Part shown: one piece after another, positions 1 through 64,000 of the stretch
Numbering within the stretch: position 1 is the first letter of the stretch
Layout of the letters: every line of letters begins with the position of its first letter
NCBI RefSeq assembly: GCF_016765795.1
Contig: NZ_JAESVP010000001.1
Span: forward strand, 434,001-498,000
Direction of reading: 5' to 3'
DNA: 64,000 nt
Source: Fuscibacter oryzae
Lineage (GTDB): Bacteria; Pseudomonadota; Alphaproteobacteria; Rhodobacterales; Rhodobacteraceae
The notes under the pieces: model-generated
The model's input: the letters and a program-made list of their open reading frames with translations, nothing else
What the model was told of the DNA's origin: nothing
Databases searched by the model: none
Made by a program: the position numbers and the translations under genes

Positions 1-42
1 CAAGATATTTTTCACGAAAAGAAGCAAGTTTGCCAGACAAGA

Positions 43-71
43 AAAAAGCGCCCGAAATTTGGGCGCTTTTT
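43..71. terminator. Bidirectional intrinsic terminator
   Basis: An 11-bp perfect stem (AAAAAGCGCCC at 43-53 with GGGCGCTTTTT at 61-71) encloses a 7-base loop. The A/T runs at both ends give a U-tract on either strand. It lies just beyond the stop of the leftward XRE-cupin gene, so it most likely terminates that transcript and also any rightward transcript entering from the left edge. Confidence 0.8.
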
Positions 72-93
72 CGGGAGTGGCAGGGGTCGCGGG

Positions 94-741
94 CTACTTT
101 GCTTGCGGGTAGGTGATGATCGACAGATAGCGCGCAGGCAGATCGACCAAAGTCTCCGGCCCATGCGGCGCGTCTGAGTCGAACAGCAGACTGTCGCCCG
201 GCTCCAGCCGGTAAATCTGGTCGCCGTGGCGGTAATCGACCACACCCTCCAGCATATACAGCATCTCGATCCCTTCGTGCTGAAAGGTCGGAAAACGGTC
301 ACTCTCGGTTGAGAGCACGATCAGATAGGGTTCGACCACCACGCCTGAATTGTTCGACCCGATATGGCCCAAAAGGTGATATTGATGCCCCGCGCGGGTG
401 CCCGCGCGTTCAATCTCTACCCCCTGCCCGGCCTTGACGTGCATCGCGCCGCGCACCTCCTCATAGCCGGAAAACAACTGCACAAGCGGCACGCGCAGCG
501 CATTTGCCAGAACCTGCAACGTGGTCAATGAAGGCGAGATCACCCCGTTCTCGATCTTGGACAGCATCCCCACCGACAGCCCGGTCTGCGCCGCAAGGTC
601 CGATCCGGTCATCCGCTGGCGTTTGCGCAATTCGCGCACCTGACGGCCAATCGCAACCTCCAGGTTCTTCTCGCGGCCATCGCGCAGGGCATGGGGGTTC
701 TGGGTCAGGCGCGCGTCGCTGGCGGCCACTTGGTCGGTCAT
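94..741 (-). CDS. XRE-family regulator with C-terminal cupin domain
   Basis: This 215-residue protein has a lambda-repressor-like helix-turn-helix at about residues 30-85 (GLSVGMLSKIENG is the typical recognition-helix signature) and a cupin_2 sensor domain at about 145-205. This is the architecture of PuuR/SutR-type repressors, which bind a small metabolite in the cupin barrel. The ligand cannot be told from sequence. I chose the ATG at 741 over one 42 bases upstream because the upstream extension looks unconserved and the HTH spacing then fits the family. The gene lies 94 bp downstream of the DUF1330 gene on the same strand, so it may be the last gene of a gntR-DUF1330-XRE transcript or may have its own promoter. 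A terminator follows at once. Confidence 0.85.
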   Translation of the reverse strand: MTDQVAASDARLTQNPHALRDGREKNLEVAIGRQVRELRKRQRMTGSDLAAQTGLSVGMLSKIENGVISPSLTTLQVLANALRVPLVQLFSGYEEVRGAMHVKAGQGVEIERAGTRAGHQYHLLGHIGSNNSGVVVEPYLIVLSTESDRFPTFQHEGIEMLYMLEGVVDYRHGDQIYRLEPGDSLLFDSDAPHGPETLVDLPARYLSIITYPQAK

Positions 742-835
742 TGCCTGTCTCTTGTCCTGCACCGCCCCTATGCGGTCGGGCAATGGTGAAAGACTTGTCC
801 GGCAGGGTCAAGGCGGCTGGCCGGCAGGCGCAGGT

Positions 836-1132
836 TCAAACCGGGGGCGCAAGCCCTTCGACGATTACCACATGGGCGATGCTGGCCGCCTCGCGCCGCG
901 CCAGCGCCGCCTGATATTCGCCCGAGGCGTAGCAGGCCTTTGCCGCTGCCAACGACGGGAATTCGATCACCACATGGCGGTCCAGCACAGGCCCCTCCAT
1001 CACCTCGCTTGCCCCGCCCCGCGCCAGAAACCGTCCGCCATGCGCGGCAAAGGCCACCGGGGCCAGCCGTTGATACTCGGCATAGGCGGCGGGGTCGGTC
1101 ACGGTAACATGGGCAATCCAATAGGCGGTCAT
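836..1132 (-). CDS. DUF1330 domain protein
   Basis: This 98-residue protein matches DUF1330, a small ferredoxin-like alpha/beta-barrel family: it opens MTAYWIAHVTVTDP, has a central GRFLARGG turn, and carries VIEFPSLAAAKACYASGEYQ near the middle. Members are full-length at about 95-100 residues and have no settled biochemical role, although many sit beside catabolic oxygenases. The start overlaps the stop of the upstream gntR gene by 4 bp, indicating translational coupling. This regulator therefore controls, or is made with, an accessory protein next to the divergent flavin monooxygenase operon. Function remains unknown. Confidence 0.85.
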   Translation of the reverse strand: MTAYWIAHVTVTDPAAYAEYQRLAPVAFAAHGGRFLARGGASEVMEGPVLDRHVVIEFPSLAAAKACYASGEYQAALARREAASIAHVVIVEGLAPPV

Positions 1133-1812
1133 GGGGCCTCGATCAGCAGGGTGTGGGCGATTTCGGCGGCATCATCCAAATGGTCGCGCACCGCCTGCGC
1201 CGCCCCTGCCGGATCGCTGCGGCAGATCGCGGCACAGATGCGCGCCATGTGGGCGGGGCCAGAAATGCGGCGGTTGGTGCTGGCCAGCGTCAACGCCCGC
1301 AGGCGCGAGATGCGCCCGTTCAGCCGCTTGACGATCTCCCAGGCAATGTCATTTTCGGCGGCGGTAAAGATCACCTCGTAAAAGGCGGTCGTCGTGTCGC
1401 GCGCCCGGCTGGCCACCCCTTCGCTGACCGCCACCTCCAACACGGCCAGCGCGGCTTGCAGGCGGGCGTGCACCTTGGCATCGGCCTTGCGCGCGCAGGC
1501 GGCGGCGGCATCTGCCTCCAACAGGCGACGAATGTCATAGATCTGGCGCGCGCGCGGCCAATCCAGCGTGGCCACCACCGGCCCGCTGCGCGGCATGGTT
1601 TCAACCAGCCCCTCGGCCTCCAGCACCCGGATCGCCTCGCGCACGACAGAGCGCGAAACGCCCAACTGGTCGCACAAAGTGCGTTCAACCAGACGATCAC
1701 CGCCGTTGAACCGGGCAGAGATGATGGCGTTGCGCAACCGCTCTACCGCCAGCTCGCGCAGCGTGGTCGGTGAATGCTCTATCCGCAGGTCGGTGTCATG
1801 CGTGTTATCCAT
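1129..1812 (-). CDS. GntR-family regulator, FCD (FadR) subfamily
   Basis: The 227-residue protein has an N-terminal winged helix at about residues 15-80 (LVERTLCDQLGVSRSVVREAI is the recognition segment) followed by an all-helical FCD ligand-binding domain. FCD regulators usually sense a carboxylic acid, often through a metal held by Asp and His residues. The ATG at 1812 gives the normal length; an extension to 1860 would run into the promoter region. The gene is transcribed away from the DUF1185-hydrolase-flavin reductase-monooxygenase-ALDH operon, and the shared 98-bp gap holds palindromic sequence. It is therefore the obvious candidate regulator of that operon and of itself. This is inference from arrangement. 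Confidence 0.9.
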   Translation of the reverse strand: MDNTHDTDLRIEHSPTTLRELAVERLRNAIISARFNGGDRLVERTLCDQLGVSRSVVREAIRVLEAEGLVETMPRSGPVVATLDWPRARQIYDIRRLLEADAAAACARKADAKVHARLQAALAVLEVAVSEGVASRARDTTTAFYEVIFTAAENDIAWEIVKRLNGRISRLRALTLASTNRRISGPAHMARICAAICRSDPAGAAQAVRDHLDDAAEIAHTLLIEAP

Positions 1813-1853
1813 GCCCCGTTTTAACGATCCGCGCCCGACCTCGCAACAAAAAG

Positions 1854-1886
1854 TTGACATTCGGTATTATGGTATACCAACATACC
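1854..1886. promoter_or_regulatory. Putative -35 box and GntR operator in divergent gap
   Basis: TTGACA at 1854-1859 is a perfect -35 hexamer reading rightward. A perfect 10-bp palindrome TGGTATACCA lies at 1870-1879, and GGTAT (1871-1875) is repeated inverted as ATACC (1882-1886). FCD-GntR operators are short AT-containing palindromes with TGGT/ACCA ends, so this is a good candidate. I cannot place a convincing -10 hexamer. A strong GGAGG ribosome site follows, 6 bases before the ATG at 1911. Confidence 0.5.
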
Positions 1887-1910
1887 AAAAATCCCACCCC
1901 GGAGGCCGCC

Positions 1911-2513
1911 ATGCCAGCACAGATTCGCAAGACCTACCTCAACATCGAAACCACACTGATCGAAGGGGGCCGTGCCGCGCCAAAACCGCTACGGCTGATC
2001 TCGGCGGCGGCTGTGCTGAAAAACCCTTGGGCCGGACGCGGCTTTGTCGAGGATCTGAAGCCAGAAATTCACGCCGTCGCCCCCGAACTGGGCGCGCTGC
2101 TGACCGCGATGATCCTTGAGGCGGCGGGCGGGGCCGACAATGTGGAAGGCTATGGCAAGGCCGCCGTAGTGGGCCTTGACGGAGAGCTGGAGCACGCCAA
2201 CGCCCTGATCCACACCCTGCGCTTTGGCAACCATTACCGGCAGGCGCTGGGGGCCAAGACCTATCTGGCCTTCACCAATGTGCGCGGTGCGGCCAACACG
2301 CCAGTAATGATTCCGCTGATGGACAAGAATGACGAAGGTCGCCGTTCGCATTACCAGACCATTCATTTCGCCATTCCCGATGCTCCTGCGGCGGATGAGA
2401 TCATCGTGGCGCTTGGGGCCTCGACCGGGGGGCGTCCGCATCACCGCATCGGCGACCGTTATCAGGATCTGAAGGATCTGGGCCATGATGTCGCAAACCC
2501 TGCGGCTGTCTGA
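1911..2513 (+). CDS. DUF1185 'amino acid synthesis' family protein
   Basis: The 200-residue protein belongs to PF06684 (DUF1185). The start ATG follows a strong GGAGG site. Recognisable stretches include NPWAGRGFVEDL near the N-terminus and GRRSHYQTIHFAIPDAP in the C-terminal half. The one structural study of the family that I recall describes a variant of the Bacillus chorismate mutase fold and suggests a role in amino-acid metabolism; no reaction is established. It is the first gene of a five-gene rightward operon whose last 29 bases overlap the next gene. Because RutC (YjgF family) also has a chorismate-mutase-like fold, it may fill a RutC-like place in a flavin-monooxygenase pathway. That analogy is inference. 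Confidence 0.85.
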   Translation: MPAQIRKTYLNIETTLIEGGRAAPKPLRLISAAAVLKNPWAGRGFVEDLKPEIHAVAPELGALLTAMILEAAGGADNVEGYGKAAVVGLDGELEHANALIHTLRFGNHYRQALGAKTYLAFTNVRGAANTPVMIPLMDKNDEGRRSHYQTIHFAIPDAPAADEIIVALGASTGGRPHHRIGDRYQDLKDLGHDVANPAAV

Positions 2514-3279
2514 CGGCGCGACCGCCCGCTTGCTGGTGGCGGGCGCGGGCGAGCCGTTGCTGCTGATCCATGGTGTCGGCCTGCGGGCCGAAGCCTGGGG
2601 GCCGCAGATCGACGCGCTGGCGACTTCGGCACGGGTGATCGCGGTCGATATGCCGGGCCATGGCGACAGCACGCCACTGCCAGAGGGCGCGCGCCTGCCC
2701 GATTACGTTGCCTGGGCCGCGCGTGTCATTGCGGCGCTTGGCCTCGGGCCTGTCAATGTTGCGGGCCATTCGATGGGATCGCTGATCGCGGCGGGCCTTG
2801 CTGTCGAACACCCTGATCTGGTTCGCCGGGTTGCCCTGCTGAATGGCGTTCACCGCCGGGATCAGGCGGCCCGTGCCGCCGTTCTGGCCCGCGCGGATCA
2901 GATTTCCACGGGGCATGGCAGCATCGATGCCCCTCTTGCGCGCTGGTTCACCGAAGATCAGGCCGCACAGCGCCAGCAGGTCGCAGGCTGGCTAGGTCAG
3001 GTCAGCACCGCTGGCTATGCCGCTGCCTACCGTGCCTTTGCCGAGGGTGATGGCGTTTATGCCGACCGCCTTGGCGAAATCCGCTGCCCGCTTCTGGCGC
3101 TGACCGCCGATGGCGATGCCAATTCCACGGGGCTGATGTCTCACAGCATGGCCGCGCAGGCTCGATTGGGCCGCGCCGTGGTAATTCCGGGCCACCGCCA
3201 TATGGTTAACCTGACCGCCCCCGGAACGGTTTCGGATGCGCTGAGAAACTGGCTTTCAACCAAGGAGTTTCAGGAATGA
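2485..3279 (+). CDS. Alpha/beta-fold hydrolase (RutD-like position)
   Basis: This 264-residue protein is a classical alpha/beta hydrolase. The oxyanion motif is HGVG at 29-32, the nucleophile elbow GHSMG places Ser96, the acid is probably Asp211 (TADGD), and His239 lies in PGHRHM. All three catalytic residues are intact, so it should be an active hydrolase, perhaps acting on a carbamate, ester or enol-lactone intermediate. The start overlaps the preceding gene by 29 bases, and an AAGGAT ribosome site sits ahead of two adjacent ATGs (2485 or 2488). It overlaps the next gene by 4 bp. Within the operon it occupies the place RutD has in the pyrimidine-degrading Rut set. Confidence 0.88.
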   Translation: MMSQTLRLSDGATARLLVAGAGEPLLLIHGVGLRAEAWGPQIDALATSARVIAVDMPGHGDSTPLPEGARLPDYVAWAARVIAALGLGPVNVAGHSMGSLIAAGLAVEHPDLVRRVALLNGVHRRDQAARAAVLARADQISTGHGSIDAPLARWFTEDQAAQRQQVAGWLGQVSTAGYAAAYRAFAEGDGVYADRLGEIRCPLLALTADGDANSTGLMSHSMAAQARLGRAVVIPGHRHMVNLTAPGTVSDALRNWLSTKEFQE

Positions 3280-4199
3280 CACCTGTCGATCCCCGCGCGC
3301 TGCGTGATGCCTTCGGCTGCTTCATGACCGGCGTCACGGTTGTCACCACCACGACGGCCGAAGGCAAACCGGTGGGCTTTACTGCCAATTCCTTCTCGTC
3401 GGTCTCGCTGGATCCGCCGCTGTTGCTGGTGTCGATCGCCAACAGTTCTTCCAACCTGACGGCCTTTGCTGCTGGCAAGGGTCTTGCCGTGAACATTCTG
3501 GCCGAAGGACAAAAGGATGTCTCGTCAACCTTCGCGCGCCCGTCCGATGACCGCTTTGCCAGCGTCTATTGGCGCCAAGGTCCGGTCGGCTCGCCGCTGA
3601 TCGCAGGGGTCTCTGCCTGGTTTGACTGCACGCTGGAACAGGTGGTTCCGGCGGGCGACCACACCATCCTGATCGGCCGCATCGGCGCGTTCGAGGCAAC
3701 CCCCGCACCCGGCCTTGGCTATTACCGGGGCGCCTATGTCACCCCGGCGCAGACGGCAGCGCAACTGCCCACCGGGCCGGATGTGGTGATCACCGCCATT
3801 CTGGAATGCGAAGGCAAGGTTCTGCTGCAAGATGACGGACGCGGCGGGCTGACCCTGCCCATGGCCCGCGTTGGCCGCGAAGGCGTGCAGGTGGCTCTTG
3901 CCCAACTGATCGCCGGCACCGGCCTGCCCGCCACGGCAGGCGAGATTTACGCCGTTTATGACGATGTGGCCCAAGGCAAGCAGCACATCGCCTTTCGCTG
4001 CCCCGCCAGCCCCGGCACGCCCGCCAAGGGCAGCTTTGTCGATCGTTCGCCCGAAGGGGTTGCCGATGTTACCGACCCCGCCATGCTGACCATGCTGGAA
4101 CGTCTGGCTGCCGAGGCGCGCATGGGCAATTACGGCCTTTACTTCGGGACACATGAACAGGGACGCGTGCAACGGATCGGGGAAAGGAAAAACCCATGA
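3276..4199 (+). CDS. Flavin reductase fused to a degenerate Nudix-like domain
   Basis: This 307-residue protein has two parts. Residues 1-160 are a DIM6/NTAB-type flavin reductase (MTGVTVVTTTTAEGKPVGFTAN, then SLDPPLLLVSIA and the FARPSDDRF region), which supplies reduced FMN to a partner monooxygenase, as RutF and HpaC do. Residues 168-300 resemble a Nudix hydrolase (VVITAILECEGKVLLQ, then GREGVQVALAQLIAGTGL). The Nudix-box glutamates expected in the REUxEE segment read AQLIAG, so this half is probably not catalytic and may bind nucleotide or flavin. A strong AAGGAG site precedes the start, and 4-bp overlaps tie it to both neighbours. The next gene encodes the expected flavin-dependent monooxygenase. 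Confidence 0.85.
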   Translation: MTPVDPRALRDAFGCFMTGVTVVTTTTAEGKPVGFTANSFSSVSLDPPLLLVSIANSSSNLTAFAAGKGLAVNILAEGQKDVSSTFARPSDDRFASVYWRQGPVGSPLIAGVSAWFDCTLEQVVPAGDHTILIGRIGAFEATPAPGLGYYRGAYVTPAQTAAQLPTGPDVVITAILECEGKVLLQDDGRGGLTLPMARVGREGVQVALAQLIAGTGLPATAGEIYAVYDDVAQGKQHIAFRCPASPGTPAKGSFVDRSPEGVADVTDPAMLTMLERLAAEARMGNYGLYFGTHEQGRVQRIGERKNP

Positions 4200-5233
4200 A
4201 ATTCTCACTCTTCATCCATATGGAGCGCGTTTCGGCCGAGGACGACCAGCGCCAGCTTTATGAGGAGATGATCGAGCTGTGCCGCATTGCCGACGAAGGC
4301 GGAATGCACGCCATCTGGACCGGCGAACACCACGGCATGAACTTTACCATCGCGCCCAACCCCTTGCTGAACCTTGTCGATCTGGCACGGCGAACCAAGA
4401 ATGTGCGTCTGGGCACCGGCACGGTGATTGCGCCCTTCTGGCACCCGATCCGCCTGGCGGGCGAGGCGGCGATGGCCGACATCATCATGGACGGGCGGCT
4501 GGACCTTGGCATCGCGCGCGGGGCCTATTCTTTCGAATATGAACGGCTGATGCCCGGCATGGATGCCTGGGGCGCGGGCGGGCGGATGCGCGAACTGATC
4601 CCGGCGGTCAAGGCGCTGTGGGACGGCGATTATACCCACGACGGTGAATACTGGCAGTTCCCGAAAACCACCGCTTCGCCCAAACCCCTGCAACAGCCCG
4701 GCCCGCCGATCTGGGTCGCCGCGCGCGACCCCAACAGCCATGACTTTGCCGTCTCGCAAGGGTGCAACGTGCAGGTGACGCCGCTTCATCTGGGCGATGA
4801 AGAGGTGGTCAGCCTGATGGACCGTTTCAACGCCGCCTGTGCCGCCCATCCGCATGTGCCGCGCCCCAAGATCATGGTGCTGCGCCACGCCTATGTTGCC
4901 GACAGCGAGGCGGATGCCCAACTGGCCGCCGACGAAATCAACAAGTTCTACTGCTATTTCGGGGCCTGGTTCAAAAACGAACGCCCGATTTCGCAAGGGT
5001 TGATTCAAGAGCTGACCGACGCCGAAATCGCCGCCCATCCGTTCTATTCCGCTGCCGCCATGCGCAAGAACCAGATCATCGGCGAACCGGCCGAAGTGAT
5101 CGAGCGGATCAAGGGCTATGAAGCACTGGGCTATGACGAGTTCAGTTTCTGGATCGACACCGGGATGAGCTTTGCGCGCAAGAAAGCCTCGCTTGAACGG
5201 CTGATCCGCGATGTAATGCCCGCCTTCGCCTGA
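4196..5233 (+). CDS. LLM-class flavin-dependent monooxygenase
   Basis: The 345-residue protein is a bacterial luciferase-like TIM-barrel monooxygenase. It contains WTGEHHGMNFTIAPNP at about residues 40-55, the core VRLGTGTVIAPFWHPIRLA, and DLGIARGAYSFEYER typical of the flavin-binding region. These enzymes use FMNH2 delivered by a separate reductase to insert oxygen into, or open, a substrate. The partner reductase is the gene immediately upstream with a 4-bp overlap. The protein is close in type to RutA-like and alkanal-monooxygenase-like members, but the substrate is not predictable. A following ALDH could oxidise an aldehyde product. Confidence 0.9.
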   Translation: MKFSLFIHMERVSAEDDQRQLYEEMIELCRIADEGGMHAIWTGEHHGMNFTIAPNPLLNLVDLARRTKNVRLGTGTVIAPFWHPIRLAGEAAMADIIMDGRLDLGIARGAYSFEYERLMPGMDAWGAGGRMRELIPAVKALWDGDYTHDGEYWQFPKTTASPKPLQQPGPPIWVAARDPNSHDFAVSQGCNVQVTPLHLGDEEVVSLMDRFNAACAAHPHVPRPKIMVLRHAYVADSEADAQLAADEINKFYCYFGAWFKNERPISQGLIQELTDAEIAAHPFYSAAAMRKNQIIGEPAEVIERIKGYEALGYDEFSFWIDTGMSFARKKASLERLIRDVMPAFA

Positions 5234-5255
5234 CACCGCCTGACAGGGAACCCCG

Positions 5256-6719
5256 ATGGACCGCTTTCAGCATTATATCGACGGCCAGTTCGAAGATGGC
5301 AGCGCCAGTTTCGACAGCCTTGATCCCGCAACCGGCACGCCTTGGGCCACCATGCCCATGGCCACGGCGGGCGATGTGGACCGCGCGGTAAGGGCGGCCC
5401 ATCGGGCCTTCGTCGCTGGTCCCTGGCCCGCGCTGACGGCTTCGGCACGGGGCAAGCTGTTGATGCGGCTGGCCGATCTGGTGCAGGCGGCAGCCCCCGA
5501 TCTTGCGCGGTTGGAAACCCGCGATACGGGCAAGATTATCCGCGAGACATCGGCCCAGATCGCCTATGTCGCGGAATATTATCGCTATTACGCGGGCCTT
5601 GCCGACAAGATCGAAGGCGCGCATCTGCCGATCGACAAGCCTGATATGGAGGTGTGGCTGCGCCGCGAACCCGTGGGCGTGGTGGCCGCCATCGTGCCGT
5701 GGAACAGCCAGTTGTTCCTGTCGGCGGTGAAACTTGGCCCGGCGCTGGCCGCAGGCTGCACTGTGGTTCTGAAAGCGTCTGAGGACGGCCCAGCCCCCCT
5801 GCTGGCTTTTGCGCGGCTGGTTGAACAGGCGGGCTTTCCGGCGGGCGTCGTCAATATCCTGACCGGCGGGCCAGAGGCGGGGGTGGCGCTGACTACGCAC
5901 CCCAAGGTGGCGCATATCGCCTTTACCGGCGGGCCGGAGACCGCGCGGCATATCGTGCGCGGATCGGCCGAAAACCTAGCCAAAGTGTCGCTTGAACTGG
6001 GCGGCAAATCGCCCTTCATCGTGTTTGAAGATGCCGATCTGGACAGTGCGGCGAATGCGCAGGTTTCGGGTATCTTTGCTGCGACCGGGCAAAGCTGTGT
6101 GGCCGGGTCGCGCCTGCTGGTGCAGCGCAGCGTCAAAGATGCCTTTCTGGCCCGGCTGAAAGCCAAGGCCGAAGCCGTGGCCATCGGCGCGCCCGACCGG
6201 ATGGAAACCGAGGTTGGCCCCCTTTGCACCGCACGCCAGCGTGACCGCATCGCCGCGTTGATTGCGCAGTCGCTGGCGGCAGGGGCAAAGCTGGTTACCG
6301 GCGGGCAAGCCCCAGAAGGCGCGGGCTTTTACTTTCCACCGACAATTCTTGATTGCAGCGAGGTGCCCGACGCCCCTGCCCTTCAACAGGAATTCTTTGG
6401 CCCTGTGCTGTCGGTCGTGACCTTTGATACCGAGGAACAGGCGCTGGCCCTTGCCAATGATACCGCATTCGGCCTCGCCTCGGGCGTCTTCACCCGCAGC
6501 CTGACCCGCGCGCATCGCATGATCCGGCGCATCCGCGCCGGGGTCGTCTGGGTGAACACCTATCGCGCGGTGTCGCCCATCGCGCCCTTTGGCGGCCACG
6601 GCCTGTCGGGCCATGGGCGGGAGGGCGGCATGGCGGCGGCATTGGATTACACCGCGGTCAAAACCGTCTGGCTGCGCACATCGGACGACCCGATCCCCGA
6701 CCCGTTCGTGATGCGCTAG
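5256..6719 (+). CDS. NAD(P)-dependent aldehyde dehydrogenase
   Basis: The full-length 487-residue ALDH has all catalytic residues: Asn150 (PWN), general base Glu247 in LELGG, and nucleophile Cys281 in GQSCVAGSR. The C-terminal FGGHGLSGHGREGG segment, equivalent to the family's GxKxSGxGRE motif, is also present. It oxidises an aldehyde to the acid with NAD(P)+. It starts 22 bp after the monooxygenase with a GGGAA-type ribosome site and closes the operon. It probably processes an aldehyde released by the upstream flavin monooxygenase and hydrolase. In the Rut pathway the corresponding step is a reductase (RutE), so this operon would favour oxidation. The 3' end overlaps the convergent CoA-transferase gene by 4 bp. 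Confidence 0.92.
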   Translation: MDRFQHYIDGQFEDGSASFDSLDPATGTPWATMPMATAGDVDRAVRAAHRAFVAGPWPALTASARGKLLMRLADLVQAAAPDLARLETRDTGKIIRETSAQIAYVAEYYRYYAGLADKIEGAHLPIDKPDMEVWLRREPVGVVAAIVPWNSQLFLSAVKLGPALAAGCTVVLKASEDGPAPLLAFARLVEQAGFPAGVVNILTGGPEAGVALTTHPKVAHIAFTGGPETARHIVRGSAENLAKVSLELGGKSPFIVFEDADLDSAANAQVSGIFAATGQSCVAGSRLLVQRSVKDAFLARLKAKAEAVAIGAPDRMETEVGPLCTARQRDRIAALIAQSLAAGAKLVTGGQAPEGAGFYFPPTILDCSEVPDAPALQQEFFGPVLSVVTFDTEEQALALANDTAFGLASGVFTRSLTRAHRMIRRIRAGVVWVNTYRAVSPIAPFGGHGLSGHGREGGMAAALDYTAVKTVWLRTSDDPIPDPFVMR

Positions 6720-8203
6720 GGCTGCATCCGCCCGGTGTCGCGCAGGCGAACGTGCCAGGACAGTGCCTCTTCCAGCACATGGGGGGTGTGGCCGCCCAGT
6801 TTGCAGGCGCGGGCATGATAGTCGGCCAGCAGCGGGCGCCATTCGGGCGCGGCGCAGTTGTCGATCACCCGAAGCGCCCGTTCGCGTGGGGCAAGGCCGC
6901 GCAGATCGGCAAGGCCATGTTCGGTGACCAGAATATCCACGTCGTGCTCGGTATGATCGACATGGGAAACCATCGGCACCACCGAAGAAATTCGGCCACC
7001 CTTGGCGGTGGATTTCGACACAAAGATCGACAGCAGCGCATTGCGGGCAAAATCGCCCGATCCGCCGATGCCGTTCATCATCTGCGTGCCCATCACATGA
7101 GTGGAGTTGACGTTGCCGTAGATATCCACCTCCAACGCGGTGTTGATGGCGATCAAGCCCAAACGGCGCACCACCTCCGGGTGGTTCGAAATTTCCTGCG
7201 GGCGCAGGATCAGCCGCGATTTATAGCGCTCGAACTCTGGCATAACCTGCGCGTTCTTCGCCTCGGACAGGGTGATCGAGGAGCCAGAGGCAAAGGTCAG
7301 CTTGCCCGCATCCATCAGATCGAACGTCGAATCCTGCAATACCTCAGAATACATCTTCAGGTCATGGAACGGGCTGTCGATCAGCCCGTGCAGCACGGCA
7401 TTGGCAATCGTGCCGATGCCGGCCTGCAAGGGGGCAAGGCGGTTGTCCATCCGGCCCGCCGCCACCTCGTTCAGAAAGAACGCGATCAGATGCCCGGCAA
7501 TGGCGCGGGTTTCATCATCGGGCGGCTGGATCGCGGCAGAACTGTCCTGCTTGTGGGTCAGCACGATGGCCGCGATTTTCTCGGGTGGAATCGGAATATA
7601 GGGCAGGCCGATACGGCTGTCGGGCGTCACGACTGGAATCGGCATCCGGTTGGGCCGGTAGGTCGGAATGAAGATGTCATGCAGCCCTTCGAACGACAGG
7701 GGCTGCGCGGTGTTGATTTCAACGATGACCTTGGGTGCGAGGATGGCAAAGGACGCCGAATTTCCAACGGAAGAGGTGGGGATGATCCCCCCTTCCTCGG
7801 TAATCGCCGCTGCCTCGATCACGGCAATATCCACGCCCGGAATCTGCCGGGTGCGCAATTGTTCGACCGTTTCCGACAGATGTTGGTCGATGAACATCAC
7901 CTCGCCCGCGTTGATTGCGCGGCGCAGGCCCGGGTCAGACTGAAACGGCATGCGGCGGGCGGTCACATGCGCCTCGGCCAGAATCTTGTCCAGGTCATGG
8001 CCCAGGCTTGCCCCCGTCATCAGGGTGATCTTCAGCGGCTCGGTCTTTGCCCGCTCGGCCAGCGCCAGAGGCACCGCCATCGCCTCGCCCGCGCGAGTAA
8101 AGCCTGACATGCCAACGACCATGCCATCCTTGATCATGGCGGCGGCTTCGGGGGCGGACATGATGCGCTGATGCAAGGCGGCGTTGCGGATACGGTCCTG
8201 CAT
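6716..8203 (-). CDS. Acetyl-CoA hydrolase/succinate CoA-transferase family enzyme
   Basis: The 495-residue protein belongs to the class I acetyl-CoA hydrolase/transferase family (Cat1, ScpC, AarC type). It begins MQDRIRNAALHQRIMSAPEA, followed by GMVVGMSGFTRAGEAMAVP. KMYSEVLQDSTFDL holds the likely catalytic glutamate, and GIGGSGDFARNA matches the conserved glycine-rich loop. Such enzymes exchange CoA between succinyl-, acetyl- or propionyl-CoA and free acids. I chose the ATG at 8203 because family members start at this MxxRIRN motif; ATGs at 8227 and further upstream are in frame but poorly supported. It is apparently monocistronic. Confidence 0.88.
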   Translation of the reverse strand: MQDRIRNAALHQRIMSAPEAAAMIKDGMVVGMSGFTRAGEAMAVPLALAERAKTEPLKITLMTGASLGHDLDKILAEAHVTARRMPFQSDPGLRRAINAGEVMFIDQHLSETVEQLRTRQIPGVDIAVIEAAAITEEGGIIPTSSVGNSASFAILAPKVIVEINTAQPLSFEGLHDIFIPTYRPNRMPIPVVTPDSRIGLPYIPIPPEKIAAIVLTHKQDSSAAIQPPDDETRAIAGHLIAFFLNEVAAGRMDNRLAPLQAGIGTIANAVLHGLIDSPFHDLKMYSEVLQDSTFDLMDAGKLTFASGSSITLSEAKNAQVMPEFERYKSRLILRPQEISNHPEVVRRLGLIAINTALEVDIYGNVNSTHVMGTQMMNGIGGSGDFARNALLSIFVSKSTAKGGRISSVVPMVSHVDHTEHDVDILVTEHGLADLRGLAPRERALRVIDNCAAPEWRPLLADYHARACKLGGHTPHVLEEALSWHVRLRDTGRMQP

Positions 8204-8284
8204 GGGATGGCCTTTGTTCAGGGGCATGATCTTGTTGCCGTAAACGACGGCGGCACTCTTGCATACAATTGCATGCTGAACTCT

Positions 8285-8313
8285 GCCATGCGAAATTTGC
8301 ATGGCTATATTAA
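8285..8313 (-). promoter_or_regulatory. Putative operator and -10 box of CoA-transferase gene
   Basis: A perfect 7-bp inverted repeat GCCATGC/GCATGGC (8285-8291 and 8299-8305) surrounds GAAATTT. On the leftward strand, TAATAT (8308-8313) lies immediately upstream and could be a -10 box, so a bound protein would sit at the transcription start. A second TTGCAT-rich stretch lies at about 8259-8275. Regulators of short-chain acyl-CoA genes in related bacteria bind TTTGCAAA-like sites, but the link is only suggestive. Confidence 0.4.
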
Positions 8314-8329
8314 AAAACAAATAACTCAG

Positions 8330-9652
8330 TCACCCACGCAGCGCCGCCTTCCACGCGTGCCACGATGCCTTGGGCAACCGCACCTGCGTGTCAAAATCAA
8401 CATGCACCAGCCCGAAGCGCTTTTCATATCCCAGCGACCATTCGTAATTGTCCAGCAGAGACCATGCCATGTATCCGGCAAGCGGCACACCATCGGCAAT
8501 GGCCCGGCGGCAGGCCTGCAAATGGCTGGCGAAATAGGCGATCCGGTCGGCGTCGTCACACCCCCCGCCGCGCAGCACATCAGGCGCGGCCATGCCGTTT
8601 TCGGTGATATAGAGCGGCAATATACCCGTATAGTCGTGCGCGACCCGCACCAGAAAATCATGCAGGCCCTGGGGGTAAATCTCCCAACCCATCGCCGTCT
8701 TGGGCAGCGGCCCCTCTACCTCGGCATGGGCGGGCCATGGGCCATCCGTCGGCGCAATGCGTTTGCAGGTGTAGTAGTTCAACCCGAACCAATCCAGCGG
8801 GGCCTGAATGGTGGCGAAATCATCCTGCCAGCCTGCGGGCATATGCGGGGCAAAGGCCTGCATTACCTCATCGGGATAGCTGCCCTTGAAAAGACCTTGA
8901 GCAAAGAACCTGTTGTAATGGGCATCATACCTTTGCGCTGCGGCGGCAGCCTGAGGTGTGTCATCGGCCGGGTGGGCATATTCGAAATTGCACACCGCCC
9001 CCAGATTGCCCATGCCAAGACCCCGCATCACCTGAATGGCGCGGCCATGGGCCAGAAGGATATGGTGCATCGCCCGCGCGGTGGCGCGAATGTCGCGCAG
9101 GCCCGGCGCATGCAGGCCCAGAAAATGCGACAGAAAGCCCACGCACCACGGCTCGTTGATCGGCGCGGCAGACCACACCCGGTCGCCCAAGCGGCGGCAG
9201 ACGACCTGCGCATAATCGGCAAACCAGTTGGCAATATCGCCGTTGCGCCAGCCGCCCAGATCGGCCAGCGCCGACGGCAATTCCCAATGATACAGCGTCA
9301 GCGCCGGTTTGATGCCGCGCTCCAGCATCCCATCCACCAGCCGGTCATAGAAATCGAGACCCTCGGCATTCACCGCGCCCCGCCCCTCGGGCAGGATCCG
9401 CGCCCAGGATGTGGAAAAGCGGTACAGGTCAAACCCCGCCGCCGCGATCAGGTCCAGATCCTCGGGCCAGCGGTGGTAATGGTCGCAGGCAACAGCGCCA
9501 TCCTCGGCCCGCACCACGTTGCCGGGGGTGGCGGCAAAACTGTCCCAATGGGTCTGCCCCGCGCCGCCAAAGCGATGCCCCTCGATCTGATAGGACGAGG
9601 TGGCGGCCCCGAACAGAAACCCCGGCGGAAACGTGCTGCGGTTGGGAATCAT
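8330..9652 (-). CDS. GH1 beta-glucosidase
   Basis: The 440-residue protein is a complete glycoside hydrolase family 1 enzyme. The N-terminal signature FLFGAATSSYQIEG is at about 12-25, the acid/base is Glu167 in INEPW, and the nucleophile is Glu351 in YITENG. It hydrolyses terminal beta-glucosides with retention, and no signal peptide is visible, so it is cytoplasmic. A good AAAGGA site precedes the ATG. The gene is 10 bp downstream of the LacI-type regulator and probably shares its transcript. With the divergent alpha-glucoside transporter and GH13 enzyme, the locus can use both alpha- and beta-linked glucosides. Confidence 0.93.
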   Translation of the reverse strand: MIPNRSTFPPGFLFGAATSSYQIEGHRFGGAGQTHWDSFAATPGNVVRAEDGAVACDHYHRWPEDLDLIAAAGFDLYRFSTSWARILPEGRGAVNAEGLDFYDRLVDGMLERGIKPALTLYHWELPSALADLGGWRNGDIANWFADYAQVVCRRLGDRVWSAAPINEPWCVGFLSHFLGLHAPGLRDIRATARAMHHILLAHGRAIQVMRGLGMGNLGAVCNFEYAHPADDTPQAAAAAQRYDAHYNRFFAQGLFKGSYPDEVMQAFAPHMPAGWQDDFATIQAPLDWFGLNYYTCKRIAPTDGPWPAHAEVEGPLPKTAMGWEIYPQGLHDFLVRVAHDYTGILPLYITENGMAAPDVLRGGGCDDADRIAYFASHLQACRRAIADGVPLAGYMAWSLLDNYEWSLGYEKRFGLVHVDFDTQVRLPKASWHAWKAALRG

Positions 9653-9662
9653 GGCCTGTCCT

Positions 9663-10700
9663 TTACACTCCTGGCGCCGGTCCGGTTGACGCGCCCACGA
9701 TCAGCGGCGCCTCCAGCAATTCGCCCACTGGCTTGGGAACCGCGGCCTTGCCCAGCTCGATCTGGCGCAGCAGCAACCGCGCACAGCGCCGCCCGGCATC
9801 GCGCACCGAGGACCGGGTGGCGGTGAAAATCGGCTCATCCCCGCCATTGCGCAAATAGCTCAGGTCGTCGTCATGCGTCACGATCGACACATCGCGCCCC
9901 AGCACCAGCCCCAGATCGCCCAGCGCCCGCCGCACCCCCATCGCCGACAGCAGCGAAGAGGTCAGGAACGCCGTCGGCCGCTGTGGCCCCGCCAGCATCG
10001 CCATCGCTTCGTGGTATCCCTGCGCCTCGGTCATCTCGCCCGACGCCATCAGCCCCGGATCGGCCTGCACCCCGCGCGCGGCCAGCGCCTGTTCAAACCC
10101 CAACCGGCGGCGATGGGCGAAATCCATCGTCTCGATCCCGTTGATCAGCGCAATACGGCGGTGGCCCAGATCAATCAGAAACTCTGTCGCGCGGTGAAAG
10201 GCGCGGATGTTGTTCATATCCACCCAGGAATAGGGGCCGGTTTCCAGCGTGGCGCGGCCATGCACCACGAAAGGCAACCCCAGTTCGCGCAGCAACCCGA
10301 TCCGCGGCTCTGCCATTTTGGGGCTATGAACGATGCAGCCATCGACATTCCTCTTGGACCGGATCTCGCGGTAAATCCGGTCCTGATCCTCATCCGGGAC
10401 AATGGTCATCAAAAGATCATAGCCGGACCGGGCATAAACCTCGCCCGCGCCAGCGATGAAATCGGCGAAAACCGGGTTCACAATTTCATGCTGGGTCGAG
10501 ATTGGAATAACATGGCCGATTGCCATCGCCCGCCCGGTGGCCAGCCGCTTGGCCTGCGTATTGGGCCGATAATTATAGCGCCGCGCCGCATCCTCGACCC
10601 GCGCGCGCGTGACCTCTGACACCTCGGGATACCCGTTCAGCGCCCGGCTGACGGTGGTGGGTGACAGGTTTAACTGATCTGCCAGATCCTTAAGGTTCAT
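9663..10700 (-). CDS. aglR: LacI-family transcriptional regulator of the agl locus
   Basis: The 345-residue protein has an N-terminal LacI HTH (MNLKDLADQLNLSPTTVSRALNGYPEVS) and hinge, followed by a periplasmic-binding-protein-like sugar domain (MAIGHVIPISTQHEIVNPVFAD). It lies divergent from the aglEFGAK operon and upstream of the GH1 gene, as AglR does in Rhizobium and Rhodobacter. Its presumed operators are the CCAAAGCGCTTTGG palindrome in front of aglE and a related site 47 bp upstream of its own start. It most likely represses both directions until an alpha-glucoside or derivative binds. The symbol is given by synteny. Confidence 0.88.
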   Translation of the reverse strand: MNLKDLADQLNLSPTTVSRALNGYPEVSEVTRARVEDAARRYNYRPNTQAKRLATGRAMAIGHVIPISTQHEIVNPVFADFIAGAGEVYARSGYDLLMTIVPDEDQDRIYREIRSKRNVDGCIVHSPKMAEPRIGLLRELGLPFVVHGRATLETGPYSWVDMNNIRAFHRATEFLIDLGHRRIALINGIETMDFAHRRRLGFEQALAARGVQADPGLMASGEMTEAQGYHEAMAMLAGPQRPTAFLTSSLLSAMGVRRALGDLGLVLGRDVSIVTHDDDLSYLRNGGDEPIFTATRSSVRDAGRRCARLLLRQIELGKAAVPKPVGELLEAPLIVGASTGPAPGV

Positions 10701-10746
10701 CCCGCAAGCCCGGCGGTCAACCGGCCAGCAGCTTGTGCTGCGCCAT

Positions 10747-10760
10747 TCAAACCGCTTTGA
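10747..10760. promoter_or_regulatory. Putative LacI-type operator, regulator-proximal
   Basis: TCAAACCGCTTTGA is a 14-bp near-palindrome with one mismatched pair and the same AAA-CGC-TTT core as the perfect site near aglE. It lies 47-60 bp upstream of the leftward regulator gene, a position suited to autoregulation or DNA looping with the second site about 170 bp away. Confidence 0.55.
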
Positions 10761-10883
10761 TTACTTTGACGCTATCGACAGCAAGCGCCAAGGTCAATGC
10801 GCCCACGCCGGAAACCCTCGCCCCATGACACTGCCACTTCCTCAGTAAAATAAAGCTTCAAAGTACAGGCGCTATCAGAATCG

Positions 10884-10933
10884 TTGACTTTACACGCGCC
10901 CTCGCCCACCTTTCGCCAACCAAAGCGCTTTGG
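10884..10933 (+). promoter_or_regulatory. aglE promoter region with LacI operator
   Basis: TTGACT at 10884-10889 is a plausible -35 box; the -10 is weak and lies around 10907-10912. A perfect 14-bp palindrome CCAAAGCGCTTTGG (10920-10933) follows at about the expected transcription start. The centre AAAGCGCTTT with a CG dyad is the standard LacI/GalR-family operator pattern. A repressor bound here would block initiation or clearance. Confidence 0.7.
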
Positions 10934-10996
10934 AACGGGAGTACCCATGCGCTTTATTGCTCCGGCATTTCGAACGGGCGGGTTTGGGAGGAAGAT

Positions 10997-12352
10997 ATGA
11001 AAAGATTGCTGACGCTTGGCGTGGCGATGGCCGCGCTGACGACCACGGGCGCTTTTGCGCAAGACCTGAAATTCGCCCCCGGCGAAGACAGCCGGTTCCA
11101 CTGGGATTCGTTCGAAGCCCTGAAATCACAGGACCTGAAGGGCCAGAAGATCACCGTCCTCGGCTCTTGGCTTGGGCCGGACAAAGAGCTGTTCGAAAGC
11201 GTCGCCGCGTATTTTGAGGCCGCAACCGGCGCCGACATCGTCTATTCCGGCTCGACCAGCTTTGAACAGCAGATCGTCATCGACAGCGAAGCAGGCTCGC
11301 CCCCCGATATCGCAGTCTTTCCGCAACCGGGCCTTGCCGCCGATCTGGCAAAAAAGGGCTATCTGCTCCCCTTGGCCGATGGGGTCGAACAATGGGTGAA
11401 AGACAATTACGCCGCCGGGGATAGCTGGGCCGCCTATGGCCGCTATGCCGGCAAGGACGGGGCAGAGCATATGTATGCCTTCCCCTACAAGGCCGATGTG
11501 AAGTCGCTGGTCTGGTATGTGCCCGAGAATTTCACCGATGCGGGCTATGAAATTCCGCAGACCATGGAAGAGCTGAAGGCGCTGACCGAAAAGATCGTGG
11601 CTGATGGCGGCACCCCGTGGTGCATCGGTCTCGGCTCGGGCGGGGCCACCGGCTGGCCTGCGACCGATTGGGTCGAAGACCTGATGCTGCGCATCAACAC
11701 CCCCGCCGACTATGACGACTGGGTGACCAACAAGCTGAAGTTCGACGACCCCAAGGTCATCGCCGCCATCGACGATTTCGGCTGGTTCGCCAAGACCGAC
11801 GCCAATGTGGCTGGCGGGGTGGCCTCGGTTGCCGCCACCGACTTCCGCGACAGCCCCAAGGGCCTCTTCTCCTCGCCGCCGCAATGCTACATGCACCGTC
11901 AGGCGTCGTTCATCCCGTCGTTCTTCCCCGAAGGCACGGTGATCGGGCAGGATGCCGACTTCTTCTATTTCCCCGCCTATGCCGACAAGGATCTGGGCAA
12001 GCCCGTCCTTGGTGCGGGCACTATGTTCGGCAAGCTGACCGACAATGCGGCCTCGGACGCCTTCATCGCCTTCCTGCAAACCCCCATCGCCCATGAAATC
12101 TGGATGGCGCAAACCGGCTTTGTCACCCCCTACAAGGGCGTGAACACCGAAGTCTATGGCGATGCCACGCTGAAAAAGATGGGCGACATCCTGCTGAACG
12201 CCTCGACCTTCCGGTTCGACGGGTCTGATCTGATGCCCGGTGCGATTGGCGCAGGTGCGTTCTGGACCGGCATGGTTGATTTCACCGGCGGCAAGTCGGC
12301 GGAAGATGTGGCCAAGCAGATTCAGGCCACCTGGGACACCTTGGGCAAATAA
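10997..12352 (+). CDS. aglE: Alpha-glucoside ABC transporter substrate-binding protein
   Basis: The 451-residue periplasmic solute-binding protein has a clear signal peptide (MKRLLTLGVAMAALTTTGAFA, cleavage probably after AFA). It belongs to the cluster 1 family that binds sucrose, trehalose, maltose and other alpha-glucosides. Its opening after cleavage (LKFAPGEDSRFHWDSF) and ITVLGSWLGPDKE resemble Rhizobium AglE. A GGGAGGAAG ribosome site precedes the ATG at 10997. It is the first gene of the aglEFGAK operon, which the divergent LacI protein is expected to repress. A strong hairpin follows the stop and may stabilise this part of the message. Confidence 0.92.
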   Translation: MKRLLTLGVAMAALTTTGAFAQDLKFAPGEDSRFHWDSFEALKSQDLKGQKITVLGSWLGPDKELFESVAAYFEAATGADIVYSGSTSFEQQIVIDSEAGSPPDIAVFPQPGLAADLAKKGYLLPLADGVEQWVKDNYAAGDSWAAYGRYAGKDGAEHMYAFPYKADVKSLVWYVPENFTDAGYEIPQTMEELKALTEKIVADGGTPWCIGLGSGGATGWPATDWVEDLMLRINTPADYDDWVTNKLKFDDPKVIAAIDDFGWFAKTDANVAGGVASVAATDFRDSPKGLFSSPPQCYMHRQASFIPSFFPEGTVIGQDADFFYFPAYADKDLGKPVLGAGTMFGKLTDNAASDAFIAFLQTPIAHEIWMAQTGFVTPYKGVNTEVYGDATLKKMGDILLNASTFRFDGSDLMPGAIGAGAFWTGMVDFTGGKSAEDVAKQIQATWDTLGK

Positions 12353-12364
12353 CCCCCACCGCAT

Positions 12365-12390
12365 CGCCCGCCCCACACACGGGGCGGGCG
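12365..12390 (+). other. Intercistronic RNA hairpin between aglE and aglF
   Basis: CGCCCGCCCC (12365-12374) pairs perfectly with GGGGCGGGCG (12381-12390) around an ACACAC loop. There is no U-tract, so it is unlikely to be a full terminator. Hairpins of this kind after the binding-protein gene of ABC operons protect the upstream message from 3' exonucleases and raise binding-protein output relative to permeases. Confidence 0.65.
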
Positions 12391-12433
12391 CATTTGCCAT
12401 AACCTGCCCCTTGCGGCGGGACGGAGGAGGACC

Positions 12434-13429
12434 ATGGAACAGATCCTGTTCGGCCTGACCACCATCATCGTCGGCGTTTTCGGCTGCGCGGCATGGTTCT
12501 GGGGCACCAATTTCCTGCTGGACGCCGCGCTGCCCGCGCGTGGCCCGAATGCCGCGCGCAACATCACCCGCGCGGGCCTGATCCGGCCATGGTTGTTTCT
12601 TGGACCGGCGCTTTTGGCGCTTGGGCTTTACCTCGTCTATCCGGTCTTCGAATCCATCTGGCGCAGCCTGCACGATTCCGCGGGCGAAAACTGGGTGGGC
12701 CTGTCGAACTATACTTGGCTGTTTTCCGACCCCAAGTTTCAGGAATCCATCCTGAACAACCTTGTCTGGCTGCTGGTCGTGCCGTCGCTTTCCACCTTTT
12801 TCGGCCTGATTGCGGCACAGGTGACCGACCGCATCCGCTGGGGCAACCTTGCCAAAAGCCTGATCTTCATGCCGATGGCGATTTCCTTTGTCGGCGCGGG
12901 CGTGATCTGGAAATTCGTCTATGATTTCCGCGCCGAAGGCCGCGACCAGATCGGGCTGCTGAATGCCATTGTGCAGGCCTTGGGCGGCGATCCGCAAACC
13001 TGGTTGTCAATCCCGTTCTGGAACAACTTTTTCCTGATGGCGGTGCTTATCTGGATTCAGACCGGCTTTGCCATGGTGATCCTGTCCGCCGCCCTGCGCG
13101 GCATCCCGGAAGAAACGGTCGAGGCGGCCATTCTGGATGGTGCCAACCCCTGGCAATTGTTCTTCCGCATCAAGGTGCCGCAGATCTGGGGCACCATCGC
13201 CGTGGTCTGGACCACCATCACAATCACCGTGCTGAAGGTGTTCGACATCGTGTTCGTGATGACCAACGGCCAGTGGGGGTCTCAGGTGCTGGCGAACTTC
13301 ATGTATGACTGGATGTTCCGCGGCACGCCCGATTACGGGCGCGGGTCAGCTATTGCTATCGTGATCATGGCCTTGGTCACGCCGATCATGGTCTGGAACA
13401 TCCGCAACGCCCGGCGGGAGATGCAGTGA
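12434..13429 (+). CDS. aglF: Alpha-glucoside ABC transporter permease AglF
   Basis: The 331-residue inner-membrane permease is MalF-like. It has a first membrane segment at about residues 5-25, several further hydrophobic helices, and the EAA loop (EETVEAAILDGANPWQLFFRIKVPQIWG at about 215-242, of which EAAILDGA is the core). That loop contacts the ATPase AglK. A GGAGGAGG site precedes the ATG. The stop overlaps aglG by 4 bp, which fits obligate heterodimer partners made in equal amounts. Confidence 0.92.
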   Translation: MEQILFGLTTIIVGVFGCAAWFWGTNFLLDAALPARGPNAARNITRAGLIRPWLFLGPALLALGLYLVYPVFESIWRSLHDSAGENWVGLSNYTWLFSDPKFQESILNNLVWLLVVPSLSTFFGLIAAQVTDRIRWGNLAKSLIFMPMAISFVGAGVIWKFVYDFRAEGRDQIGLLNAIVQALGGDPQTWLSIPFWNNFFLMAVLIWIQTGFAMVILSAALRGIPEETVEAAILDGANPWQLFFRIKVPQIWGTIAVVWTTITITVLKVFDIVFVMTNGQWGSQVLANFMYDWMFRGTPDYGRGSAIAIVIMALVTPIMVWNIRNARREMQ

Positions 13430-14562
13430 TGGAAAATATCGCCGGAACCAAGGCCCGCCTGACTTGGGCCGTGAACCTTGCCGCCCTGCTGCTGGTGATC
13501 GTCTGGACGGTGCCGACACTGGGCCTGCTGGTCTCCTCCTTCCGTGACAAGGACCAGATCGCGGCTACCGGCTGGTGGCAGGCGGCTTTCCCCTCCACCC
13601 AATCCGACTTTTTCCGTGCAGGCACAGCGGCGGATCAAAAGCAGGAAGGCGACCTTTGGGTCATCGCGGGCAATGCCTTTGAACCCGGTCAGGTGATCAG
13701 CGCCTGGGGCACCACGTCGAAGGCGCCCGATGCGCTAAAACCGGGTGACGTGGCCGATCTGAAAGACGGCCAGAAACTTACCGTGGCGGCAGATGGCGCC
13801 TATCGCCTGACCTCGCCGACCCAATTCGAAGAGGGGCGCGGGATGCGCATCTTCTTCACCTCGACCCAACCGCCCAAGTTCACCACCGACAATTACGTCA
13901 AGGTGATCGGGGCCGAAGGGCTGGGCCGCGCCTTCCTGAACACGATGACGGTGACGATTCCGGCCACGCTGATCCCGATCCTGATCGCCGCCTTCGCCGC
14001 CTATGCGCTGGCGTGGATGGATTTTCCCGGCCGGTCGCTGATCATCGCGGGCATCGTCGGCCTGCTGGTGGTGCCACTGCAACTGGCGCTGATCCCGCTT
14101 TTGAAATTCCACAACGACATCGGCCTTGGCAAAAGCTACCTTGGCATCTGGCTGGCCCATACCGGCTTTGGCCTGCCGCTGGCGATCTACCTCTTGCGCA
14201 GCTACATGACCGGCCTGCCGCGAGAGATCATCGAAAGTGCCCGCGTCGATGGCGCGACCGAGTTCCACATCTTCCGCAAGATCATCCTGCCGCTTTCCTT
14301 CCCCGCACTCGCCTCTTTCGCGATCTTTCAGTTCCTGTGGGTGTGGAACGACCTGCTGGTCGCCACCGTCTTCCTTGGCAACCGCCCCGACCAACTGGTG
14401 ATGACCGGGGTCTTGCGCGAACTCCTCGGTTCCAAGGGCGGTGACTGGGAAATCCTTGCGGCCTCGGCCTTCATCTCCATCGCAGTGCCGCTGATCGTCT
14501 TCTTCTCAATGCAAAAATACCTGGTGCGCGGTCTGCTGGCCGGCTCGGTCAAAGGTGGCTGA
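13426..14562 (+). CDS. aglG: Alpha-glucoside ABC transporter permease AglG
   Basis: The 378-residue MalG-like permease has a first membrane helix at about 15-35. A large periplasmic insertion of roughly 120 residues follows (GTAADQKQEGDLWVIAG and following), which is typical of AglG and longer than in MalG. The remaining helices include the EAA loop REIIESARVDGATEFHIFRK. It is coupled to aglF by a 4-bp overlap, and its stop abuts the aglA start codon directly. Confidence 0.92.
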   Translation: MMENIAGTKARLTWAVNLAALLLVIVWTVPTLGLLVSSFRDKDQIAATGWWQAAFPSTQSDFFRAGTAADQKQEGDLWVIAGNAFEPGQVISAWGTTSKAPDALKPGDVADLKDGQKLTVAADGAYRLTSPTQFEEGRGMRIFFTSTQPPKFTTDNYVKVIGAEGLGRAFLNTMTVTIPATLIPILIAAFAAYALAWMDFPGRSLIIAGIVGLLVVPLQLALIPLLKFHNDIGLGKSYLGIWLAHTGFGLPLAIYLLRSYMTGLPREIIESARVDGATEFHIFRKIILPLSFPALASFAIFQFLWVWNDLLVATVFLGNRPDQLVMTGVLRELLGSKGGDWEILAASAFISIAVPLIVFFSMQKYLVRGLLAGSVKGG

Positions 14563-16197
14563 ATGAACATGCTGAAAAAAGACCCCGACTGGTGGCGGGG
14601 CGCCGTGATCTATCAAATCTACCCGCGCAGCTTTCAGGATACGAATGGCGACGGCATCGGCGATATGGCGGGCATTGCCCAGCGCCTTGGCCATGTCGCC
14701 TCGCTGGGGGTAGATGCGATCTGGATTTCGCCGTTCTTCACCTCGCCGATGAAGGACTTTGGCTATGACGTGTCGGATTACTGCGACGTTGACCCGATGT
14801 TCGGCACGCTGGCCGATTTCGATCAGGTGATTGCAACCGCCCATTCCCACGGGCTTAAGGTGCTGATCGACCTTGTGCTGTCGCATACCTCTGACCAGCA
14901 CCCCTGGTTCAAGGACAGCCGCGCCAGCCGCAGCAACCCCCGGTCGGATTGGTACGTCTGGTCCGACCCAAAGCCCGACGGCACGCCGCCGAACAACTGG
15001 CTGTCGATCTTTGGCGGCTCTGCCTGGCAATGGGATGCACGGCGCGAGCAATATTACCTGCACAACTTCCTGACCTCGCAGCCCGACCTGAATTTCCACT
15101 GCGCCGCGATGCAAGAGGCGCTGCTGGATGTGGCGCGGTTCTGGCTGAAACGCGGGGTTGATGGCTTCCGGCTGGATACGATCAACTTTTACATGCACGA
15201 CGAACTTTTGCGCGACAATCCGCCCCTGCCGGTGGCAGAGCGCAATGATCAAACCGCGCCCAAGGTCAACCCCTACAACCACCAGCGCCACCTCTACGAC
15301 AAGAACCACCCCCGCAATATCGAGTTCCTGAAGCGTCTGCGCGCCGAGATGGACCCCTATGGCGCAGCGGCAGTGGGCGAGATTGGCGACAGCCAGCGTG
15401 GCCTTGAAATCCTTGGCGAATACACCAGCGGCAATGACCGGATGCAGATGTCTTATGCGTTCGAAATGCTGTCGGGCCACGCCCCCCTGTCGGCCAGCTT
15501 CATCGCCGACACTTTCCACAAGGTGGATCAGGTCGCGCCCGGCGGCTGGGCCTGCTGGGCCTATTCCAACCATGACGTGGCCCGCCACATCAGCCGCTGG
15601 AACCTGTCCGATGCCGGGGCGCGCGCCTATGCGACCCTGCTGATGACCCTGCGCGGATCGGCCTGCATCTATGAGGGCGAAGAGTTGGGCCTGCCAGAGG
15701 CGCAGATTGCCTATGACGATCTGCAAGACCCCTATGGCATCCAGTTCTGGCCAGAGTTCAAGGGCCGCGACGGTTGCCGCACCCCGATGGTCTGGACCCA
15801 GAATGCCACCAACGGCGGCTTTGCCGGCAATGCAAAGCCGTGGCTGCCCGTGCCCGCCGAACACCTGCCCCTGGCCGTCGATGCGTCAGAGGCGAACCCG
15901 GCCAGCCTGATCCACCACTATCGCCGCGCCATCGCGCTGCGGCAGGCGCACCCTGCGCTGCGCGTGGGCAGCATGACGGGAACCAAGGCCACCGGCAGCG
16001 TGCTGACCTTCACCCGCCAATCGAGCACGGAAACCCTGTTCTGCGCCTTCAACCTGTCGGACGCGCCTGCGACTGCACCCGCCCCTTCCGGCACATGGTC
16101 GCCCAGCGCGCCCGATCTGACCGACATCGCCCCCAAAGGCGGAACCCTGACGCTGGCCCCCTGGGCCTATGCGATCCTCACTTCAACGGGAGGCTGA
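14563..16197 (+). CDS. aglA: GH13 alpha-glucosidase
   Basis: The 544-residue cytoplasmic glycoside hydrolase is of GH13 oligo-1,6-/alpha-glucosidase type. The first conserved region is AVIYQIYPRSFQDTNGDGIGD. The catalytic nucleophile is Asp205 (GFRLD), the acid/base Glu273 (VGEIGD), and the transition-state Asp is Asp338 (YSNHD); all are present. It cleaves imported alpha-glucosides (sucrose, maltose, trehalose-like) inside the cell. The ATG at 14563 directly follows the aglG stop; a second ATG three codons on is also possible. Its position between permease and ATPase genes matches the Rhizobium/Rhodobacter agl order. Confidence 0.92.
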   Translation: MNMLKKDPDWWRGAVIYQIYPRSFQDTNGDGIGDMAGIAQRLGHVASLGVDAIWISPFFTSPMKDFGYDVSDYCDVDPMFGTLADFDQVIATAHSHGLKVLIDLVLSHTSDQHPWFKDSRASRSNPRSDWYVWSDPKPDGTPPNNWLSIFGGSAWQWDARREQYYLHNFLTSQPDLNFHCAAMQEALLDVARFWLKRGVDGFRLDTINFYMHDELLRDNPPLPVAERNDQTAPKVNPYNHQRHLYDKNHPRNIEFLKRLRAEMDPYGAAAVGEIGDSQRGLEILGEYTSGNDRMQMSYAFEMLSGHAPLSASFIADTFHKVDQVAPGGWACWAYSNHDVARHISRWNLSDAGARAYATLLMTLRGSACIYEGEELGLPEAQIAYDDLQDPYGIQFWPEFKGRDGCRTPMVWTQNATNGGFAGNAKPWLPVPAEHLPLAVDASEANPASLIHHYRRAIALRQAHPALRVGSMTGTKATGSVLTFTRQSSTETLFCAFNLSDAPATAPAPSGTWSPSAPDLTDIAPKGGTLTLAPWAYAILTSTGG

Positions 16198-16198
16198 G

Positions 16199-17284
16199 AT
16201 GACCGATCTTTCCCTGCGCAATGTCGTCAAATCCTATGGCGAGGTCAGCGTCCTTAAAGACATCAACCTAGAGATCAAGACGGGCGAGCTGATCGTTTTC
16301 GTCGGCCCCTCGGGCTGCGGCAAATCCACCCTGCTGCGCATGATCGCCGGGCTGGAGCGGATTTCCGGCGGCGATCTGCTGATCGGCGGGCAGCGCATGA
16401 ACGACGTGCCCCCGGCCCAGCGCGGCATTGCGATGGTGTTTCAAAGCTATGCGCTTTACCCCCATATGACCGTGCGGCAGAACATGGAATTTGCCCTGCA
16501 AATCGCCAAGATGCCCAAGGCCGACATCGACAAGGCCGTCGAGAATGCCGCCCGTATCCTGCAACTGACGCCCTATCTTGACCGCCTGCCCAAGGCGCTG
16601 TCGGGCGGCCAGCGTCAGCGCGTCGCCATCGGCCGCGCCATCGTGCGCGACCCCAAGGTGTTCCTGTTCGATGAACCGCTGTCGAACCTTGACGCCGCGC
16701 TGCGCGTCGCCACCCGGATCGAGATTGCCCAGCTGAAAGAGGCGATGCCCGACCGCACCATGATCTATGTGACCCATGATCAAGTTGAGGCGATGACTTT
16801 GGCATCTCGCATCGTCGTTCTGGCCCGCAAGGGCATCGCCCAGGTCGGCACGCCGCTGGAGCTGTATGAACGCCCGGTCGATGAATTCGTGGCGCAGTTC
16901 ATCGGCTCGCCCGCGATGAACCTGCTTCCGGGTGAAATCATCGCCACCGGTGCCGAAACCGTAGTACGGCTGGACGGTGGCGGCACCGCGCGGTCCGCCG
17001 TGCCGACGACTGCCGCCGATCAGGGCCGCAAGGTCAACGTCGGCGTGCGGCCCGAGGATATGGTGGCCGTCCCCGCCGAAGGTCTGTTCGCCGGAGAGAT
17101 CGAGATTGTCGAAGCCTTGGGCGAGGTAACACAGCTTTACGTCGCCCGCCCCGGTGGCGGCGCGCATATCATCGCCAAGCTGCCCGGCATCCACCCTGAC
17201 CTGCGGCACAAGACGGTGACCTTTGGTGCCAGCCCCGCCAAGGTGCATATCTTCGCCGATGGCCGGTCGCTGCTGTATCGCTAA
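16199..17284 (+). CDS. aglK: Alpha-glucoside ABC transporter ATPase
   Basis: The 361-residue MalK/UgpC-type ATPase has Walker A GPSGCGKST at 36-44, signature LSGGQRQRVAIGRA, Walker B VFLFDEPLSNLD and switch histidine THDQ, plus a C-terminal TOBE/OB regulatory domain of about 120 residues. It energises import through AglFG. The ATG at 16199 begins 1 base after the aglA stop. It closes the agl operon, and a modest hairpin with a T-rich tail follows. Confidence 0.93.
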   Translation: MTDLSLRNVVKSYGEVSVLKDINLEIKTGELIVFVGPSGCGKSTLLRMIAGLERISGGDLLIGGQRMNDVPPAQRGIAMVFQSYALYPHMTVRQNMEFALQIAKMPKADIDKAVENAARILQLTPYLDRLPKALSGGQRQRVAIGRAIVRDPKVFLFDEPLSNLDAALRVATRIEIAQLKEAMPDRTMIYVTHDQVEAMTLASRIVVLARKGIAQVGTPLELYERPVDEFVAQFIGSPAMNLLPGEIIATGAETVVRLDGGGTARSAVPTTAADQGRKVNVGVRPEDMVAVPAEGLFAGEIEIVEALGEVTQLYVARPGGGAHIIAKLPGIHPDLRHKTVTFGASPAKVHIFADGRSLLYR

Positions 17285-17293
17285 CCTCGTCAG

Positions 17294-17314
17294 GGGCGGT
17301 CCTCCGCCTTCTTT
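17294..17314 (+). terminator. Weak putative terminator after aglK
   Basis: GGCGG (17295-17299) pairs with CCGCC (17304-17308) around TCCT and is followed by TTCTTT. The stem is only 5 bp, so termination may be partial, and some transcription may pass into deoC. Confidence 0.4.
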
Positions 17315-17345
17315 GGCTGGATGAAACAGCTTCCCCCTTCTGCGC

Positions 17346-17379
17346 CACCGGCACCTCTGGCAAATTGCCGGAGCCGGTG
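17346..17379. promoter_or_regulatory. Nested inverted repeat upstream of deoC
   Basis: CACCGGC (17346-17352) and GCCGGTG (17373-17379) form 7-bp outer arms. GGCAA-A-TTGCC at 17359-17369 forms an inner dyad. The 34-bp element lies 47-80 bp before the deoC ATG and could be an operator or leader hairpin for the deoC-aldehyde dehydrogenase pair. Confidence 0.45.
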
Positions 17380-17425
17380 CAATCAATGGCGGGGCCGTCA
17401 TGGCACGCAGAAGGGAACCGATTTC

Positions 17426-18379
17426 ATGACCGATGCCTTCCCCCGGATGACCGGAACCCCCTTCACCCCCGACTGGTTCGACACGATCAGCGTCAACACC
17501 CCTGCCGCCGAGCGCCGCGCCAGTAGCCTTGCGGGCCGCCGCACGGTGAAAAAAGACTGGCAGGCCGCTTGGCTCGCCCGCGCCATCACCTGCATCGACC
17601 TGACGACCCTTGCGGGCGATGACACCGCAGGCCGGGTGCAGCGCCTCTGCGCCAAGGCCCGCAACCCGGTGCGTGCCGATCTGCTGTCGGCCTTGGGGCT
17701 GGAGGGGCTGACGGTTGGCGCCGTCTGCGTCTATCCTACCATGGTTCCCCATGCCGCGAAGGCGCTGGAAGGCAGCGGCATCCCCGTCGCCTCGGTCGCC
17801 ACCGGCTTTCCGGCGGGGCTGACGCCGCTGCCCCTGCGGCTGGCCGAAATCCGTTACGCGGTGGAACAGGGCGCGGCCGAGATCGACATCGTGATCACCC
17901 GCGAACTGGCGCTGACCGGGCAATGGCAGGCGCTTTACGACGAAATCCGCCAGATGCGCGAAGCCTGTGGAGATGCTCATATGAAGGCCATCCTTGCCAC
18001 CGGCGATCTGAAAACCCTGACCAATGTGTACAAGGCCAGCATGGTCGCCATGCAGGCAGGCGCCGATTTCATCAAGACCTCGACCGGGAAAGAGGAGGTG
18101 AACGCCACCCTGCCCGTCTCCCTTACCATGGTGCGCGCCCTGCGCGATTTCCGCGATCTGACCGGGCAATGGGTGGGCTTCAAGCCCGCGGGCGGCCTGA
18201 AAACCGCCAAGGATGCGATGAACTGGCTGATCCTGATGAAAGAGGAGCTGGGCACGCGGTGGTGCATGCCCGACCTGTTCCGCATCGGGGCGTCGTCGAT
18301 GCTGGGCGATATTGAACGCCAGTTGGAACACCACGTCACGGGCCGCTACTCGGCCGCCAACCGCCACGCGCTGGCCTGA
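17426..18379 (+). CDS. deoC: Deoxyribose-phosphate aldolase
   Basis: The 317-residue protein is a DeoC-type class I aldolase that cleaves 2-deoxyribose 5-phosphate to glyceraldehyde 3-phosphate and acetaldehyde. Seen motifs are ITCIDLTTL near the N-terminus, VCVYPTMV, VATGFPAG, the Schiff-base lysine region ADFIKTSTGKE, and VGFKPAGGLKT with the second conserved lysine. It is longer than E. coli DeoC (259 residues) owing to an N-terminal extension of about 45 residues, as in eukaryotic and alphaproteobacterial forms. The start at 17426 follows AAGGGAA. The next gene, an aldehyde dehydrogenase 10 bp away, could oxidise the acetaldehyde produced. Confidence 0.92.
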   Translation: MTDAFPRMTGTPFTPDWFDTISVNTPAAERRASSLAGRRTVKKDWQAAWLARAITCIDLTTLAGDDTAGRVQRLCAKARNPVRADLLSALGLEGLTVGAVCVYPTMVPHAAKALEGSGIPVASVATGFPAGLTPLPLRLAEIRYAVEQGAAEIDIVITRELALTGQWQALYDEIRQMREACGDAHMKAILATGDLKTLTNVYKASMVAMQAGADFIKTSTGKEEVNATLPVSLTMVRALRDFRDLTGQWVGFKPAGGLKTAKDAMNWLILMKEELGTRWCMPDLFRIGASSMLGDIERQLEHHVTGRYSAANRHALA

Positions 18380-18389
18380 GGACAGACCC

Positions 18390-20762
18390 ATGCCCACCAT
18401 CAAGGACATCATGGAAACCATGGAATACGGTCCCGCCCCCGAAGCCCATGCCGAGGTTTCCGCCTGGATTGCCGCGCGCCCTGTGATTGGCCATTTCATC
18501 GCTGGCAGGTTTGTCGAACCCACGGGCAAAACCACCGAAGTCGTCAACCCGGCCACCGAAGCCGTGCTGACCAAAGTGGCCCTTGGCTCCGAGGCCGAGG
18601 TGGATAGCGCCGTCCGCGCCGCCCGCGCCGCATTCCCCAAATGGTCCGCCCTGCCGGGGCATGAGCGGGCGAAATACCTCTACGCCATCGCCCGCCATGT
18701 GCAAAAGCGCGAACGCTTCCTGTCGGTTCTGGAAACCATCGACAACGGCAAGACCATCCGAGAGTCGCGCGACATCGACATTCCTCTGGTCGCGCGCCAT
18801 TTCTATCACCACGCCGGTTGGGCCGAATTGCTGGACTCCGAGTTTCCCAACCATGCACCCGTCGGTGTCTGCGGCCAGATCATCCCGTGGAACTTTCCAC
18901 TGCTGATGCTGGCATGGAAGGTCGCGCCCGCCTTGGCTGCGGGCAACACCGTGGTGCTGAAACCCGCCGATCTGACGCCCCTCACCGCCCATGCCTTTGC
19001 CGGGATTTGTGTGGAAATCGGCCTGCCCCCCGGCGTCGTCAACATCGTGCAGGGCGACGGCGCCACCGGGGCCGCGATTGCCGGGCACCCGGATGTGGAC
19101 AAGGTGGCCTTCACCGGCTCAACCGAGGTGGGCCGCGTGATCCGCCGCCAGATTGCCGGATCGGGCAAGAAGCTGTCCTTGGAACTGGGCGGCAAATCGC
19201 CCTTCATCGTGTTCGAGGATGCCGATCTGGATGCTGCCGTCGAAGGCGTCGTCGATGCCATCTGGTTCAATCAGGGCGAGGTCTGCTGCGCCGGTTCCCG
19301 CATTCTGGTGCAGGAAGGCGTGTCCGAGCGTTTCTTTGACAAACTGCGCGCCCGCATGGCCACCATGCGCGTCGGCGACCCGCTGGACAAGACAATGGAT
19401 GTCGGTGCAATCGTCTCGGCCACGCAGCTTGGCCGGATCAACGGCCTGTTGGCCCAAGGTCAGGCCGAAGGTGCCACCCTGCACCGTGCGCCCGGCGCCC
19501 TTCCCGCCAAGGGTGCCTTCTGCGCGCCCGGCTTCTTCACCGGCACCGCCCCGGCCCATACCGTCAGCCAGACCGAAATCTTCGGCCCCGTCGCCACTAC
19601 CCTGACCTTCCGAACCCCGGACGAGGCGATCACTTTGGCCAACGACACCCGCTATGGGCTGGCGGCAAGCGTTTGGTCCGAGAATATCAATCGAGCGATT
19701 GAAACTGCCGCGAAGGTCAAGGCGGGCCTAGTCTGGATCAACGCCACCAACATCTTCGATGCAAGCGCCCCGTTCGGCGGTTTCCGCGAAAGCGGCTATG
19801 GCCGCGAAGGGGGCCGCGCGGGCATGGCGGAATACCTGACGACCAAATGGGAAAAGGTGGGCAAGGCGCGGCCTGCGCCCGTGCTGGTGCCCGATGTGAC
19901 TCCGGCGGCCAAGGCCCAAGGAAGCGACATTGACGTAACCGCCAAACTCTACATCGGCGGCAAACAGGCCCGCGCCGATGGCGGCCAAAGCTATACTGTC
20001 CGTGGCAAGGGCGGTACGGTTCTGGGACAAGCCGCCCTCGCCAACCGCAAGGATGTGCGGAACGCGGTCGAGGCCGCAGGCAAGGCGACAGGCTGGGGCG
20101 GCCTTACCGCCCATAACCGCGCACAGGTGTTGTATTTTCTGGCCGAAAACCTAGTGCAACGTCGGGCGGAATTCGTGGCGGCACTGGCTGCGACCGGCAC
20201 CCCCAAGCCCGAAGAAGAGGTGGACCTAACGATCCGCCGCGCCTTCTGGTATGCCGCACAGGCCGACAAGTTCGACGGTGCGGTAACGGCCACCAAGTCG
20301 AACCATGTCACCATGACGGTGAACGAACCCTTCGGCACCATGGGTATCGTGGCCCCCGATGAGGCGCCACTGCTTGGCCTGATGTCGCTGATCTTGCCCG
20401 CCATCGCCATGGGCAACCGGGTGGTCGCGGTCGCCAGCCAAAGCCAACCGCTTGTCGCAGCGCGCCTTTATCAGGTGCTTGAAACCTCGGATATTCCCGA
20501 TGGCGTCATCAATCTGCTGACGGGTGAGCGGGATGTGTTGGCAAAAACGCTGGCGGAACACGACGACGTTGCGGCCCTGTGGTATTGCGGCAGCGCCGAG
20601 GGGTCGACCATGGTCGAAAAGGCCAGCGCGGGCAACCTGAAACCCGTCTGGTCAGACCTTGGCCGCCTGCGCAAGTGGCACGACTCGGAACAAGGCCAAG
20701 GTATGGAATACCTGCGCCGTGCGGTGCAGGTCAAAACCATCTGGCTGCCCTACGGCGCCTGA
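18390..20762 (+). CDS. Tandem aldehyde dehydrogenase (active N-half, truncated C-half)
   Basis: This 790-residue protein contains a complete ALDH at residues 25-500 with Asn168 (PWN), Glu265 (LELGG) and catalytic Cys299 (GEVCCAGSR). A second ALDH-like unit follows at about 515-790 (AKLYIGGKQARADGG begins it). The second unit keeps the NAD-binding half, for example FGTMGIVAPDEAPLLGLMSLI, but ends soon after the position of the FTGS loop. It lacks the glutamate and cysteine of the catalytic half, so it cannot be an enzyme on its own. It follows deoC by 10 bp, so acetaldehyde from DeoC is a reasonable substrate. Many alphaproteobacteria pair deoC with an ALDH of this size. Confidence 0.9.
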   Translation: MPTIKDIMETMEYGPAPEAHAEVSAWIAARPVIGHFIAGRFVEPTGKTTEVVNPATEAVLTKVALGSEAEVDSAVRAARAAFPKWSALPGHERAKYLYAIARHVQKRERFLSVLETIDNGKTIRESRDIDIPLVARHFYHHAGWAELLDSEFPNHAPVGVCGQIIPWNFPLLMLAWKVAPALAAGNTVVLKPADLTPLTAHAFAGICVEIGLPPGVVNIVQGDGATGAAIAGHPDVDKVAFTGSTEVGRVIRRQIAGSGKKLSLELGGKSPFIVFEDADLDAAVEGVVDAIWFNQGEVCCAGSRILVQEGVSERFFDKLRARMATMRVGDPLDKTMDVGAIVSATQLGRINGLLAQGQAEGATLHRAPGALPAKGAFCAPGFFTGTAPAHTVSQTEIFGPVATTLTFRTPDEAITLANDTRYGLAASVWSENINRAIETAAKVKAGLVWINATNIFDASAPFGGFRESGYGREGGRAGMAEYLTTKWEKVGKARPAPVLVPDVTPAAKAQGSDIDVTAKLYIGGKQARADGGQSYTVRGKGGTVLGQAALANRKDVRNAVEAAGKATGWGGLTAHNRAQVLYFLAENLVQRRAEFVAALAATGTPKPEEEVDLTIRRAFWYAAQADKFDGAVTATKSNHVTMTVNEPFGTMGIVAPDEAPLLGLMSLILPAIAMGNRVVAVASQSQPLVAARLYQVLETSDIPDGVINLLTGERDVLAKTLAEHDDVAALWYCGSAEGSTMVEKASAGNLKPVWSDLGRLRKWHDSEQGQGMEYLRRAVQVKTIWLPYGA

Positions 20763-20789
20763 GGCCCCGGCGATTTAGGCGGGGGCGGC

Positions 20790-21737
20790 TCAAGCCGCCC
20801 GGCGCTTGGCCTCGATCACTTCCCAGATACGAGCGGCGGTGTTGGTGCCGTCGAACCGCTCCAACTCCTGAATGCCGGTGGGCGAGGTCACGTTGATCTC
20901 AGTCAGCCAGTCGCCGATCACGTCGATGCCGACGAAAATCTGCCCTTTTTCGCGCAAGGTTGGCCCGATGCGACGGCAAATCTCCAGATCGCGCTCGGTC
21001 AGGCCGACTTTTTCGGGCCGCCCGCCGACATGCATGTTCGACCGGGTTTCCCCCGCCTGCGGCACCCGGTTGATGGCGCCCACCGGCTCGCCATCAACCA
21101 GAATCACCCGCTTGTCGCCCTTGGAGACATCCGGCAGGAACTTCTGCACGATCATCGGCTCGCGACTCATGCCCGTGAACAACTCGTGCAGGCTGGCAAG
21201 GTTGCGGTCATTCGGGTCCAGCCGGAACACCCCCGCACCGCCGTTGCCATACAGCGGCTTGAGGATAATATCGCCATGCCGCGCCTTGAACGCGCGGATC
21301 GTCGCCAGATCGCGCGCAATTGCGGTGGGCGGCGTCAGATCGGGAAAGCGCAGAACCAGCAGCTTTTCAGGAAAATTTCGCACCCAGAACGGATCATTGA
21401 CCACCAGCGTTTTAGGGTGAACCATGTCCAAAAGATGGGTGGAGGTGATATAGCCCATGTCGAACGGCGGGTCTTGCCGCAGCCAGACCACATCATAATC
21501 AGCCAGATCCACCTCGGTTTCCGGGCCGTAGGTCACATGGTTGCCCTGCTCGCGCCGCAGCTCGATCGGAAAGCCCCGCGCGATCACCCTGCCCTCGACA
21601 AAGGCCAGCTTGTCCGGCGTGTAGAAGAACAGCGAATGCCCCCGCGCCTGCGCCTCTAACGCGATGCGGAATGTCGAATCGGCGTTGATATTGACCGACC
21701 CGATCGGGTCCATCTGCAAAGCGACCTTCAGGGCCAT
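20790..21737 (-). CDS. gshB: Glutathione synthase
   Basis: The 315-residue ATP-grasp ligase joins gamma-glutamylcysteine and glycine. The N-terminal pre-ATP domain begins [22 protein letters not shown], typical of GshB. The ATP-grasp core includes [18 protein letters not shown], and [19 protein letters not shown] near the C-terminus carries the metal-binding glutamate and asparagine. Length matches the family (about 315). It lies 58 bp downstream of yraN on the same strand, following the rsmI-yraN-gshB order I associate with Rhodobacteraceae. Confidence 0.95.
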
Positions 21738-21795
21738 GACGCATCCTCCGGGATTTCAAGGCCCCTTGATGGCCGAAGCCGCGCCGGGATGCAAT

Positions 21796-22149
21796 TCACG
21801 CCGCGAAGGCGTTTTCCAGAATCTCCACCCGGCCCTGCCCATCGACCAGCGCCAGATCAAAGCGGCATGGCGTCAACTGCCCCGCCGGTTCACCGCCAAT
21901 GAATTCCGCCGCCGAGGCACAGATGCGTGCAATCTGCGCCGGGCCCAGCTTCAGCGCCGCCTCCGCATGGGTGCGGCTGGCCTTGACCTCAATGAAAATC
22001 ACCTCCGCCCCATCGCGCGCGATCAGATCCACCTCGCCCGAAGCGCCGCGCCAACGCCGGGCGCAGATTTCACGGCCGGAGAGCGAATAAACCCGCTCCA
22101 CCGCCTCTTCGGCATGCAACCCTTTACGATAGGAAACCAGTCCGCTCAT
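21796..22149 (-). CDS. yraN: YraN family (UPF0102) nuclease-fold protein
   Basis: The 117-residue protein has the restriction-endonuclease-like core of UPF0102: RRWRGASGEVDLIARDGAEV followed by IFIEVKAS, which supplies the E-VK pair of the nuclease fold. Its exact activity is unproven, although the family is suspected to act on DNA or Holliday-type structures. Its start overlaps the stop of rsmI by 4 bp. The protein is full-length. Confidence 0.9.
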   Translation of the reverse strand: MSGLVSYRKGLHAEEAVERVYSLSGREICARRWRGASGEVDLIARDGAEVIFIEVKASRTHAEAALKLGPAQIARICASAAEFIGGEPAGQLTPCRFDLALVDGQGRVEILENAFAA

Positions 22150-23018
22150 TCCCGCCCCCGTAGCAGTGCCATCCGGTACACCTCTTTGCGCGGCAGGCCG
22201 TAAGCTTCGGCCACCGCCGCCGCCGCATCCTTCACCGACATCGCCTGCAAGGCGTGATCCAAGGCTTTCTCCACCGTTTCGGCATCCGCCGCCACCTCTG
22301 CCCCGCGATCGACGACCACGACGATTTCGCCCTTCACCTCACGCTCTGCAAAGGCGACCACCAGTTCTGCCAAAGTCCCGCGTGTGATCTCTTCGAAGCG
22401 TTTGGTAAGCTCCCGACAAACGGCGGCCTGGCGCATCCCTCCCAGATATTGGGCCAGATCGCCTAACAATTGGTTAATCCGCTTTGGCGATTCATAGAGG
22501 ATCAGCGTCGCGCGCACCGGGGCCAGTTCTTGCAGAAACGTCGCGCGCGCCGATTTCGCATTGGGCGGAAAGCCCGCGAACAGGAACCTGTCCGATGGCA
22601 GGCCCGAAACCGTCAGGGCACACAGGACTGCCGATGGACCGGGTGCCGCGATCACCGGCAAACCTCGCGCAGCCGCCTCGCGCGCCAGCTCGAATCCGGG
22701 GTCCGACACCAGCGGCGTTCCCGCCTCTGACGCATAGGCGACGCTTTTGCCTTCGGCCAGCGCGCCCAGCAGACGCGGCAGCGCCTGCCCTGCGTTATGA
22801 TCATGATACGCCACCATGGGCCGCCCGTTCAGGGGCACGCCATGAATCTCCATCAGGTGGCGCAGGGTCCGGGTATCTTCGGCCGCCAGCACATCCGCGC
22901 TGGCCAGCGTATCCAGTGCGCGCAGCGTGATGTCGCGCGCCGCCCCGATCGGCGTTGAAACGAAATGCAGACCCGGCGGCAAGGGGCGAAGTTCGGCCGC
23001 AGCTTTGACGATCGTCAC
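22146..23018 (-). CDS. rsmI: 16S rRNA (cytidine-1402 2'-O)-methyltransferase
   Basis: The 290-residue protein is a tetrapyrrole-methylase-fold enzyme of the RsmI family. It opens LPPGLHFVSTPIGAARDITLRAL, then has VLAAEDTRTLRHL, VAYHDHN and ASEAGTPLVSDPG, followed by GLPVIAAPGPSAVLCAL; all are RsmI hallmarks. It adds the 2'-O-methyl group to C1402 of 16S rRNA in the decoding centre, using S-adenosylmethionine. It is divergent from the LpoA-like gene and translationally coupled to yraN. Confidence 0.95.
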   Translation of the reverse strand: MTIVKAAAELRPLPPGLHFVSTPIGAARDITLRALDTLASADVLAAEDTRTLRHLMEIHGVPLNGRPMVAYHDHNAGQALPRLLGALAEGKSVAYASEAGTPLVSDPGFELAREAAARGLPVIAAPGPSAVLCALTVSGLPSDRFLFAGFPPNAKSARATFLQELAPVRATLILYESPKRINQLLGDLAQYLGGMRQAAVCRELTKRFEEITRGTLAELVVAFAEREVKGEIVVVVDRGAEVAADAETVEKALDHALQAMSVKDAAAAVAEAYGLPRKEVYRMALLRGRE

Positions 23019-23077
23019 CGCGACCTCCCTGACAAGTTTACTTCCTGCCGCGAACTGCTTACGCTTCGCATCCAGTT

Positions 23078-23106
23078 ACCCAGCCTTCGGGCACCCAGCC
23101 TTCGGG
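23078..23106. repeat. Tandem 15-bp repeat in rsmI/lpoA-like gap
   Basis: ACCCAGCCTTCGGG occurs twice in a row (23078-23091 and 23093-23106) with period 15. It lies 14 bp before the start codon of the penicillin-binding-protein activator gene, in the divergent gap. Confidence 0.9.
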
Positions 23107-23120
23107 AGTGAGGATTTCCC

Positions 23121-24293
23121 ATGTTGTCTCTTTTGCGCCGCGCCCGCAAGTCGCTGGCCCAGATCGCCCTTGGCCTGTCTGCCGTTGCCTTGGCCGCCTG
23201 TACCCCCGGAACCGGCCCTGCCCCCACGGTAGGCAGCAGCGGCAAGGTTCAGGTCGCCCTGCTTGTTCCCGGCGGCTCTGGTCAGGCCAGTGACGAGATG
23301 CTGGCCAAGTCGCTGCAAAATGCCGCGCGGATGGCGATTTCGGATCTGAACGGTGTGCAGGTCGATCTGCGCGTCTATAACACCGCAGGCCAGCCATCGC
23401 AGGCCGCCAGCATGGCCACCAAGGCCGTGGCCGAGGGCGCGCAGGTCATCCTTGGCCCGGTTTACGCGCAAGAGGCGAATGCGGCAGGCGTGGCTGTTGC
23501 CTCGTCCGGGGTCAGCGTTCTTGCATTCTCGAACAACCCCGATATCGCGGGCAACAACGTCTTCGTGCTTGGAACCACCTTCGACAGCGTGGCCCGCACC
23601 CTTGGCCGCTATGCCGTCGGCACTGGCAAATCAAGCGTGATGATCGTGCATGACAAGACCGCCGCAGGCGAGATTGGCCGCGCCGCCATTCAGCGCGGCT
23701 GGACGGCCGCGGGCGGGTCAGTCGTGGGCACCGCCAGCTATGAATTCTCGCAAAATGGCATCGTGCAGGCGGCCCCGCAGATCGCGGTGCAGGCCAAGGG
23801 CGCAGGCGCACAGGCCGTGTTCCTGACCGCCGATACGGCGGGCGCGCTGCCGCTGATCAGCCAGCTTTTGTCCGAAAACGGCCTGCCCACAGGCGCTGTG
23901 CAATATGTCGGCCTGTCGCGCTGGGATATTCCAGCGGCCACGCTGTCGCTGCCCGGCGTGCAGGGTGGGCTGTTCGCCATTCCCGATCCGGGCACTTACG
24001 GCGCTTTCCTGTCGCGCTATCAGGCCTCGTTCGGCGAATCGCCCAACCCGATCCTGACTGGGCTGGCCTATGATGGCATCGCCGCCATTGGCGCGCTGTC
24101 GGACAAGGCTGCGGGCGGGCCGATCCCCAAGGCAGCATTGACTCAAGGCGCGGGCTTTCTGGGCGTGAACGGCATTTTCCGCCTGCGCAGCGATGGCACG
24201 AATGACCGAGGCCTTGCCGTGGCGCAGGTCACCAGCGGCACCTACAAGGTGGTGCAGGCCGCGCCAAAAGCTTTTGGCGGCGCAGGGTTCTGA
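23121..24293 (+). CDS. LpoA-like lipoprotein, penicillin-binding protein activator
   Basis: The 390-residue protein begins with a basic n-region, a hydrophobic stretch and a lipobox LAAC (Cys at about residue 32), so it is a lipoprotein. The mature part is a type 1 periplasmic-binding-protein fold (KVQVALLVPGGSGQASDEM, later ILGPVYAQEANAAGVAVASSGV). It matches the ABC-transporter-like/LpoA C-terminal domain family, whose E. coli member activates PBP1A from the outer membrane. The alphaproteobacterial version lacks the N-terminal TPR half of LpoA, hence the shorter length. It is divergent from rsmI and followed 22 bp later by glnD. Role in peptidoglycan synthesis is inferred from family. Confidence 0.85.
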   Translation: MLSLLRRARKSLAQIALGLSAVALAACTPGTGPAPTVGSSGKVQVALLVPGGSGQASDEMLAKSLQNAARMAISDLNGVQVDLRVYNTAGQPSQAASMATKAVAEGAQVILGPVYAQEANAAGVAVASSGVSVLAFSNNPDIAGNNVFVLGTTFDSVARTLGRYAVGTGKSSVMIVHDKTAAGEIGRAAIQRGWTAAGGSVVGTASYEFSQNGIVQAAPQIAVQAKGAGAQAVFLTADTAGALPLISQLLSENGLPTGAVQYVGLSRWDIPAATLSLPGVQGGLFAIPDPGTYGAFLSRYQASFGESPNPILTGLAYDGIAAIGALSDKAAGGPIPKAALTQGAGFLGVNGIFRLRSDGTNDRGLAVAQVTSGTYKVVQAAPKAFGGAGF

Positions 24294-24315
24294 TACCGGA
24301 CAGGAGCAGACACCC

Positions 24316-27075
24316 ATGCCGCTTCCACAATCGGGGCCGGATCTTCTGATCCCGGCCCCGGACCTTATCGACCCGCCCACCCTGCTGGCCGCCATCGCCG
24401 CCGAGGTTGAGCGCGGCGGCGATACCCGCGCCAACCGTGCCGTGGCCGTGCGTCATCTCGCAGCCGCCAAGGCCCGCGCGAATGAGATGCTGGCCGCTGC
24501 CTTCCGCACAGCCCCGCATGAGGCGCGGGCGCTGATCTCGGCGCAAGCTGCGCTGACCGACGGGCTGGTCTGGGTGGCGCTGTCGGTCGCACGAGAGCTG
24601 CTACACCCCCAGCCCAATCCCAGCCAGGGAGAGCGTATCGCGGTTGTGGCCGTGGGGGGGTACGGCCGGGCCGAAATGGCCCCCTATTCCGATGTGGACC
24701 TGTTGTTCCTGACACCCTGGAAGGTGACCGGCTGGGCCGAAAGCGTCATTGAATCGATGCTTTACATCCTGTGGGATCTGAAACTGAAGGTCGGCCATTC
24801 CAGCCGCACCGTAAAAGACTGCCTGCGTCTGGGCCGCGAAGACATCACCATCCGCACCGCCCTGCTGGAACATCGCTTTATCGCAGGCCATGCCCCGCTT
24901 GCGCAGGAGCTGAGCGAACGCCTCTGGGCTGACCTTTTCCGCAACACTGGGCCGGAGTTCATCGAGGCAAAGCTTGCCGAACGCGCCGAGCGCCACAAGC
25001 GGCAGGGCAACCAGCGCTATGTGTTGGAACCCAATGTCAAAGAAGGCAAGGGCGGCCTGCGTGACCTGCAAACCCTGTACTGGATCGGGAAATACCTGCA
25101 CCGCGTGCAATCGCCCGCCGGTCTGGTGGCGGCGGGCCTGTTCAGCGAAGAGGAGTTCGCCACCTTTCAGCGCGCCGAAGATTTCCTGTGGGCCGCGCGC
25201 TGCCACATGCACTATGTCACCAACCGCGCCACCGATCAGTTGACCTTCGACCTTCAGGTCGAGGTGGCAGAGCGGATGGGCTATCACGATGCCAGCGGCA
25301 GGCGGGCGGTCGAGATTTTCATGCAGGACTATTTCCGCCACGCCACCCGCGTCGGCGAACTGACCCGCATCTTCCTGACCGAGCTCGAGGCCCGTCACGT
25401 GAAGCCAGAGGCGCGGCTGAAGGGCATTTTCACCCGCAAACGGCTGAAGCCCGGCTACAAGGTGTTGCAAGGCCGCATCGACGTGGCCGACCCTGCCGCC
25501 TTTCTGGCCGATCCGCTGAACTTCTTGCGGATTTTCGAAGAAGGCATGCGCACTGGCTATCTGATCCACCCCAATGCCATGCGACTTCTGGCCGCCAATC
25601 TGGACCGGATGGATGACGATACCCGCGACGCGCCAGAGGCGTCGCGCATATTCCTTGACCTGCTGCTGAAACACGGCAACCCCGAACGCGCCCTGCGGCG
25701 GATGAACGAGTTGGGCGTGCTGTCGGCCTATATCCCGGAATTTGAACCCATCGTCGCGATGATGCAGTTCAACGTCTATCACCACTACACGGTGGACGAA
25801 CACATCATCCAGACCATCAGCGTTCTCGCCCAGATCGAGCGGGGCGAGCTGGTCGAAGACCTGCCGCTGTCGTCCTCGATCCTGAAGGCCGGGGTCAACC
25901 GCAAGGTGCTTTATGTCGCGCTGCTGCTGCATGACATCGGCAAGGGGCGCCCCGAAGACCATTCAATCCTCGGCGCCCAGATCGCGCGGCGCGTGGCCCC
26001 CCGGCTGGGGCTGACAGATGAGGAATGCGAGACCGTCGAATGGCTGGTGCGCTGGCATCTTCTGATGTCCGACATGGCGCAAAAGCGCGACATCGGTGAC
26101 CCGCGCACCGTGCGCGACTTTGCCAAGGCAGTGAAAACCCGCAAGCGGCTTGACTTGCTGACCGTGCTGACCGTCTGCGACATTCGCGGCGTGGGGCCGG
26201 ATACCTGGAACAACTGGAAAGCAATGCTGGTCCGCCAGTTGCACGCCAGCACGACCGAGGCGCTGGAAGGTGGGTTGGAGAACTTCAACCGCGAAAAGCG
26301 CGAGGATGAGGCGAAAGCTGCGCTACGCGCTCGTCTGGCCGGTTGGTCCACCGCGGAACTGCGCGCCGAGGTGGGGCGGCACTATGCCCCCTATTGGCAG
26401 GGCCTGACCACCGACACGCAAGAGGTCTTCGCCCGCCTGCTCCGCGGTCTGGGCGATGATGAGATCAGGATCGACCTGCATCCCGAACCCAGCCGCGACG
26501 CCACCCGCGCCTGTTTTGCGCTGGCGGACCATCCGGGCATCTTTTCCCGCCTTGCCGGGGCCTTGGCGCTGGTAGGCGCCAATGTCGTCGATGCCCGCAC
26601 CTATACCTCAAAAGACGGCTATGCGACGCCGGTGTTCTGGATACAGGACCGCGAGGGTAAGCCCTATGAGGTCGCGGGCCTGACCCGCCTGCGCCAGATG
26701 ATCGAACGCACGCTCAAGGGCGAAGTCGTTGCGCGACAGGCGCTGGCCGGCCGCGACAAGGTGAAAAAGCGCGAGCGCGAATTCCGCTTTCCAACCCACA
26801 TCACCTTCGACAACGAAGGCTCGGAAATCTACACCATCATCGAGGTCGATACCCGCGACCGGCCCGGCCTGCTCTATGACCTGACGCGCACGCTGGCCGC
26901 CAACAACATCTACATCGCCAGCGCCGTGATCGCGACCTATGGCCGGCAGGTGGTGGACAGCTTTTACGTCAAGGACATGTTCGGCCTGAAACTGCACGCC
27001 AAAAGCAAGCAAGAGGCGCTGGACCGCAAGCTGCGCCAGGCCATCGTCGAAGGCACCGAAAGGGCCGAGGCATGA
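24316..27075 (+). CDS. glnD: Bifunctional PII uridylyltransferase/uridylyl-removing enzyme
   Basis: The 919-residue protein is a full GlnD. The nucleotidyltransferase domain carries GGYGRAEMAPYSDVDLLFL (about residues 111-129). A GlnD-specific linker follows, then an HD phosphohydrolase domain with LLHDIGKG, and two C-terminal ACT domains (DHPGIFSRLAGALALVGANV and DTRDRPGLLYDLTRTLAANN). It uridylylates PII at low glutamine and removes UMP at high glutamine. I chose the ATG at 24316 because the frame upstream overlaps the previous gene without similarity. The murJ start overlaps its stop by 4 bp. Confidence 0.96.
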   Translation: MPLPQSGPDLLIPAPDLIDPPTLLAAIAAEVERGGDTRANRAVAVRHLAAAKARANEMLAAAFRTAPHEARALISAQAALTDGLVWVALSVARELLHPQPNPSQGERIAVVAVGGYGRAEMAPYSDVDLLFLTPWKVTGWAESVIESMLYILWDLKLKVGHSSRTVKDCLRLGREDITIRTALLEHRFIAGHAPLAQELSERLWADLFRNTGPEFIEAKLAERAERHKRQGNQRYVLEPNVKEGKGGLRDLQTLYWIGKYLHRVQSPAGLVAAGLFSEEEFATFQRAEDFLWAARCHMHYVTNRATDQLTFDLQVEVAERMGYHDASGRRAVEIFMQDYFRHATRVGELTRIFLTELEARHVKPEARLKGIFTRKRLKPGYKVLQGRIDVADPAAFLADPLNFLRIFEEGMRTGYLIHPNAMRLLAANLDRMDDDTRDAPEASRIFLDLLLKHGNPERALRRMNELGVLSAYIPEFEPIVAMMQFNVYHHYTVDEHIIQTISVLAQIERGELVEDLPLSSSILKAGVNRKVLYVALLLHDIGKGRPEDHSILGAQIARRVAPRLGLTDEECETVEWLVRWHLLMSDMAQKRDIGDPRTVRDFAKAVKTRKRLDLLTVLTVCDIRGVGPDTWNNWKAMLVRQLHASTTEALEGGLENFNREKREDEAKAALRARLAGWSTAELRAEVGRHYAPYWQGLTTDTQEVFARLLRGLGDDEIRIDLHPEPSRDATRACFALADHPGIFSRLAGALALVGANVVDARTYTSKDGYATPVFWIQDREGKPYEVAGLTRLRQMIERTLKGEVVARQALAGRDKVKKREREFRFPTHITFDNEGSEIYTIIEVDTRDRPGLLYDLTRTLAANNIYIASAVIATYGRQVVDSFYVKDMFGLKLHAKSKQEALDRKLRQAIVEGTERAEA

Positions 27076-28613
27076 GGCCGATTTCCCTGATCCGCTCGGT
27101 CCTGACCGTGGGCGCATGGACGCTGCTGTCACGCGGCGCGGGCTTTGTGCGCGATGCGATGATGGCGGCCTATCTGGGCACCGGGGCGATGGCCGATGCC
27201 TTCAACGTCGCCTTCTCGCTGCCCAACATGTTCCGCCGGTTCTTTGCCGAGGGCGCCTTCAACCAGGCCTTCGTGCCGATGTTCGCCAAAAAGCTGGAAT
27301 CGGGCGAGGATGCCGGCGGCTTTGCCGAAGATGCCTTTAACGGCATGGCGGCCATTCTGGCGGTGTTTTCGGTTCTGGGCACCCTTGCCATGCCGTTTCT
27401 GGTCTGGGCCATGGCGTCCGGCTTTGTCGGCAACGAACGGTTTGATCTGGCAGTGATCTATGGTCAGATCGGGTTCAACTATATCCTGTTCATCTCGCTC
27501 GTCGCCCTCTTGTCGGGCGTGCTGAACGCCTATGGCCATTTCACCGAGGCCGGGTTCGTGCCGGTCCTCCTCAACCTGATCTTCATCGCGGCGATGTGGC
27601 TGGCCACCTGGGCGGGCTGGAACATGGGGATGACGCTGGCGTGGTGCGTGCCGATCACAGGCGTCGTGCAACTGGCCTTCACCATGTATTCGGCCCACCG
27701 CGTCGGCTTTCGCTATCATCTGCGCCTGCCGCGCCTGACGCCAGAGTTGAAGCGTCTGGCGATCATCGCCGCGCCTGCCGTTCTGGCCGGGGGGGTGGTG
27801 CAGATCAACATGATCGTGGGCCGTCAGGTCGCGAGTTACACCGAAGGGGCCGTGTCGTGGCTGGTCTATGCCGACAGGCTTTACCAATTGCCACTTGGCG
27901 TAGTCGCCACCGCCATCGGCACGGTCCTGCTGCCCGACCTTGCCCGCCGCTTGCGCGCTGGCGATGCCGTGGGCGGCCGTGCCAGCTTCAACCGCGGCAC
28001 CGAGTTCGGCCTTGCCCTGACCCTGCCCGCCGCCGTGGCGCTGGTGGTGATTGCATGGCCCTTGACGCAGGTGCTGTATCAGCGCGGCGCCTTCACCGCC
28101 GCCGATACCGATGCCACCGCCCTTGTGCTGGCGATCTATGGCGCAGGCCTGCCCGCCTTTGTTCTGACCAAGGTGCTGCAACCGCTTTACTATGCCCGCG
28201 AAGACAGCCGCAGCCCGTTTCGCTTTGCCATTATCTCGATGATCGTCAACGCCGCCATCGCCTTTGGCGGAATGCCCCTGATCGGCTTTTCCGCCGCCGC
28301 ATGGGCCACCACCATCGCGGGTTGGTTCATGGCAGCCCAACTGTGGCTCGGCGCGCGGAAAATGGGCGAGGAGGCGCGCTTTGACGACCGGATGAAAGCC
28401 CGCCTGCCGCGCATCCTGCTGGCCTGCGTGGTGATGGGCGGGGTTCTGGGCGCGCTCGCATGGGCGCTGGCCCCGGCACTGGCCAGCCATGGCTGGCGCT
28501 ATCTGGCGCTGGCGTGTTTGGTTATGGCGGGCATCGCCAGCTATTTCGGGACCGGCTTTGTCATCGGCGCCTTCCGCCTGTCAGACCTGCAATCCTTCCG
28601 CCGTCAGCGCTGA
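27072..28613 (+). CDS. murJ: Lipid II flippase MurJ
   Basis: The 513-residue membrane protein of the MVF/MATE superfamily is predicted to have about 14 helices. It begins with LTVGAWTLLSRGAGFVRDAM and FSLPNMFRRFFAEGAFNQAF, strong MurJ signatures that include the functionally important arginines. It flips lipid-linked peptidoglycan precursor across the inner membrane. The start overlaps glnD by 4 bp, an arrangement I recall from other alphaproteobacteria. The 3' end overlaps the convergent rhomboid-like gene by 10 bp. Confidence 0.95.
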   Translation: MRPISLIRSVLTVGAWTLLSRGAGFVRDAMMAAYLGTGAMADAFNVAFSLPNMFRRFFAEGAFNQAFVPMFAKKLESGEDAGGFAEDAFNGMAAILAVFSVLGTLAMPFLVWAMASGFVGNERFDLAVIYGQIGFNYILFISLVALLSGVLNAYGHFTEAGFVPVLLNLIFIAAMWLATWAGWNMGMTLAWCVPITGVVQLAFTMYSAHRVGFRYHLRLPRLTPELKRLAIIAAPAVLAGGVVQINMIVGRQVASYTEGAVSWLVYADRLYQLPLGVVATAIGTVLLPDLARRLRAGDAVGGRASFNRGTEFGLALTLPAAVALVVIAWPLTQVLYQRGAFTAADTDATALVLAIYGAGLPAFVLTKVLQPLYYAREDSRSPFRFAIISMIVNAAIAFGGMPLIGFSAAAWATTIAGWFMAAQLWLGARKMGEEARFDDRMKARLPRILLACVVMGGVLGALAWALAPALASHGWRYLALACLVMAGIASYFGTGFVIGAFRLSDLQSFRRQR

Positions 28614-29290
28614 CGCAGGCGCGCGTAAACCTCGCGCGCGCCGCCGGGCGAGACCAGATAAGACAGCAGGAACCCGGTCACAAAGGCCGGAATCTCGGCC
28701 ACGACATCCCAGCCCCATCCGAAAATGGGCGACACCAGAATGCGGAACAGCAACAGCGACCCGATCATGGTGAACGCCCGCCACCGTTTGGCCCCGTCAT
28801 TCCTCAACCGGTGCCACAAGATGAAGCTGACACCCCCGATCAGCCCGTAAATCGGCACCCAGCCGCCAATCAGCGGCGTCTGGATCGTGGGCAGCACCGC
28901 CGTATAAACCAGCGCGCCTGCGATGCCAGAGATCACAAAGATCGCCAGCACGGCCCACCAGCGGAACGCCTCGCCCACGAACTTGCCCAAGGCCAGCAGG
29001 AACACCGCCACGAACAACAGGTGGCTGACCGACAGATGCACGAACGGATAGCTGACCAGCCGCCACATCCCATTCAACGGGTATTGATGCGCCTCAACCA
29101 TGGCGCGCATGAAAACCGGGGAATAGGCCATCTCTTGCACCGCCGCCGACCGCCAGCCAATCGCCGTCGGCCCGCCCGCGATGCCCGCCTCGCCCGCCGA
29201 CAGCACCACCTCCAGCGCGATCATCGGCAAAACCAGCAGCCAGGCCACCCAAGGCACCGGATTCAGCGGCGAAACCTTTTCTTCCTGCAT
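28604..29290 (-). CDS. Rhomboid-family membrane protein, catalytic residues missing
   Basis: The 228-residue protein has six or more hydrophobic segments and the rhomboid layout, with YPFVHLSVSHLLF in the second helix. The GxSG serine motif reads Gly149-Leu-Ile151-Gly, so Ser is replaced by Ile. The AH of the last helix reads Ala198-Glu199, so His is replaced by Glu. The HxxxxHLxxN asparagine is also Val94. It is therefore predicted to be a pseudoprotease, which may bind membrane substrates or act as a chaperone as iRhoms do. I chose the ATG at 29290 to match helix 1. It is convergent with murJ and divergent from trpS. Confidence 0.8.
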   Translation of the reverse strand: MQEEKVSPLNPVPWVAWLLVLPMIALEVVLSAGEAGIAGGPTAIGWRSAAVQEMAYSPVFMRAMVEAHQYPLNGMWRLVSYPFVHLSVSHLLFVAVFLLALGKFVGEAFRWWAVLAIFVISGIAGALVYTAVLPTIQTPLIGGWVPIYGLIGGVSFILWHRLRNDGAKRWRAFTMIGSLLLFRILVSPIFGWGWDVVAEIPAFVTGFLLSYLVSPGGAREVYARLRQR

Positions 29291-29310
29291 CACACACTCC
29301 CACGGGCCAT

Positions 29311-29339
29311 GATTGACGCCCCTGCCGCCCAGCGATAAG
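29311..29339 (+). promoter_or_regulatory. Putative trpS promoter
   Basis: TTGACG (29311-29316) and TAAGCC (29334-29339) are separated by 17 bp, 33 bp before the trpS ATG. The -35 is good and the -10 weak. A small GCCC/GGGC hairpin lies just after; no Trp-codon leader peptide or T-box was seen. Confidence 0.35.
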
Positions 29340-29372
29340 CCCGATGGGCACAACTTTCCAGAGGATCCCCAG

Positions 29373-30434
29373 ATGTCCGAGCCGGTCCAAACGCCTCAGA
29401 CCCAAGCCAGCGCCCGCTTCACGCCCCGCATCTTTTCGGGCATTCAGCCGTCGGGCGGCCTGACCCTTGGCAACTATCTTGGCGCGCTGAAGCGCTTTGT
29501 CGAAAAGCAGGATGAGGGGATCGAGACGATCTATTGCCTTGTCGACATGCACGCCATCACCGTCTGGCAAGACCCCGAACGCCTGCGTCAGCAAACCCGC
29601 GAAGGCGCCGCCGCCTTTATCGCCGCGGGCATCGACCCGGCGCGCTCGATCCTGTTCAACCAGTCCCAGGTTTCGGCCCATGCGGAACTGGCGTGGATCT
29701 TCAACTGCGTCGCGCGGCTTGGCTGGATGAACCGGATGACCCAGTTCAAGGACAAGACCGCCGGCAAGAACGCCGAAGCGGCCAGCCTTGGGCTTTACGC
29801 CTATCCCAGCCTGATGGCCGCCGACATCATGGCCTATCACGCTACCATGGTTCCGGTGGGCGAGGATCAGAAACAGCATCTGGAGCTGACCCGCGACATC
29901 GCAATCAAGTTCAACAACGATTACGGCGTCGATTTCTTCCCCGTGGTCGAACCGCTGATCGAAGGCGCTGCGACCCGCGTGATGTCCTTGCGCGACGGCA
30001 CCAAGAAAATGTCGAAATCCGATCCCTCGGATCAAAGCCGCATCAACCTGACCGATGATGCCGACATGATTGCCGCCAAGATCCGCAAGGCCAAGACCGA
30101 CCCAGAGCCCCTGCCCGGCTCGGTAGACGGGTTGCGCGACCGGCCCGAGGCGAAGAACCTCGTGAACATCTACGCCGCTTTGTCCGGGCAGACGGTGGCC
30201 GAGGTCATTGCCGAAAATGCGGGCGCCCAGTTCGGCAGCTTCAAGCCCAAACTGGCCGATCTGGCGGTGGCGAAACTGTCGCCGATCACGGTTGAGATGA
30301 ACCGCCTGATGAAAGACCCCGCCGAGATCGACCGCATCCTTGGCAACGGCGCCGACCGCGCCGAAGCCATCGCCCGCCCAATCTTGGAGCGGACCAAGGA
30401 CATCGTGGGGATGATCCGGTCGCGGGCGCGCTGA
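29373..30434 (+). CDS. trpS: Tryptophan--tRNA ligase
   Basis: The 353-residue class I synthetase charges tRNA-Trp. The HIGH-equivalent is in [18 protein letters not shown] and the KMSKS motif is KKMSKSDPS. The catalytic core contains [14 protein letters not shown] and [18 protein letters not shown], diagnostic for bacterial TrpRS. The ATG at 29373 follows GAGGAT and gives a short N-terminal extension ([16 protein letters not shown]) before the core, as in other Rhodobacterales; an in-frame upstream ATG at 29313 would overlap the promoter. Confidence 0.96.
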
Positions 30435-30472
30435 CCCTACGCAGAACTGGCAGGGAACAGGCTGCCCTCAAG

Positions 30473-31144
30473 TCAACTCCTGGGCGCCCCATAGATCAGG
30501 GCGTCCAGCTCTTCCTCTGACAACTGCTTGTCACGCCGGGGCAAGAGAACAAGCCTGTCGCCATCAACCAGAACCGGAGGAATTGGAAGGTTGCGTGCTA
30601 TAAAACCGTGGGCGATCAGCAGGCCGCTGGCATCGTAACGCGCGGTGCATCTTACGCAGTACCAACTGGCACAATCATCCACAGAATCATTGCCCAGCCG
30701 CATTTTGCAACCCTGCCCATCACCGCCTTGCATAAGTACAAACCCATACCGTGCGGCTCCACATGCAGCACAAACGCCCTCGTAAAGCACGAAGCTGCCG
30801 TCCGCCGTTATCCGGCGGTTGGCATCTGTAGCCGACGCAGTTGCCGCAAGATTGGCGTTTCGTGCAGTCGGGTCGGGCAATGCGTCATCATAGCCCCGTT
30901 CGGCGCGCGCAATCATTTCGGGTGAGCGATGCCACAGGACAAAGTAGTTTCCATCGGGTCCGGTCAGAAACTTCGTCTGCCCCTCAGCCACTTTCGACAA
31001 ATCAACAACGACATTCCTGGCTCCAACCGAAGCATCTGAGGTCAGCGCGCCAAGCAACCCCTTGGCCGCAGCGCCCGACGCAACCAGACCCGCCCCGGCA
31101 AGCGCGAAATTCAGCATGTCCCTGCGCGTCTTGGTCATGGCCAT
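30473..31144 (-). CDS. Degenerate Rieske-type iron-sulfur subunit homologue
   Basis: The 223-residue protein resembles the cytochrome bc1 Rieske subunit. It has a TRRDMLNFALAGAG Tat-like signal-anchor, VDLSKVAEGQ, and the closing ARNLPIPPVLVDGDRLVL. The two cluster-binding boxes are altered. Box I reads C125-AAC128 instead of CTHLGC. Box II reads WYC163-VRC166-TARYD instead of W-CPCHGS-YD, so the expected histidines are absent. Other cysteines are 146 and 158. A normal Rieske cluster is impossible; two CxxC pairs could hold zinc or iron. The gene has visibly lower GC than its neighbours. ATG at 31138 is an alternative start. Confidence 0.75.
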   Translation of the reverse strand: MAMTKTRRDMLNFALAGAGLVASGAAAKGLLGALTSDASVGARNVVVDLSKVAEGQTKFLTGPDGNYFVLWHRSPEMIARAERGYDDALPDPTARNANLAATASATDANRRITADGSFVLYEGVCAACGAARYGFVLMQGGDGQGCKMRLGNDSVDDCASWYCVRCTARYDASGLLIAHGFIARNLPIPPVLVDGDRLVLLPRRDKQLSEEELDALIYGAPRS

Positions 31145-31239
31145 TTCCGCTGTTCCATTGGCTTAGCGTAACACCGGCAAACCGCCGTTCAAAGCTGAAC
31201 CCGTCACGGAATCGATTCACTCCGCTGCCAATCTGGTCG

Positions 31240-31330
31240 CGGGGGCGCCCCGCCCCCGTCTGTCCCCGCTCGCTGGCCCACGCTATTAGGGCCGCGCCCC
31301 CGGCCCTCCCCCGGACCGGGGGCTTTTTCT
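31240..31330 (+). other. GC hairpin and orphan terminator; possible small RNA 3' end
   Basis: An 8-bp perfect stem lies at 31240-31258 (CGGGGGCG/CGCCCCCG, loop CCC). A second hairpin, CCCCC/GGGGG at 31308-31322, is followed directly by CTTTTTCT. This is a rightward terminator, but no rightward gene precedes it between trpS (ending at 30434, beyond the leftward Rieske-like gene) and here. It may end an unannotated short RNA or trpS readthrough antisense to the Rieske-like gene. Nothing else is recognised in the 250-bp gap. Confidence 0.45.
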
Positions 31331-31394
31331 TGTCGCGGTCCGGCTTGCGGTTCGCAGGCCCATCGGCGATGATCTGGCCCGAAGGGGAGAAATC

Positions 31395-31850
31395 ATGCGT
31401 AAGTTTCTCGTCGTTCTCGACGATACCCGCGAATGCCTGAATGCCATGCGTTATGCGGCGATGCGGGCTTCTCATACGGGGGGGGGCGTTCAGATCCTGT
31501 CGATCATCCCGCCCGATGAGTTTCAGCACTGGATGGGCGTCGCCGACCTGATGCGCGCCGAAGCGCGCGAGCGGATCGAGGCGCATTTCGAGGTCTTCGC
31601 CAAATGGATGCGCGACAAGCAAGGGGTGAACCCTGAACTTGTGATCCGCGAGGGTGATCCGGTGAATGAAATTCTGGCGCAGATCCGCGAAGACAGCGAG
31701 GTTGCGATCCTGGTTCTTGGGGCGGGCACCGAAAAGAACGGCCCCGGCCCGCTGGTCAGCCACCTGACGCGCAACGCGGGCACCCTGCCGGTGCCGATCA
31801 CCATCGTTCCTGGCGACATGTCAAAGGAACGGCTGGAGGCGATCAGCTAA
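31395..31850 (+). CDS. Universal stress protein UspA family
   Basis: The 151-residue single-domain Usp fold begins MRKFLVVLDDTRECLNAMRYA, the typical first strand and helix. Near the C-terminus it has VAILVLGAGTEKNGPGPLVSHLT, which corresponds to the ATP-binding G-2x-G-9x-G(S/T) loop in variant form. A GGGGAG ribosome site precedes the ATG. Such proteins bind ATP or associate with stress responses; the specific role is unknown. The racemase gene starts 4 bp after its stop. Confidence 0.9.
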   Translation: MRKFLVVLDDTRECLNAMRYAAMRASHTGGGVQILSIIPPDEFQHWMGVADLMRAEARERIEAHFEVFAKWMRDKQGVNPELVIREGDPVNEILAQIREDSEVAILVLGAGTEKNGPGPLVSHLTRNAGTLPVPITIVPGDMSKERLEAIS

Positions 31851-31854
31851 GATC

Positions 31855-32547
31855 ATGAAGACAATCGGCCTGTTGGGCGGTATGTCTGCCGCTTCAACCC
31901 AAACCTATTACCGGCGCCTGTGCGACCTGACGCGCGAGGCTATGGGTGGGCTGCACTCCCCCGACCTGATCATCCGGTCGCTGGATTTCGCGCCCATCGC
32001 AGCCGCGCAGGCGGCAGGCGACTGGGAGGCATTGGCGCAGCGTCTGAATGCCGAAGCGCGCCTTCTGGAACAGGCCGGGGCACAGGTGATCGTATTGGCC
32101 ACCAACACCATGCACAAGCTGGCGGCCCAGATGATGCAGGGGGTCTCGGTCCCGCTGATCCACATTGCCGAAGCCACCGCACAGGCCATCGCATCGGCCG
32201 GCCTGCACCGCCCCGGCCTGATGGCCACGGCCTTTACCATGGAACAAGGCTTTTACACCGACGCCCTGCGCGCAGCGGGCCTTGCGCCCGTCCTTCCCGC
32301 CGCACCAGACCGGGCCGACATTCACCGCATTATCTATGACGAATTGTGCAAGGATGTGGTGACGCCACCCTCTCGCCTGTTGTTCGAGGAAATTGCCCGA
32401 CGGCTGGAACAGGCCGGGGCTGACAGCCTTGTTCTGGGCTGCACCGAGGTGGGAATGCTTTTGAACGCGCAAAACGTGCCGGTTCCGGTTTTCGACACGG
32501 TGGAAATCCATTGTCAGGCCGCGATCAGGACTGCTTTGGGCACCTGA
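31855..32547 (+). CDS. Aspartate/glutamate racemase family protein (YgeA-like)
   Basis: The 230-residue protein has the GLLGGMSAASTQTYYRRL opening and the LATNTMHK and VLGCTE segments of the Asp/Glu racemase superfamily. The first catalytic position is Thr83 rather than Cys; the second is Cys196. E. coli YgeA (L-Asp/Glu-specific racemase) likewise uses a Thr/Cys pair, so the gene fits that group. It may interconvert amino-acid enantiomers, for example for D-amino-acid turnover. It follows the Usp gene by 4 bp and is probably co-transcribed with it. Confidence 0.85.
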   Translation: MKTIGLLGGMSAASTQTYYRRLCDLTREAMGGLHSPDLIIRSLDFAPIAAAQAAGDWEALAQRLNAEARLLEQAGAQVIVLATNTMHKLAAQMMQGVSVPLIHIAEATAQAIASAGLHRPGLMATAFTMEQGFYTDALRAAGLAPVLPAAPDRADIHRIIYDELCKDVVTPPSRLLFEEIARRLEQAGADSLVLGCTEVGMLLNAQNVPVPVFDTVEIHCQAAIRTALGT

Positions 32548-32659
32548 TCCGGCCGTAACGTCATGCGCATGCCGCAAGGCACCATCCCGCATCCGTGCCT
32601 TTCTGCGGCGCAGCAAAAACCCTATATTGCCGGCAGGGAGGCAGACGAAAGGATTTATC

Positions 32660-32830
32660 ATGTCCAACCGTGTCGCCAAACCGGCCAGCCTTGCCGTTAC
32701 GCCAAGCGAAGTTCCCGGCTTGGCCTATTTCACCGAAGCCGGCGCTGCCGCACCTGCCGAGAAATCTGCCCGAAAGCCCGCCAAGCCAACCGCCATCGAC
32801 CAGATGTTCGCCTATTACACGGCTGAATGA
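32660..32830 (+). CDS. Small uncharacterised protein, 56 residues
   Basis: I do not recognise a family. The ATG at 32660 has AAAGGA 7 bases upstream, and a TATATT hexamer at 32623-32628 could be a -10 box, so expression as a separate small gene is plausible. The sequence is Ala/Lys/Pro-rich in the middle (AGAAAPAEKSARKPAKP) and ends IDQMFAYYTAE. It has no signal peptide, no membrane segment and no cysteine. Similar short proteins ending in an aromatic acidic tail may occur in Rhodobacteraceae, but I cannot confirm this. It lies between the racemase and the nifU-like gene on the same strand. Confidence 0.6.
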   Translation: MSNRVAKPASLAVTPSEVPGLAYFTEAGAAAPAEKSARKPAKPTAIDQMFAYYTAE

Positions 32831-32856
32831 TCAGGGGGATTGATTGGGGCCTGACC

Positions 32857-32885
32857 TTGACTCGGGGCTTTGCCGGGCGCATATC
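32857..32885 (+). promoter_or_regulatory. Putative promoter of nifU-like gene
   Basis: TTGACT (32857-32862) and CATATC (32880-32885) are separated by exactly 17 bp and lie 28 bp before the ATG at 32913. This is a reasonable housekeeping-type promoter. No Fe-S regulator site was identified. Confidence 0.45.
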
Positions 32886-32912
32886 CGACTGGAATAGTAG
32901 GGAAGCCCCGCC

Positions 32913-33470
32913 ATGTTCATTCAAACCGAATCCACGCCGAACCCCGCCACGCTGAAATTCCTGCCCGGCCAGTCCGTGCTGGAACTGGGCGCTGCTGATT
33001 TTCCCAATGCCGACAGCGCCGCGAAATCGCCGCTGGCCGCGCGGGTCTTTGCGGTTTCCGGGGTAACCGGGGTCTTCCTTGGCACCGATTTCGTGACCGT
33101 GACCAAGGCCGACGATGTGGAATGGCAGCATATCAAGCCCGCCATCCTAGGTGCCATCATGGAGCATTATCAGTCCGGCGCGCCTGCGATTGAAGGCGAA
33201 GGTCAGGCCGCCCATGCCACGCATGACGGCCCCGATGGCGATATCGTCAGCCAAATCAAGGAACTGCTGGATACCCGTGTCCGCCCCGCCGTGGCACAGG
33301 ATGGCGGCGACATCACCTTTCACGGGTTCGACCGTGGGGTGGTTTACCTGCACATGAAGGGTGCCTGCGCTGGGTGCCCCTCGTCCACGCTGACGCTGAA
33401 GATGGGCATCGAAAACCTGCTGCGCCATTACATCCCCGAGGTGACCGAGGTTCGCCCTGTTGCCGCCTAA
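32913..33470 (+). CDS. NifU-family iron-sulfur scaffold/carrier protein
   Basis: The 185-residue protein has an N-terminal Nfu_N domain (MFIQTESTPNPATLKFLPGQ) and a C-terminal NifU domain with GACAGCPSSTLTLK, which provides Cys152 and Cys155 to bridge a [4Fe-4S] cluster between two subunits. This matches the alphaproteobacterial/mitochondrial NFU1 type, which delivers clusters to lipoate synthase, aconitase and other targets. The stop overlaps the start region of tsaB by 11 bases, so the downstream genes are probably co-transcribed. Confidence 0.93.
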   Translation: MFIQTESTPNPATLKFLPGQSVLELGAADFPNADSAAKSPLAARVFAVSGVTGVFLGTDFVTVTKADDVEWQHIKPAILGAIMEHYQSGAPAIEGEGQAAHATHDGPDGDIVSQIKELLDTRVRPAVAQDGGDITFHGFDRGVVYLHMKGACAGCPSSTLTLKMGIENLLRHYIPEVTEVRPVAA

Positions 33471-34068
33471 GGCCATTCTGGCATTCGACACATCGGCGGC
33501 GCATTGCGCCGCCGCTTTGCTGTCGGGGGGCCGCGCTTTCCTGAAGTCCGAAGCGATGGACAAGGGGCAGGCCGAACGCCTGATGCCCCTGCTGCACGAA
33601 TTGCTGGCCGAAGGCGGCATCGGCTGGCATGATCTTGCCGCCATCGGCGTCGGCACCGGCCCCGGCAACTTTACCGGCGTGCGGATCAGCGTTGCGGCGG
33701 CGCGGGGGCTGGCGCTTGGCCTTGGCATCCCCGCCATAGGTGTCACCCGGCTGGAGGCGCTGGCCCACGGTCTGCCGCGCCCCCTGACTGTGGCCGAAGA
33801 TGCCCGGCGAGATGAGGTTTATCTGCAAACCTTTACCGCCGATGGCCCCGGCCCTGCCACCCTTGCCCCAGCTTCGGCCCTTCCGGCAGGGGCTCTGACC
33901 GGATCGGCCGCGCCCGGCGGCCTGCCCGCTGCCATGCCACTTGCTCAGGCCATTGCCGAAATCGCCGCCGCGCGCCTTGGCACCGATCAGCCCCGGCCCG
34001 CGCCATTCTATCTGCGCGGTGCCGATGCCGCTCCGCCGTCCGACCCGCCCCCTGTGATTCTGCCATGA
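33460..34068 (+). CDS. tsaB: tRNA N6-threonylcarbamoyladenosine biosynthesis protein TsaB
   Basis: The 202-residue ASKHA-fold protein begins ILAFDTSAAHCAAALL and carries LMPLLHELLAEGGIGWHDLAAI and GPGNFTGVRIS, which are TsaB hallmarks. It pairs with TsaD to transfer threonylcarbamoyl to A37 of ANN-decoding tRNAs. The start appears to be TTG at 33460, inside the end of the nifU-like gene; no better ATG keeps the first strand. The rimI gene follows with a 4-bp overlap, as in many bacteria. Confidence 0.92.
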   Translation: MPPKAILAFDTSAAHCAAALLSGGRAFLKSEAMDKGQAERLMPLLHELLAEGGIGWHDLAAIGVGTGPGNFTGVRISVAAARGLALGLGIPAIGVTRLEALAHGLPRPLTVAEDARRDEVYLQTFTADGPGPATLAPASALPAGALTGSAAPGGLPAAMPLAQAIAEIAAARLGTDQPRPAPFYLRGADAAPPSDPPPVILP

Positions 34069-34487
34069 CGCCGCAAAACATGGCCTCTCTACATGCGGCC
34101 TGTTTTACCATGCCTCGCCCGTGGTCGGCCCACGAATTTGCCGAGATGCTGTCCAGCCCAATGGTTTTTACCCTGACTGCGCCAGACGCCCTCCTTCTGG
34201 CCCGCGTCGTTGCTGACGAGGCTGAGTTGCTGACCCTTGCCGTCGCCCCCGCCGCCCGCCGCAACGGCCTTGGCCGCCAGTTGGTGCAGCAGTTTCTGGC
34301 CGAAGCGCAGCGGCGCGGTGCCGAATCGGCCTTTCTGGAAGTGGCCGCCTCCAATCAGCCCGCACAGGCGCTTTACCTAGCGGCAGGTTTCACCCAAGCG
34401 GGCAAAAGGCGCGGCTATTACCACATGCCCGATGGCACAAGCGACGATGCGCTGATCCTGATTTTCGCTTTTCCGCAAGAAGTTTAG
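34065..34487 (+). CDS. rimI: Ribosomal-protein-alanine N-acetyltransferase-like GNAT
   Basis: The 140-residue GNAT acetyltransferase has LTLAVAPAARRNGLGRQLVQ, the acetyl-CoA pyrophosphate loop (here RRNGLG), and FLEVAASNQPAQALYLAAGF, the strand-helix typical of RimI. Coupling to tsaB supports the RimI assignment: acetylation of the N-terminal alanine of ribosomal protein S18 or similar targets. A broader GNAT role cannot be excluded from sequence. Confidence 0.85.
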   Translation: MTPQNMASLHAACFTMPRPWSAHEFAEMLSSPMVFTLTAPDALLLARVVADEAELLTLAVAPAARRNGLGRQLVQQFLAEAQRRGAESAFLEVAASNQPAQALYLAAGFTQAGKRRGYYHMPDGTSDDALILIFAFPQEV

Positions 34488-34527
34488 CGCGCGAGCGTCC
34501 GGCCGGCGATGCGGCCCCAGATTTCTG

Positions 34528-34558
34528 TTGACCCTTCGGTCAGGTTTTCCCCTACTAT
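34528..34558 (+). promoter_or_regulatory. Putative promoter/operator of nucleoside operon
   Basis: TTGACC (34528-34533) and TACTAT (34553-34558) are 19 bp apart, slightly long. TGACC (34529-34533) and GGTCA (34538-34542) form an inverted repeat over the -35 box and could bind a repressor. The region lies 77-107 bp before the binding-protein gene. Confidence 0.4.
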
Positions 34559-34634
34559 GGCCCGGAACCCGCTGCACGTTGCCCGGTTCGGGCGGTGACA
34601 GCGGGGCAACGAACCTTGAAACCGGGAGATTACA

Positions 34635-35630
34635 ATGACCATTCTCAAGCACCTTCTGGGTGCAGCCGCGACGCTGGCGCTGACCTCTGCCGCCGCCATG
34701 GCTGAACCAGCGCTGATTTTTGACCTTGGCGGCAAGTTCGACAAATCCTTCAACGAGGCCGCCTTCAACGGCGCCGAGAAATGGGCCAAGGAAACCGGCG
34801 GCACCTATAAAGAGCTGGAAATGCAGTCCGAGGCGCAGCGCGAACAAGCCCTGCGCCAACTGGCAGAAAGCGGTGCCAACCCCATCGTGATGACGGGCTT
34901 TGCCTTTGGCGATGTGCTGAACACCGTCGCCCCCGATTATCCCGACACCAAATTCGCCATCATCGACATGGTGGTGGAACAGCCCAATGTGAAATCGGTG
35001 GTCTTCAAGGAAGAAGAAGGCTCGTACCTCGTCGGCATCATGGCGGCCAAGGCGTCGAAAACCGGCACGGTCGGCTTTGTCGGCGGCATGGATATTCCGC
35101 TGATCCGCAAGTTCGGCTGCGGCTTTGCCGAAGGCGTGAAATCGGTCAACCCCGATGCCAAGATCATCGCGGGCTTCACCGGCACCACGCCTGCCGCCTG
35201 GAACGATCCGGTCAAGGCCGCTGAAATCGCCAAGGGCGAAAAGGCCCAAGGCGCCGACGTGATCTTTGCCGCCGCCGGGCAAAGCGGCCTTGGTGTGCTG
35301 CAAGCTGCGGCTGACGAAGGCATCCTGTCGGTCGGCGTCGATTCCAACCAGAACCACCTGCACCCCGGCTCTGTTCTGACCTCGATGCTCAAGCGTGTCG
35401 ATGTCGCCGTCTATGATGCGTTCAAGGAAGGTGAAAACCTGACCCCCGGCATCAACGTGCTTGGCCTTGCCAACGAAGGCGTGGGCTATGCGATGGACGA
35501 GAACAACGAAAAGCTGGTCACGCCGGAAATGAAGGAAGCGGTCGATGCCGCTGCGGGCAAGATCAAATCGGGCGAACTGGTCGTGCATGACTACATGGCC
35601 GACAACACCTGCCCGGCGGTGGCGTTCTGA
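34635..35630 (+). CDS. BMP-family nucleoside-binding lipoprotein/periplasmic protein
   Basis: The 331-residue substrate-binding protein of the basic membrane protein (Med/PnrA) family has a signal peptide (MTILKHLLGAAATLALTSAAAMA). It lacks a lipobox, so it is probably soluble in the periplasm. LIFDLGGKFDKSFNEAAFNGAEKW is the family opening, and VGFVGGMDIPLIRKFGCGF is the hinge/ligand segment. BMP-type proteins bind purine nucleosides, which fits the purine nucleoside phosphorylase at the end of the operon. The stop overlaps the ATPase start by 1 base. Confidence 0.9.
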   Translation: MTILKHLLGAAATLALTSAAAMAEPALIFDLGGKFDKSFNEAAFNGAEKWAKETGGTYKELEMQSEAQREQALRQLAESGANPIVMTGFAFGDVLNTVAPDYPDTKFAIIDMVVEQPNVKSVVFKEEEGSYLVGIMAAKASKTGTVGFVGGMDIPLIRKFGCGFAEGVKSVNPDAKIIAGFTGTTPAAWNDPVKAAEIAKGEKAQGADVIFAAAGQSGLGVLQAAADEGILSVGVDSNQNHLHPGSVLTSMLKRVDVAVYDAFKEGENLTPGINVLGLANEGVGYAMDENNEKLVTPEMKEAVDAAAGKIKSGELVVHDYMADNTCPAVAF

Positions 35631-37225
35631 TGGTCGAAAAGACCGATGTGGGGCGGCAGGCAACTGCCGCCCCCTCTTCCTACGCAATCGAGCTCAAGGG
35701 CATTTCCAAAGCCTTCGGCCCGGTGCAAGCAAACCGTGACATCAACATCGCCGTGCCGCGCGGCACGATCCACGGCATCATCGGCGAAAACGGCGCGGGC
35801 AAATCCACGCTGATGTCCATTCTTTACGGCTTTTACAAAGCAGACGCTGGCGAGATTCTGATCAACGGCACCCCCACCACCATCCCCGACAGCCAGAGCG
35901 CCATTCGCGCCGGTATCGGCATGGTGTTTCAGCATTTCAAGCTGGTGCAGAACTTTACCGTGCTGGAAAACATCGTTCTGGGCGCGGAAGAGGGCTTTGC
36001 CCTCAACACCTCGCTGTCGAAGGCCCGCAAGGCACTGGCCGATCTGTCGCACGAATACGAGCTGAATGTCGATCCCGATGCGATCATCGAGGATCTGTCC
36101 GTCGGACATCAGCAGCGTGTCGAGATTCTCAAGGCCCTGTATCGTCAGGCCGAAATTCTGATCCTTGATGAACCCACCGGCGTGCTGACCCCGGCCGAGG
36201 CCGATCACCTGTTCCGTATCCTTGCCAGCCTCAAGGCGCAGGGAAAGACCATCATCCTGATCACCCACAAACTGCGAGAGATCATGGAGGCGACCGATCA
36301 TGTCAGCGTCATGCGGCGCGGCACGATGGTGGCCACGGTGAAAACCACCGACAGCAGCCCAGAACAGCTGGCCGAACTGATGGTGGGCCGCAAGGTGCTG
36401 CTGGATGTCGCCAAAGGCCCCGCCAACCCCGGCCCCGTGGTGCTGTCGGTCGAAAATCTGCGCGTGCAGGACGAGCAAAAGGTTGAACGCCTGAAAGGCG
36501 TCAGCTTTGAAATTCGCGCCGGAGAGGTTCTGGGCATCGCCGGCGTCGCCGGGAATGGGCAGTCCGAATTGCTGGCGGCTCTTGGTGGCATTCAAAAGGC
36601 CACTGGCAGCGTGACGCTGAAGGGGCAGCCCCTGCCGCTATCTGGCCCCGGCGCCGATGGCCGCACCCGGCGCGAGGCGGGCATGGGCCACATTCCCGAG
36701 GACCGCCAGCTTCTGGGCCTGATCATGGATTTCACGGCCTGGGAAAACTCTGCGCTTGGCTATCACAACGCCGCGAAATACCAGAAGAACCTGCTTCTGA
36801 TGGATAATACCGCCATCCGCGCCGATACCGAGGCCAAAATGGCCACTTTCGACGTGCGCCCCCCGATCCCCTCGCTGGCGGCCAAGAATTTCTCGGGCGG
36901 GAACCAGCAAAAGATCGTGGTGGCACGAGAGATTGAAAGCAACCCCGACATCCTTTTGATCGGACAGCCCACCCGCGGTGTGGACATCGGCGCGATTGAA
37001 TTCATTCACAAGCAGATCATTGCGCTGCGCGATGCAGGCAAGGCGATCTTGCTGGTCTCGGTTGAACTGGATGAGATTCTCAGTCTGTCAGACCGCATCG
37101 CCGTGATGTTCGATGGCCAGTTGATGGGCTTTCGCGACCCTGAAACCACCAATGAGCGTGAGCTGGGCCTGCTGATGGCGGGCGTTACCGATACGAGCAA
37201 ACCAGACGCGGGCAAGGCGGCATAA
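35630..37225 (+). CDS. Nucleoside ABC transporter ATPase (two ATP-binding domains)
   Basis: The 531-residue duplicated ATPase is of the YufO/NupO sugar-ABC type. The first domain has Walker [10 protein letters not shown] and signature [11 protein letters not shown]. The second has the altered GVAGNGQSE Walker A and [15 protein letters not shown] signature seen in the family, where only one site is usually fully competent. It energises nucleoside import with the two permeases that follow. The start overlaps the upstream stop (TGATG), and the next gene begins 1 base after its stop. Confidence 0.92.
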
Positions 37226-37226
37226 C

Positions 37227-38375
37227 ATGGCAAAACTTCCCCGCTGGGCCGATCTGGCGCTGGTTCCCTTGATCTCGCTGGTTCTTGCAGCCCTGGTCTC
37301 GGCCATTGTGCTGGTGCTGATCGGCCAAAGCCCAATGCAGGCGCTGTCGGTCATGGTTGACGGCGCGCTCGGCTCGGCCTCGGGCTGGGGTTACACGCTG
37401 TATTACGCCACCTCGTTCATCTTCACCGGGCTGGGCGTGACCATCGCCTTTCATGCAGGCCTGTTCAACATCGGGGGTGAAGGTCAGGCCCAACTGGGCG
37501 GGCTTGGTGTGGCGCTGGCCTGCCTGTTCCTGCCTTGGCCACACTGGACGGTGGCGCTGGTCGGGGCTTCCCTCGCCGCCGCGCTGTTCGGCGCGGCCTG
37601 GGCCGCCATTCCCGCCTGGCTGCAAGCGAAACGCGGCAGCCATATCGTGATCACCACGATCATGTTCAACTATATCGCTGCCGCCCTGCTGATCTATATC
37701 CTGGGCGAAATTCTGCGTCCGGTGGGCAGCATGGACCCGGCCTCGGCCCGCTTTCCCGCAGAACTGGGCCTGCCGCATTTCCACGAAATGCCGATCTTGC
37801 GCGACTTTTTCCTGAAATACGGCCCAGATGGCGCAGTCAAACTCAGCGCGCAGGGCCTGCCGGTCTATTCCCGCGTGCCCGCCAACATCACCTTCTTCCT
37901 CTCTCTCATTGCGGCCTTCGGGGTCTGGGTTCTGCTGTGGCACACCCGGCTGGGGTATGAGATGCGCGCCTTTGGCAAACAGGAAAAGGCCGCGCGTTAT
38001 GCCGGGATTTCGGCCTTCAAGATCATCATGGTCGCCATGCTGCTGTCGGGCGCACTGTCGGGCCTGATGGCAATCAACAATGTCATGGGGCAGGCCGAGC
38101 GGCTTTTGCAGAACTCGGCCGAAGGGGCGGGCTTCATCGGCATCGCCGTGGCGCTGATGGGGCGCAACCACCCCCTTGGCGTGGTGCTGGCCGCCGTCCT
38201 GTTCGGCTTTCTCTATCAGGGCGGCGCGGCGCTTGGCTTGAACACCAGCATCCCGATAGAACTGCGCACCGTGGTTCAGGGCCTTGTGATCCTGTTCACC
38301 GGCGCGCTGGATTACATGGTCCGCATCATGTTGACCTGGGTCTTTTCGCTGCGCCAGACGGAAAGGGCTGCGTGA
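37227..38375 (+). CDS. Nucleoside ABC transporter permease (NupP-like)
   Basis: The 382-residue BPD_transp_2 permease has about nine hydrophobic segments. GLGVTIAFHAGLFNIGGEGQAQLGG is the characteristic motif of nucleoside/BMP-type permeases. A longer periplasmic loop at about residues 160-215 distinguishes it from its partner. It forms a heterodimer with the next gene product, with which it overlaps by 4 bp. Confidence 0.9.
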   Translation: MAKLPRWADLALVPLISLVLAALVSAIVLVLIGQSPMQALSVMVDGALGSASGWGYTLYYATSFIFTGLGVTIAFHAGLFNIGGEGQAQLGGLGVALACLFLPWPHWTVALVGASLAAALFGAAWAAIPAWLQAKRGSHIVITTIMFNYIAAALLIYILGEILRPVGSMDPASARFPAELGLPHFHEMPILRDFFLKYGPDGAVKLSAQGLPVYSRVPANITFFLSLIAAFGVWVLLWHTRLGYEMRAFGKQEKAARYAGISAFKIIMVAMLLSGALSGLMAINNVMGQAERLLQNSAEGAGFIGIAVALMGRNHPLGVVLAAVLFGFLYQGGAALGLNTSIPIELRTVVQGLVILFTGALDYMVRIMLTWVFSLRQTERAA

Positions 38376-39343
38376 TGGATTACGCCACCCTGCTGCAAAT
38401 CCTCGATTCCACCATCCGCCTTGGCACGCCGCTTCTGCTGGCTTGCCTTGCAGGCCTCTACTCCGAACGCTCGGGCATTTTCGACATCGGGCTGGAAGGC
38501 AAGATGCTTGCCGCCGCCATGGCCTCGGGCGCGGTGGCGGCGCTGACGGGCAATGTCTGGTTGGGCCTTCTGGCGGGCATCGCCGCTTCGATGATCTTCG
38601 CCCTGATCCACGGCCTCGCCTCGATCACCTTTCGCGGCAACCAGCTTATTTCGGGCGTGGCGCTGAACTTCGTCGCCTCGGGCATCACCGTGCTGATCGC
38701 GCAAAGCCTGTTCGGCCAAGGGGGGCGCACCCCGCCGCTGGAAGGGGCCGCCCGCTTCAACCCCATCACCCTGCCCTTCGCCGAACAGGTGCAAGGCGTT
38801 CCCGTCATCGGCCCGCTTTATTACGAGGTGATCTCAGGCCACCCGATCCTCGCCTATATCGCCTTTCTTGCCGTGCCGGTAACGTGGTGGCTGCTTTACC
38901 GCACCCGCTTTGGCCTGCGCCTGCGGGCTGTGGGAGAAAACCCGGCGGCGGTGGATACGGCCGGCATCTCGGTCACCGGGCTGCGCTATGCCGCCGTGGC
39001 GATCACCGGCCTTCTCTGCGGCATCGCCGGGGCCTATATGGCCACCGCCCTGCAAGCGGGCTTTGGCCGCGAAATGACCGCCGGTCGCGGCTATATCGCG
39101 CTGGCAGCGCTGATTTTTGCCAAGTGGAGACCGTGGCAAGCACTGATGGCCACCATGCTGTTCGGTCTTTTTCAGGCACTCGCCCTGCGCCCCGATGTGA
39201 TCGAGGGCATCGCCGGCATCAAGATTCCCTCCGCCGCCCTTGATGCCCTGCCCTATGTGCTGACCGTGCTGGCGCTGGCGGGCTTTGTCGGCAAGGCCAC
39301 CCCGCCCCGCGCGGGTGGAGAGCCTTACGTCAAGGAACGCTAA
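38372..39343 (+). CDS. Nucleoside ABC transporter permease (NupQ-like)
   Basis: The 323-residue BPD_transp_2 permease contains YSERSGIFDIGLEGKMLAAA and FRGNQLISGVALNFVASGI, which are signatures of the second permease of BMP-type nucleoside importers. It has about eight to nine membrane segments. It is co-translated with the preceding permease. A repeat element with a strong hairpin follows the stop, then the PNP gene. Confidence 0.9.
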   Translation: MMDYATLLQILDSTIRLGTPLLLACLAGLYSERSGIFDIGLEGKMLAAAMASGAVAALTGNVWLGLLAGIAASMIFALIHGLASITFRGNQLISGVALNFVASGITVLIAQSLFGQGGRTPPLEGAARFNPITLPFAEQVQGVPVIGPLYYEVISGHPILAYIAFLAVPVTWWLLYRTRFGLRLRAVGENPAAVDTAGISVTGLRYAAVAITGLLCGIAGAYMATALQAGFGREMTAGRGYIALAALIFAKWRPWQALMATMLFGLFQALALRPDVIEGIAGIKIPSAALDALPYVLTVLALAGFVGKATPPRAGGEPYVKER

Positions 39344-39349
39344 CCCCAT

Positions 39350-39398
39350 CATCTGTTCATAAATATCCCACGGGGGTCCGGGGGTGTGAAACCCCCGG
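39350..39398 (+). repeat. Dispersed intergenic repeat copy 1 (with hairpin)
   Basis: AAATATCCCACGGGGGTCC is followed by a perfect 8-bp stem, CCGGGGGT (39378-39385)/ACCCCCGG (39391-39398), with loop GTGAA. The same AAATA-TCCC-GGGGGT-hairpin layout recurs at 47531-47582, and half-copies occur at 47354-47390, 54371-54410 and 54421-54454. Here it separates a permease gene from PNP. Confidence 0.7.
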
Positions 39399-39419
39399 CG
39401 CAGGCAACAAGGAACCACG

Positions 39420-40208
39420 ATGGACGCGCTTTCCCTCATCCAGTCCCGCGCCGGAACCGAGCCCGTCCGCCTTGGCCTCATCCTCGGTTCGGGCCTTGGA
39501 CATCTGGCGCAGGCGGTCGATGGTGTCGCCATCCCCTATGCCGACCTGCCCGGCTTTCCCCATGTGGGCGTGTCGGGCCACAACCCCACCCTCGTGATTG
39601 GCATGTTGGAGGGCACCCGCGTCGCGGTCTTCGGCGCACGCGAGCATTTCTATGAAAACGGCAACCCCGCCGCGATGCGCCCTGCACTTGAACTTTTGAA
39701 GGCGCTGGGGGCCTCGGCGCTGATCGCCACAAATGCCGCAGGCTCCTTGCGCCCCGAGATCCGGCCCGGCGACCTGATGCTGCTGTCCGATCACATCAAT
39801 TTTTCCGGCCTCAACCCCTTGATCGGCGAGCGCACGGATGCCCGTTTTGTGCCCATGACCGACGCGCATGACCCTGCCTTGCGCGCCCGCCTCCGCGCAG
39901 CGGCAGAGGCCGAGGGCATCCCCCTGCCCGAAGGCGTCTATGCCTGGTATTCCGGCCCCAGCTTTGAAACCCCGGCCGAGATCCGCGCCATCCGCATTCT
40001 TGGCGGCGATGCCGTCGGCATGTCCACCGTGCCAGAGGTCATTCTGGCCCGCTTTCTTGGCCTGAAGGTCGCCGCCATCTCGACCATCACCAACATGGCG
40101 GCGGGCCTGTCAGACGAACAGATCAGCCACGAGCATACCAAGGCCATGGCCCCCTTGGGCGCGGCCAAGCTGGAACGCATCCTGCGCGCCTTCCTGCGTA
40201 GGATGTGA
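39420..40208 (+). CDS. Purine-nucleoside phosphorylase
   Basis: The 262-residue protein is a trimeric-type PNP/MTA phosphorylase family member. It has LGLILGSGLGHLAQAV (phosphate loop), VAVFGAREHFYENG (where eukaryotic enzymes read GR.H.YEG), LLLSDHINFSG and MSTVPEVILARFLGLKVAAISTITNMAAG, including the substrate-binding Met-Ser-Thr and Asn. It splits purine nucleosides to base and (deoxy)ribose 1-phosphate. Following a BMP-type importer, it gives the operon a complete uptake-and-cleavage route. Confidence 0.93.
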   Translation: MDALSLIQSRAGTEPVRLGLILGSGLGHLAQAVDGVAIPYADLPGFPHVGVSGHNPTLVIGMLEGTRVAVFGAREHFYENGNPAAMRPALELLKALGASALIATNAAGSLRPEIRPGDLMLLSDHINFSGLNPLIGERTDARFVPMTDAHDPALRARLRAAAEAEGIPLPEGVYAWYSGPSFETPAEIRAIRILGGDAVGMSTVPEVILARFLGLKVAAISTITNMAAGLSDEQISHEHTKAMAPLGAAKLERILRAFLRRM

Positions 40209-40320
40209 GACCTTCAGGCCATCATCGCCAACCGAATGAGTCCAGCCCGGACAATCGTTTGACAAGCCCTGCCCTTGTGCGCATGGCTTGAAAAAACAGG
40301 CATCGAACCATCATCCGCCC

Positions 40321-41244
40321 ATGCAATTGTACCTCCCGATCGCCGAGGTCTCGATCAATGCCTTTCTTCTGACTGGCATCGGCGCAATCGTGGGCTTTTT
40401 GTCCGGCATGTTCGGTGTGGGTGGCGGCTTTCTGATCACCCCCCTCTTGCTGTTGATCGGCGTGCCCCCCGGTATCGCGGTCGCTACCGGCGCCAATCAG
40501 GTCGTTGCCTCCTCGATCTCGGGCGTCTTGGCGCAGTTCCGCCGCAAGGCCGTCGATGTGCCGATGGGTCTTGTGCTGATGAGTGGGGGCCTTGTCGGCT
40601 CTTGGATCGGCTCCAAGGTCTTTGCCTGGATGACCGCGCTGGGGCAGGTCGATCTGTTCGTTCAACTGTCCTATGTGGCGTTTCTGGGCATCATCGGCAC
40701 GGTGATGTTCATCGAATCAGCGCGTGCGATCTGGCGCAGCAAGCGTCCCGGCAGCGTGCCGGTGCGCCGGGCCCATACCCATGGCTGGATGCACGGGTTG
40801 CCCTTCAAGATGAAATTCCGCGCCTCTGGTCTTTATATCTCTGTCCTGCCACCCATCGCGGTCGGAACCTTCGTGGGCTTTCTGGGCGGCATCATGGGGG
40901 TGGGCGGCGGTTTCATCCTTGTGCCAGCGATGATCTATTTGCTGGGCATGCCAACCAAGGTCGTCATTGGCACCTCGCTGTTCCAGATCATCTTTGTTTC
41001 GGGCTTCACCACGGTTCTTTACGCGGTGAACACCCATACCGTGGACATGCTGCTGGCGCTTTTGCTGATCGTCGGCGGCGTGATCGGGGCGCAGGTCGGC
41101 GCGCAAGTTGGCCTGCGGCTCAAGGCCGAACAATTGCGCATCCTGCTGGCGATTCTGGTGCTGGCCGTCGCCATCAAGATCGCCTTCGACCTGCTGTTCC
41201 AACCGACAGAGCTGTTTTCCATCAATATCGGGCGGCTGCCATGA
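40321..41244 (+). CDS. TauE/SafE-family sulfite/anion exporter
   Basis: The 307-residue membrane protein has two homologous halves, each with the glycine-rich motif (GFLSGMFGVGGGFLITPLLLL and GFLGGIMGVGGGFILVPAMIYL), and about eight helices. Members move sulfite, sulfoacetate or other sulfur compounds. The ATG at 40321 is preferred; a TTG at 40288 extends the frame, but a TTGACA at 40259-40264 suggests transcription starts near there. Its stop overlaps the TIGR02186 gene by 4 bp, so both act in one system. Confidence 0.88.
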   Translation: MQLYLPIAEVSINAFLLTGIGAIVGFLSGMFGVGGGFLITPLLLLIGVPPGIAVATGANQVVASSISGVLAQFRRKAVDVPMGLVLMSGGLVGSWIGSKVFAWMTALGQVDLFVQLSYVAFLGIIGTVMFIESARAIWRSKRPGSVPVRRAHTHGWMHGLPFKMKFRASGLYISVLPPIAVGTFVGFLGGIMGVGGGFILVPAMIYLLGMPTKVVIGTSLFQIIFVSGFTTVLYAVNTHTVDMLLALLLIVGGVIGAQVGAQVGLRLKAEQLRILLAILVLAVAIKIAFDLLFQPTELFSINIGRLP

Positions 41245-42002
41245 TCCGGGCGCTGACCCTTGCCCTTTGCCTGCTGGCCCTGCCGGCCGCCGGTTCGGAG
41301 ACCATCGTGGCGGGTCTGTCGCAAAGTCGTGTGTCGATCACCGCCAATTTCGACGGCTCGGAAATCCTGATCTACGGCGCGGTCAAGCGGGATGCGCCCG
41401 AACCCGAAGACGCGCCGATGCAGGTGATCGTCACTGTCGAAGGCCCGTCAACCCCGCTGACCATCCGTCGCAAGGAAAAGACCGCTGGCATCTGGATCAA
41501 CCGGTCCGCGGTCAATGTCGGTTCTGCGCCCAGCTTTTACGCCGTGGCCACCTCTGGCCCGTTGGACAAGATTCTGTCCAGCACCGAAAACCTGCGCCAC
41601 AAGGTGTCGCTGGATCAGATCATCAGCGATGTCGGCATCACCGCGCAGGCCGAAAATTCGGATGATTTCATCACCGCATTGAAACGTATCCGCATTGCCG
41701 ACGGCAGCTATCGGCTGGATGACAACAGCGTCATCCTGAAAGAACAGACCCTGTTTCGCGCCGATGTCCAACTGCCTGCGAACCTTACCGAAGGGGCCTA
41801 CCGCGTCCGCATCCTGCTGACCCGCGACGGCAAGGTGGTAGACAGTTCTGAACAGCGCATCTTCGTGCATAAAGAGGGGCTGGAGCGGTTCCTGTTCAAC
41901 ATGGCCAAGCAGCAATCCTTCCTTTACGGCCTTGCCTCGCTGGCGATGGCCGTGGTGGCGGGTTGGGCCGCCTCGGCCGGGTTCAGATTGCTGCGGCGCT
42001 GA
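41241..42002 (+). CDS. TIGR02186 family transmembrane protein
   Basis: The 253-residue protein has an N-terminal signal (LTLALCLLALPAAGSE), a periplasmic domain of about 200 residues (ETIVAGLSQSRVSITANFDG opens it; GIWINRSAVNVGSAPSFYAV in the middle) and one C-terminal membrane helix (GLASLAMAVVAGWAASAGF). It matches TIGR02186, an alphaproteobacterial family of unknown function that is regularly coupled to TauE/SafE genes, as here with a 4-bp overlap. It may be an accessory subunit for anion export. The 3' end overlaps the convergent MATE gene by 20 bp. Confidence 0.85.
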   Translation: MIRALTLALCLLALPAAGSETIVAGLSQSRVSITANFDGSEILIYGAVKRDAPEPEDAPMQVIVTVEGPSTPLTIRRKEKTAGIWINRSAVNVGSAPSFYAVATSGPLDKILSSTENLRHKVSLDQIISDVGITAQAENSDDFITALKRIRIADGSYRLDDNSVILKEQTLFRADVQLPANLTEGAYRVRILLTRDGKVVDSSEQRIFVHKEGLERFLFNMAKQQSFLYGLASLAMAVVAGWAASAGFRLLRR

Positions 42003-43299
42003 CGCGGGCCAGTACGGCCGGGAATATGGACCGCATCGTCAGGCACCGCGTGGCGTTCAGCACCAAAAGCGCCGCCCACAACCCGTGATCGCCCATTGCC
42101 CACGTCAACACGACCAGCGTCACCGCATAGACCGCCACCGACAGCGCCATGGTGCGCAGCATCTCACGCGTCATCAACGCGCCGATGAAGATGCCGTCAT
42201 AGATCCAGCTTGCGAAACTGATCACCGGGGCCACGATCAACCAAGGCAGCAGCGTGCGTGCTTCGGCCCGCACATCGGGCGCCGTGGTCATCAGGTCGAT
42301 CAGCCAGGGCCCAAAGACCAGGAGCACCAGCGAGATCAGCCCCGCCCCGATCAGCCCCCATTGCATGGTCAGCCGGGATGCCTGCCGGAACTGCGGCAAG
42401 GACCGCGCGCCCAGCGCCTGCCCGGCCAGCGTTTCGGCGGCAATGGCGAACCCGTCCAGCGCATAGGCGGTTATTTCCAGAAACTGCAACAGCACCTGAT
42501 TGGCCGCCAGCGTCACATCGCCATACCGCGCGCCCAGAAACAGGAAGGCGGTGAAGGACAGCTGCAACAGGATTGACCGCAGCATGATGTCGCGGCTGGC
42601 GTGGAACATACGGCGCAAGGCCGCACGATCCCACAGCCGCGCCAGCGCCGCCGCCAGATCGGACAAGAACGCATCCCGCGCCAGCCACAGCGCAAAGATC
42701 ACCCCCACATATTCCGCGATCAGCGTGGCCGTCGCCACCCCCGGTACGCCCCAGCCCAACCCCAGCACGAACCAGACCGACAGCACCACGTTCAGCCCGT
42801 TCTGCACCAGTTGCAGCCACAAAACGCCGCGCGTCCGCTCCATCCCCACCAGCCAGCCGGTCAGCGCGTAAATCGCCACCGTCGCAGGCGCCCCCCAGAT
42901 GCGGATGGACAGGTATTGCCGCGCCAGCCGCTCGACCTCCTCACTGGCGGGTGCCACCGCAAAGGCCGCGCCGAACAGCAGCGCTTGCAGCACGATCAGC
43001 CCCAGCCCCGCCGCCCCGGCCACCATCAGCGCCCGCAGCAAGATCGCCGACCGCTCCACCCCGTCGCCCGCGCCATGGGCCTGCGCGGCAAGGCCCGAGG
43101 TGGACATGCGCAGGAACCCGAACACCCAGTAAAACGTGGCCAGCACCATCGCGCCCAGACCCACGGCACCAATCGGCGCGGCAAGGCCCATCTGGCCGAT
43201 GACGGCGGTGTCCACCGCCCCCAGCAAGGGCACCGTCGCATTCGACAGCACCACCGGCAGCGCGATTTTTACCACGCGGGCATAGGTGATACTGTTCAT
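41983..43299 (-). CDS. MATE-family efflux transporter (DinF-like)
   Basis: The 438-residue membrane protein has 12 predicted helices and the MATE opening ALPVVLSNATVPLLGAVDTAVIGQMG, with a second-half repeat at FTAFLFLGARYGDVTLAANQVLLQF. DinF-type MATEs export cationic or oxidised toxic compounds by Na+ or H+ antiport. It is the last gene of a leftward cluster behind two thioesterases and overlaps the first of them by 4 bp. Confidence 0.92.
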   Translation of the reverse strand: MNSITYARVVKIALPVVLSNATVPLLGAVDTAVIGQMGLAAPIGAVGLGAMVLATFYWVFGFLRMSTSGLAAQAHGAGDGVERSAILLRALMVAGAAGLGLIVLQALLFGAAFAVAPASEEVERLARQYLSIRIWGAPATVAIYALTGWLVGMERTRGVLWLQLVQNGLNVVLSVWFVLGLGWGVPGVATATLIAEYVGVIFALWLARDAFLSDLAAALARLWDRAALRRMFHASRDIMLRSILLQLSFTAFLFLGARYGDVTLAANQVLLQFLEITAYALDGFAIAAETLAGQALGARSLPQFRQASRLTMQWGLIGAGLISLVLLVFGPWLIDLMTTAPDVRAEARTLLPWLIVAPVISFASWIYDGIFIGALMTREMLRTMALSVAVYAVTLVVLTWAMGDHGLWAALLVLNATRCLTMRSIFPAVLARVSAAAI

Positions 43300-43823
43300 T
43301 CCGCAGGTTGCCCCGGTGCGGGGGGCATCAAAAGATGCACCGTCCCCAACGCGAAAGGTCGGTCACGGTTGTCCTGCCACGCCTCGACCGTCACACTGGA
43401 AAAACGGCGGCCCGAGCGCAGAATCCGCGCCCGCGCATAGGCGTCGCGCGGCAAGCCCGACCGCAGGTAATCCACCGTAAAGTCAATGGTGCGTGGCAGG
43501 GGCGGCAGCGCCTTGCCCGCCACCTCTGCCGGGTCGATCCGCCCGGATTCGAACTCTTCCCACAGCGTGGCCCAGGCCAGGCTGACGATCGCCGTCACCT
43601 CCAGAAACGCCGCCGTCACCCCACCGTGCAATGCTGGCAGGGTGGGGTTTCCGATCAGCTTGTCATCATAGGGCAGCACCGCCGTCAGCTCATCGCCGCG
43701 CCGGTCAAAGACAATGCCCAGAAACTGCACATAGGGAATGCCGCCAGCCAGCCATGCCAACGCCCCGTCGCGCCGCGATTTCACCACCTGAACCGGCTCT
43801 GGCCGCTTGCGGTTGCCGCTCAT
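43296..43823 (-). CDS. PaaI-family hotdog thioesterase
   Basis: The 175-residue protein contains the hotdog core with [21 protein letters not shown] (equivalent to the HGG-x-D/E active-site helix; the Glu/Asp position reads Glu) and [23 protein letters not shown]. It probably hydrolyses acyl- or aryl-CoA. It overlaps both neighbours by 4 bp and is a paralogue of the adjacent 144-residue thioesterase. Confidence 0.88.
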
Positions 43824-44254
43824 TTCCCGCCCTCCCGCGCGCGTTCCAGCGTGAAGACGCCGTTGCCCATCGCAACCGGGCGCGCGGTATCCTCATCCAT
43901 CGCCAACACCCGTACAAAGGCCACGCTGCGCGTCGCATGGTGGCATTCGGCGCGCGCGGTGATGGCCTGCCCCGGTGTGGCCGGGCGCATGTAGTCAATC
44001 CGCAGGTCCAGCGTCGCGGTGGACAAGGGCGCAGACGGATGACTCATCGCCGCCGCCCCCGCCGCCGTATCCATCAAGGCCGAGATTGCCCCGCCATGCA
44101 GCACCCCCGTCGCCGGGTCACCCACCAGCCGCGCATCATAGGGCATCGTGATAGCGGCCAACCCCGGGCCCAACTCGCTCAGGTCCATGCCCAATTCGCG
44201 CGCATGGGGAATGGCCTCGATAAAGCGGCGCGCAAAGGTCAAAAGATCGGTCAT
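43820..44254 (-). CDS. PaaI-family hotdog thioesterase
   Basis: The 144-residue single hotdog domain has [21 protein letters not shown], in which Asp is the expected catalytic residue after the HGG motif, and [20 protein letters not shown]. It is a better match to the classical PaaI pattern than its neighbour. It starts the thioesterase-thioesterase-MATE transcript and is divergent from the first MerR gene. Proximity to the beta-oxidation cluster suggests CoA-release duties. Confidence 0.9.
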
Positions 44255-44364
44255 CGCATGTTCCCTTCCCGCGCCATAATCCGCCGCTTCTGTCCGGACG
44301 CAACCCCTTCCGGTTGTTGCATCAAATGCTGTCGCGTCCTAGGCTTTGCACCAAGAGGAACACC

Positions 44365-44745
44365 ATGACCGACACCCCCCGCCTCAACTTCAAGGAAATG
44401 TGCGCCCGGTTCGACGTGACCCCGCGCACCTTGCGTTATTACGAATACATCGAACTGCTCGCCCCACAGAAAGAGGGCCGCGCCCGGTTCTACAGCCCGC
44501 GAGAGGTGGCGCGCATGACGCTGATCTTGCGCGGCCGTCGCTTTGGCTTCTCGCTGGAGGAGATTCGCCAATGGCTGCTGATCTACGGCAAGAAGGGCGA
44601 AAAGCAGCAGTTGGAGGCGTGGCTGCAAATGGCCGACCGGCAATTGGCCGAGCTTGACCGCCAACGCAGCGAGCTTGATGGCACGATTGACGACCTGCGC
44701 AGCCTGCGCACCACTGCGGCGAACGAATTGGCCAAGCACGACTGA
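44365..44745 (+). CDS. MerR-family regulator (first of tandem pair)
   Basis: The 126-residue protein has an N-terminal MerR HTH (FKEMCARFDVTPRTLRYYEY, then ELLAPQKEGRARFYS) and a C-terminal dimerisation coiled coil (LEAWLQMADRQLAELDRQRS). It has no metal-binding cysteines. A strong AAGAGGAA site precedes the ATG at 44365. Its closest relative in the window is the next gene; the two share the GRRFGFSLEEIRQ/GKRFGFSLEEIRQ block. MerR proteins beside acyl-CoA dehydrogenases (LiuR type) control acyl-CoA degradation, so this is a likely regulator of the downstream genes. Confidence 0.9.
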   Translation: MTDTPRLNFKEMCARFDVTPRTLRYYEYIELLAPQKEGRARFYSPREVARMTLILRGRRFGFSLEEIRQWLLIYGKKGEKQQLEAWLQMADRQLAELDRQRSELDGTIDDLRSLRTTAANELAKHD

Positions 44746-44770
44746 GCCGACATCACGTCACATCCGTTTC

Positions 44771-44816
44771 TGACGCCACGTCATATTTACGTTAACGTCA
44801 ACTTTGCTCCTATCAT
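44771..44816 (+). promoter_or_regulatory. ACGT-type dyads and promoter before second merR
   Basis: Two dyads are seen: TGACG-CCA-CGTCA (44771-44783) and a 16-bp element, TTTACGTTAACGTCAA (44786-44801), with a perfect ACGTTAACGT core. TTTACG (44786-44791) and TATCAT (44811-44816) are 19 bp apart, the stretched spacing typical of MerR-activated promoters. LiuR-type sites in other proteobacteria are also ACGT-rich palindromes. Confidence 0.55.
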
Positions 44817-44848
44817 GGTATCCGAACCGCCTGGGCTGCCCCCGCGCA

Positions 44849-45259
44849 ATGGACACCATGACCCGACACACAACCGACACCCTGACGATCCGCCAGATGT
44901 GCGACGCTTTCGGCGTTACCCCCCGCACCTTGCGCTTTTATGAGGCGAAAGAGCTGCTGTCCCCGCTGCGGCAGGGCACGCGGCGGCTGTTCTCTCACAA
45001 AGACCGCGCGCGGTTGACGCTGATCCTGCGCGGAAAACGCTTTGGCTTTTCGCTAGAGGAAATCCGGCAGCTTCTGGGCATGTATGACCCCGCAGGCTCG
45101 AACGGGGCGCAGTTGGAAAAGACCCATGAAATCGCGCTGGAACGCCTTGCCCTGATGGAAGCGCAGCGCGCCGACCTTGATATCGCGATCACCGAACTCA
45201 AAGGGCAGCTGGTTGAAATTCAGGGCAGGATCGCCCGGTTTCGCGCCGCCGCCGAATGA
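44849..45259 (+). CDS. MerR-family regulator (second of tandem pair)
   Basis: The 136-residue protein has the HTH IRQMCDAFGVTPRTLRFYEAKELL and a C-terminal helix (EIALERLALMEAQRADLDIA). It has no cysteine and is paralogous to the preceding MerR. The start may be ATG 44849 or 44858; both keep the HTH. It lies 25 bp before the acyl-CoA dehydrogenase gene, so it is probably the first gene of the beta-oxidation transcript and autoregulated through the dyads upstream. Confidence 0.9.
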   Translation: MDTMTRHTTDTLTIRQMCDAFGVTPRTLRFYEAKELLSPLRQGTRRLFSHKDRARLTLILRGKRFGFSLEEIRQLLGMYDPAGSNGAQLEKTHEIALERLALMEAQRADLDIAITELKGQLVEIQGRIARFRAAAE

Positions 45260-45284
45260 CTGACCACGACGGGAGGAGCCGCCG

Positions 45285-47057
45285 ATGACCACCTATACCG
45301 CACCCTTGAAGGATATGCAGTTCCTGCTGCATGACGTCCTGAACATCACGCAATCCGACACTCCCGGTTATGCCGATCTGGACGCAGGCTTCACCTCGGC
45401 CGTGCTGGAAGAGGCGGCAAAGCTGGCGCAAGACGTACTGGCCCCGCTGAACGCCGTGGGCGACCGGATGGGCTGTGTGCTGGAAAACGGCGTCGTCCGC
45501 ACCCCCACCGGTTTCAAGGCCGCGTTCGACCAGATCCGCGAGGGCGGCTGGACGGCGCTCGACTGCGACCCCGAGTATGGCGGTCAGGGTCTGCCCTACC
45601 TGATGAACTCGGTCGTCGGCGAAATCTTCGTCTCGGCCAACATGGCGTTCAACATGTATCAGGGCCTGACCCACGGTGCCTATTCCGCAATCCATGCCCA
45701 TGGCACGGCTGAACAAAAGGCCAAATACTTGCCCAAGATGGTGACCTGCGAATGGACCGGCACCATGAACCTGACCGAACCGCATTGCGGCACCGATCTG
45801 GGCCTGATGCGCACCAAGGCAGAGCCGCAGGCCGATGGCAGCTATCTCATCACCGGACAGAAGATTTTCATCTCGGCCGGCGATCATGACATGGCCGACA
45901 ACATCATCCATCTGGTGCTGGCCAAGGCCCCCGGCGGCGGTGAGGGGACCAAGGGCATCTCGTTGTTCATCGTCCCCAAATTCCTCGTGAACGATGATGG
46001 CACCCCCGGCGCGCGCAACGCGGTATCCGTCGGCAAGGTTGAAGAAAAGATGGGCATTCACGGCAATGCCACCTGCGTGCTGAACTATGACGGGGCGACC
46101 GGCTGGCTGCTGGGTGACCTGCACAAAGGCATGCGCGCCATGTTCACCATGATGAACGAGGCGCGTCTGGGTGTCGGCCTGCAAGGTTATGCCGTGGCCG
46201 AGGCCGCCTATCAGAACAGCCTTTCCTATGCCAAAGACCGCCTGCAAGGCCGCGACGTGACAGGGGCCAAGAACCCCAAAGGCCCCGCCGATCCGCTGAT
46301 CGTACACCCTGATATCCGCCGCAACCTGATGGATCAGAAATCCTTCGTCGAAGGTGCTCGCGCCTTGACCTTCTGGGGTGCCAGCCTGATTGACGCCGCC
46401 CACCATGGCGACGCGGCGGCAGACGGGCTGATCGGCCTGCTGACGCCGGTGATCAAGGGGTTTCAGACCGACAAGGGCTTTGACATGGCGGTGCAGGCCC
46501 AGCAAATCTGGGGCGGGCACGGCTATATCGAGGAACAGGGCATGTCTCAGTTCGTCCGCGACGCCCGCATTGCGCAAATCTACGAAGGGGCCAACGGCGT
46601 GCAGGCGCTGGACCTCGTGGGCCGCAAGCTGGCGCAGGATGGCGGCAAGCATGTCATGGCCTTCTTTGAGCTGGTCAAGGCCGAGTGCAAGGCCCATGAC
46701 GGCGATGACCGCATGAAGCCGTTCACCGATGCCCTGAAAGCGGCGTCAAAACAGATGCAGGCTGCAGGCATGTTTTTCATGGCAAACGGCATGAAGAACC
46801 CCAATGCGGCGCTGTCCGGCAGCTACGATTTCATGCACCTGATGGGCCATGTCTGTCTTGGCCTGATGTGGACCCGCATGGCCAAGGCGGCCTATGCCGC
46901 GCTGGATGCAGGCGGCGGCGATACCGGCTTTCTGGAAACCAAGGTCGCAACCGGGCGCTATTACATGGCCCGGCAACTGCCCGCCTGCGCCATGCACCTT
47001 GCCCGCATCGAAAGCGGGGCCGATCCGGTCATGGCACTGGCCGCCGAGGCGTTCTAA
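45285..47057 (+). CDS. Acyl-CoA dehydrogenase with C-terminal extension
   Basis: The 590-residue flavoprotein has an N-terminal ACAD_N-type helix segment, the FAD/acyl core ([25 protein letters not shown]), [28 protein letters not shown] with the conserved glycine-rich turn, and a C-terminal acyl-CoA dehydrogenase-like domain of about 120 residues. [17 protein letters not shown] carries the likely catalytic glutamate. It introduces the first double bond in beta-oxidation. A GGGAGGAG site precedes the ATG. The thiolase and FadJ-type enzyme for later steps lie downstream. Confidence 0.93.
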
Positions 47058-47116
47058 GCTGTCAGCAAATTCCTTGAAGAAAGGAATTTGCGCCCAGCCC
47101 GACCGGAGGTTCCCAG

Positions 47117-47329
47117 ATGCCCAAGCGTTTCCGCCTGACCCGCCGTTTTCCCGTCGCGATGACCGAAGAAGGCTATCGCCGGCTGAAACGCTTTGCCACC
47201 GATGCGGGCCTAGATGAAGGCGAGGCGCTGTCGTTCCTGTTCGAGCATTTCGACAGCGTGATGCACAAGGACAACCTGACCCACCGGCTCAGGCTGTTCA
47301 ATTCGGAGCTGGAAGACCGCAAACGCTGA
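47117..47329 (+). CDS. Small basic protein with ribbon-helix-helix-like pattern
   Basis: The 70-residue protein has a strong CCGGAGG ribosome site. The N-terminus is very basic (MPKRFRLTRRFPVAMTEEGY). The pattern strand (RFPVAMT), helix (EEGYRRLKRFATDAG), turn and helix (DEGEALSFLFEHFDSVM) resembles Arc/CopG ribbon-helix-helix DNA-binding proteins. I do not recognise the exact family. It lies 60 bp after the acyl-CoA dehydrogenase gene and is likely co-transcribed, so it could tune the cluster. The RHH call is by pattern only. Confidence 0.65.
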   Translation: MPKRFRLTRRFPVAMTEEGYRRLKRFATDAGLDEGEALSFLFEHFDSVMHKDNLTHRLRLFNSELEDRKR

Positions 47330-47353
47330 TCGGCGTGCAGGCGGAAACGGCGG

Positions 47354-47390
47354 ACGCCTCCGGCGGGGGAGTATTTGGGCCAAGAGGAAG
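47354..47390 (-). repeat. Dispersed intergenic repeat, half-copy (47.3 kb)
   Basis: GCCTCCGGCGGGGGAGTATTT continues GGGCCAAGAGGAAG. Read on the minus strand it gives CTTCCTCTTGGCCC-AAATACTCCC, matching the copies at 47531 and 54421. It faces the copy at 47531 in inverted orientation across about 140 bp. Confidence 0.75.
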
Positions 47391-47404
47391 ACCGGTTGGT
47401 CCCC

Positions 47405-47455
47405 CCCTGTCCCATCATCACCCCCGGCTTGGCTATCCAGTTGGATGGGACAGGG
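47405..47455. repeat. 12-bp perfect inverted repeat between GC repeats
   Basis: CCCTGTCCCATC (47405-47416) pairs exactly with GATGGGACAGGG (47444-47455) around a 27-base loop. It sits centrally in the 281-bp gene-free stretch 47330-47610, between two facing copies of the dispersed repeat. It could form a long RNA hairpin or cruciform. Confidence 0.75.
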
Positions 47456-47530
47456 CTTCCCCTTGGGCGGCCATCGGCTCTCCAGCCTGTGCCGTAACGG
47501 AAGACTTGCAGGAGAAGGGTTAACAAATCC

Positions 47531-47582
47531 TTCTTCCTCTTGGCGAAAATACTCCGCGGGGGTGCGGGGGCGCGAAGCCCCC
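47531..47582 (+). repeat. Dispersed intergenic repeat copy 2 (with hairpin)
   Basis: TTCTTCCTCTTGGCGAAAAT leads into ACTCCGCGGGGGTGC, then a 6-bp stem GGGGGC (47566-47571)/GCCCCC (47577-47582) with GCGAA loop. The layout equals copy 1 at 39350-39398. AGAAGG/CCTTCT (47513-47518, 47529-47534) adds a second small dyad just before it. Confidence 0.75.
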
Positions 47583-47610
47583 GCTCTTCGGCAGCAAACA
47601 GGAGGAACGC

Positions 47611-48249
47611 ATGACAGCACAACTCTACTGCTTTGGCGAAAGCGGCAATGCCTACAAGGTGGCGCTGATGCTGACGCTGACCGCCACCCCTTGGCAGCCG
47701 GTCTTCGTCGATTTCTTCAACGGCGCGGCCCGCGGCCCGGCTTTTCGCGCGATCAACGAGATGGGCGAGGTGCCGGTGCTGGTGATGGGCGGACGAACGC
47801 TGACACAATCTGCCGTGATGCTGCGCCATCTGGCCAAGGCGACCGGCCAGTTCGGCTGGACGACCGAGGAGGAGGAAGACGAAATCCTGCGCTGGCTGAT
47901 GTGGGACAACCACAAGCTTTCGACACAAGTAGGCACCACCCGCTTTCTGATGAACTTCCTGCCTGCCGACAAGCGCCCCGAACAGGCCATTGCGTTCCTG
48001 CAAGGCCGCCTCAAGGCCGCTTACACGATCCTGAACAACCATCTTGCCAGCCGTGATTGGGTGGTCGCCGGGCGCGCGACCATTGCCGACTTGTCGCTGT
48101 GTTCCTACCTTTATTACCAAGAGCCTTTCGGCTTTGCGCGTGCCGATTGGCCCCATATCGACGCCTGGCTAGCCCGCATCGCGGCGCTGCCCGGCTGGCA
48201 ACACCCCTATGATCTGATGAGCCGGGCCTTCCCGCCCGCCACCGCCTGA
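47611..48249 (+). CDS. Glutathione S-transferase family protein
   Basis: The 212-residue protein has an N-terminal thioredoxin-fold domain (AQLYCFGESGNAYKVALMLT with a Ser/Asn start region; GEVPVLVMGGRTLTQSAVMLRHL gives the cis-Pro and Gln-Ser glutathione-binding pair) and a helical C-terminal domain with VVAGRATIADLSLCSYLYY. An AGGAGG site precedes the ATG. It sits inside the beta-oxidation cluster between the acyl-CoA dehydrogenase and the thiolase, so a role in removing electrophilic enoyl products is possible but unproven. Confidence 0.9.
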   Translation: MTAQLYCFGESGNAYKVALMLTLTATPWQPVFVDFFNGAARGPAFRAINEMGEVPVLVMGGRTLTQSAVMLRHLAKATGQFGWTTEEEEDEILRWLMWDNHKLSTQVGTTRFLMNFLPADKRPEQAIAFLQGRLKAAYTILNNHLASRDWVVAGRATIADLSLCSYLYYQEPFGFARADWPHIDAWLARIAALPGWQHPYDLMSRAFPPATA

Positions 48250-48259
48250 GGAGACCCCT

Positions 48260-49471
48260 ATGACCGAAGCCTATATCTACGATTCCGTTCGCAGCCCGCG
48301 CGGCAAGGGTCGCGCCGACGGCGCGCTGCATGAGGTTACCTCGGTGTCGCTTTCGGCGCAGATGCTGAACGCGGTCAAGGACCGGAGCGGCCTGACCGGC
48401 CATGCGGTTGAGGATGTGATCTGGGGCAATGTCACGCAGGTGGGTGAACAGGGCGGCTGCCTTGCGCGCTCTGCCGTGCTGCTGTCAGATCTGGATCAGT
48501 CGATCCCCGGCCTTGCCATCAATCGCTTTTGCGCCAGCGGGATGGAGGCGGTGAACCTGGCCGCCAATCAGGTGCGGGGCGGGGCGGGGCAGGCCTATAT
48601 CGCTGGCGGGGTTGAGATGATGGGCCGCGTGGCGATGGGCAGCGACGGGGCGGCGATTGCCGTTGACCCGACGCTGGCCATGAAAACCTATTTCGTGCCG
48701 CAAGGCATCAGCGCCGACATCATCGCCACCGAATACGGGTTCACCCGCGAACAGGCCGATGCGCTGGCGGTGGAATCTCAGCGCCGCGCCGCTGCGGCTT
48801 GGGCGGACAACCGCTTTGCCCGCTCCATCGTTCCGGTCAAGGACCAGAACGGCCTGACCATCCTCGCCCATGACGAATACATGCGCCCCGGCACCAATGT
48901 GGCGGCGCTGGGGAAACTGGACGCCAGCTTCAAGATGATGGGCGAGGTGATGCCCGGCTTCGACAAGGTGGCGATGATGAAATATCCGCATCTGGAGCGG
49001 ATCACCCATATCCACCACGCCGGGAATTCCTCTGGCATCGTCGATGGCGCGGCGGCCATTCTGATCGGCAACAAGGAATTCGGGCTGGCCCATGGCCTGA
49101 AACCGCGCGCGAAAATCCGCGCCACGGCCAAGATCGGCACCGATCCCACCATCATGCTGACCGGCCCGGTTCCGGTGACGGAAAAGATTCTGAAAGACAG
49201 CGGCATGTCGATAAAAGACATCGACCTGTTCGAGGTGAACGAGGCTTTCGCTGCCGTCGTCCTGCGCTTCATGCAGGCGTTTCATGTGGACCCGGCCATC
49301 GTCAACGTCAACGGCGGGGCCATCGCCATGGGCCACCCGCTGGGGGCATCGGGGGCCATCATCATCGGCACCCTGCTGGATGAATTGGAGCGTTCGGGCA
49401 AGGGCGTGGGCCTTGCCACGTTGTGCATCGCCTCTGGCATGGGGGCCGCCACCATCATCGAGCGGGTCTGA
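48260..49471 (+). CDS. fadA: Acetyl-CoA C-acyltransferase (thiolase)
   Basis: The 403-residue thiolase has nucleophile Cys91 (NRFCASGMEAV), His359 (AMGHPLGASG) and second catalytic Cys389 (LCIASGMGAA), so it is complete. It cleaves 3-ketoacyl-CoA to acetyl-CoA and a shortened acyl-CoA. GAGGAG precedes the ATG by a short spacer. It is the FadA partner of the FadJ/FadB-type protein encoded 2 kb downstream. The intervening NTF2-like and cupin genes make this cluster unusual. Confidence 0.93.
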   Translation: MTEAYIYDSVRSPRGKGRADGALHEVTSVSLSAQMLNAVKDRSGLTGHAVEDVIWGNVTQVGEQGGCLARSAVLLSDLDQSIPGLAINRFCASGMEAVNLAANQVRGGAGQAYIAGGVEMMGRVAMGSDGAAIAVDPTLAMKTYFVPQGISADIIATEYGFTREQADALAVESQRRAAAAWADNRFARSIVPVKDQNGLTILAHDEYMRPGTNVAALGKLDASFKMMGEVMPGFDKVAMMKYPHLERITHIHHAGNSSGIVDGAAAILIGNKEFGLAHGLKPRAKIRATAKIGTDPTIMLTGPVPVTEKILKDSGMSIKDIDLFEVNEAFAAVVLRFMQAFHVDPAIVNVNGGAIAMGHPLGASGAIIIGTLLDELERSGKGVGLATLCIASGMGAATIIERV

Positions 49472-49590
49472 CACCATGCCTCGCCGCCAGCCGCCAGATT
49501 CCGCCGACTGCCGTAGCGTCACTTGCCTTGCGGCCTTGAAAAAGGTCATACAGGCTGACCATCTCGCGGGCTTCGCGAGTGAGGGTGACG

Positions 49591-49995
49591 ATGTACGGAC
49601 GAATTGCAAATCTGATGGCCTGGCGGGCTGGCCTGATGATGGCAGGCTGCGCGGACGCTTTGGCGCGCGAGCATCTGTATCCCTATGCCGTCTATTTCGG
49701 CGACCGCTTGCAAGCCATGCCGTCCTCGACAGAGCTGGTGCAGGCCTACCGCACCATTCACGGCGCCCTGACGGCCCTTGGCGCGCGCCAGTTGGAGGCG
49801 CGGGTCATCGCCCTGGGTCTGCCCAAGGGCGGGCGCTTTCGGATCTGGGTCGATTGGTGGGCCGAACTGGACGACGGGTCGTGCAGGCTGGTGGCGCAAA
49901 CCGTGGAATACATGCGCGAGACGGCCGAAGGCTCGCGCTGCGAAATGACCGAATGCAGCGGTTGGGCGCCGCCTGCATCCATCGCGGCCCGCTAG
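49591..49995 (+). CDS. Uncharacterised protein, possible NTF2/SnoaL-like or thioesterase-like fold
   Basis: The 134-residue protein is not confidently placed in a family. The N-terminus (MYGRIANLMAWRAGLMMAGC) is helical. The second half alternates strands (FRIWVDWWAELDDGSCRLVAQTVEYM), suggesting an NTF2-like cone. ATG 49591 follows GAGGGTG; GTG codons at 49579 and 49585 are in frame but lack a better ribosome site. It lies between thiolase and cupin genes, all rightward, with a 119-bp gap before it that may hold a promoter. Confidence 0.6.
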   Translation: MYGRIANLMAWRAGLMMAGCADALAREHLYPYAVYFGDRLQAMPSSTELVQAYRTIHGALTALGARQLEARVIALGLPKGGRFRIWVDWWAELDDGSCRLVAQTVEYMRETAEGSRCEMTECSGWAPPASIAAR

Positions 49996-50056
49996 CGGCC
50001 CTTGCCGCGCCTTTCGGGCCGCCCGCAACAGGCAGCACGCAAAGGGAGGCGCACTG

Positions 50057-50527
50057 ATGCCCAAACTCGACCTTACCAAAGTTCCGGTCAAGACCGGCTC
50101 GATCTACCCCGAACCCTATGCCTCAATGATGAAGGGCCGCAGTTCGCTGCGCTTGGGCGATGCGGCTGGGCTGACGCAGTTCGGCGTCAACCTTGTCATG
50201 CTGGAACCGGGCGCGGTTTCCAGCTTGCGCCACTGGCACATGGCCGAAGACGAATTCGTCATGGTGACCGAGGGTGAATGCGTCATGGTGCAGGACGATG
50301 GCGAAACCGTGATGCGGGTGGGCGATTGTGCGGGCTTTCCCGCCGGGTCCACCAACGGCCACCATTTCCTGAACCGCAGCGACAAACCCGCCAAGTTTCT
50401 GGTGATCGGCAGCAAGGCCAAGCGAGAGGTCGCCACCTATTCCGACCACGATTTCGCAATCGAAATCGAGGGCGGCAAGGCGCGCTTTACCTATCGTGAC
50501 GGCACCGACTGGAAAGGTGTGCGGTGA
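50057..50527 (+). CDS. Single-domain cupin protein
   Basis: The 156-residue protein has cupin motif 1 RHWHMAEDEFVMVTEG (two His and a Glu as metal ligands) and motif 2 GDCAGFPAGSTNGHH (last His). It has the full set for Fe, Mn or Zn binding. The N-terminal KTGSIYPEPYASMMKGRSS and SLRLGDAAGLTQFGVNL are shared with proteins annotated as cupins of unknown function. It overlaps the next gene, a double cupin, by 4 bp. Function unknown: enzyme (isomerase/dioxygenase) or sensor. Confidence 0.85.
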   Translation: MPKLDLTKVPVKTGSIYPEPYASMMKGRSSLRLGDAAGLTQFGVNLVMLEPGAVSSLRHWHMAEDEFVMVTEGECVMVQDDGETVMRVGDCAGFPAGSTNGHHFLNRSDKPAKFLVIGSKAKREVATYSDHDFAIEIEGGKARFTYRDGTDWKGVR

Positions 50528-51498
50528 AGGTCGACCCCGCCCTTGCCCCGCTGAACCGCGCAGACAACGGCACGGAAACGCTGCATCTGTCTGATGCGGG
50601 CGGGCTGCGGCAATTCGGTTGCTATTTGGAAACCCTGCCGCCCGGCGCAGGCTCGTCCGACCGCCACTGGCATTCGCATGAGGATGAGTTCCTGTTTCTG
50701 CTGTCGGGCAGCACCGTGGTGATCGACAATTTCGGTGAACACCTGCTGTCCCCCGGCGATGCCATCTGCTGGCCGCATGGCGAGGCGAATGCCCACCGGG
50801 TGGAAAACCGGGGCGACCAGCCCTGCCGCTATCTGATCCTCGGTTCGCGCGTTGAACGCGACATCTGCCACTACCCAGACCTTGGCCGCCGCCTGATCAA
50901 CACGCCGACCACCTGGGCTGTGGTCGCCGACGATGGCACCCACCTGCGCGGTGGCGATCTGCCAGCGTATCTGCTGAACCTGTCGCCGCTCTGGGGTCAA
51001 CCCGCCGAAGGCCCACCCCAAACCCGCATCCTGCCCGCCGCTGCCCGCGCATGGGTGGATGAGGGCGCTTTGACCCACCCGATCATCGGCGGCGGCCTTG
51101 GCCCCTATCGCCACTCCGTTCTGGGCGACCTTGGTGGCCTGTCACAATTCGGCGTCCATTTGGAAGAGCTTCCCCCCGGCAGCCAGTCCTCTTTCCGCCA
51201 CTGGCATGAGGGCGAGGATGAGATGATCCACCTCCTCTCCGGCACCGTCATTCTGGTCGAGAACACCGAGACCGCCCTGCACCCCGGCGATACCGCCGCT
51301 TGGCCTGCGGGCCAACCCATCGGACATCAGTTGCAGAACCGCAGCGACGCACCCGCGATTTACCTGACCATCGGCACCCGGCATGTCCGCGATGTCATCC
51401 ATTATTCCGATCATGACCTGATCACCCACAAGGACGGCAAGGCCCGCCGCTATCTGCACCGCGACGGCACGCCTTACCCGCAAGGAGGACCCAAATGA
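50524..51498 (+). CDS. Double-cupin (bicupin) protein
   Basis: The 324-residue protein carries two complete cupin domains: DRHWHSHEDEFLFLLSG with GDAICWPHGEANAH in the first, and FRHWHEGEDEMIHLLSG with GDTAAWPAGQPIGH in the second. Each resembles the adjacent single cupin, so the set looks like a tandem duplication of one gene. It starts at GTG (50524), overlapping the previous stop, and overlaps the FadJ-type gene by 4 bp. The strict coupling implies that it works with beta-oxidation or a side reaction of it. Confidence 0.85.
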   Translation: MKVDPALAPLNRADNGTETLHLSDAGGLRQFGCYLETLPPGAGSSDRHWHSHEDEFLFLLSGSTVVIDNFGEHLLSPGDAICWPHGEANAHRVENRGDQPCRYLILGSRVERDICHYPDLGRRLINTPTTWAVVADDGTHLRGGDLPAYLLNLSPLWGQPAEGPPQTRILPAAARAWVDEGALTHPIIGGGLGPYRHSVLGDLGGLSQFGVHLEELPPGSQSSFRHWHEGEDEMIHLLSGTVILVENTETALHPGDTAAWPAGQPIGHQLQNRSDAPAIYLTIGTRHVRDVIHYSDHDLITHKDGKARRYLHRDGTPYPQGGPK

Positions 51499-53684
51499 CC
51501 GATTTCACCAGTGTTACCGATGCCGATGGCGTTGCCGTCATCACCTGGGATGTTCCGCAAAAGTCGATGAACGTCATGTCAACCGAGGCGTTTGCCCTGC
51601 TGTCTGATCTGGTCGATCAGGCGCTTGCTGACTCTGCGGTGAAGGGCATCGTCATCACCTCTGGCAAAAAGGATTTCGCGGGCGGGATGGACCTGAACGT
51701 CATCGCGCAAATGCGGGCGGGTGGCGCGCAGGCGATCTTTGACGGCGTGATGATGATGCACAAGGTTCTGCGCAAGATCGAGCTTGCGGGCATGGACCCG
51801 AAAACCAAAAAGGGCGGCAAGCCGATTGCCGCCGCCCTGCCCGGCACCGCCCTTGGCATCGGCCTTGAACTGCCTCTGTCCACCCACCGAATCTTTGCCG
51901 CCGACAATCCCAAGGCCAAGATCGGCCTGCCCGAAATCATGGTCGGCATCTTCCCCGGCGCGGGCGGCACCACGCGCCTGTCGCGCAAGCTGGGCGCGAT
52001 GATTGCAGCGCCTTTCCTGCTGGAAGGCAAGCTGAGTGACCCCAAATCGGCCAAAGCCGCTGGTCTGATTGATGAGGTGGTTCCTGCGGATGAGCTGCTG
52101 GCCCGCGCGAAAGACTGGGTGCTGAATGCCAAGGATGCCGATCTGGTCAAACCCTGGGATGACAAGGGCTATAAAATGCCCGGCGGCGCGCCCTATCACC
52201 CGGCGGGCTTCATGACCTTCGTGGGCGCCAGCGCCATGATCAACTCGAAGACCCAAGGCGTCTATCCTGCCGCCAAGGCCCTGCTGGCGGCTGTGTATGA
52301 GGGCGCGATGGTGCCCTTTGACGTGGCCCTGAAGATCGAGGCGCGGCAGTTTACCTCTGTGCTGCTGAACCCCTCGTCCTCGGCGATGATCCGCAGCCTC
52401 TTCATCAACAAAGAGGCGCTGGACAAGGGCGCAAACCGCCCCAAGGTCGCCGATCAATCGGTGAAGAAACTGGGCGTGATCGGCGCGGGCATGATGGGCG
52501 CGGGCATCGCCTATGTCTCGGCCAATGCGGGCATCGAAGTGGTGCTGATTGACGCCAGCCAAGAGTCGGCGGATCGCGGCAAGGCCCATTCGGCTGACCT
52601 TCTGGACAAGGGCGTCAAGCGCGGCAAGGTGACCCCGGCGAAGAAAGAAGAGGTGCTGGCCCGCATCACCGCCACCACCGATTATGCCGCCCTTGCCGGG
52701 GCCGATCTGATTGTTGAGGCGGTGTTCGAGGATGTGGCCGTCAAGGCTGGCGTGACGAAAAAGGTGCTGGCCGCCGTTGGCCCCGACTGCATTTTCGCCA
52801 CCAACACCTCGACCCTGCCGATCACCCAACTGGCCCATGCCTCTGACAAGCCGGCGAATTTCATCGGCATCCACTTCTTCTCTCCCGTGGACAAGATGAA
52901 CCTTGTCGAGATCATCAAGGGCCACGAAACCGGCGATACCGCCGTCGCCAAGGCGCTGGATTTCGTGCGCCAGATCCGCAAGACCCCCATCGTGGTCAAC
53001 GACGCCCGCTTCTTCTATGCCAACCGCTGCATCATCCCCTACATCAACGAAGGCATCCGCATGGTGGCCGAAGGTGTGGAGCCGGCGCTGGTCGAGAATG
53101 CCGCCAAGCTGGTCGGCATGCCGCTGGGCCCGCTGCAACTGGTCGATGAGACCTCGATTGATCTGGGCGTCAAGATCGCCAAGGCCACCAAGGCCGCGAT
53201 GGGCGACGACTATCCCGATGAGGCCGTGGACAAGGTGATCTTCTGGATGGCCGATCAGGGCCGTCTGGGCCGCAAGGCCAATGCGGGCTTTTACACCTAT
53301 TCCGACAAGGGCGACCGTCTGGCCCTGTGGGAGGGGCTGGAGCCGAAATACCCGCTCGACAAACTGCAACCCTCGCTGACCGACGTGCAGCATCGCCTGC
53401 TGTTTGCGCAAGTTCTGGAAGCGGTCCGCGCGCTGGAGGAAGGCGTTCTGACCGACATCCGCGAAGGCGACGTGGGCGCCATCCTTGGCTGGGGCTTTGC
53501 GCCGTGGTCGGGCGGGCCGTTCTCGTGGCTCGACATCCTCGGGGCCGCCCGCGCGGTCGAGATTTGCCGCGGCCTGACCGCCCAGTTCGGCCCCCGCTTC
53601 CACGCCCCCGCCTTGCTGCGGGAGATGGCCGAAAAGGGCGAGACCTTCTATGGCCGCTTTGGTGGGCAGAAACAGGCGGCCTAA
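51495..53684 (+). CDS. fadJ: 3-hydroxyacyl-CoA dehydrogenase/enoyl-CoA hydratase
   Basis: The 729-residue bifunctional protein has an N-terminal crotonase domain (GMDLNVIAQ region, then IAAALPGTALGIGLELPLSTH and GLPEIMVGIFPGAGGTTRLSR with catalytic Glu). The NAD-binding 3-hydroxyacyl-CoA dehydrogenase starts at about residue 330 (LGVIGAGMMGAGIAYVSANAG) and has two C-terminal 3HCDH segments (FIGIHFFSPVDKMNLVEII). It hydrates enoyl-CoA and oxidises the 3-hydroxy product, completing the cycle with the acyl-CoA dehydrogenase and thiolase of this cluster. FadJ and FadB cannot be told apart firmly here. It ends the operon, overlapping the convergent sulfotransferase by 4 bp. Confidence 0.92.
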   Translation: MTDFTSVTDADGVAVITWDVPQKSMNVMSTEAFALLSDLVDQALADSAVKGIVITSGKKDFAGGMDLNVIAQMRAGGAQAIFDGVMMMHKVLRKIELAGMDPKTKKGGKPIAAALPGTALGIGLELPLSTHRIFAADNPKAKIGLPEIMVGIFPGAGGTTRLSRKLGAMIAAPFLLEGKLSDPKSAKAAGLIDEVVPADELLARAKDWVLNAKDADLVKPWDDKGYKMPGGAPYHPAGFMTFVGASAMINSKTQGVYPAAKALLAAVYEGAMVPFDVALKIEARQFTSVLLNPSSSAMIRSLFINKEALDKGANRPKVADQSVKKLGVIGAGMMGAGIAYVSANAGIEVVLIDASQESADRGKAHSADLLDKGVKRGKVTPAKKEEVLARITATTDYAALAGADLIVEAVFEDVAVKAGVTKKVLAAVGPDCIFATNTSTLPITQLAHASDKPANFIGIHFFSPVDKMNLVEIIKGHETGDTAVAKALDFVRQIRKTPIVVNDARFFYANRCIIPYINEGIRMVAEGVEPALVENAAKLVGMPLGPLQLVDETSIDLGVKIAKATKAAMGDDYPDEAVDKVIFWMADQGRLGRKANAGFYTYSDKGDRLALWEGLEPKYPLDKLQPSLTDVQHRLLFAQVLEAVRALEEGVLTDIREGDVGAILGWGFAPWSGGPFSWLDILGAARAVEICRGLTAQFGPRFHAPALLREMAEKGETFYGRFGGQKQAA

Positions 53685-54343
53685 GCGCCGAAATCGTCGA
53701 AGGCATAGCCGAACCGGGCTATGTCTTCGGCAGAAAGATCAGCCAGCAGCGCGGCATCGGCGTCGGAGTAATACCCCCGCCAGTCACGCTGCCGGTCGCT
53801 TTCATTGGCACGGCCCAAAGGCGTCAGGCGAAAACCCAAATGCGCCTCGAACGGGGCAATATCCTGGGCCAGATGCTCCAGCCGAAGGAAATTCGCGGCT
53901 CGCTCTTCGCCCCGCGCATCCCGCAGATAGGCGCCATAGGGCCACAGGCGAAACGCGGTCTGTGTCTGCGGATGGTTCAGAAACCCGCTGAAATCATGCG
54001 ATTTCGCCAGACCCACCGCCGGATGGGCAAAACCCTGCACCCGCAACCAGTGGTAATAGCTGACCGCCCGGTCCCACGGATTGCGGACCAGCGTGACCAG
54101 CCTCATCGCCTCCAGTTCGGCGCCCGACAAAACCCCGTCAATATCGGCCAGCGTCGAATGCTTCCACAACCGCCCCGCCGCCTTCAGCGCCTTCACCCGC
54201 GCCCGCCGTGCCCGCGCCTTTGGCGTGTCGCCGATCAGAATGTCGTCCTTCATCGCCCGCGCCTCCAGCGCCAGCGACAAGGCGGTGCCCCCGGTCTTGG
54301 GGATATGCACGAACACATAGCGCCGCCCGCGAGAGATGATCAT
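53681..54343 (-). CDS. Sulfotransferase family protein
   Basis: The 220-residue protein has the 5'-phosphosulfate loop at VFVHIPKTGGTALSLAL (about residues 10-26) and the 3'-phosphate motif LVTLVRNPWDRAVSYYHWLR, as in family 2 carbohydrate sulfotransferases. It should transfer sulfate from PAPS to a sugar or similar acceptor. No signal peptide or membrane anchor is obvious. A second sulfotransferase lies at 61.4-62.2 kb. Acceptor unknown; a surface polysaccharide is a reasonable guess. Confidence 0.82.
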   Translation of the reverse strand: MIISRGRRYVFVHIPKTGGTALSLALEARAMKDDILIGDTPKARARRARVKALKAAGRLWKHSTLADIDGVLSGAELEAMRLVTLVRNPWDRAVSYYHWLRVQGFAHPAVGLAKSHDFSGFLNHPQTQTAFRLWPYGAYLRDARGEERAANFLRLEHLAQDIAPFEAHLGFRLTPLGRANESDRQRDWRGYYSDADAALLADLSAEDIARFGYAFDDFGA

Positions 54344-54370
54344 GGCAAGCCCCCCGCATCAGTCCGGGAC

Positions 54371-54410
54371 GCTCTGCGGGGGATATTTATGCCAAGATGA
54401 AAGCGAAAGG
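54371..54410 (-). repeat. Dispersed intergenic repeat, half-copy (54.4 kb)
   Basis: CTCTGCGGGGGATATTTATG continues CCAAGATGAAAGCG. Read on the minus strand it is CATCTTGGCATAAATATCCCC-GCAGAG, a variant of the repeat core at 39350. It faces the copy beginning at 54421 in inverted orientation within 50 bp. Confidence 0.7.
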
Positions 54411-54420
54411 CCAGCGCCCC

Positions 54421-54454
54421 CTCCTCTTGGCCCAAATACTCCCACCGGAGGCAT
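54421..54454 (+). repeat. Dispersed intergenic repeat, half-copy (54.4 kb, plus)
   Basis: CTCCTCTTGGCCCAAATACT continues CCCACCGGAGGCAT. It is nearly identical to the minus-strand reading of the copy at 47354-47390, including the flanking CCGGAGGC. It lies 14 bp beyond the premature end of the truncated 2-hydroxyacid dehydrogenase. Confidence 0.75.
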
Positions 54455-54467
54455 CCGCCGCCCGCCA

Positions 54468-54617
54468 TCATGCAACCAAGGTAGGCAGCTGCAGATCGAA
54501 GCCACGCAATTCGTCGGGGAACAGCGGGGCGGTCCGGTCGCGCAGCGTCGCATCGAACCGAGCGCTGGCGGCGGCAAGCACCGTATCTGGCAAGCGGCTG
54601 GTGATCAGCAACCGCAT
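54468..54617 (-). pseudogene. N-terminal remnant of a D-2-hydroxyacid dehydrogenase
   Basis: Read leftward from the ATG at 54617, a 49-residue frame gives MRLLITSRLPDTVLAAASAR, then FDATLRDRTAPLFPDELRG and FDLQLPTL before VA and a stop. This matches the first 45-50 residues of NAD-dependent D-2-hydroxyacid/glyoxylate-hydroxypyruvate reductases (normally about 315-330 residues). It stops where the family continues GDAF. No further dehydrogenase sequence is present in any frame before the sulfotransferase gene, and repeat copies fill the space. The ATG overlaps the tRNA-binding protein stop, as in an intact operon. It looks like a 3' deletion, though the short peptide may still be translated. 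Confidence 0.7.
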
Positions 54618-54952
54618 CAGAACATCCTGCCGCCCAATGGCACCGTCTGATCGGGCGATAACAGCACCACCTCGCCCGCTTCATCCGGCACGCCCAGCAC
54701 CAGCACCTCGCTCATCACCTTGCCAATCTGGCGTGGCGGAAAATTGACTACCGCCATAACCTGCCGCCCGATCAGCCCTTCGATGGTATAATGCCGGGTG
54801 ATCTGCGCGGAAGAGCGTTTCTCGCCGATCTCGCCGCCAAAATCGACCCACAGCTTATAGGCGGGCTTTCGCGCCTCGGGGTAGGGTTCGGCGCGGGTGA
54901 TGCGGCCGACACGAATATCCACCTTGGCGAAATCGTCATAGGTGATCGTCAC
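54617..54952 (-). CDS. CsaA-like tRNA-binding protein
   Basis: The 111-residue single OB-fold protein is of the EMAP-II/CsaA tRNA-binding type: VDIRVGRITRAEPYPEARKPAYKLWVDFG, then KRSSAQITRHYT and LIGRQVMAVVNFPPRQIGKVMSEVLVLG. The start is GTG at 54952, which overlaps the stop of proC by 4 bp and gives the standard length; the open frame upstream is not conserved. It may act as a tRNA-binding or chaperone-like factor. Downstream coupling to a now-truncated dehydrogenase remains. Confidence 0.88.
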   Translation of the reverse strand: MTITYDDFAKVDIRVGRITRAEPYPEARKPAYKLWVDFGGEIGEKRSSAQITRHYTIEGLIGRQVMAVVNFPPRQIGKVMSEVLVLGVPDEAGEVVLLSPDQTVPLGGRMF

Positions 54953-55761
54953 TTTCCCAACTCCGCACCACGATCTGCTGCCGCCTTGACCGCGCGGGTT
55001 AGCAGGGCCGGAAAGCCGGTTTCCCCATCCATCAGCACCGCAAGCGCCGCCGCCGTTGTTCCGCCTGGCGAGGTCACATTGATGCGCAATTGCGCCGCCG
55101 CTTCGGGAGAACGGTAGGCAAGTTCCCCCGCACCGCACACGGTGGCACGCGCCAGCTGCATCGCCACCTCGGGCGACAGGCCCTGCGCCACACCGCCTGC
55201 CGCCATCGCTTCGATCAGGTGGAAAACATAGGCCGGGCCAGAGCCGGACACGCCGGTGACGGCATCAATCTGATGCTCACCATCCAGTTCGACCACTTGC
55301 CCCACCGCGCTCATCAATGCGCGACCAAGGGCCAGCCCCTCGGCCCCGGCAGTGGCATTGGCACAAATGCCGGTAATGCCGCGTCCCACCATGGCCGGGG
55401 TGTTGGGCATGGCGCGCACGACCGGGGTGCGGTCGCCGAACACCTGTTCGAAGGTAGCAATCGAGGTGCCCGCCGCGATAGAGACCACCAGCGTCTTGCC
55501 ATTGCCCAGCGCCTGCAAGGCGGGCAATGCCGCGCCCATCATCTGCGGCTTGACCGCCAGCAGCGCAACGGCAGGTGCAGGCGGCACGCCTTGGTTCAGA
55601 TGAACACCAAGACCTTGAAGCCAGTCTGTCGGATTTGGCTCGATCACCCAGACCGCCGTGGGGGGCAACCCTGCCTCCAGCCAGCCCGCAAGCAGGGCCG
55701 ACCCCATCTTGCCGCATCCCAGCAACACAATCCCGTCGCGGGCAACCTTTTCAAGCGCCAT
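54949..55761 (-). CDS. proC: Pyrroline-5-carboxylate reductase
   Basis: The 270-residue protein has the Rossmann opening IVLLGCGKMGSALLAGW and the C-terminal signature DAVTGVSGSGPAYVFHLIEAM with LRINVTSPGGTTAAAL, both diagnostic for ProC. It performs the last step of proline synthesis with NADPH. Length is normal. It sits 27 bp downstream of the ybjN-like gene and is coupled by 4 bp to the CsaA-like gene. Confidence 0.95.
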   Translation of the reverse strand: MALEKVARDGIVLLGCGKMGSALLAGWLEAGLPPTAVWVIEPNPTDWLQGLGVHLNQGVPPAPAVALLAVKPQMMGAALPALQALGNGKTLVVSIAAGTSIATFEQVFGDRTPVVRAMPNTPAMVGRGITGICANATAGAEGLALGRALMSAVGQVVELDGEHQIDAVTGVSGSGPAYVFHLIEAMAAGGVAQGLSPEVAMQLARATVCGAGELAYRSPEAAAQLRINVTSPGGTTAAALAVLMDGETGFPALLTRAVKAAADRGAELGK

Positions 55762-55788
55762 TCCAGCCTCCGTTCATCGAACGGCAGG

Positions 55789-56292
55789 TTAGGCGCGGCC
55801 GTAGGCCTCGGCAATGGCAACCTTCATCGCGTCGGCGGGGGTATGACCCGCCCAGGCCACCAGTTGAAACGCCGGATAGAACCGCTCCGCCGCCATCACA
55901 GCGCCGCCGATCAGCCGGTCGATCTGTTCCAGCGCGGCACTTTGCCCGCCCGCCAGGCACAGACCATAGCGCCAGACCATCAGCTTCTGCTCGGCCCACC
56001 AGGTAAATGCGCCGTTCCACACCATGTCGTTGCAGCGGTTCAGCACATCATAAAGCGCCGCCTCGCGGTCGTCTGGCGGCTCCATCTCGAACGTGCATAG
56101 CAGGCGCAATGTCTCATCATGGGCCGACCATGCCAGCGTCAGGGAATAGGTCCGCCACTGGCCTTCGACCGACATGGCGATCTGGTCATCGGTCACGCGA
56201 TCGAACTCCCAGTCGCGATGCGCGGCGATATCCTCGACAATGTCGATGGGGTGCAGGTCATCCGACAAATGAAATTCTTCTGAAACCGACAT
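55789..56292 (-). CDS. YbjN domain-containing protein
   Basis: The 167-residue protein is of the YbjN/T3SS-chaperone-like fold: LSDDLHPIDIVEDIAAHRDWEFDRVTDDQ, later LRLLCTFEMEPPDDREAALYDVLNRCNDMVWNGAF and LIGGAVMAAERFYPAFQLV. The family is common in alphaproteobacteria upstream of proC, and its function is uncertain (stress or sensory regulation is suggested for E. coli YbjN). The ATG at 56292 keeps the conserved start; an earlier ATG at 56334 lacks support. Confidence 0.88.
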   Translation of the reverse strand: MSVSEEFHLSDDLHPIDIVEDIAAHRDWEFDRVTDDQIAMSVEGQWRTYSLTLAWSAHDETLRLLCTFEMEPPDDREAALYDVLNRCNDMVWNGAFTWWAEQKLMVWRYGLCLAGGQSAALEQIDRLIGGAVMAAERFYPAFQLVAWAGHTPADAMKVAIAEAYGRA

Positions 56293-56466
56293 ACGCCCCT
56301 CATCATGAAGCTGCCCGAGAACATACGATCTCAACAGACTGGGTGTCAGACCATAAGCTGCGGCTGACGGGGAAATGCTTACTAGATATTGAGGATATTG
56401 GAAGGTGTCGGGGGGTGTGTAAAGCGGAAACTGGGCAAATCTTCTGTGGACAAAACCGAAATCCGG

Positions 56467-56503
56467 CCAAAAAACACGCCGCAGACCGATCTGGCCTGCG
56501 GCG
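56467..56503 (-). terminator. Intrinsic terminator of hsp20-DUF1150 transcript
   Basis: CGCCGCAG (56477-56484) pairs with CTGCGGCG (56496-56503). Read leftward, the stem is followed by GTGTTTTTTGG, giving the U-tract. It lies 39 bp after the DUF1150 stop. The rest of the 249-bp gap 56293-56541 is AT-richer than its surroundings and shows no further feature I can support. Confidence 0.75.
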
Positions 56504-56541
56504 CCAATTGTTTCCGAATGAAAAACAGTCTCTGTGTGCGC

Positions 56542-56769
56542 CTAATGCGCGTTCACCGGAGCAAGGTCATTCTGGCGGGCCAGTTCAAAGGCCATGTGCC
56601 GATCGGCAACCAGGGCAAGGCGCTCTCCATCCGGGCGGTTCACAGAATAGACGGTGGACAATTCGCCCACCTGCTCGCGCACCTCATCCGGCAGATCCGC
56701 AACTGCGACCGGGCGCACATAGACGATGCTGTCGTCCCGTTGGGGCAGCGCGTTGAAGTTCATGTTCAT
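56542..56769 (-). CDS. DUF1150 family protein
   Basis: The 75-residue protein matches DUF1150: NALPQRDDSIVYVRPVAVADLP, then EVREQVGELSTVYSVNRPDG and ALVADRHMAFELARQNDLAP. The family is small, alphaproteobacterial and almost always next to an Hsp20 gene. Its role is unknown, perhaps related to chaperone function. It starts 13 bp after the hsp20 stop with a GGGAGA site; a second ATG two codons in is also possible. It shares the heat-shock-type promoter. Confidence 0.88.
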   Translation of the reverse strand: MNMNFNALPQRDDSIVYVRPVAVADLPDEVREQVGELSTVYSVNRPDGERLALVADRHMAFELARQNDLAPVNAH

Positions 56770-56782
56770 CCTAAGATCTCCC

Positions 56783-57196
56783 CTATTTTCGCCCGATGCG
56801 GATGGTCTGCACCACCGTGTCGGGCACCGAGCGCCGCAGATCGATATGCAGCAAGCCATGGTCCAGATGCGCGCCCGCTACCTCGACCCCGTCGGCCAGC
56901 ACGAAACTGCGCTGAAACGCGCGCGCCGCAATGCCGCGATGCAGGAACACCCGGTCCGCGCCGTCATCGGCCTGACGGCCCCGGATCACCAGTTGCCGAT
57001 CCTCGACTGTGATCGCCAGATCCTCGTCGCGGAACCCGGCCACCGCCAGCGTGATGCAATAGGCATTCTCTGCCGTCGCCTCGATATTGAAGGGCGGATA
57101 CCCTTCCGAGGCAGTCTTGGCCGTGCGCTCGACCAGCCGTTCAAGCTGTTCGAACCCCAGAAGATGCGGATGCGCACCAAAGGAAATCTTCGTCAT
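56783..57196 (-). CDS. Small heat-shock protein Hsp20 (IbpA-like)
   Basis: The 137-residue protein contains an alpha-crystallin domain: YPPFNIEATAENAYCITLAVAGF, DLAITVEDRQLVIRGRQ and VFLHRGIAARAFQRSFVLADGVEV, with AHLDHGLLHIDL. This is the IbpA/HspA class that holds unfolding proteins in the cytoplasm. It ends in a VPDTVVQTIRIGRK tail. The ATG at 57196 gives normal length. Transcription probably starts from an RpoH-type promoter 60-90 bp upstream. Confidence 0.93.
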   Translation of the reverse strand: MTKISFGAHPHLLGFEQLERLVERTAKTASEGYPPFNIEATAENAYCITLAVAGFRDEDLAITVEDRQLVIRGRQADDGADRVFLHRGIAARAFQRSFVLADGVEVAGAHLDHGLLHIDLRRSVPDTVVQTIRIGRK

Positions 57197-57256
57197 CTGC
57201 CCTGCCCTTGCGAAAGCGACATGGTTGGCGGGCCCCACACGGGCACCCATGCGGTG

Positions 57257-57286
57257 AATATGGGCCTGCCAACGCCCCCCTGCAAG
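57257..57286 (-). promoter_or_regulatory. RpoH-like heat-shock promoter of hsp20
   Basis: On the minus strand, CTTGCA (57286-57281) and CCCATATT (57264-57257) are separated by 16 bp. This agrees with the sigma-32 pattern CTTGAA/CCCATnT. The start would lie near 57250, leaving a leader of about 55 nt before the hsp20 ATG. I did not find a convincing ROSE thermometer in that leader. Confidence 0.55.
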
Positions 57287-57395
57287 GCCCCGGGGCAAAG
57301 CGATTATTTGATCAATTGCCCCAATTTTCTCGCCTGCACCCCTGCGAATCATGTAATCTGATTGCAGAAGCAAGAAGACCGGATGTCATCCAGCC

Positions 57396-57614
57396 ATGCA
57401 CGCCCCCAGCGAGATGAATTTTGAAGAGATGTTGCGCGTCAAGCTGGAGGTGCTGCGCCGCGAACATCGCGATCTGGATGAGGCGGTTCAGGCGCTTGAA
57501 CTGACCGGGCGGCCCGATCAACTGACCCTGCGGCGGCTGAAAAAGCAGAAACTGGGCCTCAAGGACCAGATCGTGAAGATGGAAGATCAACTGATCCCCG
57601 ACATCATCGCGTAG
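57396..57614 (+). CDS. YdcH family (DUF465) small protein
   Basis: The 72-residue helical protein is: EMLRVKLEVLRREHRDLDEAVQ, then ALELTGRPDQLTLRRLKKQKLGLKDQIVKMEDQ. It carries the family's charged LKKxKLxLKDxI motif and forms a two-helix hairpin. Members are abundant in proteobacteria, and no enzyme activity is known. Translation starts at ATG 57396 or at 57414 (MNFEEML), the latter giving the more usual length. It lies between hsp20 and purE. Confidence 0.85.
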   Translation: MHAPSEMNFEEMLRVKLEVLRREHRDLDEAVQALELTGRPDQLTLRRLKKQKLGLKDQIVKMEDQLIPDIIA

Positions 57615-57654
57615 CGGTGCGTGAAATCACGCTCCCCTCCCCATATCCAAGCGT

Positions 57655-57683
57655 TCTTGCCCTGTGCTGCCCCCCGGTATAAT
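57655..57683 (+). promoter_or_regulatory. Putative purE promoter
   Basis: A perfect -10 box TATAAT lies at 57678-57683. TCTTGC (57655-57660, spacer 17) or TTGCCC (57657-57662, spacer 15) would be the -35. The start would be near 57690, 37 bp before the ATG. No purine riboswitch was seen in the short leader. Confidence 0.6.
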
Positions 57684-57726
57684 CGGCAGACAGGCAGGAT
57701 TGGGGCAGGCAACATTGGGGGCGCAT

Positions 57727-58212
57727 ATGGCCGTGGATGTCGGGATCATCATGGGAAGCCAGTCAGACTGGCCGACGATGAAAGAGGCCGCCCTGATCCT
57801 TGATCAGCTTGGCATCCCTTATGAGGCAAAGATTGTCAGCGCCCATCGCACGCCCGACCGGCTGTGGACCTATGGCAAGACCGCTGCCGAACGGGGGTTG
57901 AAGGTCATCATCGCGGGCGCCGGCGGCGCCGCCCATCTGCCCGGCATGATGGCATCAAAAACCCGCATTCCCGTGGTGGGCGTGCCGGTGCAGACCAAAG
58001 CCTTGTCGGGCATCGATAGCCTTTATTCCATCCTGCAAATGCCCAAGGGCTATCCGGTCGCCACCATGGCCATCGGCGCGGCGGGTGCCGCCAATGCGGG
58101 CCTGATGGCGGCAGGTATCCTTGCCATTTCCGATCCCGCCCTTGCCGCCCGCCTTGATGCCTGGCGCGAGGCCCTGTCCGCCTCTATCCCCGAGGAGCCG
58201 AAGGATGAGTGA
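57727..58212 (+). CDS. purE: N5-carboxyaminoimidazole ribonucleotide mutase
   Basis: The 161-residue class I PurE begins [16 protein letters not shown] (nucleotide-binding loop with Ser and Asp) and contains [24 protein letters not shown] and [18 protein letters not shown]; all are catalytic-site signatures including the His of SAHRTP. It rearranges N5-CAIR to CAIR in purine synthesis. Start 57727 is preceded by GGGGG. It overlaps purK by 8 bp. Confidence 0.95.
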
Positions 58213-59275
58213 CGTTTTGCAAACCGGCGCCACCATCGGCATTCTGGGGGGCGGCCAGTTGGGCCGGATGCTGTCGGTCGCAGCCAGCCGCCTTGGCTTC
58301 AAGACCCACATCTTTGAACCGGGCGCCAACCCGCCCGCAGGCCATGTGGCCGACCGGGTGACCACCGCGCCTTATGAAGACCTGAATGCCCTGCGCACCT
58401 TTGCCGCTTCGGTCGATGTCGTCACCTATGAGTTCGAGAATGTGCCGACCGAGGCCTTGGACGCGATTGAGGCCCTGCGCCCCATCCGCCCCAACCGCCG
58501 CGCGCTGGCCATTTCGCAGGACCGCATTCTGGAAAAGGATTTCCTGAACCAGATCGGCCTGACCACCGCCCCCTATGCCGCGCTGACCACCGCCGCAGAG
58601 CTAGAGGCGGCACTGCTGAAGGTGGGCCACCCGTCTATCCTGAAAACCACGCGGCTGGGCTATGACGGCAAGGGGCAGGCGCGGATCATGTCGCTGGCCG
58701 ATGCCGCACCCGCGCTGGCATCGATGAACGGCGCGCCTTCGGTGCTGGAAGGGTTCATCGACTTTAGCCATGAAGTTTCCGTCATCGCCGCCCGTGGGCT
58801 GGATGGTTCCGTCGCCTGCTATGATCCAGGCGAGAATGTCCACAAGGACGGGATTCTGGCCACCACCACCATCCCCGCCCGCCTGTCACCCAGCCAGCGC
58901 ACCGATGCCGTGCTGCTGGCCGCCCGCATCCTGAACGCGCTCGATTATGTCGGCGTGATGGGAGTGGAACTGTTCGCGACGCCCCAAGGCCTGATCGTCA
59001 ACGAAATCGCCCCCCGAGTGCATAATTCCGGCCACTGGACGCAGAATGGCTGCGCGGTCGATCAGTTCGAGCAACATATCCGCGCCGTAGCCGGCTGGCC
59101 TCTGGGCGACGGCAGCCGCTTTGCCGATGTGGTGATGGAAAACCTGATCGGCGACGATGTGCTGCGCGTGCCTGCAATTGCCAAGGAACGCGACGCCGCC
59201 ATCCACCTTTACGGCAAGGCCGAGGTGAAACCGGGCCGCAAGATGGGCCATGTGAACAGGGTCAAACGCACCTGA
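58205..59275 (+). CDS. purK: N5-carboxyaminoimidazole ribonucleotide synthase
   Basis: The 356-residue ATP-grasp protein opens [18 protein letters not shown], then has [26 protein letters not shown] and EISVIAAR-like [26 protein letters not shown] near the C-terminus is the PurK signature. It converts AIR, ATP and bicarbonate to N5-CAIR for PurE. The start at 58205 overlaps purE. A strong hairpin follows the stop. Confidence 0.95.
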
Positions 59276-59284
59276 CCGACGGGC

Positions 59285-59313
59285 AAAGAAAAACCCCCGG
59301 CAAGCCGGGGGTT
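59285..59313. terminator. Terminator between purK and rpsU (convergent)
   Basis: AACCCCCGGC (59292-59301) and GCCGGGGGTT (59304-59313) form a 10-bp perfect stem with a minimal loop. On the minus strand it is followed by TTTTTCTTT, giving a good U-tract for rpsU. On the plus strand only TTGAT follows, so purK termination there may be less efficient. Confidence 0.8.
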
Positions 59314-59354
59314 GATCGGATGGGCCTCGCGACCCCAGTTTTCGGAAAAACGCC

Positions 59355-59561
59355 TTAGATTGCGCCTTCGCGTTGGGCCTTCTTACGCGCGAGTTTGCGC
59401 GCACGGCGGACCGCTTCGGCTTGCTCACGCGCTTTTTTGACGGAGGGCTTCTCGAAATGCTGCTTGAGCTTCATTTCCCGAAACACGCCTTCGCGCTGGA
59501 GCTTTTTCTTCAGGGCCCGAAGGGCCTGTTCGACGTTATTGTCACGAACGCTGACCTGCAT
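59355..59561 (-). CDS. rpsU: 30S ribosomal protein S21
   Basis: The 68-residue basic protein is [20 protein letters not shown] followed by [20 protein letters not shown] and a very basic tail ([14 protein letters not shown]). It is a clear bacterial S21, bound near the anti-Shine-Dalgarno region of 16S rRNA. A strong GGAAGGTGG site precedes the ATG. Upstream, TTGCTA and CTTTAT 17 bp apart on the minus strand are a possible promoter, with TGCAC/GTGCA around the -10. Confidence 0.95.
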
Positions 59562-59667
59562 GTGGTTGTCACCACCTTCCTAAGCTAGAGTTGCACGATA
59601 AAGTGCAGGCGTGCGGGCCATAGCAAAGGCGGGGCCGCTTGTCTACATCGCTGGAAAGGTTCGGGCC

Positions 59668-60345
59668 ATGCAGGACACAAACACGATGGATCAGGCGAAA
59701 GAACGGCTTTTGGCGGCAGCCCTACCCCATGTTCCCTTTGACGGGTGGAGCGATACGACCTTTCGTGCGGCAGTCGCCGATTCGGGTCTGGGTGACGCGC
59801 TGGCCCGCGCGATCTGTCCGCGCGGCGCGCTGGATCTGGCGGTCGCCTATCACAAGGCGGGCGATGCGACGATGCAGGATCGGCTTGCCGCAACCGACCT
59901 GACATCCCTGCGTTTTCGCGACCGGATCGGGCAGGCGGTGCTGTTTCGGTTGCAGGATGCCGACCCCGAGCTGGTGCGCCGGGGGTCTGCCCTGTTCGCC
60001 CTGCCACAGCACGCCAGCGAAGGCGCGCGCCTGATCTGGGGCACCGCCGATGCCATCTGGCGGGCCTTGGGCGATAGCTCAACCGACCTCAACTGGTACA
60101 CCAAGCGCGCCACCCTGTCGGCGGTTTACGGGGCCACCGTGCTGTTCTGGCTGGCCGATACCTCTGACGAGAAACAGGCGACGACGGACTTTCTGAACCG
60201 CCGTATCGACAATGTGATGCAGTTCGAAAAGGCCAAGGCCGCATTCCGTGACAACCCCTTGGGCAAAATGCTGGCCCGTGGCCCCTTGCGCCTGCTGGGG
60301 GCGATCCGCGCGCCCCGCGACACCAACGACCTGCCCGGCCACTGA
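59668..60345 (+). CDS. COQ9 family protein
   Basis: The 225-residue protein matches the COQ9/rpsU-associated family: LPHVPFDGWSDTTFRAAVADSG is the N-terminal TetR-like helix-turn-helix, and GTADAIWRALGDSSTDLNWYTKRATLSAVY is the diagnostic COQ9 stretch. It binds lipid-like quinone intermediates and helps the COQ7 hydroxylase step of ubiquinone synthesis. Divergence from rpsU recurs in alphaproteobacteria. The start is ATG 59668 or 59686. The next gene, a quinone oxidoreductase, begins 7 bp after its stop. Confidence 0.9.
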   Translation: MQDTNTMDQAKERLLAAALPHVPFDGWSDTTFRAAVADSGLGDALARAICPRGALDLAVAYHKAGDATMQDRLAATDLTSLRFRDRIGQAVLFRLQDADPELVRRGSALFALPQHASEGARLIWGTADAIWRALGDSSTDLNWYTKRATLSAVYGATVLFWLADTSDEKQATTDFLNRRIDNVMQFEKAKAAFRDNPLGKMLARGPLRLLGAIRAPRDTNDLPGH

Positions 60346-60352
60346 GGACATC

Positions 60353-61342
60353 ATGCAGCTTTCCGATTCCATGCTGGCCATCGAGATCAGCGAACCCGGC
60401 GCGCCCGACGTGCTGAAGCCCGTCTCGGTGGCCGTGCCGGTGCCCGGCCATGGGCAAATCATCGTGCGGTTGGCCTATGCCGGGGTGAACCGCCCCGACG
60501 CCCTGCAACGCGCGGGCCTTTATGCGCCGCCCCCCAGCGCCTCGCCTCTGCCGGGGCTGGAAGGGGCGGGAACGGTGGTAGAGACGGGCCCCGGCGTGAC
60601 CCGCTGGAAGATTGGCGACAAGGTTTGCGCCCTGTTTCCAGGCGGGGCCTATGCCGAGTATGCCGCCTGCCATGAAAGCCACGCGCTGCCCATTCCGCAG
60701 GGCCTGAGCCTGCGCGAGGCGGCCTGCCTGCCCGAAACCTGTTTCACCGTCTGGTCAAACATCGTCATGCGCGGCGGGCTGAAGGCGGGCGAGCGCTTTC
60801 TGGTTCACGGCGGCACATCCGGCATCGGCACCACCGCCATCCAGATCGCCCGCGCCTTGGGCGCTCGGGTCTTCGCCACCGCTGGCAGCCCCGAAAAGGC
60901 CAAGGCCTGTGAGGGGATCGGTGCCGAGCGCGGCATCAACTATCGGGATGAGGATTTCGTCGCCATCGTCAAAGAGGCAGGCGGTGCCGACCTGATCCTT
61001 GACATGGTGGGCGGCCCCTACCTGCCGCGCAACGTCAAGGCGCTGGCCGATGACGGGCGGCTGGTGCAGATCGCCTTTCTGCAAGGGCCCAAGGTCGAGT
61101 TGAACTTTGGCGAGGTGATGATGCGTCGGCTGACCATCACCGGCTCAACCCTGCGCCCGCAATCGGATCAGGCCAAGGCCCGTATCGCCGCCGCGGTGGA
61201 GGCCTATGTCTGGCCGATGGTGGCCAGCGGCAGCTTCAAGGTCATCATCGACAGCGAGTTTCCCCTGAAAGATGCCCCCGCCGCCCATTGGCGTATGGAA
61301 AGCAGCGGCCATATCGGAAAGATCGTGCTGAAGGTGGAGTAA
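60353..61342 (+). CDS. NAD(P)H quinone oxidoreductase, PIG3/zeta-crystallin type
   Basis: The 329-residue zinc-free MDR-superfamily protein has GVNRPDALQRAGLYAPPPSASPLPGLEGAG at the N-terminal catalytic domain. The Rossmann motif FLVHGGTSGIGTTAIQIARALGARV follows, then LILDMVGGPYLPRN. PIG3-type quinone reductases reduce quinones by one electron using NADPH. It is co-transcribed with the COQ9 gene, which supports a quinone-related role. A short GC hairpin follows the stop. Confidence 0.92.
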   Translation: MQLSDSMLAIEISEPGAPDVLKPVSVAVPVPGHGQIIVRLAYAGVNRPDALQRAGLYAPPPSASPLPGLEGAGTVVETGPGVTRWKIGDKVCALFPGGAYAEYAACHESHALPIPQGLSLREAACLPETCFTVWSNIVMRGGLKAGERFLVHGGTSGIGTTAIQIARALGARVFATAGSPEKAKACEGIGAERGINYRDEDFVAIVKEAGGADLILDMVGGPYLPRNVKALADDGRLVQIAFLQGPKVELNFGEVMMRRLTITGSTLRPQSDQAKARIAAAVEAYVWPMVASGSFKVIIDSEFPLKDAPAAHWRMESSGHIGKIVLKVE

Positions 61343-61345
61343 TGG

Positions 61346-61376
61346 CGCCCCTCTCCCCTTGGGGGACAGGGAAGGG
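61346..61376. other. GC-rich imperfect hairpin after quinone reductase
   Basis: GCCCCTCTCCCC and GGGGGACAGGGAAGGG form an imperfect C-rich/G-rich fold of about 30 bp between the rightward quinone-reductase gene and the convergent sulfotransferase. No U-tract follows, so termination is uncertain. Confidence 0.4.
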
Positions 61377-61384
61377 TGAGGGGG

Positions 61385-62203
61385 TCAATCCCCCAGCTTG
61401 CGATGCACCTCGTCCAGATCAACCTCGGCCAGCGGCATCTTGTTGTCGGGGTCGTCGAAGTCGTATTTGAAAAGCTGGAAATCCTTCTTGTAGATTTCCC
61501 AGACCAGATGGCGCGACAGATCATCGAAATAATCGCTGACCTTGTGCAGCCGCTTTGGCCCGTGCCCTTCGCTTTCGTTGAACCGGGGGATCTTTTTCAG
61601 GTCGATCTTGTGCTTGGTCTTGATCTTTTTCAGGACCTTGGCCATGCCCTCGTCGAATTTCTCGGTAAAGAAAATCTGGTCATATCGCCCGCCGTTCACG
61701 ATGAAGGTGCTGATATGGCCTGACATGGCCGACCAGTGGATGTCCGGCTCCATCGGTTTGCGGAACCGGATCGTGTCGCGCGCGAACAGCAAAAAGCGGC
61801 GAAAGCTGGCAATCTGGTCAAAGTCATCCTTGCCCTCTGGCCCGCCAACCTCGGCCCCATAGCGCTGCACCAGCATCGGCACCAGATTGCCGCGATAGCG
61901 TTTGCCATTCCGTTGCACGCCGCAAATCTTGTCGAAAAAACTGGACAGGATGCGAGCGTATGGGTTGCGCACACAGGTGAAGGCCAAGGACTTGTGGCCC
62001 TTCACATTCGCCTCGATCAGAGGCTGGCTGGCCTCTATCGCCCATTTGTGCATGCCAGCTTGGGCATCGTGGATATCGCCGTCGAAAAACTTGCCATGGT
62101 CGGAATAGAACATGATCTGCCCGATGGTCGAGCAGGCGCATTTCGGCACCACGCGGTAAACCACGCTTTCACTTTCCGTCATCCAGGTGCCGGGAAACCC
62201 CAT
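61385..62203 (-). CDS. Sulfotransferase family 2 protein
   Basis: The 272-residue protein has SVVYRVVPKCACSTIGQIM (5'-phosphosulfate loop, PKCACS type) and LAFTCVRNPYARILSSFFDK (3'-phosphate motif), the signature pair of carbohydrate sulfotransferases (Sulfotransfer_2). It continues with YDQIFFTEKFDEGMAKVLKKI. It is probably cytoplasmic and uses PAPS. It is divergent from the glycosyltransferase gene with a 139-bp AT-rich gap (62204-62342) likely holding promoters for both, so the two may decorate the same glycan. Confidence 0.85.
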   Translation of the reverse strand: MGFPGTWMTESESVVYRVVPKCACSTIGQIMFYSDHGKFFDGDIHDAQAGMHKWAIEASQPLIEANVKGHKSLAFTCVRNPYARILSSFFDKICGVQRNGKRYRGNLVPMLVQRYGAEVGGPEGKDDFDQIASFRRFLLFARDTIRFRKPMEPDIHWSAMSGHISTFIVNGGRYDQIFFTEKFDEGMAKVLKKIKTKHKIDLKKIPRFNESEGHGPKRLHKVSDYFDDLSRHLVWEIYKKDFQLFKYDFDDPDNKMPLAEVDLDEVHRKLGD

Positions 62204-62342
62204 CAGTCACTCCACTTCGACCACCGTTTTGCGCCCGGCCCGGTCAGACCGCCACAAAAAAGCAAAGAAACTCTATCTTTACAATGTCTGTCCGCGCAAA
62301 TTAGGGAAACAGTCAACCGCTCTGTGCCCTACTGTCGGTGTC

Positions 62343-63920
62343 ATGGCAAGAATCGCCTATATCCTTCTGTGCCACAAAGACCCCGATGGCATCATCGCTC
62401 AGGCGCAACGCTTGACGGCGGCGGGCGATTTCATCTCGATCCATTTCGATGCCCGCGCCTCGCGCGAGGCCTATGAGCGTATTCGCGAAGGGCTGGACGG
62501 CAACCCCGCCGTGACCTTTGCCCGCAAGCGCATCAAATGCGGCTGGGGCGAATGGAGTTTGGTGCAAGCCACGCTGAATGCCATCGAAGCTGCGGTCGAT
62601 GCCTTTCCCCGCGCCACGCATTTCTATATGCTGTCGGGCGATTGCATGGCGATCAAATCGGCCGAATTCGCCCATGATTTTCTGGACCGCAACGAGACCG
62701 ACTTCATAGAAAGCTTCGATTTCTTTAACTCTGACTGGATCAAGACCGGCATCAAGGAAGAGCGGCTGATCTATCGCCACTGGTTCAATGAACGAAACAG
62801 CAAGGCGCTGTTCTATGCCTCGATGGAATGGCAAAAGCGGCTGGGGCTGACGCGCAAGGTGCCCGCCGACATGGCGATCCAGATCGGCAGCCAATGGTGG
62901 TGCCTGCGCCGCCAGACGATGGAAGCGCTGCTGGAGTTCGTGCGCAAGCGGCGCGATGTGGTGCGTTTTTTCCAAACCTCGTGGATACCGGACGAGACGT
63001 TCTTTCAGACGCTGGTGCGCCATCTGGTGCCCGAACACCAGATCAGCACCCGCACCCTGACCTTTCTGATGTTCACCGATTACGGCATGCCGGTGACGTT
63101 TTACAACGACCACTACGACCTGTTGCTTAGCCAGGATTACCTGTTCGCCCGCAAGATCAGCCCCGAGGCGAAAGAGCTGAAAGAGCGGTTGGGCAAGCTT
63201 TATGCCGCCAAAGGCGTGCGGTTCGACATTTCGAACGAAGGGCGCAGCCTGTTCAAATTCATGGTTGACCGGGGCCGCCTTGGCCGCCGCTTTGCGCCGC
63301 GCTTTTGGGAAACCGAAAGCTCGCTGGGCCGTGAACGCACGCTGATGATGGTGACCTGCAAGAAGTGGCATGTCGCCAAGCGGCTGGTGGACCGGGTGCG
63401 CCAGGTCACCAACATGCCCGCGCTGGACTATCTGTTCAACGAGGCCTCTACCCCCCTGCCCGATCTGGGTGGCATCCAGTCCACGCTGGAAAAGCGCACG
63501 CGCCACCGCCGGGCGCTGGTTCGGATGCTGTATGATTACTGGCAGACCGACCGGCTGATCTTTTGCATTGATCCGGCCAACATCGATCTGATGCAGGATT
63601 TCTACAACGACAAGGCCAAGGTGCGGTTGCTGGAGGTGGATTGCGACTTCACCGACGAATACCTGCTGGGCCATGCCAAACGCGTCGGTCTGGCCGGCGA
63701 ACGCACGCCCAAGGAAACCATCGACCGGATTCTGCCGACCATCCGCTATGACGTGAAATTCGAAAGCGACCGCATCCGCGACGCGGGCTTTGCCAACATC
63801 TACCGCGTCCGCCAATCGGCCAGCGTTGATGAAAACACCGTGCCTCTGGCGGAATTCCTTGATATTCCAATGGAGAAAGCGCGCGAGATCGCGGGCACTC
63901 ATTACCTGTTTGTGGACTGA
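62343..63920 (+). CDS. GT14-like beta-1,6-N-acetylglucosaminyltransferase with C-terminal domain
   Basis: The 525-residue protein begins with the core-2/I-branching (GT14) domain: ARIAYILLCHKDPDGIIAQ, FISIHFDARAS, RATHFYMLSGDCMAIKS and GSQWWCLRRQTMEALLEFVR, then a WIPDETFFQTLVRH segment with the catalytic-type Glu. Residues from about 300 (LMMVTCKKWHVAKRLVDRV) form an extra domain of about 220 residues of the DUF5928 type described for alphaproteobacteria. It should add GlcNAc or xylose to a glycan. The ATG at 62343 has only a weak ribosome site; the frame extends further upstream without similarity. Confidence 0.82.
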   Translation: MARIAYILLCHKDPDGIIAQAQRLTAAGDFISIHFDARASREAYERIREGLDGNPAVTFARKRIKCGWGEWSLVQATLNAIEAAVDAFPRATHFYMLSGDCMAIKSAEFAHDFLDRNETDFIESFDFFNSDWIKTGIKEERLIYRHWFNERNSKALFYASMEWQKRLGLTRKVPADMAIQIGSQWWCLRRQTMEALLEFVRKRRDVVRFFQTSWIPDETFFQTLVRHLVPEHQISTRTLTFLMFTDYGMPVTFYNDHYDLLLSQDYLFARKISPEAKELKERLGKLYAAKGVRFDISNEGRSLFKFMVDRGRLGRRFAPRFWETESSLGRERTLMMVTCKKWHVAKRLVDRVRQVTNMPALDYLFNEASTPLPDLGGIQSTLEKRTRHRRALVRMLYDYWQTDRLIFCIDPANIDLMQDFYNDKAKVRLLEVDCDFTDEYLLGHAKRVGLAGERTPKETIDRILPTIRYDVKFESDRIRDAGFANIYRVRQSASVDENTVPLAEFLDIPMEKAREIAGTHYLFVD

Positions 63921-63923
63921 CCC

Positions 63924-64000
63924 ATGGCCTATACCTACGACCCCCAGAATATCTTTGCCCGCATCCTGCGCGGTGAAATTCCAAACAAGACCGTGGTGGA
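63924..64000 (+). CDS. HIT-family protein, 5' fragment
   Basis: The gene starts 3 bp after the glycosyltransferase stop and runs off the window after about 25 codons: MAYTYDPQNIFARILRGEIP, then NKTVVE. This is the typical N-terminus of histidine-triad (HIT/Hint-type) nucleotide-binding proteins in Rhodobacteraceae (IFxRILRGEIP). The HxHxH motif lies beyond the window, so the call rests on this segment. Confidence 0.8.
   Translation, partial: MAYTYDPQNIFARILRGEIPNKTVV

Follow-up and report, generated by a model that had tools for sequence, protein, structure and literature searches.

A probable trigonelline catabolic operon with its own divergent GntR regulator in Fuscibacter oryzae

Trigonelline (N-methylnicotinate) is a compound made by plants that is also present in the sea. 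A pathway for its breakdown, with the cluster tgnABCDEF, was reportedly described by Perchat et al. in 2018 in Acinetobacter baylyi ADP1, in which the TgnA, TgnB, TgnC and TgnD steps are said to lead from trigonelline to succinate semialdehyde. According to passages of PMC8269262, TgnA and TgnB open the ring of trigonelline and Ruegeria pomeroyi grows on this compound, and passages of PMC7913881 describe TgnF as a DUF1185 homologue that stimulates TgnE. The record of the Acinetobacter sp. PK01 plasmid NZ_CP094644 names tgnA, tgnB and tgnC, and in this cluster a DUF1330 gene and a GntR gene are divergent from the genes for a DUF1185 protein, a hydrolase, TgnA, TgnB and TgnC. We compared with it a locus of F. 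oryzae contained in a window of 64,000 nucleotides (NZ_JAESVP010000001.1, positions 434,001 to 498,000; coordinates below count from the first base of the window), which an initial annotation had read as a Rut-like operon of unknown substrate. The comparison was made with the PK01 proteins rather than with those of ADP1, and the tgn names in the PK01 record are transferred annotation.

Gene content and order match the PK01 cluster

All seven genes were confirmed where the initial annotation had placed them, and the five operon genes are intact and tightly packed. The reverse strand carries the gene for a DUF1330 protein (836–1132; PF07045, 126 bits) and, beside it, the gene for a GntR/FCD regulator (1129–1812; PF00392 and PF07729), whose open reading frame extends from 1129 to 1860 with a likely start at 1812. 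Divergent from these, on the forward strand, are the homologues of tgnF (1911–2513, likely ATG at 1911), encoding a DUF1185 protein (PF06684, AA_synth, 233 bits); tgnD (2485–3279), an alpha/beta hydrolase; tgnA (3276–4199), a flavin reductase with a C-terminal domain; tgnB (4196–5233), the LLM oxygenase component; and tgnC (5256–6719), an aldehyde (hydroxylactone) dehydrogenase. The proposed arrangement, one operon facing away from a GntR regulator gene and its DUF1330 companion, is upheld. The first four operon genes share 29, 4 and 4 bases, and the dehydrogenase gene follows a 22-base gap. The proposed span of 1129–6719 includes the five genes but begins at the GntR stop codon and omits the DUF1330 gene mentioned with it. 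Two neighbours were rejected as parts of the operon: the XRE/cupin gene (94–783), which occurs at only 3 of 83 related loci, in one case at 25% identity, and the downstream neighbour ScpC (6716–8320), which was found at none of the 83.

The PK01 plasmid carries the same seven genes in the same order and orientation. In BLAST comparisons, the identities to the PK01 F, D, A, B and C proteins were 66, 52, 51, 77 and 70%, respectively, the value for TgnA applying to 295 aa (the proteins are 307 aa here and 310 aa in PK01) and that for TgnB to 345 aa. The PK01 counterpart of the hydrolase is the protein encoded at the same place, which is unnamed in the record. Because the dehydrogenase is only 36% identical to the PK01 succinate-semialdehyde dehydrogenase, TgnC is its nearest relative, and an assignment as succinate-semialdehyde dehydrogenase was rejected. 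In a phylogenetic tree, a 13-row clade (96/100) and a 14-row set (89/98) both unite the window LLM with PK01 TgnB and leave RutA and SsuD outside; this tree omits four LLMs of the genome itself, and RutA, SsuD and a Rhizobium LLM of 30% identity sit on long branches in it. The LLM is placed within a family of known substrate, one of two outcomes named beforehand as refuting the initial reading, through annotation transfer rather than experiment, and in view of this match and of the shared layout the terms "unknown substrate" and "undescribed" no longer fit. Judged by these sequences, the system is one already known from another bacterium. We estimate a probability of about 0.92 that the five genes, in the order tgnF-tgnD-tgnA-tgnB-tgnC, form a trigonelline catabolic operon and that the divergent GntR gene encodes its dedicated repressor. 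An apparently strong candidate for a new catabolic system is thereby removed, and the operon gains a probable substrate and pathway. The agreement with PK01 is lowest for TgnA and TgnD, at only 51–52%, which we counted against a tgn identity.

Conservation, putative operator and neighbouring genes

The order F-D-A-B-C is kept at 75 of the 83 related loci, whose records are named as alpha-, beta- and gammaproteobacteria. A GntR gene is present at 78 of them and a DUF1330 gene at 57, some loci being ended by contig ends. This synteny count covers close relatives (at least 74% identity), with L001 and L002, which are without the LLM, excluded, and the LLM genome scans cover the best 80 of at least 584 matches. 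For all seven genes dN was well below dS in comparisons with four relatives. Hydrolase Ser96 and dehydrogenase Cys281 and Glu247 are identical in all 82 aligned loci, and hydrolase Asp211 and His239 in 82 of 82 and 81 of 81, respectively; Asp211 would be the catalytic Asp. Conserved order, purifying selection and invariant catalytic residues together argue that the gene set is not due to chance, and the intact catalytic residues noted initially were borne out. The five genes recur strongly together, contrary to the second of the two outcomes that were to refute the initial reading. Relatives in the family also carry related operons with more divergent LLMs (59–65% and 37–43% identity), so that substrates probably differ within the LLM operon family, and these sister operons remain worth having.

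Upstream of tgnF, a putative GntR operator, GTATNNTGGTATACCANNATAC (1864–1885), contains the palindromic core TGGTATACCA at 1870–1879. A usable upstream stretch was available for 86 of 88 loci, and the exact core was found in 75 of these 86, compared with 37 of 5160 random 163-base stretches from the same loci; the best match in the other 11 was 9 of 10 bases in ten cases and 8 of 10 in one. In the whole 3.8-Mb genome TGGTATACCA occurs at one place, and a reversed control pattern at four. A likely -35 element, TTGACA, lies at 1854–1859 on the forward strand; its first base precedes the palindrome by 16 bases in 55 of the 75 loci where the palindrome is exact. Inspection by eye of the operon promoter found no convincing sigma-70 -10 box at normal spacing from it. 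The GntR protein is probably the repressor of the operon and would act by occupying TGGTATACCA, just behind the -35 element. A candidate operator for the trigonelline regulator, with a single site in the genome, is a new detail.

A methylamine (N-methylglutamate) operon with gmaS/mgs/mgd genes sits just outside the window, beside the tgn operon, and encodes glutamine-amidotransferase-, GXGXG- and glutamate-synthase-domain proteins, a type III glutamate-ammonia ligase, and soxB- and soxA-type subunits. Within the flanks examined, genuine methylamine genes (at least 70% identity) were near just 6 of the 83 related loci, so this linkage is not general, a point counted against the trigonelline reading. 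The adjoining of a putative methylamine-releasing and a methylamine-using operon is nevertheless worth keeping in view. There is no tgnE in the operon, and elsewhere the genome encodes a protein that passes the NCBIfam cut-off for succinate-semialdehyde dehydrogenase (699 versus 646 bits). The PK01 cytosine permease has no match in the genome, and an ABC binding protein of Gemmobacter fulvus has only a 41% match, on another contig; with these two queries nothing convincing as a dedicated trigonelline transporter was found. This result and the missing tgnE weigh against the trigonelline reading.

Proposed pathway and a tentative role for the DUF1185 protein

Following the scheme described for ADP1, passages of other papers and record annotation, TgnA would reduce flavin, and TgnB, supplied with this flavin and O2, would cleave the pyridinium ring to give (Z)-2-((N-methylformamido)methylene)-5-hydroxybutyrolactone. 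TgnC would oxidise this hydroxylactone to (E)-2-((N-methylformamido)methylene)succinate, and TgnD would hydrolyse the latter to succinate semialdehyde, formate, CO2 and methylamine. A succinate-semialdehyde dehydrogenase encoded elsewhere in the genome may complete the route to succinate, TgnF may assist the semialdehyde step, and methylamine could feed the adjoining N-methylglutamate pathway. Of the 22 PDB sequences retrieved for the reductase, 3rh7 alone matches near full length (E 2.6e-80). The hydrolase matches 3kxp almost end to end (E 9.8e-12), and its stronger PDB matches are an esterase and an enol-lactonase, which also speaks against the assignment.

No established function for DUF1185 was found in the literature searched, and two structures of the family are solved. 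An invariant Glu/His/Arg cluster is formed in the window protein by Glu92, Glu94, His95, His101, His147, Arg175, His177 and Arg179, and in BB2672 by Glu90, Glu92, His93, His98, His144, Arg172, His174 and Arg176. Twenty DUF1185 regions, hand-picked from the matches rather than drawn at random, were inspected. The family turns up repeatedly in the ring-opening LLM operons that were examined and also lies beside genes for 6-hydroxynicotinate reductase, the route of which passes through a formyl diacid. When the neighbours of four divergent DUF1185 genes were scanned, three of these genes had no ring-opening genes nearby and one of these was beside ribosomal protein genes, which weakens DUF1185 as a family-wide marker of ring opening.

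Tentatively, the TgnF branch may be an enzyme rather than a helper alone: it would linearise aldehyde-acids that have cyclised to hydroxylactones (pseudo-acids, lactols), so that TgnC and succinate-semialdehyde dehydrogenase always receive the open chain; the invariant cluster would then be an acid-base and carboxylate-binding site. Since succinate semialdehyde cyclises, this activity would explain the reported stimulation of its oxidation. It would also explain why the TgnC substrate is named as a 5-hydroxybutyrolactone in the PK01 record, why DUF1185 recurs in LLM ring-opening operons and beside 6-hydroxynicotinate reductase genes, and why HcdD, another DUF1185 protein, belongs to an operon whose four proteins jointly open a lactone. 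Against it are the remoteness of three of the four divergent DUF1185 genes from ring-opening genes and passages of PMC7913881 in which HcdD was without effect when tested and the authors could not show an activity. We consider lactol opening unlikely, but it provides a concrete hypothesis for a poorly understood helper protein of an otherwise known pathway.

Alternative readings and relation to known systems

Under the initial proposal, a Rut-like system that is undescribed and acts on another substrate, the work would be divided in the same way among an LLM, a flavin reductase and an alpha/beta hydrolase. The reductase domain is 36% identical to E. coli RutF (E 1e-26), so a distant kinship between these two is real, and the hydrolase is 26% identical to RutD (E 2e-10). 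However, the LLM aligns with E. coli RutA over only 149 residues (23%, E 0.001), and the RutA model TIGR03612 (cut-off 498.3) was absent among the 25 NCBIfam models that the LLM matched at E 0.001; this model found seven places in the whole genome, the LLM not among them, and the best of them, elsewhere, scored 78.5 bits. The reductase, which departs from the initial parallel in being about twice as long as E. coli RutF (164 aa), scored 90.9 bits against TIGR03615 (RutF, cut-off 254.75), and the hydrolase 56.9 bits against TIGR03611 (RutD, cut-off 238.5), both far below the cut-offs. BLAST against E. coli RutB, RutC and RutE gave nothing significant for any of the five window proteins, and the DUF1185 protein had no RutC hit even at an E threshold of 10; in line with passages of PMC7913881, this protein is a TgnF homologue and not a stand-in for RutC/YjgF. 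With a PK01 tgn cluster of identical layout at hand, a Rut-like system is scarcely credible, and on these alignments and model scores the Rut kinship of the operon is already refuted. The two-component LLM/reductase pair of the initial annotation stands, and so, by extension from the named pathway, does oxidative opening of an N-heterocycle.

Somewhat less remote, although still very improbable, is that the operon serves a close trigonelline analogue such as homarine (N-methylpicolinate) by the same kind of chemistry. The Mgd genes adjoin the operon and, in passages of PMC13390433 that cite a 2026 Nature Microbiology paper, Mgd has a role in homarine catabolism; the sister operons with divergent LLMs likewise make more than one substrate probable for the family. 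Trigonelline is favoured by the position of the window LLM in the annotated TgnB clade and by the correspondence of all five enzymes and the regulator to the annotated cluster. In addition, passages of PMC8269262 argue on steric grounds that homarine is an unlikely substrate of TgnA/TgnB, and they report poorer growth of R. pomeroyi on homarine than on trigonelline.

Among known systems, the Rut uracil pathway (E. coli rutABCDEFG) shares with the probable trigonelline operon the enzyme types and an N-heterocyclic substrate, but the LLM is not orthologous to RutA, RutB, RutC and RutE are missing, and the dehydrogenase, the DUF1185 protein, the gene order and the regulator are unlike Rut. The 3kxp enzyme, an alpha-(N-acetylaminomethylene)succinic acid hydrolase of vitamin B6 catabolism, resembles the TgnD homologue over nearly its full length, and its substrate is close to that proposed for TgnD, differing in the N-acyl and N-methyl groups; the match is modest in E value and the pathway is another one. 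The 7-hydroxycoumarin operon hcdDEFG also has a DUF1185 protein, HcdD, in a ring-opening catabolic context but, in passages of PMC7913881, is without the LLM, hydrolase and dehydrogenase set, and its substrate is a lactone without nitrogen. A pDCT5 operon of Arthrobacter dokdonellae combines two DUF1185 copies, a hydrolase, an aldehyde dehydrogenase, an LLM (51% to that of the window), a reductase and a GntR gene with a cytosine permease and a succinate-semialdehyde dehydrogenase, in another gene order and with an inserted tautomerase gene; a pyridine pathway is known from Arthrobacter. The genes flanking the tgn cluster differ between PK01 and the window, and PK01 has succinate-semialdehyde dehydrogenase and permease genes within a 19-kb stretch, whereas the immediate neighbourhood of the F. 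oryzae operon lacks both. The likeness is closest to this tgn cluster, with counterparts of TgnA, TgnB, TgnC, TgnD and TgnF in the PK01 order and orientation, and with GntR and DUF1330 genes that diverge from them as in PK01.

Identity and layout of the five-gene operon

The operon (1911-6719, + strand) comprises genes for a DUF1185 protein (tgnF), an alpha/beta hydrolase (tgnD), a reductase (tgnA), an LLM protein (tgnB) and an ALDH (tgnC), in the order F-D-A-B-C. It faces a divergent GntR/FCD regulator gene (likely start at 1812, end at 1129, - strand), and a DUF1330 gene (1132 to 836) lies on the regulator's strand. Among the first four genes, neighbours overlap by 29, 4 and 4 bases; 22 bases separate the fourth gene from the fifth. 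All seven genes are under constraint, as dN was well below dS in comparisons with four relatives (in the related locus L006, 0.011 versus 0.39 for DUF1185 and 0.022 versus 0.337 for the LLM). Gene calls, overlaps and constraint bear out the compact operon divergent from GntR and DUF1330 that the initial annotation described.

All seven genes are found in the same order and orientation on a plasmid of Acinetobacter sp. PK01 (NZ_CP094644), with identities to the window proteins of 66% (DUF1185), 52% (hydrolase), 51% (reductase), 77% (LLM) and 70% (ALDH). Three are named in the PK01 record: tgnA and tgnB, annotated as the reductase and oxygenase components of a flavin-dependent trigonelline monooxygenase, and tgnC, annotated as (Z)-2-((N-methylformamido)methylene)-5-hydroxybutyrolactone dehydrogenase. 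The window ALDH is 70% identical to TgnC versus 36% to the succinate-semialdehyde dehydrogenase of the PK01 plasmid; it is therefore the counterpart of TgnC, and its assignment as TgnE was ruled out. Judged by these protein comparisons, the operon is a well-preserved copy of the described trigonelline operon. What had been put forward as a candidate undescribed catabolic system thus has a name, since the PK01 tgn cluster matches it gene for gene. The operon itself is of low interest, and moderate interest is left in the DUF1185 question.

Recurrence, putative operator and sister operons

We scanned genome contigs for the LLM and compared 83 related loci (the best 80 of at least 584 matches, each at least 74% identical, plus three plasmid loci). 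Among these, the LLM was present in 83, the hydrolase and the ALDH in 82 each, DUF1185 and the reductase in 81 each, GntR in 78 and DUF1330 in 57. The order F-D-A-B-C was found in 75 of the 83, so the neighbourhood that the initial annotation had suggested searching for is indeed conserved, and the window's complete seven-gene order in 47. Of the eight loci without F-D-A-B-C, three (L008, L011 and L017) sit on short or cut contigs, and in the other five (L042, L064, L071, L081 and L082, from Caballeronia and Burkholderia) the reductase is missing from its usual place. These five have a TgnB-like LLM with DUF1185, and four of them an inverted reductase of approximately 40% identity nearby. Small proteins also recur at these operons: besides DUF1330, Rhizobium has NIPSNAP, Arthrobacter a tautomerase, and both Acinetobacter and Burkholderia a carboxymuconolactone decarboxylase.

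The divergent promoter contains the palindrome TGGTATACCA (1870-1879), inside a longer palindrome (1864-1885). The exact ten bases occurred in 75/86 upstream regions versus 37/5160 random stretches of the same loci; the best match in the other 11 regions was 9/10 in ten and 8/10 in one. TTGACA begins 16 bases before TGGTATACCA in 55 of the 75. In the window's genome (3,808,773 bases) the sequence is present at one place, the tgn locus, and the reversed control at four. The natural reading is that TGGTATACCA is a putative dedicated repressor site.

Of 248 genomes drawn from the family and scanned for the LLM with a threshold of E 1e-80, 52 gave a match, each at a single place; identity was at least 70% in 25 of them, 59-65% in 16 and 37-43% in 11. 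In six middle-tier loci (L180-L185; LLM 62-65% identical to the window's), full F-D-A-B-C order was seen in three, the other three having no match for at least one gene, and exact TGGTATACCA was found in none of the six. At least one close sister of the tgn-type operon thus exists, for which the literature searched shows no substrate. Two further arrangements were observed. Loci L152, L153 and L160 carry ALDH, LLM (46-47% identical to the Agrobacterium LLM), DUF1185 and hydrolase genes, followed in L152 and L160 by a thiamine-diphosphate decarboxylase gene; L160 also has a short flavin reductase. L165 (Agrobacterium pAt), L167 (Mesorhizobium) and L186 carry reductase, ALDH, LLM (approximately 42% to the window), hydrolase and DUF1185 genes, with NIPSNAP and carboxymuconolactone-decarboxylase genes added in L165 and L186.

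Proposed pathway, methylamine genes and TgnF

In the described trigonelline pathway, ring opening by TgnAB, hydroxylactone oxidation by TgnC and hydrolysis by TgnD are followed by succinate formation. By this route, the window's TgnAB would open the trigonelline ring, TgnC would oxidise the hydroxylactone, and hydrolysis by TgnD would yield succinate semialdehyde, formate, CO2 and methylamine, the semialdehyde then being converted to succinate. The TgnD step is independently supported by a near-full-length match to alpha-(N-acetylaminomethylene)succinic acid hydrolase (PDB 3kxp, E 9.8e-12), although slightly higher scores went to an esterase and an enol-lactonase. Another contig encodes a succinate-semialdehyde dehydrogenase that exceeds its model cut-off, and a search of the window's genome found no dedicated uptake system. 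Ring opening by TgnA/TgnB as the first step and growth of Ruegeria pomeroyi on trigonelline are both reported in PMC8269262.

A methylated-amine cluster (659-17934, - strand, of region L162, contig 416000-434500) stops 68 bases short of the window. At about 424.6 to 433.9 kb of the contig, directly to the left of the window start (434.0 kb), a set of genes encodes a glutamine-amidotransferase protein, a GXGXG protein and a glutamate-synthase-domain protein, together with a type III glutamate-ammonia ligase that scores 657 bits against a cut-off of 470, soxB- and soxA-type subunits that exceed their cut-offs with 681 and 1284 bits, and small subunits. After that set come a trimethylamine monooxygenase that scores 828 bits (its cut-off is 675), a TMAO demethylase-like DUF1989/GCV_T protein and a DmmA-like protein. 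From family and order, we take the set to be a probable mgsABC-gmaS-mgdABCD, the N-methylglutamate route for methylamine. Only an XRE/cupin gene separates the methylamine cluster from the tgn region. This linkage is not general: within flanks of at most about 9 kb, gmaS, mgs or mgd at 70% identity or more was found in six of the 83 loci (best 80 of at least 584, plus three plasmid loci), namely L006, L009, L026, L034, L036 and L084, and PK01 has weaker matches.

A paper on 7-hydroxycoumarin (PMC7913881) gives the name TgnF to the pathway's DUF1185 member and reports that TgnF stimulates TgnE-dependent succinate semialdehyde oxidation in A. baylyi ADP1. For BB2672, PMC2954203 describes eight residues that make up a conserved histidine cluster and salt bridges; the window protein has all eight, and they do not vary in the 81/81 related loci aligned. 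When 39 DUF1185 proteins were placed in a tree, a branch with support of 100/98 set the tgn and other LLM-operon members (13 rows) apart from divergent members and those beside 6-hydroxynicotinate reductase/UPF0280 genes; the tgn group alone is not well supported (58/89). In a hand-picked sample of 20 DUF1185 regions from relatives, eight had the 6-hydroxynicotinate-reductase set, three an LLM sister operon, one a tgn operon and eight no such marker. At L142 (contig 18, 3789-9379), the window's genome carries its second DUF1185 gene, which is of the 6-hydroxynicotinate-reductase kind and lies behind molybdopterin-oxidase-like, 6-hydroxynicotinate reductase and UPF0280 genes. A tandem DUF1185 pair occurs in many relatives at this type of locus. 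As a low-probability reading, with evidence also standing against it, we propose that the TgnF branch of DUF1185 may open hydroxylactones.

Comparison with the Rut system

The operon had been called Rut-like, a description that did not hold. The LLM is 23% identical to E. coli RutA over 149 residues (E 0.001), and the RutA model is absent from the 25 models that it matched. Over the whole genome this model gave seven matches, the best at 78.5 bits versus a cut-off of 498.3, none at the tgn locus. The RutD model on the hydrolase (57 bits) and the RutF model on the reductase (91 bits) scored far below their cut-offs, although the reductase domain is 36% identical to RutF. The LLM phylogeny against RutA that the initial annotation had called for (23 proteins) places the window protein and PK01 TgnB inside a 13-row clade (96/100), next to Paraburkholderia caribensis (89/98, not starred). 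RutA BLAST, the three Rut models and this tree rule out Rut kinship: the window LLM groups with PK01 TgnB, and RutA and SsuD lie outside on long branches.
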